The translations under genes were made by a program, and so were the position numbers. Below, piece by piece: positions 1-64,000 of a stretch of DNA of 64,000 nt. The notes beneath the pieces were generated by a model. That model was not told the DNA's origin, made no database searches, and worked only from the letters and a program-made list of their open reading frames with translations. This stretch comes from Bartonella grahamii subsp. shimonis (GTDB lineage: Bacteria; Pseudomonadota; Alphaproteobacteria; Rhizobiales; Rhizobiaceae). The number at the start of each line of letters is the position of its first letter. Positions within the stretch are counted from its first letter, which is position 1. The DNA lies in NCBI RefSeq assembly GCF_036327415.1, contig NZ_CP123961.1, positions 1,860,001-1,924,000 of the forward strand, given 5' to 3'.

Positions 1-85
1 CCGATGAATCAACCCCCCCCGACATTGCAACAACAATGCGAGAATCCTCAGGTTGTCCTGGTAAATCAAGACTGTTTAAAAACAT
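1..85 (-). CDS. mnmA: tRNA-specific 2-thiouridylase MnmA, N-terminal part (runs off window)
   Basis: On the minus strand from an ATG at 85 the reading frame begins [18 protein letters not shown] and reaches [11 protein letters not shown] at the window edge. This is the PP-loop ATP-binding motif of MnmA/TrmU, which thiolates uridine 34 of several tRNAs using sulfur from a relay. Only about 28 residues are visible. The position of the motif about 18 residues from the start suits MnmA. Other PP-loop enzymes such as asparagine synthase or NAD synthetase fit less well. The identification rests on this one motif. Confidence 0.7.
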
Positions 86-130
86 GTATTCATTCTCTAT
101 TTAATGCTCTGTTTAATGGCTACCCATATG

Positions 131-428
131 TTAACATTCTGATGCATGCTCTTCAGCACTTTTACACGATTGATTGTCTTTATATTGTTTTTTTATCTTT
201 TTCACAACCATAGGCATTACTTTCTTAAAAGCTGCTGCAAACAAAAAAAGAATGATAGAAATAAGGCATAACAGCAATCGTTTGGGAGAAAACCTTTTTT
301 GTTCTTTTTAAAATCTGGTAAAATATTGCAAGGATCTCTTCTACACTTCACTTGAAGCTTCTTTTTACATGCTCAATCACTTCATTAATTTTTCCTTCCA
401 GCATGTTTAGCTCTTTTTTAAATTTCAT
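131..428 (-). pseudogene. Possible frameshifted small membrane protein
   Basis: The minus strand shows an ATG at 428 opening a short frame (MKFKKELNMLEGKINEVIEH) that stops near 348. A different frame downstream holds one strongly hydrophobic segment (LLLCLISIILFLFAAAF) followed by a basic tail and a stop at 131-133. The two together look like one small single-pass protein broken by frameshift, but they could be unrelated open stretches. No family was recognised. The opposite-strand frame across 4-213 shows no protein-like character. Confidence 0.25.
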
Positions 429-471
429 GCTCTATAAACGAATCAAGTCCTTGACTAAGTAGAGGATACGA

Positions 472-747
472 ATGACCAATTTGATAAAAACACAAATGAA
501 ATATGTTATTGGACCAGATGGAAGTCCGCTTACAATTGCCGACCTACCGCCACAAACAACACGACGCTGGGTGATTCGTCGCAAAGCTGAAGTTGTTGCG
601 GCTGTCAGAGGTGGATTGTTAAGTCTTGACGAAGCGTGCCAACGTTATACTTTAACTGTAGAAGAGTTTCTTTCATGGCAAAGTTTGATCGATAAACACG
701 GTTTAGCGGGATTACGAACGACCAAGATTCAAAACTACAGGCATTAA
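472..747 (+). CDS. sciP: DUF1153 / SciP-type CtrA inhibitor
   Basis: This 91-residue protein has the conserved core YVIGPDGSPLTIADLPP followed by a Trp- and Arg-rich helix-turn-helix region (RRWVIRRKAEVVAAVRGG, then LSLDEACQRYTLTVEEF). This is the DUF1153 family, whose Caulobacter member SciP binds CtrA-activated promoters and blocks transcription in G1 cells. The start at 472 has AGAGG six bases upstream; a later ATG at 496 is the alternative. It lies about 1 kb upstream of ctrA on the same strand, which fits a role in the CtrA circuit. A hairpin terminator follows. Confidence 0.85.
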   Translation: MTNLIKTQMKYVIGPDGSPLTIADLPPQTTRRWVIRRKAEVVAAVRGGLLSLDEACQRYTLTVEEFLSWQSLIDKHGLAGLRTTKIQNYRH

Positions 748-788
748 GTTGCCATTGATTACGATTCGATAACATAAAGCAAATTATA

Positions 789-823
789 AAACAGCCAAGC
801 TTGATAAAATTTGGCTGTTTTAT
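789..823. terminator. Hairpin terminator between sciP and fliJ-like gene
   Basis: A perfect 10-bp stem (789-798 with 811-820) carries an A-run on one side and a T-run on the other. It sits between two convergent genes, so it probably works in both directions. Confidence 0.7.
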
Positions 824-876
824 ACTATATCCAAAAAATAAATCTGAGAGAATGGATTTTTCAATAATTGCTTTTA

Positions 877-1263
877 TCAGCCCGCCATTGAATTAGATTG
901 AATCAAAATATCCTCATCATCCGCAGCAATCTTCTTTTCTCGCGCTTCCAAAAGCTGCGCATGTTGCAGCTCTGTATTAGCTTCATGGAGAGCAATTTCA
1001 GCGTTTGTTTTTTGAAACTGTAAATCACGAATTGAATTGATCAGATTATCACGTCTTTGCCGCACTGCACGCGCAAAAGCAGAATAAGCAAAATGGTGAA
1101 CATCATTGTTTCCAGATTTACGTTCTTCATTAGTAATCTGTGCTTCCAACTCTAACACCATTCGTTCAAATTCTGCGATCATCATTTCAAGCTGTGCAAT
1201 TTCACGGCGCTTTCCACGCACTTGAAACATCCTCAATCGCACCATACTTTCCCGTGGCTTCAT
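877..1263 (-). CDS. fliJ: FliJ-like flagellar export / coiled-coil protein
   Basis: This protein of about 128 residues is almost entirely predicted coiled coil: basic N-terminus (KPRESMVRLRMFQVRGKRRE), heptad-like segments rich in Glu, Gln and Leu, and no cysteine. Length, helical content and position beside ctrA match alphaproteobacterial FliJ, the soluble stalk protein of the flagellar export ATPase. I chose the ATG at 1263 (MKPRES) over an upstream start at 1293 because related proteins begin near this point. No flagellar structural gene is visible in the window, so it may be a leftover or have another role. Confidence 0.6.
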   Translation of the reverse strand: MKPRESMVRLRMFQVRGKRREIAQLEMMIAEFERMVLELEAQITNEERKSGNNDVHHFAYSAFARAVRQRRDNLINSIRDLQFQKTNAEIALHEANTELQHAQLLEAREKKIAADDEDILIQSNSMAG

Positions 1264-1820
1264 ACTCACTACTCCTTGATTGCACCAACTCAAAACTCGC
1301 CTTCACACCCAATTTAGTTATATGTCTATCTAACAAAAAACAGTCTATTGACTTAAAATTATAATAATTTTACCTTTCCTTAAAGCATCTGAAAATACAA
1401 TTTGCTTTAAAGAGCAATAACTATTTCTTTACTTTTCCCCTCATTATAAAATAAAGAGGTTTAAAGCTCAGTAAACAAACACTGAAATTGTAAAAAAGTA
1501 ATTTATAATGCTCTTTTACAAAATTTTTTAAGTTAAAGTTTATAGAAAAAGCCCTTCTTTTTTATTATGTTAAAAAATATGCGATTTTTCTAAAATAATT
1601 TTGTGGCCTCTTTCAAAAATAAAAATATTTTGTTAACCACTATCATGGATAGTAGGGAATTTAGTAGTGATTGTTACGCGTACTACTGAAATATTCATAA
1701 ACATTTTGTTATAAGTGTTTGTTTTCATGAATTGTTTTTATAAAAAGTGGTTTTACCAACTGTTTATAAAATAGAAAGGCTCCTTTGTGATTCGTGAAGG
1801 AGCGAAGTGAGGGATCTAAA
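1264..1820. promoter_or_regulatory. Long upstream region of ctrA
   Basis: These 557 bases hold no gene. A 13-bp palindrome lies at 1640-1652 (CTATC ATG GATAG) and a GATTC site at 1789-1793. GATTC matches GANTC, the target of the CcrM methylase, which times ctrA transcription in Caulobacter. The length suits multiple promoters, as for ctrA elsewhere, but I could not assign -35/-10 boxes with confidence. Confidence 0.45.
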
Positions 1821-2522
1821 ATGCGCGTATTATTAATTGAAGATGATAGAGCGGTTACTCAAAGCATTGAGTTGATGTTAAAGTCAGCCAATTTTAATGT
1901 TTATATCACTGATCTGGGTGAGGAAGGTATCGATTTAGGAAAGCTTTATGATTATGATATCATTTTGCTTGATCTGAATTTGCCCGATATGTCAGGATAC
2001 GATGTTTTGCGGACTTTAAGGTTGGCAAAAATAAAAACGCCTGTCCTTATCCTTTCCGGCATGAATGCCATTGAAGATAAGGTCCGTGGTTTTGGTTTTG
2101 GAGCCGACGACTATATGACGAAACCTTTTCATAAGGATGAGCTCATTGCGCGTATTCACGCAGTTGTTCGTCGTTCTAAAGGACATGCACAATCGGTTAT
2201 TGTTACCGGTGATCTCACCGTTAACCTTGACGCAAAAACCGTCGAAGTTGCAGGGCGCCCCGTTCATTTAACCGGTAAAGAGTACCAAATGCTAGAGCTT
2301 CTCTCTTTGCGCAAAGGCACCACCCTTACCAAGGAAATGTTTCTCAATCATCTCTATGGTGGAATGGATGAACCAGAACTAAAGATTATCGATGTTTTTA
2401 TCTGTAAATTGCGAAAAAAATTGGAAGCAGTCTCTTCTAGTGTAAATTACATTGATACTGTTTGGGGACGTGGTTATGTATTGCGTGATCCAGTTGAAGA
2501 GAACGTACGAAAAACCGCTTAA
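1821..2522 (+). CDS. ctrA: Cell-cycle response regulator CtrA
   Basis: This 233-residue OmpR-family regulator starts [17 protein letters not shown]. The N-terminal receiver domain (about 1-115) has the acidic pair after LLIE, the phosphorylated Asp51 in LLDLNLPD and a conserved Lys in DDYMTKPF. The C-terminal winged helix (about 125-220) includes [17 protein letters not shown] and the recognition region ending [10 protein letters not shown]. CtrA controls replication initiation, division and motility in alphaproteobacteria through the CckA-ChpT phosphorelay; chpT lies next to it here, convergent. I chose the ATG at 1821 over an upstream start at 1794 because it gives the standard N-terminus. 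Confidence 0.96.
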
Positions 2523-2542
2523 GCAGTGAACACGCACATTGT

Positions 2543-2578
2543 AAAATCTCGGAGTGTAGCGGGCCGAGATTTTTCTCC
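2543..2578 (+). terminator. Rho-independent terminator of ctrA
   Basis: A perfect 10-bp stem (2543-2552 with 2564-2573) and a T-run begin about 20 bases after the ctrA stop codon. Confidence 0.8.
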
Positions 2579-2741
2579 GAGATCTTTTTTCTGTTAAAAG
2601 TAGAAAACTCGCACACCAAAAATTTCATATAGAAAGCGCTTAAAACTTAAGAAGTAATCACACCAAACTTACACGTATAAGCCTATCGCTCATAAGTTCA
2701 ATCGAAGCCACTTTTTCCAACACGGCTTAAGCGCTTCTCTC

Positions 2742-3383
2742 TTATTCAAAGCTTTTTACACTTTCTAAAATAATACAACGATCACTTTCATCAATATTTA
2801 TTTTCATCTCTGTCATCTGAGCAAGTAACATTGTATAATAAAATTGGATGACATGTGCATCAATAAGCTCTTCTTGAACTTCTCCACGAAATAACGCAAG
2901 AAAATGAGGGGGTATACGGAGAATTTCACCGAAAACCTCAAACCGAAAAGAACGTTTATTTTTTTCTTGCAAAACCATAACAACAATTTCACCACCACGA
3001 GAAACTGTTGCGTTTGCAATCAATAATAAATTAAGTAAAAGTTTAACTTCATCTTTTGGTAACAATAAAGAAGAAGCTTGCCATTTTAAAGTTGCTTTTT
3101 CTTCTTTCATATATTGTTGAGCAACCTGCTCTGCAGACCGTGTATCTATTTGTCCTCCACTTGCACCAGCAAAACCAAAAGCCAATCGCGCAAATTGTAG
3201 ACGTGCAGCAGCACTCGCAACGGATAAACGCACCAATTGTAAAGCATCTTCTTCAGCTCCTCCTTCATCATAAAGCTCCATTGCATTTTGAATAGCCCCC
3301 ACAGGTGAAATCAAATCATGGCAAATACGACTACAAAGCAAAGCAGCAAGATCCATAGGCTTCAAAGAAATATTTAACGTCAT
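2742..3383 (-). CDS. chpT: Histidine phosphotransferase ChpT
   Basis: The 213-residue protein carries the phosphorylatable histidine in LCSRICHDLISPVGAI near residue 22, followed by the NAMEL segment of the dimerisation helix, as in ChpT. The C-terminal half resembles a degenerate ATP-binding HATPase fold, which in ChpT no longer binds ATP. ChpT passes phosphate from CckA to CtrA and CpdR. It is convergent with ctrA and separated by about 220 bases. Confidence 0.88.
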   Translation of the reverse strand: MTLNISLKPMDLAALLCSRICHDLISPVGAIQNAMELYDEGGAEEDALQLVRLSVASAAARLQFARLAFGFAGASGGQIDTRSAEQVAQQYMKEEKATLKWQASSLLLPKDEVKLLLNLLLIANATVSRGGEIVVMVLQEKNKRSFRFEVFGEILRIPPHFLALFRGEVQEELIDAHVIQFYYTMLLAQMTEMKINIDESDRCIILESVKSFE

Positions 3384-3592
3384 AATGATTGAAAACTCCT
3401 AGATTCAAAAAAACAAACTTTATTTTAAAGAAAAACTCTTAACATCTGATGCATAATAGGAAACATTAACAATCATACTAAAAAATCAGAAATAAATTCA
3501 TTTAAATAACCTTATATTTTATTTTTTATTTGAATAGAATGAAAATTCTAATATTATCTTTTTGTTTATCACTAATAAAAGGAGAAAACTCC

Positions 3593-4189
3593 ATGACTCT
3601 CTCTCTGCTCAAATCCTGGTACAAAAATATTATATCTTTAATCTTCCTTTTATTCATCACCATAAACACTGCACATGCTCAACTAAAACCAATAGAGCAA
3701 AACGAACCCCATTATTCACTCCAAGAAATTATTGATTCTGGTCATATTTTTTTTGGAAAAACAGCCAGTGGTCTGGCAGTTGCAATTCAAAATATTTTTT
3801 CACAATACGGTTATCCCAATGCCTATATTTTAGGAGAAGAAGCTTCTGGTGCCTTTTTTGCTGGATTAACCTATGGCGAAGGAAGGGTTTTTACCAAAAG
3901 CTATGGTCAACATAAAGTTTTTTGGCAAGGTCCCTCAGTAGGATGGGATTTTGGCGGCCAAGGCTCCCGTTTAATGATCTTAGTTTACAATCTTAATAGC
4001 ATAAATAATTTATGGAGACGCTATGGTGGTATTTCAGGTTCGGCCTATTTAATTGCAGGTGTTGGTTTTCATGTCCTCAAATACCGTAATACCTTGTTAA
4101 TCCCAATACGTACAGGAGTCGGCGCACGCCTTGGTATCAATATAGGATATTTAAAATTAACACCTAGACCGACATGGAATCCGTTTTAA
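3593..4189 (+). CDS. eipA: DUF1134 envelope protein, EipA-like
   Basis: The 198-residue protein has a Sec signal peptide (SLIFLLFITINTAHA, cleavage after AHA) and a DUF1134 body that includes FFGKTASGLAVAI, YGEGRVFTK, GPSVGWDFGGQGSR and GVGARLGINIGYLK. The Brucella homologue EipA is a periplasmic barrel-fold protein needed for envelope integrity and virulence. The ATG at 3593 follows a GGAG at 3581; the frame is open upstream to 3530, but that would bury the signal peptide. Confidence 0.82.
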   Translation: MTLSLLKSWYKNIISLIFLLFITINTAHAQLKPIEQNEPHYSLQEIIDSGHIFFGKTASGLAVAIQNIFSQYGYPNAYILGEEASGAFFAGLTYGEGRVFTKSYGQHKVFWQGPSVGWDFGGQGSRLMILVYNLNSINNLWRRYGGISGSAYLIAGVGFHVLKYRNTLLIPIRTGVGARLGINIGYLKLTPRPTWNPF

Positions 4190-4216
4190 ACGTATTCTTA
4201 TTTGAAAAGGAGTATT

Positions 4217-4603
4217 ATGCTTATTCAATCGTTTCTTTTTTTTATTCTTGGAGTCGCTTTCACTTCTTGGTTACTGGTACTTTTGTCTCCTTTTATTTGG
4301 CGTAAAGCCGTTCATTTTGCGTATAAAGATGTTTGTGCGCAAATGCCATTATCACTCGCGGAAATAGAAGCAAATCACGATTTTCTTCGTGCACAACATG
4401 CTGTAGAATTAGCAAACAACCAACAAAAGTACGAATTTTTGCAAAAAAAATACGCCCAACAAAAAATACAACTGAGCCAAGTAACAGAACAATTTTATCG
4501 GCTATGCCTCCCCACACAAGACACTCTCACCAAAGAAGCGATAGCAATCAAACAAAGTATCGCCACAATACATACTTTCAAAGGAAAGAAAAATGATGCG
4601 TGA
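4217..4603 (+). CDS. Single-pass membrane protein with coiled coil
   Basis: A protein of about 128 residues: one N-terminal transmembrane helix (SFLFFILGVAFTSWLLVLL), then a Gln/Lys/Glu-rich segment (about 45-100) with coiled-coil character. AAAAGGAG precedes the ATG at 4217. It overlaps the next gene by 11 bases, so the two are probably co-translated. No family was recognised; a role in envelope organisation with the downstream protein is a guess. Confidence 0.65.
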   Translation: MLIQSFLFFILGVAFTSWLLVLLSPFIWRKAVHFAYKDVCAQMPLSLAEIEANHDFLRAQHAVELANNQQKYEFLQKKYAQQKIQLSQVTEQFYRLCLPTQDTLTKEAIAIKQSIATIHTFKGKKNDA

Positions 4604-4859
4604 AAAAATCGCATATTATCAGCAACGCTTACAAAAAATCCAAACTTATGAACTTGACACGACTGCTGACCACCAATTGCTGGAAGAACTCCGTGAAGAA
4701 ACAAAGGAGCTTGCAGCAACATTGGCAGCTCAAATAGCTCTACAAGAGGGGAATACATCACCCATCAACACATTGATTCAAAAATCCACAAGCAAAAATG
4801 ACCTAGCATCACGTATTCGCAAAAAAATAACTTTTCTCTCCAAAAGGCCCGTTAAATAA
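4593..4859 (+). CDS. Small helical hypothetical protein
   Basis: An 88-residue, highly charged soluble protein with heptad-like Leu spacing (REKIAYYQQRLQKIQTYE, then LLEELREETKELAATLAA) and a basic C-terminus. It begins inside the end of the upstream membrane-protein gene, which argues for translational coupling and a shared complex. Two ATGs in tandem (4593 and 4596) are possible starts. Function unknown. Confidence 0.6.
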   Translation: MMREKIAYYQQRLQKIQTYELDTTADHQLLEELREETKELAATLAAQIALQEGNTSPINTLIQKSTSKNDLASRIRKKITFLSKRPVK

Positions 4860-5186
4860 GTTATCTTTTAACACACTTTAAATGAAGAGTAAAATCAACG
4901 AAGGTCCGTTGTAACTTTCATAACCCAAATCTTTTTTATTAAATGTGACTTTCTTGCTAAGCTAAAGGGCAAGGTTTCTTAACCCATACCATTCTGTTAA
5001 AAAACATCTTCTTGTCTAGCAGATTCACTTTCTAATCATATCACCGCCCTAAAGGACAACATTTCATAGGTCCTAGAAGGCAAATAATACCAAAAACATT
5101 GGTCACACACATACTCTAACAAAAAATATCTTCTAAAATGGATCAGCAGTAGAGCTTTGACCATAATTTAAGGATAAAATACGCTC
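4860..5186. other. Intergenic region, no gene seen
   Basis: No open frame of note. A short segment around 5036-5060 (CGCCCTAAAGGAC core) recurs at about 62850-62880, so it belongs to a dispersed short repeat. Confidence 0.4.
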
Positions 5187-6305
5187 TCACGAGTGATAAA
5201 AATCTTTTATTTTTTGGATAATCATATCCTGATCCGTTTGTGTCAAGTAAGGATGCATTGGTAAACTTAAAACACACTCTCCTAAAGACTCTGAAACAGA
5301 AAGGGAATCTTTTACATAAGGAAAGTGTTTATAAGCTGGCTGTTGATGTAAAGGAGTTTTATAATAAATCATTGTAGGGATAGAATTTTCTTGTAAAAAA
5401 TCTTTTAATTTATCACGTTCTTTTACCTTAATCGTATATTGTGCATAAGCAGAACGAATATTTTCTCCTATTTCTGGAACTGTAACAATATCTTTTAAGC
5501 CATTGGAATAGCGTTGAGCAATTTCTACACGCTTTTCCATTTCATCTTCAAAGATCGCAAACTTTTCTAGTAAAATTGCAGCCTGAATGCTATCTAGGCG
5601 CGAATTCATACCAATACGTACATTGTCATATTGCGTTTCACCTTTACCATGAAACAAAATAGAGCGTAAAAGTTCTGCACAATGATCATCATTGGTCATC
5701 ATAGCGCCTCCATCGCCATAACATCCTAATGGTTTTGCAGGATAAAAACTTGTAGCAGCCACATCACCAAAAGCACCGCACATAGTATTACCGCTTCTTC
5801 CACCCATAGATTGAGCAGCATCTTCAATCACAAAAAGATTTTCCTTTTCTGCCACTTGAGCAATTTGCACATAGTCAGCAGAAAGCCCAAATAAATCAAC
5901 GGCAATAATAGCCTTTGGCTTTAAACGTCCCTCTTTTTTTACCATTTCGATAGCATGAGAAAGTTTTTCAACATCAATATTGAATGTATCAGGTAAAACA
6001 TCAACAAAAACAGGCTCAGCCCCCACCAAAGCAACCACTTCAGCCGTTGCTGAAAATGTAAAACTAGGACAAAACACAGCATCCCCTGGACCAATATTTT
6101 TAGCCATAAGAGGCATCTTCAAAGCATCTGTTCCATTAGCACATGCAATCACATGTTTAACGCCAAGATATTCTGCCAATTTCTCTTCAAATTCTGTTAC
6201 TTTTGGTCCCAAAATATACTTACCACTAGCGACCACATGCGCAATTGCAGAATTAATTTTATCTTCAATACGCGCACGCTGCGCCCCAAGGTCGATGAAT
6301 TGCAT
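5187..6305 (-). CDS. gnnB: DegT/DnrJ/EryC1 sugar aminotransferase, probable GnnB
   Basis: The 372-residue PLP enzyme has the fold-type I features of nucleotide-sugar aminotransferases: ANGTDAL cofactor loop, FVIEDAAQSMGG with the Asp that contacts the pyridine, and the Schiff-base lysine in SFYPAKPLGCYGDGGAM. The GGAG at 6311-6314 supports the ATG at 6305 over an ATG at 6326. It follows a Gfo/Idh/MocA oxidoreductase by about 50 bases. Such a pair makes UDP-GlcNAc3N (GnnA/GnnB) or UDP-diacetamido-uronic acid (WbpB/WbpE). Bartonella lipid A is known to contain 2,3-diamino-2,3-dideoxyglucose, so GnnB is the better inference. Confidence 0.75.
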   Translation of the reverse strand: MQFIDLGAQRARIEDKINSAIAHVVASGKYILGPKVTEFEEKLAEYLGVKHVIACANGTDALKMPLMAKNIGPGDAVFCPSFTFSATAEVVALVGAEPVFVDVLPDTFNIDVEKLSHAIEMVKKEGRLKPKAIIAVDLFGLSADYVQIAQVAEKENLFVIEDAAQSMGGRSGNTMCGAFGDVAATSFYPAKPLGCYGDGGAMMTNDDHCAELLRSILFHGKGETQYDNVRIGMNSRLDSIQAAILLEKFAIFEDEMEKRVEIAQRYSNGLKDIVTVPEIGENIRSAYAQYTIKVKERDKLKDFLQENSIPTMIYYKTPLHQQPAYKHFPYVKDSLSVSESLGECVLSLPMHPYLTQTDQDMIIQKIKDFYHS

Positions 6306-6354
6306 ATTAACTCCATTGATCATCACAAGAATGCAAAAGCGCTACCTATCTCTT

Positions 6355-7317
6355 TTATCTATCATAATTGATACCAGCAGCTGTTAAAATCCGTAAAACC
6401 GCAATAGCATCATCACCATTTGTACGAGGTGATTGACGCGTTTCAATACAATGAAGAAAGTGCCGTAATTCGCAAGTAAGCGGCAAGTCTTCACAAACAT
6501 CAATGTAATTCAGCTCATTCATGCTAAAAGCCCACTCTTGATTTTCTTTCCAAACGGCAAAATGGTGCACTGCCAATTTACGGCTCCACGGTTCTATATC
6601 ATCAAAAACGAGCATAGCCTTTGTTCCAACAACAGTTAAACGCCTCTCACGATAAGAACTCAAGCGTGAAGTAAAAAGATGACTACGCACACCATTTGGA
6701 AAAGCCATATGAATATGAGAAAAATCAGAAATCTGATCAACGACAGCAGCCCCCTCACCGCGAATTTCGGAAGGTTCACATCCTGTCAACGCCAAAATCA
6801 TTGAGAGATCATGAGGTGCAAGATCCCATAAAGCATCACTGTGTGTGTGAAATTTTCCGAAACCTAATCTATGAGAATAAATATATCGCACATCTCCCAC
6901 TTCTCCGTTTTTCACCAATTCACACATTTTTTCAAAAGCCGGATGAAAACGTAAAATATGGCCCACCATAAAAACTCGCTCATAGGCCTCAGCCTCCTGA
7001 ACTTGGCGTTTAGCATCAGAAACATTCAAGGCTATTGGTTTTTCCACCAAAACATCTTTACCATTTTTAACAGCACTGAGCACATTTTGAGTATGCAATT
7101 GTGGCGGCAGTGCTAATACCAGCGCATCAATATCTCGATGAGTAAAAAGATCATCTGGTGTAAAAAACTCTACACCATACATCGTTGCAAAACGAGCAGC
7201 ACGATCATTATCAATATCAGAAACTGCTGCTAAAGCCCCGAGAGAGTGGAGTGTCCGTATATGATTTTCACCCCAATGACCGCATCCTAAAACCGCTACA
7301 CGTGGCACCATTTTCAT
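6355..7317 (-). CDS. gnnA: Gfo/Idh/MocA sugar dehydrogenase, probable GnnA
   Basis: The 320-residue protein begins with an NAD(P)-binding Rossmann motif (VAVLGCGHWGENH) and carries the signature DVLVEKPIALN near residue 95 and a histidine-rich catalytic segment (LWDLAPHDLSM) near residue 170. It would oxidise the 3-hydroxyl of a UDP-sugar for the aminotransferase encoded just downstream. The length matches GnnA rather than larger inositol dehydrogenases. Starts at 7317 or 7311 are equally possible. The alternative assignment is WbpB/WlbA-type. Confidence 0.75.
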   Translation of the reverse strand: MKMVPRVAVLGCGHWGENHIRTLHSLGALAAVSDIDNDRAARFATMYGVEFFTPDDLFTHRDIDALVLALPPQLHTQNVLSAVKNGKDVLVEKPIALNVSDAKRQVQEAEAYERVFMVGHILRFHPAFEKMCELVKNGEVGDVRYIYSHRLGFGKFHTHSDALWDLAPHDLSMILALTGCEPSEIRGEGAAVVDQISDFSHIHMAFPNGVRSHLFTSRLSSYRERRLTVVGTKAMLVFDDIEPWSRKLAVHHFAVWKENQEWAFSMNELNYIDVCEDLPLTCELRHFLHCIETRQSPRTNGDDAIAVLRILTAAGINYDR

Positions 7318-7403
7318 GCCTTACCTTACTTTATCATATAAAATTACACTTTTACATATCGAGGATAAAATAGAATGACAAGAGAAAAGCTTAAAAACGA
7401 TGC

Positions 7404-7432
7404 TTGACATCTTACTATTCTACCCCTTATAT
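7404..7432 (+). promoter_or_regulatory. Sigma-70 promoter of tRNA-Met
   Basis: A perfect TTGACA at 7404-7409 and TTATAT at 7427-7432, 17 bases apart, lie about 40 bases upstream of the tRNA. Confidence 0.7.
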
Positions 7433-7474
7433 CCGCAAAAGATGTAATTATTTACAATTATGATTGCTTATTTT

Positions 7475-7551
7475 GGCGGAGTAGCTCAGTAGGTTAGAGC
7501 AGAGGAATCATAATCCTTGTGTCGGGGGTTCAAATCCCTCCTCCGCTACCA
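7475..7551 (+). tRNA. tRNA-Met (CAT), elongator type
   Basis: A full cloverleaf is visible: 7-bp acceptor stem (GGCGGAG with CTCCGCT, first pair G-U), D-loop AGCTCAGTAGGTTAGAGC, anticodon loop ATCATAA giving CAT, T-arm with GGTTCAAATCC, and an encoded CCA. The acceptor stem lacks initiator-tRNA features and differs from the Ile-lysidine CAT tRNA, so elongator Met is the best call. Confidence 0.92.
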
Positions 7552-7563
7552 TTGCTTTTTTGT

Positions 7564-7634
7564 CTGTAGCTTGTCGGCGGGTTTTGTATATTTTGCCACT
7601 GTAGCTTGTCCAGCGGGTTTTGTATATTTTGCCA
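7564..7634 (+). repeat. Two tandem 35/36-bp repeats after tRNA-Met
   Basis: Units at 7564-7598 and 7599-7634 differ by about two bases around the GTCGGCGGG / GTCCAGCGGG position, and a third partial copy of the GGTTTTGTA core follows at about 7637. They sit 13 bases behind the tRNA, where a prophage attachment site would be expected, but the 3' end of the tRNA itself is not repeated. Confidence 0.7.
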
Positions 7635-7904
7635 CTAGGTTTTGTACCAATTTATTTTTTCTCAAAGAGTTTTAAAGTGGTTCTCAAAGGATCTTCAAAG
7701 ACCTTTCAAAGATCATTTAAAGCCTCTTTTTCTTTTCTGCTCAAAATCACAATTTGAGATGATCAATCATTGAGTTGGAATCGTATTATTTGAGAAGCAG
7801 TATGCATAAAATGGTATGACTTCTTTTAGCATAAATTGACTGATGATTTTTCTGTATCCTAAGCACATTATTCAGGACTTTATTAAAAAGAGAAGCGTTT
7901 AAGG

Positions 7905-8111
7905 AATTCGGTCAACTTGACCAAATTGCTCTTCAGTCTGCAATTGTGCAATGTTTGCACCATTGCTCCTTTTAGGAATTGGGTAAACATTACCCTATTG
8001 CTGTACTCATGCAATAGGATCAACTTGATCCTATTTCTCGTTTTAGCAATTGGTGCAAGTTGCACCTATTCCTCATCACGACCGATCAAAGGGTAAACTT
8101 TACCCTTTGAT
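7905..8111. repeat. Array of six covarying palindromes, about 36-bp period
   Basis: Six near-perfect odd palindromes have centres at 7916, 7953, 7988, 8024, 8059 and 8098. Cores are GGTCAA-C-TTGACC, GTGCAA-TGT-TTGCAC, GGGTAA-ACA-TTACCC, GGATCAA-C-TTGATCC, GGTGCAA-G-TTGCACC and GGGTAAA-C-TTTACCC. The arms differ between units, yet each pairs with its partner; AATT/ATTG flanks are shared. The array lies directly behind the phage D gene. On the minus strand from about 8066 a weak frame with a 12-residue period runs through it (NRVMFTQFLKGA, NLVKLTEFLKRF), so a repeat-coding origin is possible. Confidence 0.85.
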
Positions 8112-8121
8112 TTTCTGTCAC

Positions 8122-9129
8122 TCAGAGGTTTCCTTTTCTCCTGCCTCTTTTCCCTTGTTTGGTGCCTCTAAGGTAATTTCTGTGGTGTAACCCGCTTTGT
8201 TTTTCATAGCGGTGGGTGACGGTAGCGGCTTTCCATAGACCATTGATTTCGCCTCGAAACCCTTGCAAGAGAAGCGGTTGATCCGCCATGATTTCTGGTC
8301 GCCCCGCAAGGGTCAAAGAACCACTGCCCACAGCACGGCAAAGTCGGTCTGATTCTGATGCAGCAGCAGCTTGTGCTTCTTCCTTACAGGTGTAACAAGT
8401 CCGTAAACGCCGCACGGGACCGCTAAACCCTGTCTGATGCTTGACTTGGCATTGCTGCCCTTTTGAGCGATCAAAATAAGCAGCTTCAATGGTGCCATAT
8501 TGCGTGCGTGGCTCGAGGGTGAATTCCCAGTTGGAACAGTCGTATTTATGAAGTTTGAATACGGGTAAATTATCTCCGCTTAAAAACAAAAACTTATTGT
8601 CCTTGATTAAAAAACGTGCCCGCATGCGGTCAGCAAGGCGGGTTAAAAAATCAACAGCCGATTGATCTGTACGCACCACATAAGGCAAAGTTTGTTTGGT
8701 GAACTGGGGACTGACCTTTGCTTGATAGCCGTGGCGTTTGGCGAGTGTCTCGACAATCTCGCCAATGGTTTTATGGTCAAAATGTTCACTCACCTGTTCT
8801 TTGAGTTCTTTACGCATCGAGGCACTTTTGCCGCAAAGACGCAAGATCTCTCCATCACTGCCCCCTGAGCTTACAACCGATTCGATAACAAAACACCCCA
8901 TAAAAGCACTGATGCTGTTCTCATAGCCAAAGATCACCTGGAGCGCACTGTTGCTTGAGGGAACCTCTAAATCATTGCCACTATCATCAAATTCTGCTTC
9001 AAATGTATCGGCTTCATTCCCGGCATGGTCAGTGATAGTTGCGGTTAAAAGACGCTGGTAAAAAACCGCGTGAACAGGTTTGTCTCCCACCTTGACCACA
9101 ATAAAAGGGTGTGTACGCATTAATCCCAT
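8122..9129 (-). CDS. Phage late control gene D protein (P2 gpD-like tail protein)
   Basis: This 335-residue protein matches the gpD family of contractile phage tails, which forms the tail hub together with the spike region. Visible features are an N-terminal beta-rich domain (ITDHAGNEADTFEAEFDD), the hub-type segment QSAVDFLTRLADRMRARFLI near residue 165, and a basic C-terminus (KQGKRGRRKGNL). It overlaps gene X by 10 bases, as in P2-type tail operons. The reading frame is intact. The ATG at 9120 is an alternative start. Confidence 0.85.
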   Translation of the reverse strand: MGLMRTHPFIVVKVGDKPVHAVFYQRLLTATITDHAGNEADTFEAEFDDSGNDLEVPSSNSALQVIFGYENSISAFMGCFVIESVVSSGGSDGEILRLCGKSASMRKELKEQVSEHFDHKTIGEIVETLAKRHGYQAKVSPQFTKQTLPYVVRTDQSAVDFLTRLADRMRARFLIKDNKFLFLSGDNLPVFKLHKYDCSNWEFTLEPRTQYGTIEAAYFDRSKGQQCQVKHQTGFSGPVRRLRTCYTCKEEAQAAAASESDRLCRAVGSGSLTLAGRPEIMADQPLLLQGFRGEINGLWKAATVTHRYEKQSGLHHRNYLRGTKQGKRGRRKGNL

Positions 9130-9374
9130 AGCCGTGTCACCGTGCTTTGGGGATTAGACAACACAAATTCAGGTAAAAAGACTTTTAAGCCTCGCGGTAA
9201 AAGCATACCATATTTGGCAATCTCTGGATTGGCTTCCAAGGTGGCTTCTAAATAGCCTTTGAGTAAACCTGCTTGCCTCCGGTCCCCTAACACAGCCATG
9301 GCATGGTGAAAGCAGATGAGATCGAGACTCATGTCCTCTAGCTCTACAACAACACGCTTTGCTGGTATCTTCAT
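9120..9374 (-). CDS. Phage tail protein X (P2 gpX-like)
   Basis: An 84-residue protein ending with the gpX/LysM-like segment PEIAKYGMLLPRGLKVFLPEF. gpX proteins are small tail components encoded between U and D, exactly as here. Start and stop overlap the neighbours (ATGA with gpU, 10 bases with gpD), so the genes are translationally coupled. Confidence 0.8.
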   Translation of the reverse strand: MKIPAKRVVVELEDMSLDLICFHHAMAVLGDRRQAGLLKGYLEATLEANPEIAKYGMLLPRGLKVFLPEFVLSNPQSTVTRLWD

Positions 9375-9862
9375 GGAATTTGCCCCTCTTGGGTTTGTCC
9401 CTCTTGGGTTTGTCCCTCTTGGTATTGTCCCACTTGGGTTTGTCCTTGCGGTTTTCCGCCATTAAAAAAGGGCAAGAGCGTAATGGAATAGCGGATGCGC
9501 TGTGAGTGACCAGAGCGACTGATATAGTCGTGGTCTTTATTGATCGTGGTGATCACCACGGGTCCATGGAGAAGGACACTATAGGTGGTATCATTGATCC
9601 AACGAAGCATCTGGACCGGCTTTGCTCTTTTGATCGTTGTGGTGATGGCATCAATGGCTACCCGATCACCAAATTCTTCTGGAAACCAAACGCCATGAAT
9701 GGTTTTGGGATCATTGCCATAGCCGGTAAATTGCAAACTGGGAGACCTGCCAAAACGCTCCATACAAACCCATGAGGCAGAAAACTCTTCTTCAAAGGAT
9801 TGGAAATTCAGCCAATCCACATAAAATTGATGCGGACCTAACATCATCAAAGGATCTCTCAT
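9371..9862 (-). CDS. Phage tail protein U (P2 gpU-like) with repeat tail
   Basis: A protein of about 163 residues of the gpU family, the tail terminator, with conserved parts MMLGPHQFYVDW, SASWVCMERFGRSPSLQFTG and the C-terminal beta region HSQRIRYSITLLPFF. The start at 9862 (MRDPLMML) follows GGGAGGGAG; an upstream in-frame start would overlap the T gene deeply. The last 20-odd residues are a Gly-Gln-Thr-Gln-Glu pentapeptide repeat encoded by four 15-bp units at 9384-9443, which is not a normal part of gpU. Confidence 0.8.
   Translation of the reverse strand: MRDPLMMLGPHQFYVDWLNFQSFEEEFSASWVCMERFGRSPSLQFTGYGNDPKTIHGVWFPEEFGDRVAIDAITTTIKRAKPVQMLRWINDTTYSVLLHGPVVITTINKDHDYISRSGHSQRIRYSITLLPFFNGGKPQGQTQVGQYQEGQTQEGQTQEGQIP
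9384..9443. repeat. Four 15-bp tandem repeats in the gpU gene
   Basis: Units of the form CCCTCTTGGGTTTGT start at 9384, 9399, 9414 and 9429 with one or two changes each. They keep frame and code for GQTQE-type pentapeptides at the C-terminus of gpU. Confidence 0.85.
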
Positions 9863-9875
9863 AGGCTCCCTCCCC

Positions 9876-12212
9876 TCATTCTGTTCCCCCATGCAGGGCA
9901 TTAGCGCGTGCCCGTTGAATGGCGTGGGCAACCGTTTGACCAGTGGCAACAGGATCACGGGCGCCATTGACATGCACTGTGACATTTTGATTGTGCGTGG
10001 TGGGGGAGCGCTCTTTGCCTTTTGCTTCTGTGAAAGGGGAACTTGCATGCCCCGCCCCCGCAAATTGTGCAATCGGTTGAATGGCTGTTGTGCCTCCTAA
10101 AAAACTTGGCAAAAACTCTCTTAAATTAATGGACCCAAACCACCCCTTAATGCGGCTTGGCAAAGATTTACAAAAATCTGTCAATTGTGAGATGGTGCCC
10201 ATAAAACCATCGACAATCCAACTCGCTAAATCTTCCCCTGCTTGTTCCATACTTGCCTTGGCACCCTCCGAGAGCTTTTCCCGGACAAAAAAGCTTCCCA
10301 ACCAGCCCCAAAAGTTGGAAAGGCTTTGCTTAACGCCCTCCCACAAACCTTCAAAGCTTTGAACAACAGCGCCAAGCCCTTGTTTAAACTTTTGCCAAGT
10401 TTGAGAGAAATCAAAAGCAGCAGCAATGATATTTTTCCATTTGGTGATGGTGGTGGTATCAGCACCAAAAAAGCGCATGACAGCCTCAAAAGCACGACCA
10501 AAAGCATGTGCTATCCCCCGTGCAAAGCCCTTCATAAAAGAAGAAAAGCGGTCCCAATATTTCCACAAAACAAAACCAGCAGCCATGATCACCGCCACAA
10601 CAGCAGCAACCGCAGCTCCTATTGGGGTAAAAATAGCCCCCGCAACAGAGGCAATAGCAGCTCCAACCACTTCGATCACTGTTCCTACCCAACCAAAGGT
10701 GCTAGCAAATACCGTCCCTGAGACAGCAATCCCCCGCAAAGCGCCCACCAACAAGGTCATGGGGCGTAAGAGTCGAAGTGAACTTGCCCCAAGACCCGCG
10801 GTAAGCAAGCCCAGAGAGCGTCCTGAAGCCAATAGCCCTCGCCAACTTGCCTTCAGCATGCGGCTAAGAGACCCAAGCTTGATAAAAGAGGCAATCAATT
10901 GCAGGATCCCAAGGCGGGTTCCGGCAAAAGTAAAACGTACAACCCGCAAAGCGATGTTAAAAGCCATCAGGGCGGCAATGGTTTTGATGATCACACCGGT
11001 TAAAACAGGGTGTTCATTTGCCCATGCCATAAGAACATTGGTAAAATTGCCAACAGTTTCCATTAAACTGTTGACAGGAGGCAGAAGCACTTCACCAATG
11101 GTAATGCCCAAAGCCACGATACGGTTTTGCAAAAGTTCAAACTGCCGCATGGCGCCGGTTGCTTGTTTGTCTGCCTCTTGCTCCACGGAGCCTTTAAAGA
11201 CTTGTGGGTCTTCAACATAATCTAAAGCTTGCCCTAACAGTTCGGGGTTACCCACCAATTTGGCAAAATCACCGGTAAAATCTCGTCCAGCAATGGCAAT
11301 CAGCGAACGCATCCCCTGTTCGGATTTACCCAACACATTAAAAAAGCGCACCAAGGTGCCGGTGGCATCTTTATCCAAATCTTCCATAAATTTTTGGCGA
11401 GAGAGACCAATATTGGTAAAAGCCTCTTCAATATGTTTACCCCCTGCCTGTATGCGCGCACTCATCGCATTAAAACCACGCGCGGCACTCTCAGGAACAA
11501 TCCCAGCGGAAATCATCGCCGTACCAAAAGCTGCCGTTTCACGGGCTGTCAGTTTAAACATGGTGGCAGCACCGGTGGCGCGATTGGTAAAGTCAGAAAC
11601 TTCACTGGCTTTTGCCGCCATGTGGTTAGAGAGATGATTGATGGCATCACCTAAATCTTCAATCCCTGCCTGATTAAGCTTAAAGACATTGCGCAATTTG
11701 GCAAAACGCTCCCCAATCTGGTCCCCCGTCATATCAAAGGCGACAGCTGCTTTGGCAGCATAAACACTAAAAGCCTCGAGATCTTGTTCACCAATCCCTG
11801 CTTGGCTGGCACTAGTCATCAATTCCAAGACTTCACGCGCCGCTAGCGGAATCTTGGTGGAGGTTTCCAAAGCAAAGCGGCGCAATTCCTTTAAACGATC
11901 AAGGGGGGCATCGAGAACCTTTTCCAAGCCTTTCATTGATTGATCAAATTGCATGGCTTTATAAAGCGGCGCTATTAAGGTTGCTGTTTGCGCAATGGCA
12001 CCCACCATGCGTCCACGCGCTTGGATAAAAGCATTTTGCGCTTTTTCTGTGGATTCTTTCAAGTGCTCAGGGTCAAACCAATTTTTAAAGTGCTGCCTTG
12101 TCTTGTTTTGGAAATGCGCAATATCGAGGCTAAAGGCTCTTAAGTCTCGCTTGGCAGAGGCGATCCCCTCTTGCAGATGATTCACAAAACGGACAACAAG
12201 GGAAACATCCAT
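9876..12212 (-). CDS. Phage tail tape measure protein (gpT-like)
   Basis: A 778-residue protein with an N-terminal helical region, the TP901-type core (GLEKVLDAPLDRLKELRR through AARGFNAMSARIQAGG, about 85-260), several hydrophobic stretches in the middle (about 410-545, such as LVGALRGIAVSGTVFAST and ASVAGAIFTPIGAAVAAV) and a C-terminal region with short amphipathic segments. Tape measure proteins set tail length and leave through the tail during infection. The frame is intact. It sits between E/E' and U as in P2. Confidence 0.88.
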   Translation of the reverse strand: MDVSLVVRFVNHLQEGIASAKRDLRAFSLDIAHFQNKTRQHFKNWFDPEHLKESTEKAQNAFIQARGRMVGAIAQTATLIAPLYKAMQFDQSMKGLEKVLDAPLDRLKELRRFALETSTKIPLAAREVLELMTSASQAGIGEQDLEAFSVYAAKAAVAFDMTGDQIGERFAKLRNVFKLNQAGIEDLGDAINHLSNHMAAKASEVSDFTNRATGAATMFKLTARETAAFGTAMISAGIVPESAARGFNAMSARIQAGGKHIEEAFTNIGLSRQKFMEDLDKDATGTLVRFFNVLGKSEQGMRSLIAIAGRDFTGDFAKLVGNPELLGQALDYVEDPQVFKGSVEQEADKQATGAMRQFELLQNRIVALGITIGEVLLPPVNSLMETVGNFTNVLMAWANEHPVLTGVIIKTIAALMAFNIALRVVRFTFAGTRLGILQLIASFIKLGSLSRMLKASWRGLLASGRSLGLLTAGLGASSLRLLRPMTLLVGALRGIAVSGTVFASTFGWVGTVIEVVGAAIASVAGAIFTPIGAAVAAVVAVIMAAGFVLWKYWDRFSSFMKGFARGIAHAFGRAFEAVMRFFGADTTTITKWKNIIAAAFDFSQTWQKFKQGLGAVVQSFEGLWEGVKQSLSNFWGWLGSFFVREKLSEGAKASMEQAGEDLASWIVDGFMGTISQLTDFCKSLPSRIKGWFGSINLREFLPSFLGGTTAIQPIAQFAGAGHASSPFTEAKGKERSPTTHNQNVTVHVNGARDPVATGQTVAHAIQRARANALHGGTE

Positions 12213-12221
12213 GATCGCATC

Positions 12222-12580
12222 TTATCCTAACATTTGGCTTTCATATTCTTGGGCTTTCAAGCGCACTAATTCTTCGCGATAGGCAATCACTTCCAGCCAA
12301 TCCATCTGATTGATCTCTAGAGCCGACCAGTGGTAATAAAGCGCTAGTTCTGCTCCAAATTGTCCGGCATAAGGGATTGGTGTTTGGGAAAAAAAGCAAA
12401 AAAAACCTTAAACACAGCCATAATGTCAACAACATCAAGACGATTAATCAGTTCAACCGTTTCATGGGACATCTCTGCCAGAAGCGCGGCGATTCCTTCC
12501 ATGGCTTCATGAGTCAATAAAGCCTCACAAAGCTTGGCAATGAGAATATCATTGCTGAAAGGTAGAAATAATAAAAAGTG
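12222..12580 (-). CDS. Phage tail assembly chaperone E/E' with -1 frameshift, 5' truncated
   Basis: Frame 0 is open from 12580 and stops at 12344-12346; it reads EMSHETVELINRLDVVDIMA then KVFFAFFPKHQS. A -1 shift at the T8/T7 tracts (12398-12405 and 12389-12395) gives a longer product with AELALYYHWSALEINQMDW then LEVIAYREELVRLKAQ, stopping at 12222-12224. The latter segment is the P2 GpE/E' domain. In P2, E and E+E' come from programmed -1 frameshifting at a T-run. No start codon is seen before the TAG at 12581-12583 except an internal ATG, so the 5' end has been lost. Confidence 0.7.
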
Positions 12581-12583
12581 CTA

Positions 12584-12922
12584 GAAACAGTGTTGAGTAT
12601 TACTGTTATTACTTACTTTGATAAATATAAAACTGAATAAATATCACACAAAACATTATCATTACTTTATAAAAATAATATAAATTATGTGAGTATTATA
12701 ATTATTTAAATTTATATAATATAAATAATTATAAGCACATTGTGTGTTAAATATAAATTCATAAAATTTTAATATCAGTTATTTTTTATTTTGACAAAAA
12801 ACCAAAAATATCTTACCAAACAAAGACAATTATCAAAATTAATAACAACTATCCATTTTCACTTCTTTTTATGAAGTTTTCGGGGAAATGAATATTTGGG
12901 GGCTCTCATAAGGAGAATACTA
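12584..12922. promoter_or_regulatory. AT-rich region upstream of first autotransporter
   Basis: About 340 bases, very AT-rich, without a gene. An inverted repeat with 11-bp arms lies at 12698-12708 / 12722-12732. AAGGAG at 12910-12915 is the ribosome site of the next gene. Confidence 0.4.
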
Positions 12923-15900
12923 GTGTATAAAACATTCCTTTTATCATGCACGGCTGCAGCCACTGTTATCCTGTTCAACATCCAGTCCAGTGCACATGCT
13001 GAAACCCTCGAAGTTTCTGAGGGAAAAACCGTATCAGTATCCGATAAAACTTATGAAACTATTCATGCAAAAGATGGCGGAAAAATCATTGGAAAACATT
13101 TAACCATTGTTACGAATAAAGATATAAACCAAAGCATAAACAACGTCTATGCTGTAACAGCAGAAGGTGCTAACAGTGCAATTGAGTTACTGGATGGCAC
13201 AACCATTAAAGGCATTGGTTCTGGCATTTTCTTAGGCCTTGAGGCGAAGGATGGTGCTACACTTAAAATGACTAAGGGAACGATTACAGCTTCTGGAATT
13301 GGTGCCTCCTTATCTGGCATTGGTGCTTCCTTCTCTGACAGTAAAAGTAAAAAAAACAAGCTGGAAGATGTGGTAATATCGAGTGATAACGATAATAATC
13401 CACTATCCTTAGGAATAAATGCCGAAAAAAGCAATGTGAATTTAAACAATGTAACCGTCACGAATGCAAATACGGGTATATTTGCGAATGATCACTCCAC
13501 AATAACAGTCTCTGGAGGATCATTCGATGGGAAAAATGATGGAGTATATGCTAAAGAAGGTAGCATCATTACTTTAAACAACAATGTTACAGTCGCATCA
13601 TCTGATAGCGATGGACTTCATGCAGAAGGTTCAGGAGCCAACATCACAAAGACGGGAGGAACTGTCAGTGGAAAACAAAATGCATTATTTGCAGAAAAAG
13701 GTGGACAGATCGATGTCACGGATGTTGCTTTAACAACAACAGATGGCAAAGGAACTGGCGCAAAAGCCGATGGCGCTAACAGCGTCATTACATTAAAAGG
13801 CAAAACAACCATTGAAAAAGTTACAAACGGCCTTGATGTACAAAATGGAGCTATAGCCAGGATGACCGGTGGTTCTATTGCTGCTTCTCAAATAGGTGCT
13901 CTTTTCAAAGCTAGCGGAAGTGATGAAAACAAAAACACGCTGGAAAATGTAAAGATATCGAGCGGTAAAAATAATCCCTTGATGGATAAAGGAATAAATG
14001 CCGAAAAAAGCAATGTGAATTTAAACAATGTAACCGTCACGAATGCAAATACGGGTATATTTGCGAATGATCACTCCACAATAACAGTCTCTGGAGGATC
14101 ATTCGATGGGAAAAATGATGGAGTATATGCTAAAGAAGGTAGCATCATTACTTTAAACAACAATGTTACAGTCGCATCATCTAATGGTAATGCACTCCGT
14201 GCTGAGGGTTCAGGATCTAAGATCACAATGGCAGGAGGAAAAGTAACAACAATAGGGAATACACAAACTGCATTATTTGCAGAAAAAGGTGGACAGATTG
14301 ACGCCACGAATATTGATCTAACAACAGATGGCAAAGGAACCGGTGCATTTGCAATTGGTCCTGATAGCAGAATTGAATTGCATGGCAATACAACGATTAA
14401 CAATACTTGGAACGGTCTTGGAGCAGTTGGTGGTGGTAAAATTACCAGTGAAAATTTAACCGTAGTCGGTGGTGAAACAAGTGATCAAGACCCCGACAAA
14501 ATCCGCTCTGGTGTATGGACAGAGGACTCTGGTAGTGAAATTACGTTAACGGGCAAAACAACCATTCAAAATTTTGATGAAGGTCTTTATGCAGATGGTG
14601 GGAGTAAAATCATTAGCGGAGATTTAACAATAATCGGTGGTGAATCCGAAAAAGAAACCATTGGTGTAAACACTTGGGAGGCTGATAGTATAGTTGAATT
14701 AAATGGCAAAACAACCATTCAAAATGTTGGTATTGGTCTTTTTGCTGTTGAGGGTAGCACAATTAAGATGGTTAATGGCGCTATTGATGCTAATTCTAAA
14801 AGTCTAGATACCCAATCCGATGCTCTTCAGAATGGGAAGAAAAATGAAATAGAAGCAAAAAAAGTTGCAATGGTTGTAATAAATGGCGGCCATATTGATC
14901 TAACGGATGTCTCTGCAGCAGCAGAAGTTGCCGGTTTACAATTCGCAACTTTCTCTGATAAGGATCCAAATAGCTGGCATAATTCACAAAAATATCATGG
15001 CAATGAAATCAATCTAACCAGTGCAGAGCTTCATGCTGAAAATGGTACTGGAATTCTCGTTGGAGCTTTTGCTGAAAAGAGCATCGAAGATGCTGCTGCT
15101 CCATCAATTGGCACAGTCAATCTTAAAAAATCAGAAATCCATGCTGACGTGTTGTTAGGAGATGGTATTTTTTGGGACAAAACGTCATGGAAAGATAAAG
15201 ATTTGTGGGATGGTAAAGATGTTAAGGCGATCTCCAACGGCACTTTTACATTAAATGCTGATCAGTCTATTCTAGAGGGCAGAGCGAATATTGCTAAAGA
15301 CAGAAATGTACACTTTGATCTGAAAAACGACACAACATGGACGTTGAAAATCAGCAAAAACGAAAAAGATGATAATAGCAATCTCCTTGATATTGCTAAA
15401 AGATCTCGTTCTGATGTTTCTGTGCTTAGTCTTAATAACAGCTCCATTGTTTTTGATAAACCAACAGAACAGCACTACCAAACATTGCATATAGGTTCTG
15501 GTAAACCAGACACAAAATCAGTCTACAATGCAACGGGTGATGCGAAGATTTACTTCAACGCACAATGGAGTGATGGTGCTGCAATAAATGACCAAAAAAC
15601 CGATAGACTTTTGATCAATGGGGATGTCTCTGGAACAACATCAGTTTATGTTACGGGGCGCTTAGAAGGGAACAATATCGAAGCAAATACCTCTGCAGCT
15701 GCCAATGTCCGTGGTCTTTCACTCATTCAAGTTTCTGGAAAAGCAGAAGAAAGCTCTTTCAAACTTGTAAATGGCTATACCACAAGAGGCGGCTTACCGG
15801 ATATGTATACACTCCGTGCCTATGGACCAGACTCAAGCCAAGGCAAAGCTGATATTGCGCAAAACCTGTTTGATGAAAAGAACGAAAACTTCTGGGATTT

Positions 15901-16933
15901 CCGTTTGCAACCCGAACTTCTTGGCTCGAATTCTGGTTCAACTCCTGATCCAGAAACAAATATCCCTGCCATTGCCCCTGTACCACAAACAGCAAGCTAT
16001 TTGGTCATGCCAAATGCTCTCTTCTATACTGGATTAACTGATATAGCTAAACAAAATGCACTTTTAGCCACTATGAGAACATCTGTCTTAGGAAAAGAAG
16101 AGGAAAAACAAACTGGTTTCTTCCTATACACTTACGGAAACACAGGAACCTTATCTTCCAAGCGTGGTCCTCTCAAATACGGTTACGGCGCTGATATCCG
16201 TTATGCGGCTCTACAAGCTGGTGTTACATTGGCAGCAATTGAAGGGCAAAATACCACGACACATTTCGGTCTTGTAGGCACCTATGGACAACTGTCTTTC
16301 ACCCCGAAAAATATCGCAGATGCTGGCAAGAGCACACTGGATAAATGGGCCATTACAGCCTACGGTAGCATACAGCATAGCAGTGGGTTCTACGTTGATA
16401 CACTCTTATCCTATGGTATCCTAAAGGGGCATATCACCAATGCCATCAGAGGAAAGACCGCAAAGTTGAATGATGCCAAAATGTTGAGTGTCTCCACCAC
16501 TGTTGGCAAAGAATTTGCAACCGGAATGGAAGGTTTAACATTTGAGCCACAAGCACAAATTGCCTATCAACATTTGATGTTTAACACCATTGAAGATGCT
16601 GATAACTTTACTGTTGATATGAAAAATCCTTCTCAATGGTTAATCCGTGTTGGTGGGCGTTTGACCAAAACCATTTCCACTGAAAACAGCCGTTCTATGT
16701 CTTTCTATGGAAAAGTAAACTTGATCAAAACCTTTGGTGATGATGGCACCATTCATATTGGCAGAGACTTTGACCTTGAACCTATGGGACCTGCAATTGA
16801 AGGCGGCGTTGGCATCAATGCGCAACTGTCTCACAATTTCTCCCTTCATGGTGATGTAAGCTATCAACAAAAGCTTCAGAAAACGGGTATAAGTGGTGCA
16901 AGCTTTTCAGGCGGCATACGCTATCAGTTTTAA
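12923..16933 (+). CDS. Autotransporter 1 (beta-helix passenger, C-terminal barrel)
   Basis: About 1336 residues. A signal peptide (SCTAAATVILFNIQSSAHA) is followed by a long right-handed beta-helix passenger built of repeats such as SGGSFDGKNDGVYAKEGS and GKTTIQNFDEGLYADGG (about 30-780). A junction region with QKTDRLLINGDVSG and RGLSLIQVSG comes next, and the C-terminal autotransporter barrel (about 1050-1336) ends GGIRYQF. It fits the Bartonella autotransporter group (Iba/CFA-like), secreted through the outer membrane by type V secretion. The GTG at 12923 has AAGGAG upstream. Two identical 192-bp segments lie inside the passenger. Confidence 0.9.
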   Translation: MYKTFLLSCTAAATVILFNIQSSAHAETLEVSEGKTVSVSDKTYETIHAKDGGKIIGKHLTIVTNKDINQSINNVYAVTAEGANSAIELLDGTTIKGIGSGIFLGLEAKDGATLKMTKGTITASGIGASLSGIGASFSDSKSKKNKLEDVVISSDNDNNPLSLGINAEKSNVNLNNVTVTNANTGIFANDHSTITVSGGSFDGKNDGVYAKEGSIITLNNNVTVASSDSDGLHAEGSGANITKTGGTVSGKQNALFAEKGGQIDVTDVALTTTDGKGTGAKADGANSVITLKGKTTIEKVTNGLDVQNGAIARMTGGSIAASQIGALFKASGSDENKNTLENVKISSGKNNPLMDKGINAEKSNVNLNNVTVTNANTGIFANDHSTITVSGGSFDGKNDGVYAKEGSIITLNNNVTVASSNGNALRAEGSGSKITMAGGKVTTIGNTQTALFAEKGGQIDATNIDLTTDGKGTGAFAIGPDSRIELHGNTTINNTWNGLGAVGGGKITSENLTVVGGETSDQDPDKIRSGVWTEDSGSEITLTGKTTIQNFDEGLYADGGSKIISGDLTIIGGESEKETIGVNTWEADSIVELNGKTTIQNVGIGLFAVEGSTIKMVNGAIDANSKSLDTQSDALQNGKKNEIEAKKVAMVVINGGHIDLTDVSAAAEVAGLQFATFSDKDPNSWHNSQKYHGNEINLTSAELHAENGTGILVGAFAEKSIEDAAAPSIGTVNLKKSEIHADVLLGDGIFWDKTSWKDKDLWDGKDVKAISNGTFTLNADQSILEGRANIAKDRNVHFDLKNDTTWTLKISKNEKDDNSNLLDIAKRSRSDVSVLSLNNSSIVFDKPTEQHYQTLHIGSGKPDTKSVYNATGDAKIYFNAQWSDGAAINDQKTDRLLINGDVSGTTSVYVTGRLEGNNIEANTSAAANVRGLSLIQVSGKAEESSFKLVNGYTTRGGLPDMYTLRAYGPDSSQGKADIAQNLFDEKNENFWDFRLQPELLGSNSGSTPDPETNIPAIAPVPQTASYLVMPNALFYTGLTDIAKQNALLATMRTSVLGKEEEKQTGFFLYTYGNTGTLSSKRGPLKYGYGADIRYAALQAGVTLAAIEGQNTTTHFGLVGTYGQLSFTPKNIADAGKSTLDKWAITAYGSIQHSSGFYVDTLLSYGILKGHITNAIRGKTAKLNDAKMLSVSTTVGKEFATGMEGLTFEPQAQIAYQHLMFNTIEDADNFTVDMKNPSQWLIRVGGRLTKTISTENSRSMSFYGKVNLIKTFGDDGTIHIGRDFDLEPMGPAIEGGVGINAQLSHNFSLHGDVSYQQKLQKTGISGASFSGGIRYQF
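13412..13603 (+). repeat. 192-bp exact direct repeat, copy 1
   Basis: Identical base for base with 13991-14182, offset 579 bases (193 codons), so recombination between the copies would keep frame. It codes for 64 residues of beta-helix. Confidence 0.92.
13991..14182 (+). repeat. 192-bp exact direct repeat, copy 2
   Basis: Second copy of the repeat described at 13412-13603. The sequence between the copies is diverged. Confidence 0.92.
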
Positions 16934-17284
16934 ATAAAGGCTGTAAAAATAGCCTATTCATTCTATTCAATTAACAAAAAGGCGTACACTATACTGTCTT
17001 TTTTGTATATAAATCCTAATGATACTACACCTCCCCCCTTCTTAAGAGAGCCCTTGCTTTTTCTACTGCCTGTAAAATCAATATCCACGCCCAACGCCGC
17101 AACATGTTTGAAACAAAGCTTGAAACGTATCAGTGCTGTATAGCAGCCCCAAGCTTTTGTATAACAGATGAGAGCGAGGATATTGTATATTTCTGTTTAT
17201 GTAATCTATGAAACAAGCAGACAGCCTAATTTAGGGAGAAAAAGTTAAAGATGAAAACCAGTTTTCATCTTTACCGTTATTTCT
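16934..17284. other. Intergenic, no gene seen
   Basis: No credible frame. A weak hairpin (AGGCT / AGCCT at about 16938-16955) lies just behind the autotransporter and may act in termination. Confidence 0.35.
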
Positions 17285-17619
17285 TAATTCAGATTACGAC
17301 TTTCAAAAGCATCTAAGGCAATGTCTTTTAAGTAATGGAGATTACGCATTACCTCACGTTTTTGTTTCTCTCATTCTTTAATGGGGTCACGACCATCATG
17401 TAAAAACAGAACGCCATTGGGTTGCACATTCAACGAGCTTTTTTAAGAGGCGTTTCTTAAAGCACCCAAATCCATTTCGTAAAGGCGCCTATGAATGCTG
17501 TGACAGTAAAGGCATTGAGTACCCCATCTTTACGCTTATGAAGGACAGCACCATCATTATTATTTGCCAGCCCCCAATGTGGTAACAGACCTTGCATTAA
17601 GACGGTTCATAAGAGGCAT
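17285..17619 (-). pseudogene. Decayed phage-type integrase, N-terminal part
   Basis: From an ATG at 17619 the minus strand begins MPLMNRLN, then shifts frame repeatedly. The last part reads HDGRDPIKE, a stop, then EVMRNLHYLKDIALDAFES, which is typical of the N-terminal region of tyrosine integrases. Several stops and frameshifts make it dead. It is the best preserved of about ten such copies in the window. Its two-hairpin leader lies at about 17620-17760. Confidence 0.6.
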
Positions 17620-18351
17620 TTTTAGGTCCTTTCTTATACAGTTTTTATCCACGCGCCAGCCCTGCTTGTGGTGTGCAAGAGAATGATTTTACTTGATTCA
17701 AGATAAACAAGTTTTAAATGAGAGAATCTTACGGTATTTGGGACTCTCCTTCAATGTAAAGAATGATAAATTATCATTATAAATAAATATGTTGAATAAT
17801 TTTTATCAAGAAAAATATAAGGTATTTTGATCTAGAATATGTCACCAAGTATGCTGTCTTTTCGCACATGAAATTCATTTTTTCCTGAAGTATTTTCTTT
17901 TCCACTTAAATACGCTTTTCCTCCTCTTGACATGGATTGCGCGGCACATTCATTATCGAATTTGTCTATAAAGCTAAGCAAAGTGTATTTTAGACACTAT
18001 AAAGAAAACAACATTGGAAAAGATAATGATAAAAGAAGCTCTCTCTTCATACTTTTGCTATGTTTACCCCCCGTTTCTTCAATCCATTAGTTTAACACCA
18101 CCTATAAGGATTCATTTATATTTTCATGTACCGTTTTTTAGGCAAACCATTTTGACAATGCTTATCCCTCTTACTCCAAACAATATATTGATTTATAAAG
18201 ATAATTATTTTTTTGCATGTTGAATGAGAGTCCCGAATATCGTAGGATTTTCTTATTTCAAACTTGTTTCATGTTGAATCAATAAAAAATTTCTTGCACG
18301 TCACAAGCAAAGCTGAGGTATAGGTCAAAATTATATAAGAAAGGCTTTAAA

Positions 18352-18600
18352 ATGCCTCTCATGAACTGCCTCAAGTGCCAAGGACAGTCCACAACATTGG
18401 GAGCTAGCAAAATGTGTAGATGGAACTTGCTCTTTATATTAAGCGTAAAGGTATCGGCTTGCTCCTTCGTAAGCGTAAAAATGATGGAACTCTATGGCTT
18501 TAGCGTTATAGCATTCATGACCACCGCCGCGAAATGGGCTGTGCGGACTTAGGAAAGGCCTTTGATATCCTTAAGGAAAAGTCTCTTTAAAGAAAGTCTG
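18352..18600 (+). pseudogene. Decayed integrase remnant
   Basis: The start MPLMNCLKCQGQ and, in another frame, LLLRKRKNDGTLWL then RYSIHDHRREMGCA match the integrase N-terminal region (KRKDGGAQW..RYTIHGRRREMGLG type). It has an internal stop and frameshifts. The leader with hairpins is at about 18221-18351. Confidence 0.55.
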
Positions 18601-18979
18601 TGAATAGCTCCCTCATCTCTTCTTCTTATAATAGAAAAAATTTGCTAATCGTCTTGGTGAGTGCATAAAATAATACACCTCAACGCTATAAAGCTTTTAT
18701 AACGATTGTTCTTAATAGATAATTTTAAATATCATACTTTATAGTATTTTTAGCATAAACTTGACCAAGCTAAGTTTTATGAAATCCATTTTTTCCGACT
18801 TTTTATGATCATGCAAAAAGCTTTTCTTAAGAAAAACTTCAAATCATAGAGAACACTACAAATATAATTCGTTTTGTTGTTTACAATAAAAACATAATGA
18901 TATAGAAGCTGGTCGGGTACTTGCACCATCAGGGGAATGAAGTAAGCATCAAAGCATACCAAATACTAAAGGCATATCT
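18601..18979 (+). promoter_or_regulatory. Upstream region of autotransporter 2, including duplicated leader
   Basis: From 18868 to the coding start this region is nearly identical to 21967-22078. It includes an AT-rich element (TTCGTTTTGTTGTTTACAAT, continuing to ACATAATG) that is also present, diverged, at 26425-26456 before autotransporter 5. A shared promoter or regulator site is the likely explanation. Confidence 0.45.
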
Positions 18980-21457
18980 ATGTGTAAGAAATATATTTAT
19001 AAGAAGAATTTTTTGTTATGTACAATTGCTGGAACTTTCATTTTTTCTCATTTTGCTCCAACTTATGCAAATAGACAACCTCCTGAAATTATTAGTGAGT
19101 TTAAGCTGGTGAAAGGAGAAGAAAAAACTCTTAATAACGTTTTTATCCGCAATGGATTGAGCGCAGTGCACGCCTCTGAAAAAGCAATTGCCACAATTAC
19201 GAACTCAACAATACATTCAGCTTCGTTTGCTTTTGCTGTATCACAAGGTGGACGTATTAATGCTAAAGGAATGAACGTTAATGCCTTGTATACTGGTCTA
19301 TCAATTTCAAATGGTATCATTAACATTGAAGATTCATTTATAGAAAGCAAAAGGGAATCCGGTATTATTTTTCATAGCATTTTAGATTTTTTTCTGAAAG
19401 ATGGTGAAGAAGTTATCAATAAGGCAATTCTTAATAATACAAAACTTCTTGTGAGAAATGGTGTTGGTATCTTAGGACCATCATCTTCAAAGTCTGTTGC
19501 CGAGGTTCAACTTAGAAATTCAGAAATTCGTTCTGATGTATTATTACAAAATAACGTAAAAAAGAAAACAGATTCAGATCCTCATCCTGTGACGTTCGTA
19601 TTAACCGCCGATAATTCGATTATGGAAGGAAGAGCAAGAACCTTAGCAGTAAATACGACTGTTTTTAATTTAAACAACAATAGCAAATGGTATTTAAATG
19701 TAAGTCAATACGACATAAATCGTGATTTTAGTTCATTTAATTATGCACTCCATGACATTAAGCAACGAGCGCTATCTACTGTTTCAGTACTGAATTTTAA
19801 TAATAGCTCTATTGTGTTTAATGCGCCACATACGCTAGCAAAGAGTCAATATCAAACCTTGAGTGTAGGAAGAACAATTGAGCTCCCTAATCAACACGAA
19901 AACAGGGACTCCGCTACAGAAACCGTTTATACTGCTGTAGGTAATGCAAGGATTTATTTCAATACAGAATGGAGTGATGGTTTAGAAAGAGAACAACAAA
20001 AAACGGACCGCCTTCTTGTCCATGGGGATGTATCAGGCATCACAACAATTAGTTTCAATAGCCTTTCAAAAGGTGAGCCATCAAAAGAAGAAGCTTCTAT
20101 TCCCGCGAATATGCGTGGACTGTCACTCATTCAAGTATCTGGAAAAACAGATGAAAATGCCTTCAAACTAGCAAATGGCTATGTCACAATGGGTGGTTTG
20201 CCTTATAAATATGTCTTAAATGCCTATGGACCGACATCACGTCTTGGAAAAGCAGAGAGCACTCAAAGCCATTTAGGAGAAGTAACTCAACAATCACAAG
20301 AAAAGGGCTCAAAAACCGACATGACCCCCGTTTTATTAGGCGGAATGGTTTTAGAGATTGAGAATAATATAAAAGATGAATCAACACCAAATTCTGAGCA
20401 AATAGGGAGCACACAAAACCGTTTGAGAGAAAATAAGAATTTCTGGGATTTCCGCTTGCAAAGTGCAACGCTCGATGATGAAGGAAAGATCAGAGCTCTC
20501 GTTCCCCAAGTGGCAAGCTATTTGTCCATGCCTAATGCACTGTTTTCAGCTGGGCTAGCTGATATAAACAATCAAAATATTTTACTGAACGCAATACAAG
20601 AAACAGGCTTTAAGACAAAAGATCATAAAAACAAAGGGCTCTTCTTCTCGACTTATGGCAATAAGATGACATTATCCTCTCACCGTACGCCATTACAATA
20701 TGGCTATGGTGCCGATATTCACTATGCTGCTTTACAAGCAGGCATTACATTAGCAGCTCTAGAAGATCAAAACATGACCACCAATTTGGGTCTTTTCGGG
20801 ACATATGGGAAATTAGCTTTCACCCCAAAAGATATGGAAGGTGCTGACCAGAGTACACTCAATAAATGGTCAATTGCTGCATATAGTGGACTGCGTCATA
20901 ATAATGGTACATATATCCATGCTCTCTTTTCCTATGGAATGCTCAAGGGAGATATCACCACAGCTCTCATAGGAAAGACTGCAGAATTGAAAAACGCTGA
21001 TGCATTCAGTGCATCGGCGACCATTGGACAAAAGTTCGAAACCAGTAAAAAAGGATTGGTCTTTGAACCACAAGCACAAGTTGTTTATCAGCATCTCATG
21101 CTTGGCACACTCTCAGATGTCGATGGCTTTGATGTAGATATGGGAAATCTTTATCAATACTTAGTGCGTGTTGGTGGGCGCTTAACGCAAACGATGCCTT
21201 CTATTGAAAAAGGCGGTATTCTTTCTTTCTATGGTAAATTGAATATTGTTAAAGCTTTTTCTAATAATGGAACCATACAGATCGGTGAATCGTTCCACCT
21301 TGATTCTATGGGCGCGGCCCTTGAAGGTGGACTTGGTGTAAATGCACAATTATCACAAAATATCGCCCTTCACGCTGATGTTAACTATCAACATAAGCTT
21401 CAAAAAGCTGGTATATCTGGAGCAAGCTTTTCAGGCGGAATACGCTATCAGTTTTAA
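18980..21457 (+). CDS. Autotransporter 2
   Basis: An 825-residue type V secretion protein: signal peptide (LLCTIAGTFIFSHFAPTYA), a short beta-helix passenger (about 40-240, for example ITNSTIHSASFAFAVSQGG), the conserved QKTDRLLVHGDVSG and RGLSLIQVSG segments, a Gln/Ser/Glu-rich linker, and a C-terminal barrel from about residue 545 ending GGIRYQF. Its first 33 residues are identical to those of autotransporter 3, and the DNA around the start is also nearly identical, which points to duplication. A strong hairpin terminator follows. Probably of the Iba type. Confidence 0.9.
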   Translation: MCKKYIYKKNFLLCTIAGTFIFSHFAPTYANRQPPEIISEFKLVKGEEKTLNNVFIRNGLSAVHASEKAIATITNSTIHSASFAFAVSQGGRINAKGMNVNALYTGLSISNGIINIEDSFIESKRESGIIFHSILDFFLKDGEEVINKAILNNTKLLVRNGVGILGPSSSKSVAEVQLRNSEIRSDVLLQNNVKKKTDSDPHPVTFVLTADNSIMEGRARTLAVNTTVFNLNNNSKWYLNVSQYDINRDFSSFNYALHDIKQRALSTVSVLNFNNSSIVFNAPHTLAKSQYQTLSVGRTIELPNQHENRDSATETVYTAVGNARIYFNTEWSDGLEREQQKTDRLLVHGDVSGITTISFNSLSKGEPSKEEASIPANMRGLSLIQVSGKTDENAFKLANGYVTMGGLPYKYVLNAYGPTSRLGKAESTQSHLGEVTQQSQEKGSKTDMTPVLLGGMVLEIENNIKDESTPNSEQIGSTQNRLRENKNFWDFRLQSATLDDEGKIRALVPQVASYLSMPNALFSAGLADINNQNILLNAIQETGFKTKDHKNKGLFFSTYGNKMTLSSHRTPLQYGYGADIHYAALQAGITLAALEDQNMTTNLGLFGTYGKLAFTPKDMEGADQSTLNKWSIAAYSGLRHNNGTYIHALFSYGMLKGDITTALIGKTAELKNADAFSASATIGQKFETSKKGLVFEPQAQVVYQHLMLGTLSDVDGFDVDMGNLYQYLVRVGGRLTQTMPSIEKGGILSFYGKLNIVKAFSNNGTIQIGESFHLDSMGAALEGGLGVNAQLSQNIALHADVNYQHKLQKAGISGASFSGGIRYQF

Positions 21458-21493
21458 GAAAAAGCAAAAAACAACTCATAGTCTATTCATTTG

Positions 21494-21535
21494 TAATAAA
21501 AAAGCAGTACGGATGTACTGCTTTTTTATTACAAT
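21494..21535 (+). terminator. Strong hairpin terminator after autotransporter 2
   Basis: A perfect 17-bp stem (21494-21510 with 21515-21531) has a GGAT loop, with A-run and T-run edges, 37 bases after the stop codon. Confidence 0.85.
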
Positions 21536-21966
21536 CTTTCGGAAAGAGCCATCAATAACGGTTCTTTCTATACAGCTTTCTTGAAAGGATTAATTTCATT
21601 CAAACCAAATGCAATAAAATTCTTTATCTCTCAATGACTGTTGAAGTCTCAAAAGAGCTGCCTTTTTGATTTATAAAAATCGAATGGATTCAAAAAAATT
21701 CATAGTGAATAATTCTATATGCAAGAAAACCAACTGAAAGTTTTTTGACAGCGCGCAACAAATCTTCTCCAAAAACTTTGTAGAGTTTTCATAACAACAG
21801 CCTTAAGCAATAAATATCCTTGCAAAATATTTTGATTTTTAGCACTTTAAAACAAAAATACTTATCAAACTAGGTTTTATGAAATCCATCTTCGCTGCAT
21901 TGCGCTTTCTATTTTAAAAGCTCTTCTAAGACCAATTTTTAAACAATAAATAACAAAACAATAATA

Positions 21967-22180
21967 TTCGTTTTGTTGTTTACAATAAAAACATAATGAT
22001 ATAGAAGCTGATTGGGTACTTGCGCCATCAGGGGAATGAAGTAAGCATCAAAGCATACAAAATACTAAAGGCATATCTATGTGTAAGAAATATATTTATA
22101 AGAAGAATTTTTTGTTATGTACAATTGCTGGAACTTTCATTTTTTCTCATTTTGCTCCAACTTATGCAAATAGACAACCT
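21967..22180 (+). repeat. Duplicated leader and signal-peptide region (copy of 18868-19081)
   Basis: About 214 bases nearly identical to 18868-19081, differing at a handful of positions. It covers the shared upstream element, the ribosome site and the first 33 codons of autotransporters 2 and 3. Confidence 0.9.
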
Positions 22181-24487
22181 CTTGAGATTCCTACGGTCCA
22201 AGTAGATGATGGAGAAGAGAAGAACCTTCATAATGTTTTTGTTCGTAGTAAGTATGATGCCGTGGTTGCTAAGAAAGGTCATATTACCATTACAAACTCA
22301 ATAATGCACTCAGGCTTTACTTTGCTTTCTGCAACGTTAGGTGGTCAAATTAATGCCAAAGGAATTGTGGGAAAGGCAGAAGAGCGTGGTTTGTCACTCA
22401 CAAACGGCATAATCCATATTGAAGATTCAACATTAAACATCATAGGTCACAGCAAAGCCTATGGTATCAATTTTGGTTATATTCCAAGCTCTGCAATAAA
22501 AGAAGGAGAAGAAGTTGTAAACAAAGCAATTCTTAATAATACAAAACTTCTTGTAAACGACGGTGTAGGTATTTTCGGACCGCATTATTCCAAAACTAAT
22601 GCAGTGTACCTTACAAACTCAGAAATTCGTTCTGATATGTTATTAAAAAATGGAGTCTCACCCTTCGTCGAGATTCCACCTACTACTTTTACATTAGACG
22701 CTGATAATTCGATTATAGAAGGAAGAGCAAAAACGCTTCCTCAAAATACAACGGTTTTCACCCTAAACAATAACAGCAAGTGGCATTTAAAAATTAGTCT
22801 ATTTGAATTGGAAAATAGTTTTAGTCTATTTGATTACACGCTCCTTGATCTTAAGCAACGAGCACAATCAATTGTTTCAGTCCTGACCCTTAATAATAGC
22901 TCTATCATATTTAATGCGCCGCATAAACTAGCAAACAATCATTATCAGACCTTGCATGTAGGAAGACATCCACAAAAAGCAGAGCAAAACGGAAGCTCCG
23001 ATGCAACAATGGCTTACAATGCATTGGGCAACGCAAGGATTTACTTTAATACCGAATGGAGTAATGGTCTTACAAAAGAACAACAGAAAACTGACCGTGT
23101 TCTCGTTCATGGTGATGTCTCAGGCACCACAATGATCTATTTCAACAATCTTTCAAAGCATCCAGAATCATTGGATAATGAAGATTCAATTCCTTTGAAT
23201 ATGCGTGGGCTCTCACTCATTCAAGTTTCTGGACAAGCAAATGAAAATTCCTTCAAACTTGCCCATGGCTACACCACAATGGAGGGCTTACCTTATAAAT
23301 ACATACTCAATGGCTATGGGCCAACATCCAGCCGTGGGAAAGCCGATAGGGCACAAAGTCATTTAAGCGGAATATCACAAGGATCAAAACAGAAAGATAC
23401 GCAAAATACCAATGCATCATCCCTTGAAGAAGAAAACAACGGACAAAATTCCTTGGAAGAAAATGAGAATTTCTGGGATTTCCGCTTGCAAAGTGCGACT
23501 CTCGATGATGAAGGAAAGATCAAAGCTCTTGTTCCTCAAATGGCAAGCTATTTGGTTATGCATAATGCAATATTCTCCTCTGGCTTGGCTGATGTAAACA
23601 ATCAAAATACACTGTTAGATAATATGCATTCAACAGTTTTGGGATTAGAAGGTCATAAAAAGAAAGGGGTCTTCTTATCAACTTATGGCAACAAGGTGAC
23701 ATTATCTTCCAGCCGTAGTCCATTGGAATATAGTTATGGTGCGGATGTTCATTATGCTGCTATACAAGCAGGCATGACATTAGCAACGTTAGAAAATCAA
23801 AATATGACCGCGAATCTTGGTCTTTTAGGCACATATGGAAAGCTCACTTTTACACCAAAGGATATGGAAGGTTCTGACAAAAGCACACTGGATAAATGTT
23901 CCTTTACGGCATATGGGAACCTCCACCATGACAATGGTTTCTATATTAATGCACTTTTCTCTTATGGCATTTTAAACGGACATATTACAACAGCTCTTAT
24001 CGGCAACGCTACAGAGTTAAATAATACGAATACATTAAATATATCAGCTACCGTTGGAAAAAAACTAGCAACTGGTGTTGAAGGGGTGTCCTTTGAACCA
24101 CAAGCACAACTTATTTATCAACATATTGTATTTGGCACTCTTTCAGATATCGATGGCTTCCAGGTTAATATAAATACCCCTCATCAATGGTTGGGCCGTA
24201 TTGGAGGGCGTTTAACGAAAATAATGCTTCCCATTGAAAAAGATCGTGTTCTTTCTGTTTATGGTAAATTGAATGTCATCAAAGCTTTTGGTGAGAAGCG
24301 CACTATCGATGTTATTGAATCTTTCCATCTCGATTCTATGGGATCTTCACTTGAAGGTGGGCTTGGCATTAACGCGCAGCTTTCTAAAAATATCGCACTT
24401 CATGCTGACGTTAATTACCAACATAAACTTCAAAAAGCTGGTGTCTCTGGAATTAATTTTTCCGGTGGAATGCGTTATCGCTTTTAG
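22079..24487 (+). CDS. Autotransporter 3
   Basis: An 802-residue paralogue of autotransporter 2: identical signal peptide region, a diverged short beta-helix passenger, the QKTDRVLVHGDVSG and RGLSLIQVSGQANENSFKL segments, and a C-terminal barrel ending GGMRYRF. Passengers of copies 2 and 3 differ much more than their 5' ends, which suggests gene conversion of the start region or selection for passenger change. Confidence 0.9.
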   Translation: MCKKYIYKKNFLLCTIAGTFIFSHFAPTYANRQPLEIPTVQVDDGEEKNLHNVFVRSKYDAVVAKKGHITITNSIMHSGFTLLSATLGGQINAKGIVGKAEERGLSLTNGIIHIEDSTLNIIGHSKAYGINFGYIPSSAIKEGEEVVNKAILNNTKLLVNDGVGIFGPHYSKTNAVYLTNSEIRSDMLLKNGVSPFVEIPPTTFTLDADNSIIEGRAKTLPQNTTVFTLNNNSKWHLKISLFELENSFSLFDYTLLDLKQRAQSIVSVLTLNNSSIIFNAPHKLANNHYQTLHVGRHPQKAEQNGSSDATMAYNALGNARIYFNTEWSNGLTKEQQKTDRVLVHGDVSGTTMIYFNNLSKHPESLDNEDSIPLNMRGLSLIQVSGQANENSFKLAHGYTTMEGLPYKYILNGYGPTSSRGKADRAQSHLSGISQGSKQKDTQNTNASSLEEENNGQNSLEENENFWDFRLQSATLDDEGKIKALVPQMASYLVMHNAIFSSGLADVNNQNTLLDNMHSTVLGLEGHKKKGVFLSTYGNKVTLSSSRSPLEYSYGADVHYAAIQAGMTLATLENQNMTANLGLLGTYGKLTFTPKDMEGSDKSTLDKCSFTAYGNLHHDNGFYINALFSYGILNGHITTALIGNATELNNTNTLNISATVGKKLATGVEGVSFEPQAQLIYQHIVFGTLSDIDGFQVNINTPHQWLGRIGGRLTKIMLPIEKDRVLSVYGKLNVIKAFGEKRTIDVIESFHLDSMGSSLEGGLGINAQLSKNIALHADVNYQHKLQKAGVSGINFSGGMRYRF

Positions 24488-24633
24488 AAATCTTAGCTCT
24501 CTATTTTGACGTATAAGCAACGCTGAGATGAAAACAGTGCTGCTTGTATTTTACTACATTACAGAAATTGTAGTGTGTCAAAAAGTGGCTCATTTTTAGC
24601 AAAACAAAGAAAAATACCTTAAGGAACATCTCT

Positions 24634-26378
24634 ATGCATAAGAATCTTTTATTATGTACAGCCGCTTTTACTTCGTTTTTTTTTCTTTTAATTTCACGTC
24701 TACCAGTACCGCTTCTGGCTTAAGCCCTCAAACACACCATACCCTTGAAGGAATTATACAATTACCTGAACAATATCGCCATGCTACTGATTTAATAAAC
24801 ACACCAACACAAGCAAAAAAAAATCTTGAGAAGATAGCCTCTGACGCCATTATGGGAGATAATTCGCACTTAAACCAAGTACTTGATGCCGATAACCAAC
24901 GGCGTATTGACGCTGCGCGCCAACAATGGGTAAAGCAAGACAATCGCGAATGGAATAAGTTACAAAATAAAGCAGAAATATTACATAAAGCAGCAAAAGT
25001 TGATAGTGCATTACAAGGACAAAACAAAGAACTTTCCAATACTTTACACAAAGCAGTACTCGATGCTTTGAACACCGATGAAATAACAAACGTGGAGAGA
25101 AAAGGAGAAACATCGTCTCCTCTATCTAAAGAGAATAAACAACCTCTTACTTCCAGCATAGGGCAAGGACTCGCTAGTAATAAATTACCACCTGCTAATG
25201 TTGCCGCCCAGCACAAGGGCAATTCATCCTCAAGAGCAGATCGTGGAATTATACAGCCTAAAATAAATGAAAATTTGCAATCTGATATTGATCTCCAAAC
25301 AAACACCGCTTCCTCAGCATCAAAAACGACTCTTAACACATCCGCAAAAGCTCATGTAAAATTACCCACAAAAGTTAGGAGAACCGCTACCGCTGATACC
25401 GAAAGCACCTCTAAACTTACAGATAATAAAGAAACCGCAACTTCTGCTTCTCTTGATTTGGCAACAAACACCAAAACGCTTACGCCACAAAAAGAAAGCT
25501 CTTTAGCTATGCCTATCGCGATGTTTTCTGTGGGGTTTTTTGATGTCAACAATCAAAATATCTCGTTAGACAATATGCAAATAACAATGTTTGAACCCAA
25601 AGATCATCCAGAGAGAGGTATTTTCTTATCCACTTATGGCAATAAGAGCACCTTTTCTTCCAGCATTCAAGCAGATATTCGCTATGCTGCATTGCAAGCA
25701 GGGACAACATTAATAGCGCTAAACGATCAAAATATCAGCAGCAATTTTGGCCTTTTTGGAACATATGGGAAATTGTCTTTTAGTCCTAAAAACAAAGAAA
25801 GCTCTCGTAGGAATATGCTTGATAAATGGTCACTCACCGCATATGGAAATATTCAGCATGACAGTGGCATCTATGCAAGTGCGTTTCTCTCTTATGGAAT
25901 TTTCAAAGAAAATAACACCACAGCTCTCATCAAACATACCTCAAAAGTAAATAATAGTAAAACATTAGGAGCCGCTGCAACTGTTGGTCAAAAACTGTCA
26001 ACCGGTTTGGACGGTGTAATCCTAGAACCGCAAGCACAACTTGTTTATCAACGTCTCATGCTTTGCTCTTTCTCAGATGAAGATAACTCTAAAATAGACA
26101 GAAGCAAACCTCATCAATGGTTGTTCCGTATTGGCGGACGTTTAACGCAAAACAAAGGCCATGCCCTTTCCTTCTACGGCAAACTGAACATGATCAAAAC
26201 TTTTAGTAAAAACTTTCCACTTGCTGCTATGGAAGCTTTAATCGAAGGTGGCTTTGGTATTCAGACGCACTTATCGCAAAATATCGAGCTTCATAGTGAT
26301 CTCAGCTATCAACATAAATTCAAAAAAGCTGGTATATCTGCAATAAATATTACCGCTGGAATGCGCTATCACTTTTAA
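24634..26378 (+). CDS. Autotransporter 4, barrel with linker only; frameshifted at a T9 tract
   Basis: The natural start is the ATG at 24634 (MHKNLLLCTAAFTSFFF) with AAGGA ten bases upstream. After nine T bases at 24676-24684 this frame ends at a stop near 24720, while the barrel frame continues as SFNFTSTSTASGLSPQ. One added T would join a complete signal peptide to the rest. The frame-2 ATG at 24654 has no ribosome site and starts inside the signal peptide. The product has a low-complexity linker of about 250 residues, no beta-helix passenger, and a barrel ending GMRYHF. It is either phase-variable and off, or a pseudogene. Confidence 0.75.
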
Positions 26379-26424
26379 AAATACTTGTATTCCTATCTTG
26401 AAATATAAAGCGCTCTCATTATGT

Positions 26425-26456
26425 TTCGTTTTGTCTCTTACAAAATAAACATAATG
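26425..26456 (+). promoter_or_regulatory. Shared upstream element of autotransporter 5
   Basis: TTCGTTTTGTCTCTTACA followed by AATAAACATAATGAGG aligns with the element upstream of autotransporters 2 and 3. It lies about 60-85 bases before the start codon. The regulator is unknown. Confidence 0.4.
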
Positions 26457-26510
26457 AGGTCGAAGTTTTATCTTTTATGAGAGAGGGGCAATATTTAGGA
26501 ATACATCCAT

Positions 26511-29500
26511 ATGAAAAAAAGTTTTTTACTACACACAGTTTCCGGGGTGCTGCTTTGTTCTTCCACTAGCTTGTCTTATGCTCTTCATGATACGAATGCA
26601 CGACCTACAATAGCTCTCCCTTCTCCACAACCCGCTCATGCTGAAAATCAAATAGGTACATCCAGAACGTCTAATCCATATTCACATGTATCATCTTCCT
26701 ATCCACCTTCAACATCTAGCTCTACAAGAACGATCGTAAATCCTCCTCCTACAAGGAGTGAATCTACAACACCTACTTCTACGAGCACTCTACCTCCAAA
26801 AACACAACTTGAGGGGAACTTAGTTGGAAATATAACTTCTTCTTCAAAACAAAACTCTGATCTTAGTCAAGGAAGTACACAAACATCAAAGGCTAAAGTG
26901 ACAGAAAGTGTACAATCTAACCCTACAGCCATACAAGACACTCTTACACAATCCCCAACGACAGAAATAGCTCCAACAGAAAGAATGACAGCAAAATCTA
27001 GAAGACGTTCAGGTGTTTCCGCTTCTTCTACAGACTCTTCCAGAAAAAAAACGCCCGAAAATTCTGCTGTATCCTCACAATTAGAACCTACACAACCTTC
27101 ATCCAATTTACGACCAACACTTACAAACTCTGAACCTACAAGAGCGGAACCTACAAAACTAACAACAGAGCAAAGAGCAACATCTAAAGAACCAGAACCC
27201 ACACAGCCAATATCTTTAAGACCAGAAGCTGGAAAACCAGCATTACCAGTACCGCCAAAATCTGAAAAACCAGCGCCCGTGCAATCTATCTCTGCACAAA
27301 AAGTATTTGAAAAATCAGAGCTTGAAAAACCAATATCACTAATAAAACAACCTGAAAAGTCTATACAAATTGAGGATATAAGCTCTGGAGTTGAGGCTAA
27401 AAACGGTAAGACCATAACGCTACATAACAAAAAAATTCAAGACTATGGTTTTGCTGTACATGCAGAGGGAAATAATTCAAAAGTCAACATGATAGGAGGA
27501 ACAGTTGATGCGCGTTTTGTTGCGCTGAGTGTATCAGATGGAGGAGAAATTGATGCCACAGGTATTACGGCAACAGCAGAAACAGCTGGTTTGGTAAATA
27601 TAGAGGGAACAATCAAACTTAAAGATTCAAGTGTACATGTCACGGGGGATCATGAAGCAGATGGTATTATTTTCCGCAATAATCCGTATCATGCCCCTAG
27701 AAAACAATATACACGCAATGCTGAAAGAAATGCCGAGGCCGTTCCAAAACAAGGTGTTGCCAATATTGCCGATAAAGTAACTCTAGAGAATACAAAGCTT
27801 TTCGTTGAAAATGGGAGGGGTATCAACCTTTATGGAACAGGCATAAATGGTGAAGTCAGCCTTAAAAATTCAAAAATTCATGCCGATATTTTATTAAAAA
27901 ATATAAAAAACGAAAATGCTTTCACAAACACCCTTACACTGGTTGCGAACCACTCTTCTTTAGAAGGTCGGGTAAGAACTTCTAAAGATAATAGAACTGT
28001 TTTTGATCTAAAAGAGGGAACGAAATGGCTTTTAAAGGCGAATAAAAACGCCGTAAATAATGATAATGTTTCAGATGACTATAGACAGTTTAGTGTTGAT
28101 GAAAAATCATACTCTAACCTTTCTGGATTACGCCTTACAGACAGTGTCATTATGTTTGACAAGCCAGTAGAGGGACATTACCAAACTCTGTTTATAGGAC
28201 CGAATCTTCCGAAAGGAGACGAAACAGCTCCAGCGGTTTACAGTGCCAAAGGTATTGCAGAGATTTATGTAAATACTCAATGGGATAAACATTCTCCTAT
28301 CACGGAACAACAGACCGATCGTATTATGATTAATGGTGACGTATCAGGGAGTACTGTTGTTCACATCAATCTCCAAGAAACAGATAAAGAAATAACCGAT
28401 GGCTCTGCTGTTTGGGGAGAACACATGGCATCACTTCCTTTAGGAACACATGGGATTTCAATCATTCAAGTTTCCGGACAAGCAAACGAAAATTCCTTCA
28501 CGTTAGCAGGAAACTATATGACAATAGGAAAACAACCTTATAAGTATGTGCTCACAGGCTATACGCCTGGAACATCTCATGAGAGCCAAAATCTTTTTGG
28601 CAAGAACAGTGATTTTTGGGATTTCCGCTTACAGAATGCCTACATTGATAAGGATAAAAAAGTTCGAGCCCTTTTACCACAGGTAGCGAACTATTTAACC
28701 ATATCTAATACTTTATTTTCTGCTGGATTTTCTGATGTAAACAATCAAAACACGTTGTTAGACAATATGCGAACAACAGTATTTGGGTCAGAAGACAATA
28801 AAAAGAATGGTATCTTTTTCTCTTCCTATGGTGAGAAAGTCACCTTATCTTCCAACCGCGACCCACTGCATTATGGTTATGGTGCTGATGTAAACTATAC
28901 TGCTTTACAACTAGGAGTCATATTAGCCACCTTAGAAGGCAAAGACATGAGCGCACATTTTGGTGTTTTAGGAACATACGGAAAACTTGCCTTTACGCCA
29001 AAAGAGATGCAAGATTCTGAAAAGACGACTCTTGATAAATGGTCTCTTGCTGCTTACAGCAGCATTCAACGTAGCAATGGTATGTACGTAAACACTCTTT
29101 TTTCTTACGGAAAGTTAAAAGGAAATATTACCACAGCTCTTGTTGGAAATGCCGCAAAACTGGATGGTACTGATATGCTTAATATATCTGCAACCATTGG
29201 TCAGAAATTAGCAACCAACACAAAAGGATTGGTATTTGAACCACAAGCACAATTCGTTTATCAAAATCTCATGTTTGATATCTTCTCAGATGCCGATGGC
29301 TTAAAAGTAGACATGGGTAATCCGCGTCAATGGTTGGTGCGTATTGGTGGACGTTTAACAAAAACCATAATGGCTGCTGAAGAAAGTAAGGCTGTTTCTT
29401 TCTATGGTAAGGTAAATGTTATCAGAGCTTTTGGTGATGGTAAAACAATAAAAATTGCTGATACCTTTCATGTTGATCCTACCGGCTCTTCAGTTGAGGG

Positions 29501-29630
29501 AGGCATGGGGGTAAATGCATATCTTTCTCAAAAGATCGTACTAAACGCTGATATTAGCTATCGGCAAAAACTGCAAAAAGCCGGTGTATCAGGCACCAAT
29601 GTATCTGGTGGGATACGTTATCGTTTCTAA
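26511..29630 (+). CDS. Autotransporter 5 with Pro/Thr/Ser-rich N-terminal region
   Basis: 1039 residues: signal peptide (LLHTVSGVLLCSSTSLSYA), then about 250 residues rich in Pro, Thr, Ser and Glu (runs such as SEPTRAEPTKLTTEQ) that are probably unstructured, then a short beta-helix passenger (VEAKNGKTITLHNKKIQDYG onward), the QQTDRIMINGDVSG and ISIIQVSGQANENSF segments, and a C-terminal barrel ending GGIRYRF. The Pro-rich stretch may lift the passenger off the cell surface. It is not present in the neighbouring copies. Confidence 0.9.
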   Translation: MKKSFLLHTVSGVLLCSSTSLSYALHDTNARPTIALPSPQPAHAENQIGTSRTSNPYSHVSSSYPPSTSSSTRTIVNPPPTRSESTTPTSTSTLPPKTQLEGNLVGNITSSSKQNSDLSQGSTQTSKAKVTESVQSNPTAIQDTLTQSPTTEIAPTERMTAKSRRRSGVSASSTDSSRKKTPENSAVSSQLEPTQPSSNLRPTLTNSEPTRAEPTKLTTEQRATSKEPEPTQPISLRPEAGKPALPVPPKSEKPAPVQSISAQKVFEKSELEKPISLIKQPEKSIQIEDISSGVEAKNGKTITLHNKKIQDYGFAVHAEGNNSKVNMIGGTVDARFVALSVSDGGEIDATGITATAETAGLVNIEGTIKLKDSSVHVTGDHEADGIIFRNNPYHAPRKQYTRNAERNAEAVPKQGVANIADKVTLENTKLFVENGRGINLYGTGINGEVSLKNSKIHADILLKNIKNENAFTNTLTLVANHSSLEGRVRTSKDNRTVFDLKEGTKWLLKANKNAVNNDNVSDDYRQFSVDEKSYSNLSGLRLTDSVIMFDKPVEGHYQTLFIGPNLPKGDETAPAVYSAKGIAEIYVNTQWDKHSPITEQQTDRIMINGDVSGSTVVHINLQETDKEITDGSAVWGEHMASLPLGTHGISIIQVSGQANENSFTLAGNYMTIGKQPYKYVLTGYTPGTSHESQNLFGKNSDFWDFRLQNAYIDKDKKVRALLPQVANYLTISNTLFSAGFSDVNNQNTLLDNMRTTVFGSEDNKKNGIFFSSYGEKVTLSSNRDPLHYGYGADVNYTALQLGVILATLEGKDMSAHFGVLGTYGKLAFTPKEMQDSEKTTLDKWSLAAYSSIQRSNGMYVNTLFSYGKLKGNITTALVGNAAKLDGTDMLNISATIGQKLATNTKGLVFEPQAQFVYQNLMFDIFSDADGLKVDMGNPRQWLVRIGGRLTKTIMAAEESKAVSFYGKVNVIRAFGDGKTIKIADTFHVDPTGSSVEGGMGVNAYLSQKIVLNADISYRQKLQKAGVSGTNVSGGIRYRF

Positions 29631-29656
29631 AGCAGAAGCTAATTTTAACTTAAATA

Positions 29657-29685
29657 AAAGGGCAGCATAAAATGCTGCTTTTTTT
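29657..29685 (+). terminator. Hairpin terminator after autotransporter 5
   Basis: The stem GCAGCAT / ATGCTGC (29662-29668 with 29672-29678) is followed by a T7 run about 50 bases after the stop codon. Confidence 0.8.
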
Positions 29686-29881
29686 AAACTTATATTTTTA
29701 AAATTCTCAAAAATTATTATCACATCAAAGAAGATTTTGACTTATAATGTTTTTTGCATATTGAATAAAAAACTGTATACTATAGCATTCTCTCATTTCC
29801 AACCTGTTCATCTTAAATCAACCAAAATTATTTGCTTGCACATCACAAACAGAAGTGTTGGGTATAGATAAAAATTATTTA

Positions 29882-30295
29882 AACGCCTTTTATGAACCAT
29901 AACGCCAGAGGTATCTCAATATTGAAAACTGGCAAAGTAAATGATGATACCAATTTGCTCCCTTCATATGCATAAAAATGGCAACTTTTGTAGTGTTTTT
30001 TGTAGCATTTATAGAGGCTTTATTCACGAAGCTGCTCTATACCCATTCACGAAGCAACTATGGTGATAATGGGTTCTAGCATTGAGAAATATTTCTACAA
30101 GCGCGTGAATTAGGAATAACAAATCCATTCTATTTTGAGTATTTTTGTCGTACATGAAAGGCATTCCCCCAGTAAAAAACACAATAAAAAAGCGTGAAAA
30201 AATGCGTAATCTTCATTATCTCACAGATAGTGCTTTAAATGCTTTTGAAAGACATAAAGTTAAATTAAAGGACGGTGATACAGAAGGAAACTGAT
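29882..30295 (+). pseudogene. Decayed integrase remnant
   Basis: In one frame near the end it reads KKREKMRNLHYLTDSALNAF, then ERHKVKLKDGDTEGN, which aligns with the same region of the copy at 17285. The 5' part shows only scattered similarity to the MPLMNRL start. Leader at about 29745-29881. Confidence 0.5.
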
Positions 30296-30978
30296 TTTTA
30301 CCCCTTTATTCCCTCCCAATGAGATCGCCTCCCCATTTCACATATTACGCCAACAAAGATATACGCAATATATTCACTCAAATCTGGATGCTTTCTCCAA
30401 TCTGACATACAAAAACTGAAACGGCAGAAGAAAATATTAAACCGCTTTAATTTTCGTCTTAAACATATAGATTTACAACTAACCGCTTCATACCACACAC
30501 TTCAAAGGAAAGTACCCTACGAGGCTTCTAGGCAATATTCATCCCATAACTCTCACAATATTCATCCCATAACTCTCAAAAGACTCAACGTATAAAACCT
30601 TACATTACCACAGCCCTCAGGAAGCTGTTTTTAAGGCATCACGAGCTAGATATTCTCTTGATCTCCTCCCTAAACTAAAAAATGAAGCTCCCTATTAACT
30701 CAGTCTGCAAACAATGCTCTGTAAACAACCAGCCTTCTCTTAACCCTCTTCCAGCTAGCTTCCCACAGCATGCGGTTCATATCACTACACCTTAAAAGAC
30801 ACTGTTTTAAAAAAGACACTGTTTTAAGAACAACGTTTTACAGTACAACAGGATAATAATTTAAATACCCAAATGCACTTAAAACAAGCCCACTTACTAA
30901 ACGCAATATTTATCCAAATAAACTGCTCTACCTAATCATTGTCATCACTTAGAACAGCCAATATTCATCAGATTTGAA
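30296..30978. other. Intergenic, no gene seen
   Basis: Only short unsupported frames. Two direct copies of a short ATTCATCCCATAACTCTCA motif lie at about 30536-30575. Confidence 0.35.
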
Positions 30979-31383
30979 TCATCCCTCTGTTTCTTTTACG
31001 CGTCCAGATAGTTGCATAGTTCTAGAAAGATCATTAACTGCATTTAAATGCGTTTGAAGTAATTCACTATTACGCTGTAATTTTTCTTGTAAATCAGACA
31101 ACAAACTTTCAACCTCATGCTCAATATCTTGATTCATGTAGCGTTTCACATCGTTCATGGATTTATTAAGATCACGCAAACCACGTATTTTACATAAATT
31201 TATTTCTTCATAATCTGGAACACCACTGCTCTCTAGCATATTGCTTTCATAATCAACAACTTGAGCTAATCCTTTAACAGCAGCAACAAATTTTGTCATC
31301 GCCCAGTCACGATCAATAAGATTATTATCAAGAACTTTTGCTTTTGATGCAAAACTATCATCACCATATTGCAATACAGACAT
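30979..31383 (-). CDS. FlgN-like helical protein
   Basis: A 134-residue, acidic, fully helical protein. The segment LAQVVDYESNMLESSGVPDY, then NLCKIRGLRDLNKSM, then LLSDLQEKLQRNSELLQTHL follows the FlgN pattern, in which a chaperone for flagellar hook-associated proteins has an early Glu and a late RN..LL motif. The similarity is by pattern only. With the FliJ-like protein at 877-1263 it would be a second flagellar accessory gene without flagellar structural genes nearby. Confidence 0.5.
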   Translation of the reverse strand: MSVLQYGDDSFASKAKVLDNNLIDRDWAMTKFVAAVKGLAQVVDYESNMLESSGVPDYEEINLCKIRGLRDLNKSMNDVKRYMNQDIEHEVESLLSDLQEKLQRNSELLQTHLNAVNDLSRTMQLSGRVKETEG

Positions 31384-32193
31384 TTTTACTTCCCCTTCAA
31401 CATATTGTTTAATCTTACCTTCAAATGAGGGAGATTAAACTAGGTTCTCTTCAATGCTGATACACCCAATCAAGCTCGTAGTGCGAACATTTCTCAAATC
31501 AACAGCACGACAACCTTTCAAAGCGTATACCACTTCAACTTTCAACGCATTCTCTCAAATATTTTTCTTGCTTTGCTCCAAAACCATCATTGCTGCTATA
31601 CTAATTCATCAAAACGCAATAGACTTAAACCTTACGCAGCAATACCGAAACTTCTACATTTGCTTGCTCTGTCTATTTCGCCTTGCTGATTTTATCTTTG
31701 CCTATTTTATCGCCAGCACATCTTCAACAGAAAACAACAGTATTCTCAAACAACAGTATTCTCGCGAGAACCTTGGCCATAAAAACTATCCGCCGACAAA
31801 AGCCCACAGCATATCTTGCGGCATATAAAGACTTAAGCCCATTAAAAATTCAGCATTTTAGCGATAGCAGCATTTTACCCTCCATAACCTTATGGCTTTC
31901 CCTGTACCTAAATCCGCATACCTTCTGGCAGCCCATATGGCGCCCTATAAGATTAGTTGCACCTATTCAAAAAGACAAACCTTTCCCCAAGACAAACCTT
32001 TCCCCCTTGCCCTTTCTGCCTACACGCAATATCTCGCATAAAACACAAAAAGAATGCTCTTTTGAACAGATCAGCCATATAGCACTATTAAAAAAGACAT
32101 CTTAAAATAGCTAAACAGCCATCAATCTCCCTTTTTTAATTATCATTCGCTTTTCTTTGCAATGAGCAACTATATAAGATTTTTTGAAGCTTT
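31384..32193. other. Non-coding region with weak frames
   Basis: Two overlapping plus-strand frames (31454-31828 and 31683-32105) are rich in Ile, Leu, Thr and Pro without a ribosome site or recognisable domain. I regard them as chance frames. Confidence 0.35.
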
Positions 32194-32458
32194 TCAAGAG
32201 TTTCTTAGCCAATCAGTTCGATATGCCTTTAATCGCATATTCACGCGCTTTTTTAAAGAAACATCCCTTGTTTCCCCCAAGCCTATTTCGCGCCAACGTC
32301 CATGAATGGTATAATGATCAATCCCCCTGACATGTATAAAATCCATTGAGCACTTTCTATCTTTACGCTTAATAAAAGAAGCAGCCAGCACCATCACATA
32401 TTTTGCTAACCCCTAATGTTGCGATACCCTTGGCACTTGAAATGGTTCACAAGAGCAT
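32194..32458 (-). pseudogene. Decayed integrase remnant
   Basis: The minus strand reads DHYTIHGRWREIGLGETRDV, then SLKKRVN, which is the integrase N-terminal arm (YTIHGRRREMGLG..RDVSLKQARE type). The beginning (near 32458) and the middle are in other frames. Leader at about 32459-32620. Confidence 0.6.
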
Positions 32459-32620
32459 GCCTTTCTTGTAAAGTTTCTCTCCGTATGGGCTCTCCCCACT
32501 TGTAACTGCAAAAGACATGGTTTTGGTTGATCCAACCTAGAACAGATTTGGAATGAAAAAATTTTGCGGTATTCAGGGCTCTAATTCAAGTTGAATAACG
32601 CTAGATTATCATTATCTATC

Positions 32621-33030
32621 AAAATATTATCCAATGCATAATGCTTAACGCTCCCCCACATTGATATTTTCAGAATTTCCACAGCATCTTCCTATAGATT
32701 ATTCCATTCCATAACACAGTTTGCTCTTAAATATCGCGGCTTTACATGCGCTACTGGTACAAAAACATAAAAACAATCATTTTATAATCAAGGTACAATT
32801 TTTGTTACGAACTTTCTCTCATTTATAACCTTCTAAATGTAGCTCTTCTCTTTCATAATCATACTGAAATATTTATTCATAAAATTCATTATTTTGTATG
32901 CTCAATGAAAATCTTAAAGATCGTAGAATTATCACATTTCAAGTCTATTATATGTTGCATAAATTAAAATCACTTGCTTGCACATCACAAACAACGACCT
33001 GATGTGTCGATAAAATACACTGAAAGAAAA
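32621..33030. other. Intergenic with integrase-type leader
   Basis: No gene. The last 140 bases (about 32890-33030) are another copy of the integrase leader, with its GCTTGCACATCACAAAC segment. Confidence 0.4.
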
Positions 33031-33250
33031 ATGCCTCTTATGGACATTCTCAAACACCAAGGGCTGTAGTAAACATTAGAGGCAAGCGTACGGTGATAGC
33101 GACTTGCTCCTTCATAAGTATAAAGATGGTAACACTCTATAGATTTTTATATTATTCAAATTTTATATTATTTCACGAAAGCTTTACTGTTATACCATTT
33201 ACGAGTGTCATCGTAAAATAGCTGTTGTGTGCGTTGAGAGATGTTTTTTA
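33031..33250 (+). pseudogene. Decayed integrase remnant
   Basis: Begins MPLMDILKHQGL in line with the MPLMNRLK start of the other copies, then meets two stops. Later similarity is only at DNA level. Confidence 0.45.
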
Positions 33251-33849
33251 ACAAGTACATAAATATGCAATACAAATATACTAATATACAACGTAAGTAT
33301 ATTTCGTTTGGAACGTTCTTTTCTTTTGTGCAAAAACATGCCTCATTAGAGAAGCATTAACCGATCTTGCTATGAGATAAACAATCAGAAAACATTTTTA
33401 TCTTCCTCCGCGTACCTTAAAGAACCAAGATCTTAACTCAATCTGCTCTGTACGCAGTCCGAATTTTTGTCAAGAGATCTTCTCCTGACTTCCCACTCAT
33501 GTGATTCACTTAAACGAAAGGCTCAATAAATAAGCCTATGAATATTCATTGCACACTAAAAGATACTTAAACGTTTCAAGACGGTTTACATGCCTTTTAC
33601 CGCTATAAATAACAGTGTTTTATAGCATAACAGGATAAAAAGTGTTTTCTGCAACACAAAACCTACAAAATCAATCAATATTCCCTTTAAAGCTTTCTTT
33701 TTTAGGATTCACAGTGCTTCAATTCCTCAAGCCTTTATAAAAAAAGGAACGATTTTAAGCTTGCCGAATATGGTGTATCAGCATATATTACAGACTGTAA
33801 CATATTGTTATTCATAAAATCACCTCAAAAAGAACAGAAAGAGGTTCTT
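33251..33849. other. Intergenic, no gene seen
   Basis: AT-rich sequence without credible frames, up to the ribosome site of the small peptide gene that follows. Confidence 0.35.
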
Positions 33850-33948
33850 ATGGTTGATCTCGTAAAAACCGCTATGCTTTATTCAACCTTGATTATCACC
33901 ATCAATGCTTTCGTTGTTATTTTAGTTCTCGTAATAGAAATATATTAA
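33850..33948 (+). CDS. Small hydrophobic peptide, single membrane helix
   Basis: A 32-residue frame (MVDLVKTAMLYSTLIITINA, continuing as FVVILVLVIEIY) with AAAGAGG five bases before the ATG. It is a single predicted membrane helix with a short charged start, the form of type I toxins and other small membrane peptides. No antisense RNA could be identified. It stands alone in a gene-poor region, so a chance frame cannot be ruled out. Confidence 0.45.
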   Translation: MVDLVKTAMLYSTLIITINAFVVILVLVIEIY

Positions 33949-34248
33949 GCATACTCTCTTGGCTTTTTGTAATCTGCGTAAATGAGAATCTTAATTTCAC
34001 ATAAGATCAAAGCAAATTTTAACTCTACAGATAAATCATACCCCCAATTTCAAACATCGCTTGCAACTATTTGAGTGTTAACTCTACTTTTTGTATGCAT
34101 TTTTAATCATTAGGTTCCGTCTTTTCACGCTACCTTAAATCTCAACTTCATTCCCGCCTTAAAGAACTAAATTTTCTACCAGATCCAATCTATAAGTAAT
34201 TTGTCTCCTTATTGAGTAAATTTCCCTTGCTTCCCCCTTCAGTGCATA
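33949..34248. other. Intergenic, no gene seen
   Basis: No credible frame or repeat was noticed. Confidence 0.3.
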
Positions 34249-34406
34249 TCACAATTTTAAAGAATAATATGTCATGAAGCTTATGATAAATCCATTAAAC
34301 ACCATCATCATACACTTACGAGGGAATAAACCTGCACCATCACACACTTTTCCAGCCCCAAATGTTGCAACAACCTTTAGCACTTGAGACAGTTCATAAA
34401 AGGCAT
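34249..34406 (-). pseudogene. Decayed integrase remnant
   Basis: The minus strand codes NAFYELSQVLKVVATFGAGK, then VCDGAGLFP, which matches the integrase N-terminus (LTTLGAGKHCDGAGLFL type). An ATG at 34406 begins the copy in a second frame. Leader at about 34407-34560. Confidence 0.5.
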
Positions 34407-34560
34407 TTTTACTTCTTTCTTCAACAGTTTTTATCCACACGGCTCTCCATGCTTGTAACGTGCAAGCAGATGGTTTTAATTGATTCAACCTAGAACAGAT
34501 TTGGAATAAGAGAAGCTTACTATATTCGAGATCCTTATTCAACATAATAACAATTAATTA

Positions 34561-35354
34561 TTTTTATAAATCAATGTGTTATTCAAAAAACATTCATCAC
34601 ACACTCGAGAACAAAAAAACACCTCATACGTAAAGTTTTACATGAGCTCCACCGCTCAACACAATAATATTACGACACAATTAAGATAAAGAATAACAAG
34701 GAAAAACCATGCAAACTCAGAAAAGAGAGGGGAAAAATGAAAAGGTGAGGAAGGCGCTCTGCTCCTCACACATCCAGCAAAACCATCCTAGCAAAACCGC
34801 CTTACATCCTAACGAATGTTATAATATTCTCAAATCAAAAGCAATTTTTAAAAAATAGTTTAAGTATAAAACGATAATAACTCCATTCGAAATGCTTTTC
34901 TCTTTTTAAAACAGAGAAAAGTAAATTTCAAACAGATGTTTCCTCCCAACTTTTCCGAAATTAGCCACAACGCTTAAAGCCGGTCTTAGTATGATGAAAC
35001 ATTGTGTGATGAAACATTTATTTGTGATAAACACAGAAAAATACCCCAAAGATAGATTTAATCTCATGTTTTAAATACATGCAACCAAAACATTAAACAA
35101 CCAGCATAGTTTGAAAACCTAGTAGTAACACGTAGCGGCTCATTCGGATGCAATACTATCACAATTAAAAGCACTTTTTGGCTGGACAAATGACAGTGTA
35201 GCATCCGTTTACCCAAAGAGTACAGATCGTAAACGGCTAATTCTTGAAGCCATCAAAAAACTCTCTAAAAGTTAGAGAGAGCCTAAAAAACGTAATAGAG
35301 TCAATAATTACCCAATTCCTTATTGATAGAATCAATTTATTGAATTTTATGTTT
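34561..35354. other. Intergenic, no gene seen
   Basis: About 800 bases of AT-rich sequence. Unsupported short frames only. Confidence 0.35.
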
Positions 35355-35573
35355 TTAATTAATGCCAAATATAAGTTCCATATACGCTTGTCTGGCATGT
35401 TGACAATTTTTAGATTTCTCTATAGAAGATGGCTCCATCTTTTCACATTTTTTTACCCACTCTTCGAGTAATTTTTTATCTTTCTTAAATTCCGCTGCGC
35501 TGTAGGTTTTTTCGCAACCAGCAACGCCAAGTCCGGTACAAAGTAGCAATACTGTGATCATGACTTTGTTCAT
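35355..35573 (-). CDS. EexN-type entry-exclusion lipoprotein, copy 1
   Basis: 72 residues with a lipoprotein signal peptide and lipobox (LLCTGLGVAGC), then the family core CEKTYSAAEFKKDKKLLEEW and a pair of later cysteines. The pattern matches EexN lipoproteins of IncN-type conjugative plasmids, which block entry of a second plasmid with the same transfer system. It is the last of four tandem paralogues, three bases downstream of the next copy. Confidence 0.7.
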   Translation of the reverse strand: MNKVMITVLLLCTGLGVAGCEKTYSAAEFKKDKKLLEEWVKKCEKMEPSSIEKSKNCQHARQAYMELIFGIN

Positions 35574-35576
35574 GAT

Positions 35577-35843
35577 TTAATTCCCTTCCTTTTTCTCTTC
35601 AGTTTTTTCCTTATCGTCCTTTTCAGAGCCGAAAATTCCCCATTTTTTACGAGTTTCTAATTCAGCTTGTTCTGCGTTTTTACAATTTTTTGAATCAAAA
35701 CTCCCTGCAATAAAACATTTCTCTAACCACTGATTGAGTAATTTGGGATCTTTCTTAAATTCTTCTACGCTATAAGTTTTTTCGCAACCAGCAACGACAA
35801 GTCCAGCACAAAGCAGCAATGCTGTAATCATGACTTTATTCAT
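35577..35843 (-). CDS. EexN-type lipoprotein, copy 2
   Basis: 88 residues: lipobox LVVAGC, core CEKTYSVEEFKKDPKLLNQW, then a second and third Cys (KCFIAGSFDSKNCKNAEQAE) and a charged C-terminal tail (KDDKEKTEEKKEGN). The spacer to copy 3 repeats the spacer between copies 3 and 4, so whole gene-plus-spacer units were duplicated. Confidence 0.7.
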   Translation of the reverse strand: MNKVMITALLLCAGLVVAGCEKTYSVEEFKKDPKLLNQWLEKCFIAGSFDSKNCKNAEQAELETRKKWGIFGSEKDDKEKTEEKKEGN

Positions 35844-35887
35844 TAATAAAATTCCCCTTTTTTAGATTAATAAAATTTGGACACAAT

Positions 35888-36100
35888 TTAGGGCCTCAAA
35901 AAAAGTTCTATGTATGCTTGTCGAAGATTTTTACAATTTTGAGAGGATTTGAGCGGTGAATCATCTTTCTCACATTTCTTTGCCCATTCCTCGTATAATT
36001 TTTCATTTGTTTTAAATTCTTCTACGCTATAAGTTTTTTCACAACTAGCAACGACAAATCCAGTACCAATCAGCAATGCTGTGATAATGACTTTATTCAT
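35888..36100 (-). CDS. EexN-type lipoprotein, copy 3
   Basis: 70 residues: lipobox FVVASC, core CEKTYSVEEFKTNEKLYEEW, then KKCEKDDSPLKSSQNCKNLR. It ends shortly after the family core, like copy 1. Anchoring in the inner-membrane or periplasmic face is expected for the family. Confidence 0.7.
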   Translation of the reverse strand: MNKVIITALLIGTGFVVASCEKTYSVEEFKTNEKLYEEWAKKCEKDDSPLKSSQNCKNLRQAYIELFLRP

Positions 36101-36287
36101 GAATAAATTCCCCTTTTTTCAAATTTAAAAAGTTTAGGACACAATTTAGGGTCTCATTAAAATTGTACATTCGGTTCATTGTGTATTTTCAAAAATTTTA
36201 AAATCCACTTCTGTACGCGATTTCTCCCAACCTATGATGATAAATCGTGTACAAAGAAAAATACTGCTACCAATATATTTTTATGAT

Positions 36288-36575
36288 TTAATTGTTGTCC
36301 TGCTTTTGTTCAGTTTCATTTCCCTTTTTGCTATTTTTACGAAGTTCCTTTGCAAGATTTCTATAATGCTCTTGAAAAAGTTCCATATCGGCTTGCATGA
36401 CATTTTGACAATTCTTGTCTGCAAAAGCAGAGGGACCCATTTTATCGCATTTCTTTCCCCATTCTTGCATCAATTTTTTATCTTTCTTAAATTCCTCAAC
36501 ACTGTAGTTTTTTTCACAACCAACAGTAACAAGCCCCGTGCAAAGCAATAGCGCTGTTATAATGACCTTGTTCAT
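36288..36575 (-). CDS. EexN-type lipoprotein, copy 4
   Basis: 95 residues: lipobox LVTVGC, core CEKNYSVEEFKKDKKLMQEW, then KKCDKMGPSAFADKNCQNVM, and the longest C-terminal extension, rich in Lys, Asn and Gln. As the first gene of the tandem set it may carry the promoter, in the region above 36575. Confidence 0.7.
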   Translation of the reverse strand: MNKVIITALLLCTGLVTVGCEKNYSVEEFKKDKKLMQEWGKKCDKMGPSAFADKNCQNVMQADMELFQEHYRNLAKELRKNSKKGNETEQKQDNN

Positions 36576-37603
36576 GATTTAACCCCTCTCTTTGTTTTAT
36601 TTTTATTAACAATATCTTTGAGTTCACATCCCCTCCCATATTGTGACCTTGCATCTAACTTTCCTTTGCAAATACGCACACTTCCAACGCAAACATGTTA
36701 AATCATGAAAACTGATTTCATTTATCAGACTTGCATTTGTAACATTATCTGCACAGCTGCTCTTTTTATTTGAAGTATTTAAACTTCAGCAATAATTTTG
36801 ATATCTTGGCATTTTTCAAACAGCTTTTAATCATTTTTTTCAAAAACTACTTCATCATGAGAAGTCACACAAAATCTTATCGAAAACTCATCATGCCTAT
36901 ATTCATTGTAAACTCCCTGCAAACGAAAGAAAACTTTAAGTCTCCCTGCACTTTGTTAAATGCCTATAGAAATGCTAAAAAAGCAATCTTATACACTCCA
37001 ATTAAAGCAGAAAAAGCCTATTTCCTTGCATACCCTTACGACTGTTATTAACCATTTAAGAATATAAAATCATATAAATGTAAGAAATACTTTTTATTGT
37101 TTAATGACTTCTTTTGTTTATTAGGAATAACTTATAGCGCATCAATATCAGTAAATTTTATTTATTTTCATCCCCCTTTATAAACATGAATATAATTTAA
37201 TAAAATAAATCGCTGCATAACAGAAAAAAATAATCAATGCCTTAATTACATTATTTACGCATGTATTAAGTAAAATAAACAAAACAATAACCTGACGTTT
37301 AAAATCATTAGCAAGAAAATTTTTATGGAAGAATAAACTTATCTATTCATCTAGCGATATAAGATCACAAGTAGCATGATGATTATCACATTTATAGAGA
37401 AACGTTTGAAACAAAGAATTTTTCTCAAACTCATGGCTCTTTCATGAGATGATATAGAACCTTATGAAAAACAACTTAAATGAAGCAGCCCTCATGAAAA
37501 AGGAAGGGCGCTTTTGTCATTATTAACTCCGTATAAAAATAACTGATCTCATCTCTAGAAAAAGCATTCAAACCAACAAAAACCTATTATCGTATATCAT
37601 TTT
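36576..37603. other. Intergenic region, no convincing gene
   Basis: A frame at 36770-37051 (plus) has no ribosome site and no protein-like signature. The rest is AT-rich with no repeat noticed. Confidence 0.35.
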
Positions 37604-37834
37604 TCACACTTTTCCGTATTTTTGTGCAAGCAATTTACGCACCTCATCGGCTATTTTAGTCCCACGACTTGCACAACTTACCTTAATCAATCGATGCAAA
37701 CTTTCTGGTATATCAATCGTGAGGCGCTTCATACCTCCACTCATGTTCCCTTTGGGGCTTTCTACCCATGCATCTGCTGTTAAAGGAATTGATTTATTAG
37801 TTGGTTTCCTGCCGATTTTAATTTTTTTATTCAT
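37604..37834 (-). CDS. Ribbon-helix-helix partner of ParA
   Basis: 76 residues: basic disordered N-terminus (MNKKIKIGRKPTNKS) and a C-terminal ribbon-helix-helix domain (GGMKRLTIDIPESLHRLIK, then SRGTKIADEVRKLLAQKY). This is the layout of ParG-type partition proteins, which bind the centromere and stimulate ParA. Its start overlaps the parA stop (ATGA), which ties the two together. Confidence 0.75.
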   Translation of the reverse strand: MNKKIKIGRKPTNKSIPLTADAWVESPKGNMSGGMKRLTIDIPESLHRLIKVSCASRGTKIADEVRKLLAQKYGKV

Positions 37835-38460
37835 CGCGCTAACTCCTTGATTTCCGCTGCAACAGCTTCAATCTCTGCTGTTGCTGGTCCTTGCTTATCA
37901 ACTTCATAAACCGCCTTCCCCTGTGCTGCTGCTTCTGCAAAAATCACGCGCTGCGCAACGCTAGAAGAAAGAACATGCACAGGGTATATACCAAGAGCTT
38001 CGTTCACATCACGCCCTATCGCTGTATTGACTATTTTACGATTAATAACAAAAGCAGATTTAAGATTTTCTTTATAAACACGTGCTTCGTCAATCAACTT
38101 TACAATTCCATCCGCTGCCCAAATATCATAGGGACTAGGCAAAACAGGTATAAGCACCAAATCCGAAGCCATAAGAGCACTACGAGCAAGATCAGTCACA
38201 CGCGGAGGACCATCGATAATAATATGATCATAACCATGACCAATCTGTGTAATCTCTTTGTGAACCGTTGCACGCGGTAAACCAATAACCGAGAACAAAG
38301 GTGCATCTTCACGTGCAGCAGCCCAATCCAATGCACTCCCCTGTGGATCAACATCAATAAGCAATACCCGTGCACCGGTACGCGCAAAACTAGCCGCAAG
38401 ATTAACACTCAACGTAGTTTTTCCTACGCCTCCCTTTTGATTCAAAAGTCCAATGATCAT
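37831..38460 (-). CDS. parA: ParA-family partition ATPase
   Basis: 209 residues with the deviant Walker A motif (LNQKGGVGKTTLSVNLAAS), VLLIDVDPQGSALDW as the second conserved motif and HIIIDGPPRVTDLAR as Walker B. It lacks an N-terminal DNA-binding domain, as in small plasmid ParA proteins of the ParF type. With the overlapping ribbon-helix-helix gene it forms a plasmid-type segregation pair on what otherwise looks like a chromosome, so it is likely a relic of an integrated plasmid. Confidence 0.88.
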   Translation of the reverse strand: MIIGLLNQKGGVGKTTLSVNLAASFARTGARVLLIDVDPQGSALDWAAAREDAPLFSVIGLPRATVHKEITQIGHGYDHIIIDGPPRVTDLARSALMASDLVLIPVLPSPYDIWAADGIVKLIDEARVYKENLKSAFVINRKIVNTAIGRDVNEALGIYPVHVLSSSVAQRVIFAEAAAQGKAVYEVDKQGPATAEIEAVAAEIKELAR

Positions 38461-39006
38461 TTATTACGCCTTTAAGCATTACCGTTTTTACGATTATACA
38501 GAAAGTAACAAAAGAAGCAAGCATCCAATACGTGCAAAATAACCATTTCTCTTACTTTTTAGGATAAAAACGACAACCCGCAATTTTGTCTTTACAATAT
38601 TCTTTTAGTATGAGCAAAAACATTATAAAGATGATGTTCTTGAGAATAACAAAATAAATTTAAACAAGAGACACGCTCTTCTTCCCACACCCTACAACGA
38701 AGATTCTTAAATCCATGTCGATCTATAAACAATGCTCTGTAAATGATCCAGTTTCTTATCTCGCGCCTACCTTTTGAGCTTCTCCCTTCATGCAATCCAC
38801 TTAATGCAACTCTACAAACAAACTCCACTCTGAATATACAACAAACTATAAGAAGCATTCATTGTTTTGCACGTTGAATGAGAGAGCCAAAATCAGGAAG
38901 ATTCTCTCATTTCATGCCCTCTGATATTAAATCAATCAAAATCATGTCTCTGTGTACGCTACAAGCGGGGCTGGCGTGTGGGTAAAAACTGTACAAGAAA
39001 GGAAAA
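38461..39006. other. Intergenic, with integrase-type leader
   Basis: No gene. Bases about 38870-39006 are a copy of the integrase leader: a stem built on GAGAGAGCC / GATTCTCTC-type arms, then the CTACAAGC segment. Confidence 0.4.
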
Positions 39007-39200
39007 ATGCTTCTTATGAACCGTCTCAAGAACCGAGAACTATAGTAACATTGGGGGCTGTCAAATATAACAATGGTGCCGACTTCCTTCTTCATAAGCG
39101 TAAAGAGGGTAGTGATCAATGAATTTTATACTCTTATACGCTCGACAGGGCAAATATGCTTAAGAGAAATAAGAATACCTCTAGCAAGCATGTGAACAAG
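39007..39200 (+). pseudogene. Decayed integrase remnant
   Basis: Begins MLLMNRLKNREL followed by a double stop; the DNA continues to match the other copies (GGGGCTG, then CTTCATAAGCGTAAAG). Confidence 0.45.
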
Positions 39201-39460
39201 CAACACAATGGAGTATCTATGTTTGGTAAACACAATAGATTATCCATAATGACAAAACAACCGTCTTTCATAAGGTCGAATGACGAACATGTTGTGGAGT
39301 GAGATATTTTGCATCTTACAGCTCATTTTTCGCAAATAGATCTTCTCGACAAAAAGAATATTTTTGTTAAGATGCCGTTGAAAAACTTACCTTCATTATG
39401 TTCTTTTATATACCAGACCAAAGGATATCGTAAAGATCGTGCAATTGAGAATAAATAAAA

Positions 39461-39790
39461 ATGAATTTACAACAAATTGAACCTGATATTTTTATCAGCG
39501 CCCAAATTAGTATAGAAAATATCAAAACATTGGCACAAGCTGGTTTTAAAACAATTATCTGTAACCGCCCCGATCACGAGGAGCTTCATCAACCTGACTT
39601 TTCTAGTATTAAAACGGTCGCAAATGAATATGGCATAAAAGCCTATCACATTCCCATTTCTCCTCCAACTATAGAACAGTCAGCTGTTGAAGCTATGCAA
39701 ACAATTTTAAAAACCGCCTCTTTCCCTCTTCTTGCCTATTGTCATCACGGAGCACGCTCGCTGCATCTTTATCGTTTAGCACGTCTTTAA
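39461..39790 (+). CDS. DUF442 / beta-lactamase hydrolase-like phosphatase
   Basis: A 109-residue protein of the TIGR01244/DUF442 type. It starts LQQIEPDIFISAQISIENIK, has the CNRPDHEE segment, and carries the phosphatase-like loop YCHHGARSLHLYR near the C-terminus, with a cysteine and arginine spaced as in protein tyrosine phosphatases (CxxxxxR is CHHGAR plus Ser). The real substrate is unknown. The family is often fused or adjacent to sulfur-metabolism genes, but here it stands alone. Confidence 0.75.
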   Translation: MNLQQIEPDIFISAQISIENIKTLAQAGFKTIICNRPDHEELHQPDFSSIKTVANEYGIKAYHIPISPPTIEQSAVEAMQTILKTASFPLLAYCHHGARSLHLYRLARL

Positions 39791-40363
39791 ACATAGATTT
39801 GATACGCTTCCTCCTCGCTTTAAAAGATGAAGACTCTTAAATACACATCGATCTGTAAAAAATAATTTGTCAATAATTTTTGTCTTGGGCTTTCCATTCA
39901 GGCTTCCCACTTCATAAAACTCTACAAGCAAGCTTTGCTGTTAAATGTACAACAAACATGTACACCAGAAGCCATTAAAATGCATGAAAATTCATATGAT
40001 GATCAAGGAAAATTATTTTCACCTCACCTTTTATCACTGCTTCACCTTCTTTGTCTCTCCCTTTACCAGTACAAGCTCATTCGTACGCCACAGACATCTA
40101 AAACGACAGAAAAAACACTAAGAAAACCCCTTATTCCGTATAAAAGGCATGCAGATATTTTATAAAAAAGCTGTAAGCTACAATCTATGGTTAATTGCAA
40201 ATATTGATTTATAACAATTAATTATTTTACAAGTTGAGTGAGAAACCCTAATATCGTAAGATTCTCTCATTTTAAGTCTATTTATAGTGAATCAATCAAA
40301 AGCGTGTTTCTTGCATGTCACAAGCAGGGAGATTTCGTGTGAAGTAAAACGAGTTAAGAAAAA
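39791..40363. other. Intergenic with integrase-type leader
   Basis: A frame at 39935-40165 has no ribosome site or family. Bases about 40228-40363 are another integrase leader. Confidence 0.35.
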
Positions 40364-40737
40364 ATCCCTCTCATAAACGTTCTCAAATAGCCAAGACTGT
40401 ACAACACTGAAAGCTTGTCAATCTAACAGATGATACCGGATTGCTCTTTTATTAGGCATAAAGATGATAGCGCTCAACGAAGCTTGCATGATACCATTCA
40501 TGAGTGCATCATGACAATGGGGATGGAAAACGTTGAGAGATATTTCTTTAAAACAAGCGCGTAAATTAGCAAAACAAGTATATTCCAGCATTTTATTTTA
40601 CCCGTAGGGCGTAATTATCCTATTCAAAGAACAACAAAAGCCTGAAATTGTTATTTTCATGATTTAAGAGATATTGCTCTGGACACTTTTGAAAGTGGCA
40701 AACCCGAATTTAAAAAAGACAGTCATCTGGACTGATT
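40364..40737 (+). pseudogene. Decayed integrase remnant
   Basis: The first part is recognised only at DNA level. The end reads HDLRDIALDTFESGKPEFKK and then stops, matching HYLKDIALDAFES of the copy at 17285. Confidence 0.5.
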
Positions 40738-41740
40738 TCCCCCTTTATAACTTCATATTTTTTCCCAATAAGGCTATAGATTGATTTCAGAGATCATCCA
40801 AATGAATGTAAGCAATAGGGTTCTCCCCATCTGGCATACAAAAGCTGTAACAGCAGAGAGAGCATTAAAGCATCTTAATCTTTATCTCAAACATACTGCT
40901 GCGTTGAGAATCGCCAAAGCAAAAGTTTTATGAAAAAACAATGCCATAAAGTTAGGAATAGACCGAAAATGGATTGGAAAGATGTTCCAACTTTTATCCA
41001 ACACTTCTATCAAAAAACAACAAGACATAATTGGCTTTGAGTTTTCATATCTTTACAAGACTGCCTTCCCTTTGCACTATAGGTGTTATACTTGTGAAAA
41101 ACAAAGGAGATATATGGATAGTTCTTTGTTTGAGAATCTGAAAGATTTACGTGATACAACAACAAAATTGTACCTTGATCATCAAAAGCAAAAGAAATTC
41201 TAAAACAAGTGTATGACTGCTCTCTCGCAATCATTCCTTTTTATCTGGCACCACTCACGGTCTTCTTAATGTAAATTCCCTGTCACCACATATGAGAAAA
41301 ACGAGATTTAAAGCATTTTCCATCGGCTTCATTCTCGTTTACGTGATTGGTTAGCACAAAACAGCTGCTGACCATCGCTATCTTCAAGAAACTCTTTTAA
41401 AATATTCATCATATGATACCAAATATCACATGCATAAGGTTTTAGATAAATCCAATCCCATCATAAAAGACGATACGGCATAATAAAACAAATTAGAAAA
41501 AAGAAACCATAAATTTTTAAAATAAAAAAGTCATCGATTCAATTTTATCAAACTATAAGCTTAAAATCGCAAGAAATTTTAAAAACAGCCTTTCTCCCTC
41601 TTCACGTCTATTATTGCCAAATAGGCTGGGTACTTATTCTTTACTGCATCTTTTATGATGGGTTTTAACGGATCAGAAAGAAACAAGCAGTAAACTTTTG
41701 AATAACAACAAAAGCCATAAAATGAACCTTGAAAAAGATA
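40738..41740. other. Gene-poor region with possible integrase C-terminal scrap
   Basis: Around 41329-41380 one frame reads HRLHSRLRDWLAQNS and stops, resembling the RSTFRDWLAE stretch of integrase catalytic domains. A 29-codon frame at 41114-41203 (MDSSLFENLKDLRDTTTKLY) has AGGAG upstream but no recognised family. Confidence 0.35.
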
Positions 41741-41902
41741 ATGCTAAAATCAGATACTCAGATACTCGATTCTCCCTCTCAACAACGGAAAAAACATATA
41801 TTCCATGATGTTTTGGAATATATCTTTGTGATGATCATCACTTTAAGTGCTATTTTTACGGCTCTTCTCTCTTTTTCAGATAAACTTAGAGCATATTTTT
41901 AA
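41741..41902 (+). CDS. Small membrane protein, convergent with ribF
   Basis: A 53-residue frame: polar start (MLKSDTQILDSPSQQRKKH), then one membrane helix (VLEYIFVMIITLSAIFTALL) and a short basic tail. It overlaps the 3' end of ribF by 17 bases on the opposite strand. The ribosome site is weak. The clear polar-hydrophobic-basic layout supports it. Function unknown. Confidence 0.4.
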   Translation: MLKSDTQILDSPSQQRKKHIFHDVLEYIFVMIITLSAIFTALLSFSDKLRAYF

Positions 41903-42887
41903 AAGTAAGCAGCCTATCCAACTTTGATAATGGTTGTGCTGTCTTTAAAATTTCTTTTGCTTTTTTTTCATCACGGTGCATTTGCGCAATCAAAGGTTCA
42001 AGCCCATCAAATTTTTCTTGTCCTCGCAAAAACTGTAAAAAAGAAACAGTACAGCTTTCCCCATAAAGGTCGTCGTTAAAGTCAAACAAATAGGTTTCCA
42101 AAAGTGGCGCACCATCTTTAACAACCGTTGGACGACAACCAAAGCTTGCAACCCCATCATACAAAACACCATTCGCACGACGCAACCGTACCGCATAAAC
42201 ACCATGAGCCAAACGAACTTGGGGAGGCAACATTTGATTAGCAGTAGGAAATCCCAAAAGACGTCCAAGTTTATCGCCTTGAATAATATTGGAGCATACC
42301 CGATAGTGATAGCCTAACGAATGGGCTGCTTTTTCTACTTTCCCTTGTGAGAGAAGCTGCCGAATAAAACTAGAGGAAATAATCAACTGATGTGAATCTT
42401 GAAGACGAGAAACGCAAGGAACTTGTGCAACCTCAAATCCATATTTCTTTCCCCTTTGGCAAAGAAAATGTGAATTTCCACTTTTCTGATGACCAAATTG
42501 AAAATTTTCCCCTATCACCACAACTGAAACATCAAAAGCCTGTTTTAAAATCGATTTGATAAATTCATCCGCTGAAAGAGTGGCAAAGTGTTCATCAAAG
42601 GGCTGTTCAATCACGCCATTAAAGCCAAGGACTTTAAAAATTTCAGCTTTTTCAGCTGCCTCTGTCAAACGATAGACAGGAGCTGAACGTTGAAAAAAAC
42701 TTCTTGGATGTGGTTCAAAGGTTAAAACAACTGCTGGTTTCTTTTTTATCCGTGCGAAATCAAGCGCTTTTTGCAACACTACCTGATGTCCGCAATGAAC
42801 ACCATCAAAATTTCCAAGTGCCAACACGGCTCCCCGCCAAGCCGATGGAAACATATGAGTTCCCTGAAGACGCAAAAAATTAGCCAT
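41886..42887 (-). CDS. ribF: Bifunctional riboflavin kinase / FAD synthetase RibF
   Basis: A 333-residue enzyme that makes FMN and FAD. The N-terminal nucleotidyltransferase domain has LALGNFDGVHCGHQ with the HxGH-type motif and VLTFEPHPRSFF; the SSSFIRQLLSQGKV motif lies near residue 160. The C-terminal kinase domain has GDKLGRLLGFPTAN and YLFDFNDDLYG. The start at 42887 overlaps the stop of the upstream HAD gene (TAATG), so translation is coupled. The in-frame start at 42902 is less likely. Confidence 0.95.
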   Translation of the reverse strand: MANFLRLQGTHMFPSAWRGAVLALGNFDGVHCGHQVVLQKALDFARIKKKPAVVLTFEPHPRSFFQRSAPVYRLTEAAEKAEIFKVLGFNGVIEQPFDEHFATLSADEFIKSILKQAFDVSVVVIGENFQFGHQKSGNSHFLCQRGKKYGFEVAQVPCVSRLQDSHQLIISSSFIRQLLSQGKVEKAAHSLGYHYRVCSNIIQGDKLGRLLGFPTANQMLPPQVRLAHGVYAVRLRRANGVLYDGVASFGCRPTVVKDGAPLLETYLFDFNDDLYGESCTVSFLQFLRGQEKFDGLEPLIAQMHRDEKKAKEILKTAQPLSKLDRLLTFKNML

Positions 42888-43732
42888 TACTGAAGTGCCC
42901 ACATAATTGCTTGTGGTTTATAACCATGACGTTCAAGAAAAGAATGCAAAGCTTGCTTATCCACCACACCATTTTGCGTATAATCATAATGATGAATCCC
43001 GCCCATAATATAAAGGGCATCGAGACCAAAATGTGTCGCCCCCTTAATATCTGTCAAAAGACCATCACCAATAGCTAAAACTTGACTTTTTTCCACAATT
43101 CCACGAATTTTTTGAAGTTTTTCAAAGGCACACTCATAAATAGGCGCGTGAGGTTTTCCAGCAATGCGTACCTCCCCCCCTAATTGTTGATAAAGACGCG
43201 CCAATGCACCAGCACACAAAAATTCTTTATTTCCATAATGGACAATCACATCAGGATTAGCACAAATAAAAGGTAAATTCCGCGCCCGCATGCGATGAAA
43301 CATCTCCTCATAAGCAGAGGGTTCTTCGTCAAAATCTTCAAGAAAACCGCTACAGACGACAACAGAAGCCTCCCATTCTTCAACAAATTCACACTCTAAC
43401 CCTTCAAACAGCACCAAATCACGTTGTGAACCGATAAAAAAAACTTTACGCGGAGCAGTCCGAATGAGATCGCGCGTTACATCCCCTGAAGTGATAATGG
43501 CATCATAATAGTCACAATGAACATTCATGCTTTGTAATTGAGCGGCAACATCTTCCCGTAGCCGAGGAGAATTGGTCAATAAAATAACACTTTTTCCCAT
43601 TTGTCGAATTTTATACAATGCTTTCAACGCTGGTTCAAATGCATGTATACCGTTATGCACAACACCCCACACATCACAAAAAACAGCATCATAATGCGCT
43701 ATAATAGTCTCAATATGGGTAAGTTCATTCAT
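42887..43732 (-). CDS. HAD-type hydrolase, TIGR01459 / NagD-like family
   Basis: A protein of about 281 residues with the first HAD motif FCDVWGVVHNG (nucleophile Asp), LLTNSPR as second motif, and IGDGLLTDIKGA as the Mg-binding fourth motif; the cap region places it with NagD-like sugar or nucleotide phosphatases of the alphaproteobacterial type. It is translationally coupled to ribF, so a link with flavin nucleotide dephosphorylation is possible but not shown. The start at 43732 (MNELTHIETI) is preceded by AGG; the 43756 start is an alternative. Confidence 0.88.
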   Translation of the reverse strand: MNELTHIETIIAHYDAVFCDVWGVVHNGIHAFEPALKALYKIRQMGKSVILLTNSPRLREDVAAQLQSMNVHCDYYDAIITSGDVTRDLIRTAPRKVFFIGSQRDLVLFEGLECEFVEEWEASVVVCSGFLEDFDEEPSAYEEMFHRMRARNLPFICANPDVIVHYGNKEFLCAGALARLYQQLGGEVRIAGKPHAPIYECAFEKLQKIRGIVEKSQVLAIGDGLLTDIKGATHFGLDALYIMGGIHHYDYTQNGVVDKQALHSFLERHGYKPQAIMWALQ

Positions 43733-43756
43733 GGTGCACCTATCTTTATTTATCAT

Positions 43757-44225
43757 TTAAAGCTGTCTTTTACTTCAAAACTACTTACCGAAAGATAATA
43801 CTTGTGTCATCTGCTTTCTCAAACCATATCCCAACTTTGCATCGCTTATAGCAATCTTAAGAAATGATAAAATAAATAAGTTATCGTTAAGTTGTGCAAA
43901 ATTCTAAAACGCTTTATATTAGAAGCTTATCATTCCACAATGTTCATCTTTCTCATAAAAACTTTAATTCTAACAACAACTGCGTTGATACAGTTTTTTA
44001 TCTAAAACACGCACATTCTTAGCAACGAACAAAAAACTCTTTAAAAAACGCTTCCTTAAGTATAAAATTATTGATTTAAAATAATCATTTATTATTCACA
44101 CATAATGAGAAACCAAAACATCTTTTCTCATTTCAAATCTGTTTATATTGAATCAATCAAAACTATTCTCTTGCACATTATAAGCAGGATGAGCGTATAG
44201 ATAAAAGCACGTAAAGAGAGAAAAA
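43757..44225. other. Intergenic with integrase-type leader
   Basis: No gene. The last 130 bases (about 44095-44225) repeat the integrase leader. Confidence 0.35.
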
Positions 44226-44470
44226 TAGCTCTTATGCTCCCTTTTAAAAGTAAAAACTGTCGTAATATTTTGAACTGACAAAGAGTATGTGCCGTCGTAC
44301 ATCTTTTTTTTCAGTAAAGATAGAAATATAGTTTTTATCCCATTCATAGAGGCTTTTAAGTTATACACTTTACGAAACGCCATTCGTGAAATGGGCGCTA
44401 ACATTGAGAAATATCTTCTTAAAACAAACATGTGGATATACAACAACCAAATCTATTCTGTTTTTATTTT
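44226..44470 (+). pseudogene. Decayed integrase remnant
   Basis: Late in the element one frame reads RNAIREMGANIEKYLLKTNM, matching the REMG..VEKYFLK stretch of the other copies. The start codon is lost. Confidence 0.4.
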
Positions 44471-44762
44471 ATTTTGCATGAGGGATCTTTACTCATAAAA
44501 GCTTTCTCCTATCATCATGATATCTCAGACGCATCAAAAAAAACACTTTGGCTATTTGGTTAAGAACAGCACCATAGGCGATGCCTTGAGCTTAAAAACC
44601 AAGGTTTACCTTTGTAAAAAGCAAATCTAAAAACATGAGTTTAGTAAGCGAGTCTAAAAAGTTAAAAGGCAAACAACCTCCTATTAAAAAAATCTATCCG
44701 TCTTAAGAAAAACTATTTTTATTGCCAATCTTCTAAAATTACTTTACTAATTAGAAAATGTT

Positions 44763-44953
44763 TTGGTCGTATACGCAACGACCAATAGGGCCTTGAAAAC
44801 CCGAAACCCTAGCGTAAAAATAAACCCACTATGTGGGTATCCCGGAATTCCGGGAGATTTTGCTATGTCCAGGTGCTCTCAGCACTAAAAGCAAAATGCT
44901 GACTAGGGTTCAGTGTTTTCAAGCTCCCGGAATACCAATGCGAGGGCGCTCGC
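44763..44953 (+). ncRNA. Brt-family structured RNA upstream of XRE regulator
   Basis: The region contains nested inverted repeats: stem 44763-44770/44778-44785, a long imperfect arm pair 44791-44812/44903-44924 (18 of 22 bases pair), and inside it hairpins 44825-44829/44833-44837, the 14-bp palindrome CCCGGAATTCCGGG at 44841-44854, and 44873-44877/44881-44885. A last hairpin is at 44940-44953. B. henselae Brt RNAs of about 200 nt precede XRE-type DNA-binding protein genes and control them and badA. Position, size and complexity fit, but I matched layout and not sequence. Confidence 0.5.
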
Positions 44954-44967
44954 AACCGGAGGGGAAA

Positions 44968-45327
44968 ATGCAAACTCCAAATCTTAATATTGATCTTTTT
45001 GTAGGCAAAAAAATTCGCTTTAGGCGAAAAATGCTCAAAATGTCTCAAAAAACATTAGGGCATCATTTAGGTGTCACTTTCCAACAAATCCAAAAGTATG
45101 AAAAAGGCTTAAACCGTGTGAGCGCAGGACGTTTAAAGGAAATTTCCGATATATTGGATGTCCCTATTGCCTTTTTTTACGCTGATATCATCACAAAAAA
45201 ACACACCCCGTATCATCATGATGAAATCGCCTCGAGCAAAGAGGAATATTTGCTTTTAAAAAGTTTTAGAATTCTTACATCTGTCAAACAAAAAGCAATT
45301 TTAAAATTAATTGCTGATCAAAATTAA
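44968..45327 (+). CDS. XRE-family helix-turn-helix regulator (Trp-type)
   Basis: A 119-residue DNA-binding protein. The helix-turn-helix lies near residues 15-70 (GKKIRFRRKMLKMSQKTLGH, then LGVTFQQIQKYEKGLNRVSA), a short loop follows, and the C-terminus is basic-helical (LKSFRILTSVKQKAILKLIA). GAGGGG lies just before the ATG at 44968; a longer frame from 44833 would run through the hairpin region and is not likely. Similar proteins in Bartonella sit downstream of Brt RNAs. Confidence 0.88.
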   Translation: MQTPNLNIDLFVGKKIRFRRKMLKMSQKTLGHHLGVTFQQIQKYEKGLNRVSAGRLKEISDILDVPIAFFYADIITKKHTPYHHDEIASSKEEYLLLKSFRILTSVKQKAILKLIADQN

Positions 45328-45495
45328 AACGTTTTAAAAACATTGGCATAGGGTACCGCCCGCTCTGTTCTTTGCTTCCTTTCCACACATCAAAGGATGC
45401 AAATTCCTCCTCAAACTGGTTGATAAACAATCCCACTTCTCAAAAACAGCTCCTTATCGGCGTCTCATTTCATATGGTTCCTTTCACAAAATTAG
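45328..45495. other. Intergenic, no gene seen
   Basis: Short spacer before the tandem duplication. Nothing recognised. Confidence 0.3.
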
Positions 45496-46329
45496 ACAAG
45501 CAACCTCTCCCCTGAATAATTCACCACACTCTCTCATCAACACACCCCATACATACAGTTTTTATGTCTTATATCCCCCCCAAGCGATGATGTTTTTACA
45601 GAACAACAGAATAAGCATTCATGCGGATTTTAAAAAAAGTCAGCCCCTTCTTCGCTGTAGACACTCCATTTATTTAAAACGATGGGTATTTAATATACCT
45701 GCTATAAAGACTTGGTAACTGTTATAAATTCTAAAGGCATGTTTTTTCCTCTAAAATCTTAATGCTACACCAACTCCATCACAAGACAAGATATTGATTT
45801 ATAAAGAGTGTTCATTATTTTTCATGTTAAATGAGAATCCAGAATATCGTGAGATTCTTTCCTTTCAGATCTCTCTCATGTTGAATCAATCAAAACCACT
45901 TGCTTGCACGTTACAAGCAACCCCTCCCCTGAATAATTCACCACACTCTCTCATCAACACACCCCATACATACAGTTTTTATGTCTTATATCCCCCCCAA
46001 GCGATGATGTTTTTACAGAACAACAGAATAAGCATTCATGCGGATTTTAAAAAAAGTCAGCCCCTTCTTCGCTGTAGACACTCCATTTATTTAAAACGAT
46101 GGGTATTTAATATACCTGCTATAAAGACTTGGTAACTGTTATAAATTCTAAAGGCATGTTTTTTCCTCTAAAATCTTAATGCTACACCAACTCCATCACA
46201 AGACAAGATATTGATTTATAAAGAGTGTTCATTATTTTTCATGTTAAATGAGAATCAAGAATATCGTAAGATTCTTTCATTTCAGATCTCTCTCATGTTG
46301 TATCAATCAAAACCATTCGCTTGCACGTT
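45496..46329 (+). repeat. Tandem duplication of a 417-bp unit
   Basis: Copy 1 (45496-45912) and copy 2 (45913-46329) are nearly identical, with single-base changes such as CCTCTCC / CCCCTCC. The junction lies in ACAAGCA, which is the conserved end of the integrase leader, and a third ACAAGCA follows at 46330. The unit includes most of a leader with its hairpin, and non-coding sequence. The frame 45794-46135 that runs through it is a by-product. Confidence 0.9.
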
Positions 46330-46380
46330 ACAAGCAGAAAGGGCCCTTGTGAATAAAAAACTATTAAGAAAAGATTAAAA

Positions 46381-46690
46381 ATGCTTCTAATGAACCGTCT
46401 CAAGTCCAAGGGCTGCCTCAACACTGGGAGAGGGCTGTAGCAACACCCACGAGCTGACAAAGTGTGTGATAGTGCCTGCTTGCTTCTTCATAAGCGTAAA
46501 GATGGTGGTGCTCAATAGATTTATGATTATACCATTCACGAACAGCGTCACAAAATAGGCTTGGATACCTTGAGAAATGTTTCTATAAGCAATGCTATCC
46601 AGTTTTCTCGTGAAAATAATCCTCAATCTAACAAAGATGAAACAAACAATAGGATTGCAAATATGATTTTGGAAGCTCATCTGAAAGATG
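46381..46690 (+). pseudogene. Decayed integrase remnant
   Basis: Begins MLLMNRLKSKGCLNTGRGL and stops. Later DNA matches the other copies (CTTCATAAGCGTAAAGATGG, then the ACCATTCACGAAC part). Leader at about 46230-46380. Confidence 0.5.
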
Positions 46691-46773
46691 AAAAATGACA
46701 AAAATCTCCGCTATAAAAATTAAAGAAGCAACTATTCGTTGAACCATAACTTCTTTATTTTAGCATTTTTATA

Positions 46774-47035
46774 TCATACTTTACTGTTGAGATGCATGAC
46801 TGTTAAAACGCGTGACCACGATCTGTAGAATAGCTTTGGCGAGAAAAACATTTCAGTATCTGCTTGTAAGACATTTTGACAATTTTTAGATTCCTTAACA
46901 GCTTGTCCTGAAAGAAAACACTTCTTTCCCCATTCTTCCCTTAATTTTGCATCTTTCTTAAAATCTTCCACACTATAGATTTTTTCACACCCCACGACGA
47001 ATAATAGAGCTATGTATAATAAAATATTTTTTCAT
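46774..47035 (-). pseudogene. Fifth EexN-type lipoprotein, frameshifted in an A-run
   Basis: The core CEKIYSVEDFKKDAKLREEW and the later KKCFLSGQAVKESKNCQNVL match the four tandem copies. The ATG at 47035 is followed by six A bases and an out-of-frame continuation; removing one A gives MKNILLYIALLFVVGC, a perfect lipoprotein signal. A short poly-A slip has therefore turned it off, as a pseudogene or a reversible switch. It lies 10 kb from the other copies. Confidence 0.65.
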
Positions 47036-48067
47036 TTTACCCTTCTTTAAATACCTTATCTATTAACATCATTCCCCAAATGGGTTTTAAATTTTCATAC
47101 CCTATAACAATATAGCCTTATTATCGCTTGCTTGCTTTCAAAGTGGGCACTCTAAGTAAAATAACGCAAAAAGAGCTCACAACAGCCATCGTATGAGTTT
47201 GTCATAAGATACAATGAGAAGGAAAGAGCCCAGGCTGAGTAAAAATGACAAAATCAGAAGATGTACTAATGTTTTTATCCAATTGATTTCAAATAGCGAC
47301 ACTGCGATAGAAATCGCCGCTAGCCTTATAGAAAGCCTATGAGGCATTATAATGCTTAGTATCACTATCAACGGACCACAAAGCCATTACAAAAAAGTAT
47401 GAGCCCTTTTTATCTATGTGTATGTTGATTATTTTTTTCCCCCATCGAATGCTTAAATAAAAACGTTTTGTGATATATAGAAAATAATCAACAATGCAAA
47501 TCATTTTTACGAAGATTTCTTCGTGTAGAGTCTATTTGAAATTCATTATTTGGAAGTCTGAATTTAGCAGCAGATAATTATGAAAACTTTGCAAGAAATG
47601 CAATAGATTGATCACTTTTAAAGAAGTAAAAAACCGTGATCCAATCCTGAAGACAAAATTCTGATGAAAAAACTTTCGCTATGAATTCTTTTAAGGCATT
47701 GTAAAATATTCTATCAGTTATATCAAACGTTATCCCATTTTGGGGTTTGTTCATTTTTCACTTTTATCAACTCCACTCTAGAAATCCGTTTCTTGAGCTT
47801 TTTTTATCGTCTCACTTTCTCCTTCAAACACAAATATTCAAAAACGCTTTGCCACCAACAATGAAATTTTCCTGCTTTTATAAAACACATAAGTAAAGAC
47901 AGAGAAGCGATTTCGAGAGCCCCTCTTGAAAAGGAAAGTATCATCCATTTATTTCAAAAACGAAAATAATTTCACGGTTTATTCAAATTTGCCCCATGGT
48001 CTGGTACAATTTTATTGATAAAGTTTTCTCTATAAAAAATTTAAGTAAATATGTTCATTAAAGCCAA
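47036..48067. other. Intergenic region with one weak membrane frame
   Basis: A minus-strand frame at 47177-47371 codes a short hydrophobic protein with two possible helices (HLLILSFLLSLGSFLLI among them) but has no clear ribosome site. The rest appears empty. Confidence 0.3.
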
Positions 48068-48793
48068 TCACGGATTTGCAAAGGGGTTGTAAGACCCATT
48101 ATCTCGCCGCCATTTTAAAGGTTCGCTGAAATCACTTGACCAAAGACCAATCTTGTTGTTGCGTGCTTTTTCTTCCGCATGATGGTACTGGACTGGAATA
48201 GGATTTTTCCCCTCTCTTGAGAGTACCAACATACCTTCTATAAGACCTGCCTCAGCTAAATCAACCCCTTGAACAAAACATTGCGCATAATAAACACCAT
48301 TGTGCATCAAAGCCTGTTTACAGGATAAATCCTGCCCAAGTGTTTTGGTGACAAGCCAAGCCGTTGTAACCGCGCCACAGGGCCATTCTTGATCTTTTAA
48401 TCGTGCTTTTTGGCGTGGAGCACATGTATCTACACCATAAAGATGAATATCACGAGTGATATGTGAGCGCCAAGATTGTGCAGCAGGCGTCAGTAATTTA
48501 AATGTAACCCCACTTGTAACAGAGGCCTTACCATGAAAAACAACAGCATTATTTGCAACATTGTTTAATGAAACACTTTTCTGCAAATCGAGAGCTGATT
48601 CATTTTTTTCTAATTGCTGTTTGGTGATAGATTTAACCAACTTTTCTTCTTCTCGATAAAAATTGAAAATATCTTGGATATCTTGCATCTCAAATGTTTT
48701 AAGAATGCTGAAATCTATTTTATCTTTATACTGGCTTAATCCCCACACTATGGAACCCATAATGTAGATAATAACAATCAATTTAAATAGCAT
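48068..48793 (-). CDS. SNase-like (ExoI-type) nuclease-fold protein
   Basis: 241 residues: N-terminal signal anchor (FKLIVIIYIMGSIVWGL), a helical spacer and a C-terminal thermonuclease-like domain (about 120-235) with DIHLYGVDTCAPRQKARL, DLAEAGLIEGMLVLS and the tail ARNNKIGLWSSDFSEPLKWR. ExoI-type proteins with this ending are found in Rhizobiales; whether they cut nucleic acid is unclear, since only part of the usual Arg/Asp/Glu catalytic set is visible. It points away from the virB operon. Confidence 0.75.
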   Translation of the reverse strand: MLFKLIVIIYIMGSIVWGLSQYKDKIDFSILKTFEMQDIQDIFNFYREEEKLVKSITKQQLEKNESALDLQKSVSLNNVANNAVVFHGKASVTSGVTFKLLTPAAQSWRSHITRDIHLYGVDTCAPRQKARLKDQEWPCGAVTTAWLVTKTLGQDLSCKQALMHNGVYYAQCFVQGVDLAEAGLIEGMLVLSREGKNPIPVQYHHAEEKARNNKIGLWSSDFSEPLKWRRDNGSYNPFANP

Positions 48794-49190
48794 TTCTTAA
48801 TACGCTCGCTCAAAAAATTCATTGTTTCTCTATCCTTTCACATTATTTATCAGCAATCCCTTTGTTTTTAAAGAAAAAATCTAAATATCTGTGTTGCATA
48901 TTAACTACATTTTGTAAAGAATAATATTCCTTCTTACATTGTTTTAATATTGTTGTTTTTACCAATGCATACAACTTAAAATTGCCATTTTCATATAACA
49001 CAATCGGAATTTGAAAAGACTTCTGTCTCTTTAAGAAAAAGAGTTTGAGAGTGAATAGATCCACTATCAATGCTTTTAAAACAAGCAAACGAGAAGAGTT
49101 TAACTGTCATCAAACGACAACGTTCTTCAGTTTTTAGAGGCAATAGAATGTCGACATATGAACAAATATTATTTGTTAAAGAGAGGTAAA
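48794..49190. promoter_or_regulatory. Upstream region of the virB operon
   Basis: About 400 bases that should hold the promoter of the virB genes. A minus-strand frame (48843-49088) is Phe/Leu/Lys-rich without a family match and I do not support it. GAGAGG lies just before virB2. Confidence 0.4.
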
Positions 49191-49517
49191 ATGACAGATA
49201 ATAGATCCCAGAACATCATTTTTATCGTTATCATGACTATGCTGCTTTTTACAGTATTGCTTGTATCAGATCCTTCTTATGCTGCTTCTGCTACTAGTGG
49301 GGGTGGTTTCGGGAATCTTGATGGTGTTTTAGGCAACATTGTCACAATGATGACAGGTCCAACGGCAAAGCTTATTGCAATTATATGTGTTGCTGCTGTG
49401 GGTATTGGCTGGATGTACGGCTTTATTGACTTACGCAAAGCAGCTTACTGTGTTCTTGGTATTGCTATTGTTTTTGGTGCTCCCACTCTCGTCACTAAAT
49501 TAGCGGGAACAACATAA
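49191..49517 (+). CDS. virB2: VirB2 pilin of the VirB/D4 T4SS
   Basis: A 108-residue major pilin: long signal segment (IIFIVIMTMLLFTVLLVS with cleavage near SYA-ASA), then GGGFGNLDGVLGNIVTMMTG, and two membrane helices (LIAIICVAAVGIGWMYGF and YCVLGIAIVFGAPTLV) with a short basic loop between. The ATG at 49191 has GAGAGG upstream; an in-frame ATG at 49158 is less likely. First gene of the virB operon; virB3 begins directly after the stop. Confidence 0.93.
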   Translation: MTDNRSQNIIFIVIMTMLLFTVLLVSDPSYAASATSGGGFGNLDGVLGNIVTMMTGPTAKLIAIICVAAVGIGWMYGFIDLRKAAYCVLGIAIVFGAPTLVTKLAGTT

Positions 49518-49826
49518 ATGAACGAAGATACTCTTTTCCTTGCCTGTACGCGCCCAGCTATGTTTGCTGGTGTCACAATGGAAGCGATGGCGCTCAATGT
49601 CATGGCGACATCCGTTCTTTTTATTTTGACGAGTGGTTTTACCATGATGGGTCTTGGTATTGGGATGCACTTTATTTTGCGTGAAGTGACAAAGCATGAT
49701 CACAACCAATTTCGCGTATTATTTGCTTGGCTTAATACCCGTGGAAAACAAAAAAATCTCAACCGATGGGGAGGGGGTTCTACCTCCCCCTTGCGCCTTA
49801 TCCGCACTTATAAAGAACTAAGCTGA
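49518..49826 (+). CDS. virB3: VirB3 inner-membrane protein
   Basis: 102 residues: the N-terminal LFLACTRPAMFAGVTMEA motif of VirB3, a long hydrophobic region (MALNVMATSVLFILTSGFTM) and a soluble tail. VirB3 sits in the inner membrane and works with VirB4. Its start directly abuts the virB2 stop. Confidence 0.92.
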   Translation: MNEDTLFLACTRPAMFAGVTMEAMALNVMATSVLFILTSGFTMMGLGIGMHFILREVTKHDHNQFRVLFAWLNTRGKQKNLNRWGGGSTSPLRLIRTYKELS

Positions 49827-49839
49827 AGGAGCCAAACCG

Positions 49840-52203
49840 GTGAAACAGATGTCAATAATGAAACGGGAAACTTTGCCTGAAGAATATATTCCCTATATAC
49901 GCTATATCAACCAACATGTCGTTGCTTTAAACTCGCGCTGTTTAATGGTTGTGATGGCTGTTGAGGGTGTAAATTTTGACACTGTGGATATTGATCAATT
50001 AAATTCTTTACACAACCAATTAAATACCCTTTTAAAAAATATCGCAGATGAACGGGTTGCTTTATATTCTCACATCATCCGCCGCCGTGAAACGATTTAC
50101 CCAGAAGGTCATTTTCTTTCATCTTTTGCAACAACATTAGATGAAAAATATAAAAAGAAAATGGTTTCACAAGAACTGTATAGAAATGATCTGTTTATTT
50201 CACTACTTTGGAATCCGGCAGTAGATAAAACAGAACAACTAGTTTCATTTTTTCAGCGCTTGGGCAAAGCGAAGAAAACACAATCTGAACCCGATGAAGA
50301 AGCTATTCGTAAACTCGAAGAGTTAAGTCAAAATCTTATGCAAGGTTTGGAAGAATATGGAGTCCGTCTGCTATCAATCTATGAACATGAAGGAATTTTA
50401 TTTTCTGAACAAAGTGAATTTCTCCACCAGCTAGTGGGGGGAAGACGTGAGCGTGTTCCTCTCACATTTGGAACTATTGCTTCAACGATTTACTCGGATC
50501 GTGTTATTTTTGGGAAAGAAATTATCGAAATTCGCCATGAAAGCAATGAACGTTTTGTGGGCATATTTGGATGGAAAGAATACCCTTCTAAAACACGCCC
50601 TGGTATGACTGATGGTTTGCTTACGGTACCATTTGAATTCATTTTAACACAATCCTTTGTCTTTAAAAGTAAGGCGGCTGCCAGTGCGATTATGAGCCGC
50701 AAGCAAAATCAAATGATCAATGCAGCCGACCGTGCTAGCTCACAAATTGATGCACTGGATGAAGCGCTAGATGATTTAGAATCAAACCGTTTTGTTTTGG
50801 GTGAACATCACATTTCTTTAGCTGTTTTTGCTGATCACCCCAAGATATTGACTGAGAACTTATCAAAAGCACGAGTCCATTTAACCAATGGGGGAGCCGT
50901 AATTGCCAGAGAAGATTTAGGATTGGAGGCTGCATGGTGGGCACAGCTTCCTGGAAACTTTAGCTATCGTGCCCGTTCAGGCGCCATTACTAGCAGAAAC
51001 TTTGCCGCTTTATCACCCTTCCATTCTTTCCCCGTTGGCAAACTGAACGATAATGTTTGGGGAGCTGCTGTCGCATTACTAAAAACACAAGCTGGTTCAC
51101 CTTACTATTTTAATTTTCATTATGGCGATCTTGGAAACACGTTTGTTTGTGGTCCATCGGGATCTGGTAAAACAGTGATTATTAATTTTCTTCTTGCACA
51201 ATTACAAAAACACAATCCAACAATGGTTTTTTTTGATAAAGATCAAGGAGCGGAGATTTTTGTACGAGCTGGAGGAGGGAAATATAAACCTTTAAAAAAT
51301 GGAAAACCCACAGGTATTGCTCCCTTAAAGGGCATGGAATACACCGAAAAAAATAAAATCTTTCTTCGTAATTGGATCTTAAAGCTGGTGACCGCTGAAG
51401 GGCAAATTGTAACAGAAGAAGAGCGACAAGATATCGCCAAAGCCATCGATTCTTTAGAAAACTTACCCCCAACACAACGCTCTCTTGGTGCCCTTCAACT
51501 GTTTTTTGACAACACATCAAAAGAAGGGATTGCCATACGACTGCAACGCTGGATTAGAGGCAATGATTTAGGATGGGTTTTTGATAATGATCAAGATGAT
51601 CTCGATTTAAATGCGCAGTTTATTGGATATGACATGACCGATTTCTTAGACAATGAAGAAATTCGGCGTCCCTTAATGATGTATCTTTTTCACCGCATTC
51701 TTGATTTGATTGATGGGCGGCGCATTATTATTGTCGTTGATGAATTCTGGAAAGCTTTGGAAGATGATTCATTCAAAGCTTTTGCGCAAGATCGGCTAAA
51801 AACAATCCGTAAACAAAATGGCATGATGCTTTTTGCAACACAAAGCCCTAAAGATGCTTTGAACTCAACAATCGCGCATACAATTATTGAGCAATGCCCC
51901 ACCCAAATATTTTTTCCAAATCAAAAAGCAAATTACAATGATTATGTTGAAGCTTTCAAACTCACTGAGCGTGAATTTGAGCTGATACAGTCAGAATTAA
52001 GCAGAGAATCCCGTCGTTTTCTCGTCAAACAAGGACAAAGTTCCGTCGTTGCAGAACTTAACTTACGTGGAATGAATGATGAGATCGCCGTTTTAAGCGG
52101 TACAACAAAAAACATTGAACTCATGAATGAAATTATCAACGAATATGGAGCTGCCCCTGACAAATGGCTGCCCATATTTTATCAAAGGAGAAAAAATCAA
52201 TGA
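49840..52203 (+). CDS. virB4: VirB4 ATPase
   Basis: 787 residues with the CagE/TrbE/VirB4 N-terminal domain and a C-terminal RecA-like domain: Walker A GPSGSGKTVIINF near residue 440 and Walker B IIIVVDEFWKAL near residue 630. VirB4 energises pilus biogenesis and substrate transfer. The GTG at 49840 has AAGGAG at 49825-49830; ATG codons at 49849 and 49858 are alternatives. It overlaps virB5 by four bases (ATGA). Confidence 0.95.
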   Translation: MKQMSIMKRETLPEEYIPYIRYINQHVVALNSRCLMVVMAVEGVNFDTVDIDQLNSLHNQLNTLLKNIADERVALYSHIIRRRETIYPEGHFLSSFATTLDEKYKKKMVSQELYRNDLFISLLWNPAVDKTEQLVSFFQRLGKAKKTQSEPDEEAIRKLEELSQNLMQGLEEYGVRLLSIYEHEGILFSEQSEFLHQLVGGRRERVPLTFGTIASTIYSDRVIFGKEIIEIRHESNERFVGIFGWKEYPSKTRPGMTDGLLTVPFEFILTQSFVFKSKAAASAIMSRKQNQMINAADRASSQIDALDEALDDLESNRFVLGEHHISLAVFADHPKILTENLSKARVHLTNGGAVIAREDLGLEAAWWAQLPGNFSYRARSGAITSRNFAALSPFHSFPVGKLNDNVWGAAVALLKTQAGSPYYFNFHYGDLGNTFVCGPSGSGKTVIINFLLAQLQKHNPTMVFFDKDQGAEIFVRAGGGKYKPLKNGKPTGIAPLKGMEYTEKNKIFLRNWILKLVTAEGQIVTEEERQDIAKAIDSLENLPPTQRSLGALQLFFDNTSKEGIAIRLQRWIRGNDLGWVFDNDQDDLDLNAQFIGYDMTDFLDNEEIRRPLMMYLFHRILDLIDGRRIIIVVDEFWKALEDDSFKAFAQDRLKTIRKQNGMMLFATQSPKDALNSTIAHTIIEQCPTQIFFPNQKANYNDYVEAFKLTEREFELIQSELSRESRRFLVKQGQSSVVAELNLRGMNDEIAVLSGTTKNIELMNEIINEYGAAPDKWLPIFYQRRKNQ

Positions 52204-52685
52204 AAAAATATGGCTTAGTTACACTGTTATCTTTTTCTTTTATTTCTCATGCAATATCAGAAACGACACCCGATGCGGATGAATATTATAAGCAAGCACT
52301 CGAGAACACACAAAAATTAGATGCTGCAAAATCAGAAACAGCTGAAAGCATTTATAAGACTGCAGCTGATACTGCAAACAAAATTAAAGAAATAAAGAAT
52401 CAACTTGAACAGATTAAATCAAAACCAGATACAAAACCCGAAGAATTGCAAGCCCTTCGACAAGAGCTTCAAGTAAAACTTTCTCTTCTTCAAGCCGATC
52501 TTCACGCGAATGTTTTAAAACTTCAGGCTCTTGATATGATTCAAGCAAGAGATACGAAGACAAAAGAAGAAATGCGTGAAGAAAAGGAACAACAAAAGCA
52601 TAAAAATATTGCGACACAATTAAAAGAAAAAGAAAAAGCATTAAAAGAAAAACTTGAAAGTACGGATACAAATGTCAGACTTTAG
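52200..52685 (+). CDS. virB5: VirB5 minor pilus protein
   Basis: 161 residues: signal peptide (LVTLLSFSFISHAIS), then a mostly helical, Lys/Glu/Gln-rich coiled protein (LEQIKSKPDTKPEELQALRQ, then ELQVKLSLLQADLHA), ending in charged helices. The Bartonella VirB5 is the 17-kDa antigen and lies at the pilus tip. AAAGGAG precedes the ATG, and the gene overlaps both neighbours. Confidence 0.9.
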   Translation: MKKYGLVTLLSFSFISHAISETTPDADEYYKQALENTQKLDAAKSETAESIYKTAADTANKIKEIKNQLEQIKSKPDTKPEELQALRQELQVKLSLLQADLHANVLKLQALDMIQARDTKTKEEMREEKEQQKHKNIATQLKEKEKALKEKLESTDTNVRL

Positions 52686-53649
52686 TTTTTCTCCATTTGC
52701 AAGCGTTTCTGGGTATATTTTAAAACCCCTCGATAATGTGGTGGACACAACGGTGAGTGGGTTATCTTCTGCTATTTCGGCACCCTTAAATCTCGCCGCA
52801 ATTATTTTTATCTTTCTTTATGGCTATAATGTTATGACGGGTCGCGTTGCGCTTTCCATGCATAGTCTTCTCAATAACGTTGTTAAAATCGTTGTTGTGA
52901 CAACAATGGCAACGAATGCGGATACATTTAATACTTATGTCAAGGATATTTTCTTCAATGACTTATCCAACGCTATTGGAAATGCGCTTAACAGCAATCC
53001 TGCAAGCTCCAATGTTTTTGACTATATTTTGGTCAAGGCAAGTGCTCGCTATCAAGAAGTTTTATACAATGCTTGGTTTTTTGAAAAGATCGTTGTGGGG
53101 CTTCTTGGTTCTATCATGCTTTTAGCCGTTATTCTTTTTTGTATAGGTGGTTTTATTGTGCAAATGTTTGCACAAGTTGCACTCGTAATGATTATAGGCC
53201 TTGGGCCTCTATTCATTAGTTTATATTTGTTTAATGCAACGCGAAAATATACCGATGCATGGATTACAACTTTGATCAATTTTACCATTTTACAGGTTCT
53301 CGTGATCATGCTTGGAACAATTATATGTGAAGTTATCCTACAGGTTCTCAAAGCTTCATATGAATCAATCTATGTTCTTTTTCCCCCTGTCATCGTCATT
53401 TCTATCATAGGGGTTATTATCTTCCGTGCACTTCCCGGTATTGCAACAGCGCTGGCCTCTGGCGGACCATACTTTAACGCTGGTGTCTCTTCAGGAGGAC
53501 AGGTTTTCACAATGCTTGCCAATGGAGCAAGAGCGAGTGGTAATACAGTAAAAAACGCCGCTTTACAAATCTCAGGTGCTGCCGGTAACGCTGCTAAAGG
53601 CGCGGCAGCAAAAGCAGGAGGAGCTGGAGGTGGTCGTGGTCGGTTTTAA
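52672..53649 (+). CDS. virB6: VirB6 polytopic channel protein
   Basis: 325 residues, with several membrane helices (about 40-60, 145-165, 170-190, 210-235, 240-260) and a Gly/Ala-rich C-terminus (GAAGNAAKGAAAKAGGAGGG). It contains the TrbL/VirB6 core (IVGLLGSIMLLAVILFCIGG, then FIVQMFAQVALVMIIGLGP). It forms part of the inner-membrane channel. The ATG at 52672 lies within the end of virB5, a 14-base overlap. Confidence 0.92.
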   Translation: MSDFSFSPFASVSGYILKPLDNVVDTTVSGLSSAISAPLNLAAIIFIFLYGYNVMTGRVALSMHSLLNNVVKIVVVTTMATNADTFNTYVKDIFFNDLSNAIGNALNSNPASSNVFDYILVKASARYQEVLYNAWFFEKIVVGLLGSIMLLAVILFCIGGFIVQMFAQVALVMIIGLGPLFISLYLFNATRKYTDAWITTLINFTILQVLVIMLGTIICEVILQVLKASYESIYVLFPPVIVISIIGVIIFRALPGIATALASGGPYFNAGVSSGGQVFTMLANGARASGNTVKNAALQISGAAGNAAKGAAAKAGGAGGGRGRF

Positions 53650-53858
53650 GATAAAGCACCTCTTTAAAAGAATAAGCATTTTTGTTTTGCCTTGCGTGCG
53701 CCCTTTGGCGCGCGCGCCATGATCCTGTTCCAGGTAAGACCTAACATCTTAGGTCTTACCACAAAATAAATCACAATCTTACATCACATAGACTTGTAAA
53801 AGTGTCCCGAATAAAGGCTCTCATGCATTGTATTCCAAGATATTTGTGAGTTCAAAAA
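53650..53858 (+). promoter_or_regulatory. Hairpin-rich spacer between virB6 and virB7
   Basis: The only large gap within the operon (209 bases). It carries a GC-rich hairpin at 53698-53711 (GCGCC / GGCGC) and a perfect 12-bp stem at 53733-53744/53749-53760 with a CATC loop and no T-run. It may weaken or process the transcript between the first and second half of the operon. Confidence 0.6.
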
Positions 53859-55686
<1,828 letters not shown>

Positions 55687-55694
<8 letters not shown>

Positions 55695-56850
55695 CACCGT
55701 GGATGAAAAAAGCATTAATGATCGCGATACAATAAAAAAAGCTCAAGGAAAAAGTCAACAGAACAATGTAGGGAAAGCTATTGCTCTTATTATTCTTTTC
55801 AGTGTCTGTCTTTATTTAGCCTATTCAACACTTGTTACAGACAAGAAACAACCAATTGAATCTTCAAAAGAAGGAAAAGTTATCAAACAAACAGAGCTTT
55901 TTCGCCCTGCAAAACCTACCCCTCCTCTCTTTGAACAACCTCAACGAAATAACGCTCTGTTGCCAAAAGTCGAGCTACCAACACCAAACATTAATCAATC
56001 AAATTCTGATAACTCACTGCTAGAAGCAGCACAACGTGCTCCTGTATTAGCTTATGCAAATACACAACAAGGCAGCAAAATAGATTCACAAACAAATAAT
56101 GGCGCTTTGTCTCACCAATTTGAAAGTAAACCTGATGAAATGACACAACGTTTTAATCATCTTCTCAAACCCACAGTACTTGAAGGTATTCGTGCTTCAA
56201 TCCTTGGCAATCGAAACTACATCATTGCGATGGGAACTTCTATCCCTTGTATTTTAGAAACAGCCATCAACAGCGATCAACAAGGTTTTGTCAGTTGTAT
56301 CATCTCCAGAGATATCTTATCAGACAATGGCCGTGTTGTGCTTCTTGATAAAGGCACCCAAATTGTTGGTGAATATCGCGCCGGATTGAAAAAAGGCCAA
56401 ACACGTCTCTTTGTGCTGTGGAATAGAGCAAAAACCCCCGATGGTATCATTATATCCTTAGCTTCACCTGCAACAGACAGTTTAGGACGTTCTGGTATAG
56501 ATGGAGATATTGATAATCATTGGCTCGAGAGGATTGGATCTGCGCTTCTTGTCTCCCTGATAAAAGATGCGACAAACTATGCCAATAAACGTTTAGCAAA
56601 AAAACAAGAAAAAGAAGAAACCGAAACAATCTCTTCAGGACAAAACATTGCAAATATTGTCGTCGAAAATTACGCCAATATTCCTCCAACATTATCCAAA
56701 AACCAAGGAGAACTAGTGAATATCCTTGTTGCTCGCGATTTAGATTTTTCCAGCGTTTATAAATTGAAAGTCATCGAAAACAAAAAACAGATTATCAATC
56801 GAGCTGTTTCAAGAAACTTTTACAAAAATTCTGCGATACCTTTAGAATGA
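55687..56850 (+). CDS. virB10: VirB10 core complex protein
   Basis: 387 residues: cytoplasmic start, membrane helix (GKAIALIILFSVCLYLAYST), a proline-rich stretch (AKPTPPLFEQPQ) and the C-terminal TrbI/VirB10 domain (IAMGTSIPCILETAINSDQ, GFVSCIISRDILSDNGRVVL, GLKKGQTRLFVLWNRAKTPD). It spans both membranes and senses ATP energy from VirB11 and VirD4. Confidence 0.94.
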
Positions 56851-57917
56851 ACTCAAACTTACATACCATGAACGATGAAACCATCGCGATTGTTCTCACA
56901 AAACTTGAACCCATCAGTGCTTTTTTGAAAGATGAAAGTCTTTTTGAAATTGTTATCAATCGTCCCTATCAAGTCATGACGGAAGGTATTGATGGATGGA
57001 AAACAATAGAAGCACCGGCTCTCTCTTTTAATGAGCTTATGGGGATTGCGAAAGTTGTCGCGTCCTATTCCAAGCAAAATATATCAGAAAAGAACCCAAT
57101 ATTATCGGCGACTCTCCCAGGCAATGAACGCATTCAAGTTGTCATTCCGCCGGCGGTCGAAAAAGACACGATTAGTATGACAATCCGTAAACCATCATCG
57201 CAGAGTTTTTCTCTCGAAGAGCTAGCAAATAAAGATCTGTTTTCGCTCTGTGAGCAGGTATCTTTCACACCATTAAATGATTATCATACTCGTTTTAACG
57301 AACTCAAAATCATCGAGCATAACTTAGCTAATGCCTACTGTAATAAAGACTTTGTCTCCTTTTTAAATCAAGCTGTAAAATACCAGAAAAATATTTTAAT
57401 TGCAGGAAAAACTGGTTCGGGTAAAACAACATTATCAAAAGCATTAATTGCCAAAATTCCTCAAGAAGAGCGTATTATTACCATTGAAGACACACAAGAA
57501 TTGGTGATACCGCACCCTAACCATGTCTCAATGATCTATTCAAAAGATGGACAAGGTTTAGCTTCTGTTGGACCCAAAGAATTGCTTGAATCATCTTTAC
57601 GGATGCGTCCTGATCGTATTCTTTTGCAAGAACTTCGAGATGGTACAGCCTTTTATTATATCCGCAATGTCAATTCAGGTCATCCAGGCTCCATTACAAC
57701 GGTTCATGCCTCAACAGCCCTTGCTGCCTTTGAGCAAATGACCCTTTTGGTCAAAGAAAGTGACGGGGGAAGTGATTTAGAGCGTGATGATATTCGAGGA
57801 CTGTTAATTTCAATGATTGATATCATCATCCAATGCAAACGGGTTGAAGGAAAATTTAAGGTCACAGAAATTTATTATGATCCCTTCAAACAACGAAACA
57901 TCTTTGGAGGAGACTAA
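56847..57917 (+). CDS. virB11: VirB11 ATPase
   Basis: 356 residues of the GspE/VirB11 hexameric ATPase family: N-terminal domain, Walker A AGKTGSGKTTLSKAL near residue 190, Asp box EERIITIEDTQELVIP, Walker B LRMRPDRILLQELRDG and the His box HPGSITTVHAS. Overlaps virB10 by ATGA and is the last core gene of the operon. Confidence 0.95.
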   Translation: MNSNLHTMNDETIAIVLTKLEPISAFLKDESLFEIVINRPYQVMTEGIDGWKTIEAPALSFNELMGIAKVVASYSKQNISEKNPILSATLPGNERIQVVIPPAVEKDTISMTIRKPSSQSFSLEELANKDLFSLCEQVSFTPLNDYHTRFNELKIIEHNLANAYCNKDFVSFLNQAVKYQKNILIAGKTGSGKTTLSKALIAKIPQEERIITIEDTQELVIPHPNHVSMIYSKDGQGLASVGPKELLESSLRMRPDRILLQELRDGTAFYYIRNVNSGHPGSITTVHASTALAAFEQMTLLVKESDGGSDLERDDIRGLLISMIDIIIQCKRVEGKFKVTEIYYDPFKQRNIFGGD

Positions 57918-57982
57918 AAGAAGATTACATCGGCTGCTAAAGGCTCTTTTAAAGAAACGATCACGAATAAAAAGAAAAATGC

Positions 57983-58198
57983 ATGAAAACCAAAGCAACA
58001 GAAAACAGAGAAAATCTTTTATCGATGACAGTGGAAGAATTAAAACAACGCCGTGAAGCAGTTGAAGCAGCCATCAGTACCCATACAATAGAGGGAATAT
58101 CGCTACATTCAAAAACGCTAAAAATTTTAGAAGAATATGCAAGGGGGAATATTTCACTCGAGGAATTTAACACTCTGATGGACAACGTAAAATTATAA
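57983..58198 (+). CDS. Fic antitoxin (BiaA / VbhA-type) of BepA
   Basis: 71 residues, three helices. The segment AAISTHTIEGISLHSK contains the Fic inhibitory motif (S/T)xxxE(G/N) as THTIEG; its Glu would plug the ATP site of a class I Fic protein in trans. The C-terminus (LEEYARGNISLEEFNTLMD) follows the VbhA family layout. It lies 10 bases upstream of the Fic-BID effector. Confidence 0.8.
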   Translation: MKTKATENRENLLSMTVEELKQRREAVEAAISTHTIEGISLHSKTLKILEEYARGNISLEEFNTLMDNVKL

Positions 58199-58208
58199 GG
58201 AAGCCACC

Positions 58209-59834
58209 ATGCCAAAAGCAAAAGAAAAAACAAAAAATATACAGACAGTTTCTCCCCATAATTATCTCTATCCTGGTACCAAAATACTCAAAAATAAATA
58301 TGGAGAAACAAATTTAGAACTCTTTCGGGAAAAATGTTCGCATGATATAGAAAAAGGATTAGAAAAGCTGCGAAGAGAATCTGTTCCAGAGAATTTTGAT
58401 TGCTTTTATTTAAGCTATATCCATTACCTATTATTTAAGGAAACATTTGAGTGGGCTGGGAAAACCCGCTCTACCCCCTTCACATTTTCAGACGAAAGCG
58501 TTGCTTTCATGCCATTAATGCAAAGAGCAGAATGGAACGGTGCTTTTGCAAACGATAATGAGATTGAAAAAGGTTTGAAAACATTAAATAAAAAACTTGC
58601 AGAAAAAGATAATTTGAGAGGTTTAACGCGCGAAGATTTCATTTCTGAAGCCGTCCCACTCTTTGTCTCTCTCAAACAGCTACACCCATTCATAGATGGA
58701 AATGAACACACAATACAATTCTTTTTTGAAAATCTCGCCCAAAATGCAGGACATCAACTTGATTTTTCACTCGCAACACAAGAACGTATGATGACGGCCT
58801 ATACCCAAGCAACACACTATGGCAATACACAATTAATGAAAGATCTTTTTGAAGATATCTCTCATCCAGAAAAAATATATCTTTTACAAGAATTCATGCA
58901 CAACATGAAAAAGAGCGGATACGATGTGAATGAACGTCTTGTTATGGTTGCAAAAGAAGCTGAAACCTACACAGGGATTTATAGAGGCTCTCATTTTGAC
59001 AGCTTTACGCTCGATGTAGAAGGGACTTACATCATCGCCAGTAAAGCAGATCTTACACCAGAACAACGAAAAGCATTAAAACCCGGTAACAAATTTACCT
59101 TTACAGCCCCTAAAGCCAACAACATTCTCATTCCAGAAGAAAGATTAGCTCCTTTGACAAAAAATGAAAAAGCCGTAATGGTTGCAGAAGATTCTTGCGT
59201 CCATATAAGCCGACAACAGGTCCAGAAATTGGCAAAAATTGTTTATGGTAATGCAAAAACATTAGACAAACAGATGGTAGAAATCATCAAAAATCCAAGC
59301 TTAGGCCAACAGCTCGTCAACCAGATTGAAAGAGCACCGTACTCTGTTTCTAATCTTGCAGGTTTCAGTTTATGTGGACTACAAAATCAGGCACGTGCAA
59401 ACGCTCAAAATCATCTTGAGATGCTCTGTGCTGCCGTTGCAAATTTCACCCATGCTGTAAAACATGCTGAGAAGGAAATTACTCAAGAACATGCAACAGA
59501 ACAAAGTCGCCGTGCAAAAATAGTAAAAATACCAAATAAAAGCTTACAAGAGCTCTTCACCTTGCCAAAAGAATTACAGCAAGAAGTTTTAGCAAAAAAT
59601 CCTTTACTTCAAAAAGAGCTTACCGACTTTGTAAAAAGCATCAATACCCGTCTCTCACTAACTGAACATAAAGCTATCAAAAATAATGAGTATGAAACAT
59701 TGGCTCAAAGCATTGGTGTATCAGAAAATAAAGCCAAACAAATTACACAAACCGTTAAGCAAGCCAAAGAACTACACCAGCAAGCACAAGTATGCACAAT
59801 GCATCGTTCCAAAGCATTTGCTATGGCTTGCTAA
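58209..59834 (+). CDS. bepA: Fic-BID effector, BepA-like, with degenerate FIC motif
   Basis: 541 residues: N-terminal Fic domain (about 15-230), an OB-fold linker (GIYRGSHFDSFTLDVEGTYI, near 255-300), a BID domain (about 300-440, SVSNLAGFSLCGLQNQARAN) and a charged C-terminal tail as secretion signal. Position between virB11 and virD4 is that of bepA. The FIC motif at residues 159-170 is HPFIDGNEHTIQ, whereas catalytic Fic proteins have HPFxxGNGRxxR: the third Gly and both Arg are gone. AMP transfer is therefore unlikely, although the fold and the antitoxin remain. BepA elsewhere protects endothelial cells through its BID domain, which is intact. Confidence 0.9.
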   Translation: MPKAKEKTKNIQTVSPHNYLYPGTKILKNKYGETNLELFREKCSHDIEKGLEKLRRESVPENFDCFYLSYIHYLLFKETFEWAGKTRSTPFTFSDESVAFMPLMQRAEWNGAFANDNEIEKGLKTLNKKLAEKDNLRGLTREDFISEAVPLFVSLKQLHPFIDGNEHTIQFFFENLAQNAGHQLDFSLATQERMMTAYTQATHYGNTQLMKDLFEDISHPEKIYLLQEFMHNMKKSGYDVNERLVMVAKEAETYTGIYRGSHFDSFTLDVEGTYIIASKADLTPEQRKALKPGNKFTFTAPKANNILIPEERLAPLTKNEKAVMVAEDSCVHISRQQVQKLAKIVYGNAKTLDKQMVEIIKNPSLGQQLVNQIERAPYSVSNLAGFSLCGLQNQARANAQNHLEMLCAAVANFTHAVKHAEKEITQEHATEQSRRAKIVKIPNKSLQELFTLPKELQQEVLAKNPLLQKELTDFVKSINTRLSLTEHKAIKNNEYETLAQSIGVSENKAKQITQTVKQAKELHQQAQVCTMHRSKAFAMAC

Positions 59835-59989
59835 AAATGGATAAAAGCTTCCTACTTTATAAGAAGGGCTCATAAATGAGAACTGTTTAGCGTTATCTGC
59901 GCTTTTTCAAAAAAGAGAGAATTTAATAATCATACACCTGAAAAAGAGCTTTTCGCAGCATCTTCTGATAGAATTGAAAGTAAAATACA

Positions 59990-61906
59990 ATGAAATATAC
60001 CAAAACACAAATGGTACTCATTTTAACACCAATCGCTTTAGGTGCTTTAACGATATTCCTTGTTCCTCATTTTTTGTTGTTTATAACAAATGGACTAAAG
60101 AGCAATCAAATTTATTGGACTCTTCGTTCAGAACCTTTACTAGTCCTAACACTAACAGCTGCTGTTTCATTGTTTTATAGTCTATCGCAAAAACTGCACT
60201 TACGTAAAAGAATTACTTTTGTCTCCATTGTCTTTTTTGGAGCCACTGTTCTTTACTATATTAGCGGAGAAATAAAACGTTTAGGTCCCTATGTTGGCCA
60301 ACAAGGAATAACGTGGAGCTATGCACTTCAATTCATGGATCCCATGGTTGTCTTTGGCATTATCATTGGTGTTTTTTTTTCCATCATTCAACTCATAACA
60401 ACCTATCCACCTAAAAATAAGGTCAAGCGTGCAAAAAAAGGTGTTTTTGGTGAATCCGCATGGATGAATTTAAGAGAGGCAGCGAAAATTTTTCCTGCCA
60501 ATGGGCAAATTGTTATAGGTGAAAGATACCGTGTTGATCAAGATAATGTGTGTAAAATTCCCTTTGCACCTGGCAATAAAACAACATGGGGAAAGGGTGG
60601 GACAGCTCCTTTGCTAACCTTTAATCTTGATTTTGGTTCAACTCATATGATCTTTTTTGCTGGTTCTGGTGGCTATAAAACCACAAGTACAGTAGTGCCC
60701 ACGTGTTTAACCTATCCAGGGTCTATTATTTGTCTTGATCCTTCAACAGAAGTTGCCCCAATGGTCAAATTTGCGCGTCAAAAGATGGGGAATAGAAATG
60801 TCATTGTTCTCGATCCCAATTCATTTTTAACAAAAAATTTTAATGTCATCGATTGGCTTTTAGACGACAGCGTACCACGCACACAACGCGAAGCAAATAT
60901 TGTAAGCTTTTCCAAGTTGCTTCTTACAGATAAAAAATCAGACAATTCTTCAGCGGAATATTTCTCGACACAAGCCCATAATCTTTTAACAGCTCTTCTT
61001 GCTCATGTTATATTTTCTGATGAATATGAAGATGACGAGCGCAATTTAAAAACATTGCGTGGAATTCTCTCTCAATCAGAAACAGCTGTTGTTAATCAAT
61101 TACGCATGATTCAAGAAACGACACCTTCTCCTTTTATTCGTGAAATGGTTGGTATTTTTACAGAAATGGCAGAGCAAACTTTTTCAGGGGTCTATACAAC
61201 TGCCTCAAAAGACACTCAATGGCTTTCTTTGTCCAATTACGCAGATCTTGTCTGCGGAGATGATTTTTTTTCCTCAGATATTGCAAATGGCAATACAGAT
61301 GTTTTTCTCAATCTCCCCGCAAGCATTTTAAACAGTTATCCAGCGATAGGGCGTGTGATTATTGGCGCCTTTCTCAATGCCATGGTTACAGCAGACGGTA
61401 ACTATAAAAAGCGTGTTTTATTTGTCTTAGATGAAGTTGATCTCCTAGGCTATATGAATATTTTAGAAGAAGCGCGCGATCGTGGACGTAAATACGGTAC
61501 ATCCTTAATGCTTTTTTATCAATCCTCTGGTCAGTTGGTCAATCACTTTGGAGAAGCTGGAGCACGTTCATGGTTTGAAAGCTGCTCTTTTGTCAGCTAT
61601 GCTGCCATTAAAGACTTCCAAACAGCCAAAGACATTTCAGAACGCTGTGGCCAAATGACCGTTGAAGTAACTGGAACAAGCAAACCAAAAGGCTTATCTT
61701 TTGGAAAGAGTTCATACAACGTCAATTACCAACAAAGAGCCCTGATTTTACCCCATGAGGTTATTCAAGAAATGCGTCAAGATGAACAAATTATTCTTAT
61801 GCAAGGACACCCCCCTTTGCGATGTGGTCGCGCCATCTATTTCAGAAGAAAAGAAATGTTAGCCGCAGCTGCAAAAAACCGCTTTGCCCCACAAAAGAAA
61901 AACTAA
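59990..61906 (+). CDS. virD4: VirD4 coupling protein
   Basis: 638 residues of the VirD4/TraG family: N-terminal membrane helices (ILTPIALGALTIFLVPHFLL and others), nucleotide-binding region with FFAGSGGYKTTSTVVPT (a TraG-type Walker A) and Walker B VLFVLDEVDLLGYM, and the conserved YQSSGQLVNHFGEAGARSWF region. It recognises BID-domain effectors and passes them to the channel. About 150 bases separate it from bepA. Confidence 0.95.
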   Translation: MKYTKTQMVLILTPIALGALTIFLVPHFLLFITNGLKSNQIYWTLRSEPLLVLTLTAAVSLFYSLSQKLHLRKRITFVSIVFFGATVLYYISGEIKRLGPYVGQQGITWSYALQFMDPMVVFGIIIGVFFSIIQLITTYPPKNKVKRAKKGVFGESAWMNLREAAKIFPANGQIVIGERYRVDQDNVCKIPFAPGNKTTWGKGGTAPLLTFNLDFGSTHMIFFAGSGGYKTTSTVVPTCLTYPGSIICLDPSTEVAPMVKFARQKMGNRNVIVLDPNSFLTKNFNVIDWLLDDSVPRTQREANIVSFSKLLLTDKKSDNSSAEYFSTQAHNLLTALLAHVIFSDEYEDDERNLKTLRGILSQSETAVVNQLRMIQETTPSPFIREMVGIFTEMAEQTFSGVYTTASKDTQWLSLSNYADLVCGDDFFSSDIANGNTDVFLNLPASILNSYPAIGRVIIGAFLNAMVTADGNYKKRVLFVLDEVDLLGYMNILEEARDRGRKYGTSLMLFYQSSGQLVNHFGEAGARSWFESCSFVSYAAIKDFQTAKDISERCGQMTVEVTGTSKPKGLSFGKSSYNVNYQQRALILPHEVIQEMRQDEQIILMQGHPPLRCGRAIYFRRKEMLAAAAKNRFAPQKKN

Positions 61907-62919
61907 CCTCCTATTGTGAGATCTTGACTATGAAAAGAACAACAGCAAAAACAAGATACATCCCTGTTTTTTAAAAGCCTATTAACAAAAAGTTTTTGCC
62001 CTCTTCTTCACACACATAAGGAAAACATGGTAAAAAATCCGTGTTTTTTCCTTTTTATATTTTGTGTATCATTTTACCAGCGCCCATCGTCTTTATAAAA
62101 ACCCCCCCCTCAAATCACCTATATCTAAACCAACATCTCCATTTGGGAAAATCTGCAAATACATTCCTACAAAACTTTTTGTGTATAATTTATCCCTACA
62201 AGCAACCCAAAATATTTCACAACACTAATCATCAATATCAAGACTCAAGAAAAACAAAAGATTGATCTTTGAGACAAGAACTCTCAAAACACCTACACTC
62301 AAGAACATCGATTTTTTCCCAAAAAAATATTTCATATATACATCAAAATGAATAAATCATTCTTATACAAGCTTTCCCCCCTTTACGATATCATCAAATG
62401 TTCTATTTTAAAGATAAAGCGCTGAAAAAAGGCTTTTTTCCCCAAGCAAAGAAAGGGTTTCCTCTCTTATGAATCTTAAAGCAGCACAATATAATAAGAG
62501 CAACAATACAAAATAAAAAACATTTTGTTATAAAAGTACACAAACAAGATGTTCATATTGATCAATAAGAAAAACATAATGGAGAAAAATTCTTGATGAC
62601 TACTTTTGCTTATAGATTTACCAATCTGAGTACTGTGTATGAAAAGTACCAACACCATCCGCAAACCCAGAGCAATCCCACCCAACATATCTACGATCTT
62701 CATCAAAGCGCTCTTGCAAGCAACTTTATTAAAGGTAAAACACCAAAAATTTTAAGTAACATTTTTCTTTTCGGCCTTTCCTTACACCTCAAAGGATGAA
62801 GGTTTTACCCAGAGTCAATTTATAGAAAATTCATTTTCTGACCACTCATGGGATTCATATCAGCGCCCTAAAGGACTAGTATCTTACCGACAACAAGATA
62901 ATAAACAAAGAAAATATGC
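61907..62919. other. Intergenic region between virD4 and the second antitoxin
   Basis: About 1 kb with no supported gene. Frames at 62041-62265, 62476-62706 and 62593-62799 lack ribosome sites. A short repeat near 62850-62880 (CGCCCTAAAGGAC core) recurs at about 5036-5060. The promoter of the effector operon should lie here. Confidence 0.4.
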
Positions 62920-63120
62920 ATGAAAACAATCACAACAGATTATTTGGCATTTCTCACACCAAAAACCTTTGAAAAGTATCACAAAACGGTTGATGCAACC
63001 ATCCATACACTTGAGGGAAAAGCGCTGCCTCTCATAACACGCAAAATCTCAAAAGAATACGCGAAGGGGAATTTTTCACATGTAGCGTTTAAGACACTTA
63101 TCGAGCACCACCCTACCTAG
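62920..63120 (+). CDS. Second Fic antitoxin-like protein
   Basis: 66 residues related to the antitoxin at 57983 (same ATGCATGAAAAC start context, same helical layout, ending SKEYAKGNFSHVAFKTLIEH). Its motif is TIHTLEG: the residue four before Glu is Ile rather than Ser/Thr, so the canonical inhibitory motif is altered. It directly precedes the BepC-like gene, 10 bases away. Confidence 0.7.
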   Translation: MKTITTDYLAFLTPKTFEKYHKTVDATIHTLEGKALPLITRKISKEYAKGNFSHVAFKTLIEHHPT

Positions 63121-63130
63121 GAGAGATTAT

Positions 63131-64000
63131 ATGTTAGAGCAAAATTATCTATATAAAGGAACTTCAACACTAAAAAATAAATATGGCATAAAATCCCCCC
63201 AAAAATTGTATGAACGCTGTGCTCATAATGCCGCCAGAGAAGCCGTAAATTTTCGCTATGAGCCCCCTCCACAAAACTTTGATTTCACTTATCTAAAATT
63301 AATCCACTGGAGCCTCTTCCACAAAACTTTTGAATGGGCTGGGCAAACCCGCGATACATCCTTTACATTTGAAGATGGCACCACAGCGCGTATGCCGGCG
63401 ATGCGTCCTAAAGGTTATGAAGTTCCTTTTGCCATTGGTCCACAAATAAAAAAAGAGCTTAAACAACTCGAAAAAACACTGAGCGAAAAGAACAATTTAA
63501 AAGGTTTATCGCGCCAAGAATTTGCTGAAAATGCTGCTGACGTTTTTATAGCGCTCGAGCACGCACATCCTTTCAGAAAAGGGAATGGGCGCGTAAATCG
63601 AATGTTTATGGAAAAACTTGGACAAGCAGCTGGCCATCAGATTGATTTTTCTTTCATCACACAAAAACGCATGACAGCAGCTTGTATTGAAGCGATGCAA
63701 TATGGTAATCCTCAACCGATGAAAGATCTTTTTGAAGATATCACACATCCACAAAAATCCCTTGTTTTAAAAGAATTCATCACCCAAATGAGAGATGCTG
63801 GACTTGATGAAATTAACAATCGTATTGTTGTTGCAGCAAAAAAAGATATAGCCTATGAGGGCACCTTTAGAGGTTTTTCCGCAGAAGGTTTTGTCATGGA
63901 AGTAGATAGGGCTTTCGTTGTCGGCCACAAAGATGATCTCCCTCCAGAACAGGTTAAAACATTACAGAATGGAGCCCGCCTCTGTTTTCAAAAAAACAAT
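63131..64000 (+). CDS. bepC: Fic-domain effector, BepC-like (3' part beyond window)
   Basis: 290 residues visible: N-terminal Fic domain starting MLEQNYLYKGTSTLKNKYG, flap region FTFEDGTTARMP, and the motif HPFRKGNGRVNR at residues 146-157, then an OB-fold-type segment (YEGTFRGFSAEGFVMEVDRA). The Gly-Asn-Gly-Arg core is intact, but Lys150 replaces the acidic residue that binds Mg; this Lys form is what I know from BepC, which activates host GEF-H1. TAGGAGAG precedes the ATG at 63131. The BID domain and tail lie outside the window. Confidence 0.82.
   Translation, partial: MLEQNYLYKGTSTLKNKYGIKSPQKLYERCAHNAAREAVNFRYEPPPQNFDFTYLKLIHWSLFHKTFEWAGQTRDTSFTFEDGTTARMPAMRPKGYEVPFAIGPQIKKELKQLEKTLSEKNNLKGLSRQEFAENAADVFIALEHAHPFRKGNGRVNRMFMEKLGQAAGHQIDFSFITQKRMTAACIEAMQYGNPQPMKDLFEDITHPQKSLVLKEFITQMRDAGLDEINNRIVVAAKKDIAYEGTFRGFSAEGFVMEVDRAFVVGHKDDLPPEQVKTLQNGARLCFQKNN

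Follow-up and report, generated by a model that had tools for sequence, protein, structure and literature searches.

Palindromes in the linker of a Mu-like phage ParB as probable self-encoded parS-like sites, and a Bartonella array as their probable leftover

Introduction

Several described systems come close to the locus presented here. A parS is located inside spo0J. The sopC region of plasmid F consists of tandem palindromes with a spacing of about 40 bp, alike from unit to unit and bound by a ParB relative. The canonical parS consensus is TGTTCCACGTGAAACA, as quoted in PMC7614844. For ParB and Noc, the bases that are read are set by a small number of residues within or close to the helix–turn–helix (HTH), two specificities having been dissected at the bench (PMC7383237). 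Finally, parS mimics carried by SGI1 hijack the ParB of IncC (PMC10954446).

Here, we analyse a 64-kb stretch of the genome of Bartonella grahamii subsp. shimonis (the window), in which six palindromes follow a phage tail gene. The palindromes are very probably self-encoded parS-like sites of the ParB of Mu-like phages, and the window array appears to be the leftover of a cluster of such sites at the right end of a prophage.

Results

The palindromes are centred at positions 7916, 7953, 7988, 8024, 8059 and 8098 of the window, with successive gaps of 37, 35, 36, 35 and 39, exactly reproducing the original prediction. Its matched arms were recovered as well: the core varies between units and each arm pairs with its own partner. 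Palindrome 1 (8085..8111, arms 8085-8097 and 8099-8111) adjoins the tail gene gpD and has the core GGGTAAA, assigned to helix class KESVKLL. Palindrome 2 (8048..8070, arms 8048-8058 and 8060-8070) has the core GGTGCAA (class QDVVKRL) and palindrome 3 (8011..8037, arms 8011-8023 and 8025-8037) the core GGATCAA (class QVSVKRL). Palindrome 4 (7977..7999, arms 7977-7986 and 7990-7999) reads GGGTAATGTTTACCC in the gpD sense; it is of the GTA type, with a T.T pair beside the centre. Palindrome 5 (7940..7966, arms 7940-7951 and 7955-7966), which reads GTGCAAACATTGCAC in the same sense, is assigned to class KRAVHYL. Palindrome 6 (7905..7927, arms 7905-7915 and 7917-7927) joins TGGTCAA to CGGTCAA with one inner mismatch and is of the GTC or cGTC type, corresponding to classes KESVKRL and EESVRRL. 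The cores of palindromes 1-6 are GTA, TGC, ATC, GTA, GCAAA-type and GTC/cGTC; the array holds five of the seven site types counted (GTC and cGTC pooled) and lacks GAC. Five of the six palindromes pass a strict rule that requires pairing at every offset from 2 to 7 and at 9/11 or more of offsets 2-12; the one centred at 7916 is excluded by its inner mismatch. Under the same rule, 60 first-order Markov copies of the window gave at most one centre per 210 bp in 55 copies, two in three copies and none in two. The six-palindrome array is confirmed as real, without equal in the 60 simulated windows.

The array lies after the stop codon of gpD (8122..9129, minus strand; phrog_52, with PF05954 at 28.8 bits, slightly under its cut-off of 30.1). 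The four genes beside it (8122-12212) are all tail genes on the minus strand, gpD being accompanied by a baseplate hub gene (9120..9374; phrog_46), a tail protein gene (9371..10072; phrog_76) and a tape measure gene (9876..12212; phrog_28). A pair of 24-bp direct repeats, spaced by 36 bp (7577..7636; GCGGGTTTTGTATATTTTGCCACT), probably marks the right end of the phage and would serve for transposase binding there. Prophages G023, G053 and G063 also have an 18-bp part of this element beyond their arrays, with one mismatch in the last; sought in three prophage stretches, the repeat was absent from their left ends. The genome of the window carries a second copy of the array, identical over window positions 7633-8700, and a degenerate third copy at 539.6 kb, and a tRNA-Met adjoins the remnant in the window. 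Neither MuA nor a phrog_3264-type ParB was found in this genome. Tail genes and array without MuA and ParB thus point to a right-end remnant: the window array is probably the orphaned right-end cluster of a decayed Mu-like prophage that would have lost its left half. Elsewhere in the window, a run of long open reading frames (574 to 1345 amino acids) lies to the right of the tail genes at 12896-29630 on the plus strand, the first with no PHROG match at 1e-5, and a 209-residue frame at 37831-38460 on the minus strand matches the ParA-like partition family phrog_164 (4.3e-53).

DNA of the array was matched in nine of 41 genomes including its own, all of them Bartonella, and was unmatched by blastn in phage and plasmid collections. 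Two unit patterns were matched in 27 and 18 of 61 Bartonella genomes, with reversed-pattern controls empty or almost so; some of these matches are unrelated palindromes. The array loci that we opened lie 3′ of gpD, in the linker of a ParB-like gene between ParB_N and the HTH, or are decayed versions of these. In prophage G053 six units are identical in kind and order to those of the window (L045 versus L051), and its ParB has the helix EESVRRL and one CGGTC site. The right-end array includes the cognate site of the prophage's own ParB in all three prophages checked, in G053 with one mismatch. In three Bartonella prophages the distance from MuA to the gpD array is 31.4, 31.8 and 31.5 kb on one strand, and palindromes with such cores (at least 10/12 paired) occur only in the ParB gene and at the right end. 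No right-end palindrome cluster was seen in ten phage contigs from outside Bartonella. It should be noted that contig G063:C1 has further gpD-type arrays near 1348665 and 1503431 with no MuA match nearby, which are probably prophage remnants.

The ParB-like gene belongs to phrog_3264 (8.8e-112 in L018 and 7.8e-66 in L056) and encodes a ParB_N domain (PF02195; 2.9e-12 and 7.6e-10, respectively); the phrog_3264 protein has the ParB/Noc/KorB fold and a DNA-binding HTH. The motifs AG.HR and EN..R, which we take to be the CTP boxes of ParB, are retained in the six ParB-like sequences compared. The ParB gene is surrounded, in a Bartonella locus (L166) and in one from another genus (L164), by a Ner-like repressor, phrog_9734, a phrog_2345 regulator, the MuA transposase, MuB and lysis genes; L166 also has a late activator. 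The surrounding element is a Mu-like phage in both cases. No ParA was found at E 1e-8 among 20 open reading frames beside these two ParB genes.

The repeat-coding alternative of the original prediction proved partly right: the units are translated in frame, in the parB-like gene and not in gpD. Indeed, 79 of the 90 units found by script in Bartonella ParB genes share one frame. The linkers are 37 to 113 residues long and are built from a few recurring modules (111 parsed of 120 listed homologues, the other nine proteins having no parsed linker), with one to five sites each, the cognate one almost always among them. Pairing between the arms is nearly complete in 49 distinct units despite base differences, so that the linker residues co-vary as the codons of a palindrome require. 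In one ParB gene (L017) the second unit has an in-frame TAG within the palindrome, at the place where most units of its class have TTG and a T.T mismatch.

The linker palindrome is also present in other genera. Of 16 phage-type homologues compared, one is L056 and the remaining 15 come from 14 further genera of the order. Their linker palindrome has 9-12 of 12 positions paired, and in ten of the 16 genes it exceeds all 60 synonymous shuffles; in 15 chromosomal-type ParBs, for which the compared stretch was shorter, the best palindrome reaches 7 to 9. In two sets of IMG/VR loci the strongest palindrome is at the linker position in 44/48 and 65/80. In the pooled rows, of which L056 is the only one from a Bartonella genome and the IMG/VR contigs carry no host assignment, the linker contains the strongest palindrome of the gene in 128 of 144 (121/137 without duplicates), whose counterpart is elsewhere in the other 16; the linker makes up 5.9% of the residues. 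When the site was chosen by pairing alone, disregarding the helix, offsets 2 to 6 were paired in 103 to 107 of 108 distinct sites, by several pair types. In many sites palindromy extends 12-16 bp per side, beyond the 16-bp parS. The phage cores do not match the canonical parS sequence; an exact GTGCC-type core was found in four of 20 phage records, one site each.

We then compared the recognition helix with the palindrome. With residue classes and a helix-to-core assignment derived from the same tables as used for counting, the residue at column 336 predicts the base at offset 6 in 109/109 classed rows (permuted maximum 61), or 104/104 without duplicates. The base at offset 3 agrees with a second helix residue in 110 of 115 rows. 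These 115 rows (109 without duplicates) remain from 128 after 13 with an even centre, including L056, were dropped; setting aside six whose residue at column 336 is M, A or T leaves the 109 classed rows (104 without duplicates). The 37/37 contrasts between disjoint switched pairs follow from the 109/109. Columns 230, 232, 221, 211 and 236, outside the helix, are also among the first eight associations, mostly with offset 7, which is probably a clade signal. Over all pairs, core similarity follows whole-HTH identity weakly (Spearman 0.14), and it is single columns that are informative. Two pairs of loci, L256/L268 and L183/L184, have N-domains 0.97 and 0.93 identical and differ in helix and palindrome, which looks like exchange of a linker–HTH cassette.

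In Bartonella, under an assignment picked after inspection of the table, every classed linker holds the site of its own helix (27/27, from 31 DNA linkers of which four have an unassigned helix). The assignment-free sum of mutual information is 1.60, compared with a permuted maximum of 0.74 in 300 shuffles. There are 96 distinct Bartonella linker–helix pairs, 86 of them tested and ten with an unassigned helix. Helix classes do not each pair with a single Bartonella site type: KESVKLL linkers contain GTA in 20/20 and GCAAA in 19/20, and KRAVHYL linkers GCAAA in 12/13 and GTA in 11/13. Cores are intact in 34/39 cognate and 34/48 non-cognate sites of Bartonella linkers (Fisher p 0.075).

Discussion

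The palindromes, their placement and their association with the recognition helix have been demonstrated in the genomes compared. We propose that the linker codons ahead of the HTH also spell a palindrome that its recognition helix would read; protein and site may thus be inherited and changed as one cassette. In Bartonella a second, noncoding cluster of putative sites stands 3′ of gpD, at the prophage right end about 32 kb from MuA. After loading on the palindromes, ParB dimers might slide and form bridges, which could bring phage ends or copies together for transposition. Alternatively, ParB may silence nearby promoters, as KorB does.

The original prediction attributed the covarying arms to paired RNA or to protein-binding dyads, with terminators, a repeat-coding tail of D and recombinase sites as alternatives. 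Of these the dyads are upheld, the cores tracking the ParB recognition helix, and RNA pairing finds no support in the wobble counts or in Rfam. RNA hairpins in phage transcripts (attenuators, 3′ stabilisers or a type III antitoxin-like RNA), their stems kept by covariation, are very unlikely as an explanation. Such a role would suit stems with conserved AANTT loops, the two terminator-like sites at 7560-8200 compared with 0.5 expected, and the surplus of G.T over A.C pairs (38 versus 27) at offsets 1-12. This surplus, however, is at offsets 1, 11 and 12; at offsets 2-10 of the ParB genes, read on the sense strand, the counts are 19 G.T and 22 A.C. Nor would a role in RNA lead one to expect that a single HTH residue names the base. 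The type III toxin–antitoxin lead found no support either, as far as the Rfam scan of the window and the four tail genes beside the array go: at the Rfam gathering score only tRNA passes in the window, and no known type III antitoxin RNA family does. A chain of terminators received little or no support from the terminator scan. TIGR arrays, which have a 36-nt guide, were weighed for the period and dropped.

Slightly less credible still are mobile palindromic repeats resembling the Rickettsia palindromic elements, that is, selfish in-frame units whose arms are matched by templated (quasipalindrome) repair. The units are indeed in frame and vary in number, and some are mixed, with arms of two types (for example GGTGCAAGTTGATCC). 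Rickettsia palindromic elements insert into many unrelated genes. Against this reading, the array loci that were opened are the ParB linker, the 3′ side of gpD or decayed forms of these, and a single linker palindrome is also present in relatives from 14 other genera. The match to the helix is unexplained by repair bias, and a pure repair-bias account was abandoned given this association. Least probable of all is that a different regulator of the operon, for instance the phrog_2345 product, binds the sites, which would then track the ParB HTH by linkage only: in the annotated loci phrog_2345 comes next after ParB and neighbours would travel with an exchanged cassette, but we rate this lower because the phrog_2345 gene, examined as a neighbour control, had no comparable residue–base link.

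Several observations speak against self-encoded ParB sites: the 16 rows with the strongest palindrome elsewhere, the six of 16 genes that do not exceed all shuffles, the imperfect match of helix classes to site types, palindromy longer than parS, the associated columns outside the helix and the lack of a right-end cluster in the ten contigs from outside Bartonella. In addition, Bartonella linkers and arrays contain several non-cognate sites, superfluous for a system of single specificity. As relics of earlier specificities they would fit the weak decay trend; as a panel for the ParB of other phages they would fit their good state. We may wonder whether the Bartonella Mu-like phages hold panels of ParB sites of several specificities, their own and those of rivals or partners, so that one phage could be held, helped or silenced by the ParB of another and orphan arrays could act as ParB-capturing islands after the death of the phage. 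We consider this a speculative possibility, with the odds clearly against it.

Among the matches listed from open-licence PMC text, none describes phage ParB linkers that encode their own sites. Each gene of the phrog_3264 family seems to carry a DNA-binding domain together with its target, and hundreds of phage genomes could thereby provide a ready table of helix residue versus base read. How an HTH protein switches specificity without losing its site is an old question that becomes directly testable, because sister phages with near-identical N-domains have changed helix and site together. More generally, residues of a protein linker can covary as a mere shadow of DNA palindromy, and repeat arrays that resemble RNA structure gain a likely role.

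Comparison with known systems

The phage system shares ParB_N, the HTH, the ParB/Noc/KorB fold and palindromic sites with ParB–parS as represented by Spo0J of Bacillus subtilis and ParB of Caulobacter. It differs in that the sites are not of parS sequence and vary between phages with the helix, in that they lie in linker codons (128/144 rows) and in that no ParA accompanies the gene among the 20 neighbouring frames scanned. The window array resembles sopC of plasmid F in its tandem spaced palindromes, although its units vary in core. As in Noc–NBS, a few residues of the HTH region would set the bases in the phage system; the phages add many natural switches with the site attached. Like SGI1, the window locus would be a mobile element with sites for a ParB whose gene it lacks; in contrast to SGI1, the array is probably a prophage remnant and comprises several specificities, and hijacking by it would be hypothetical.
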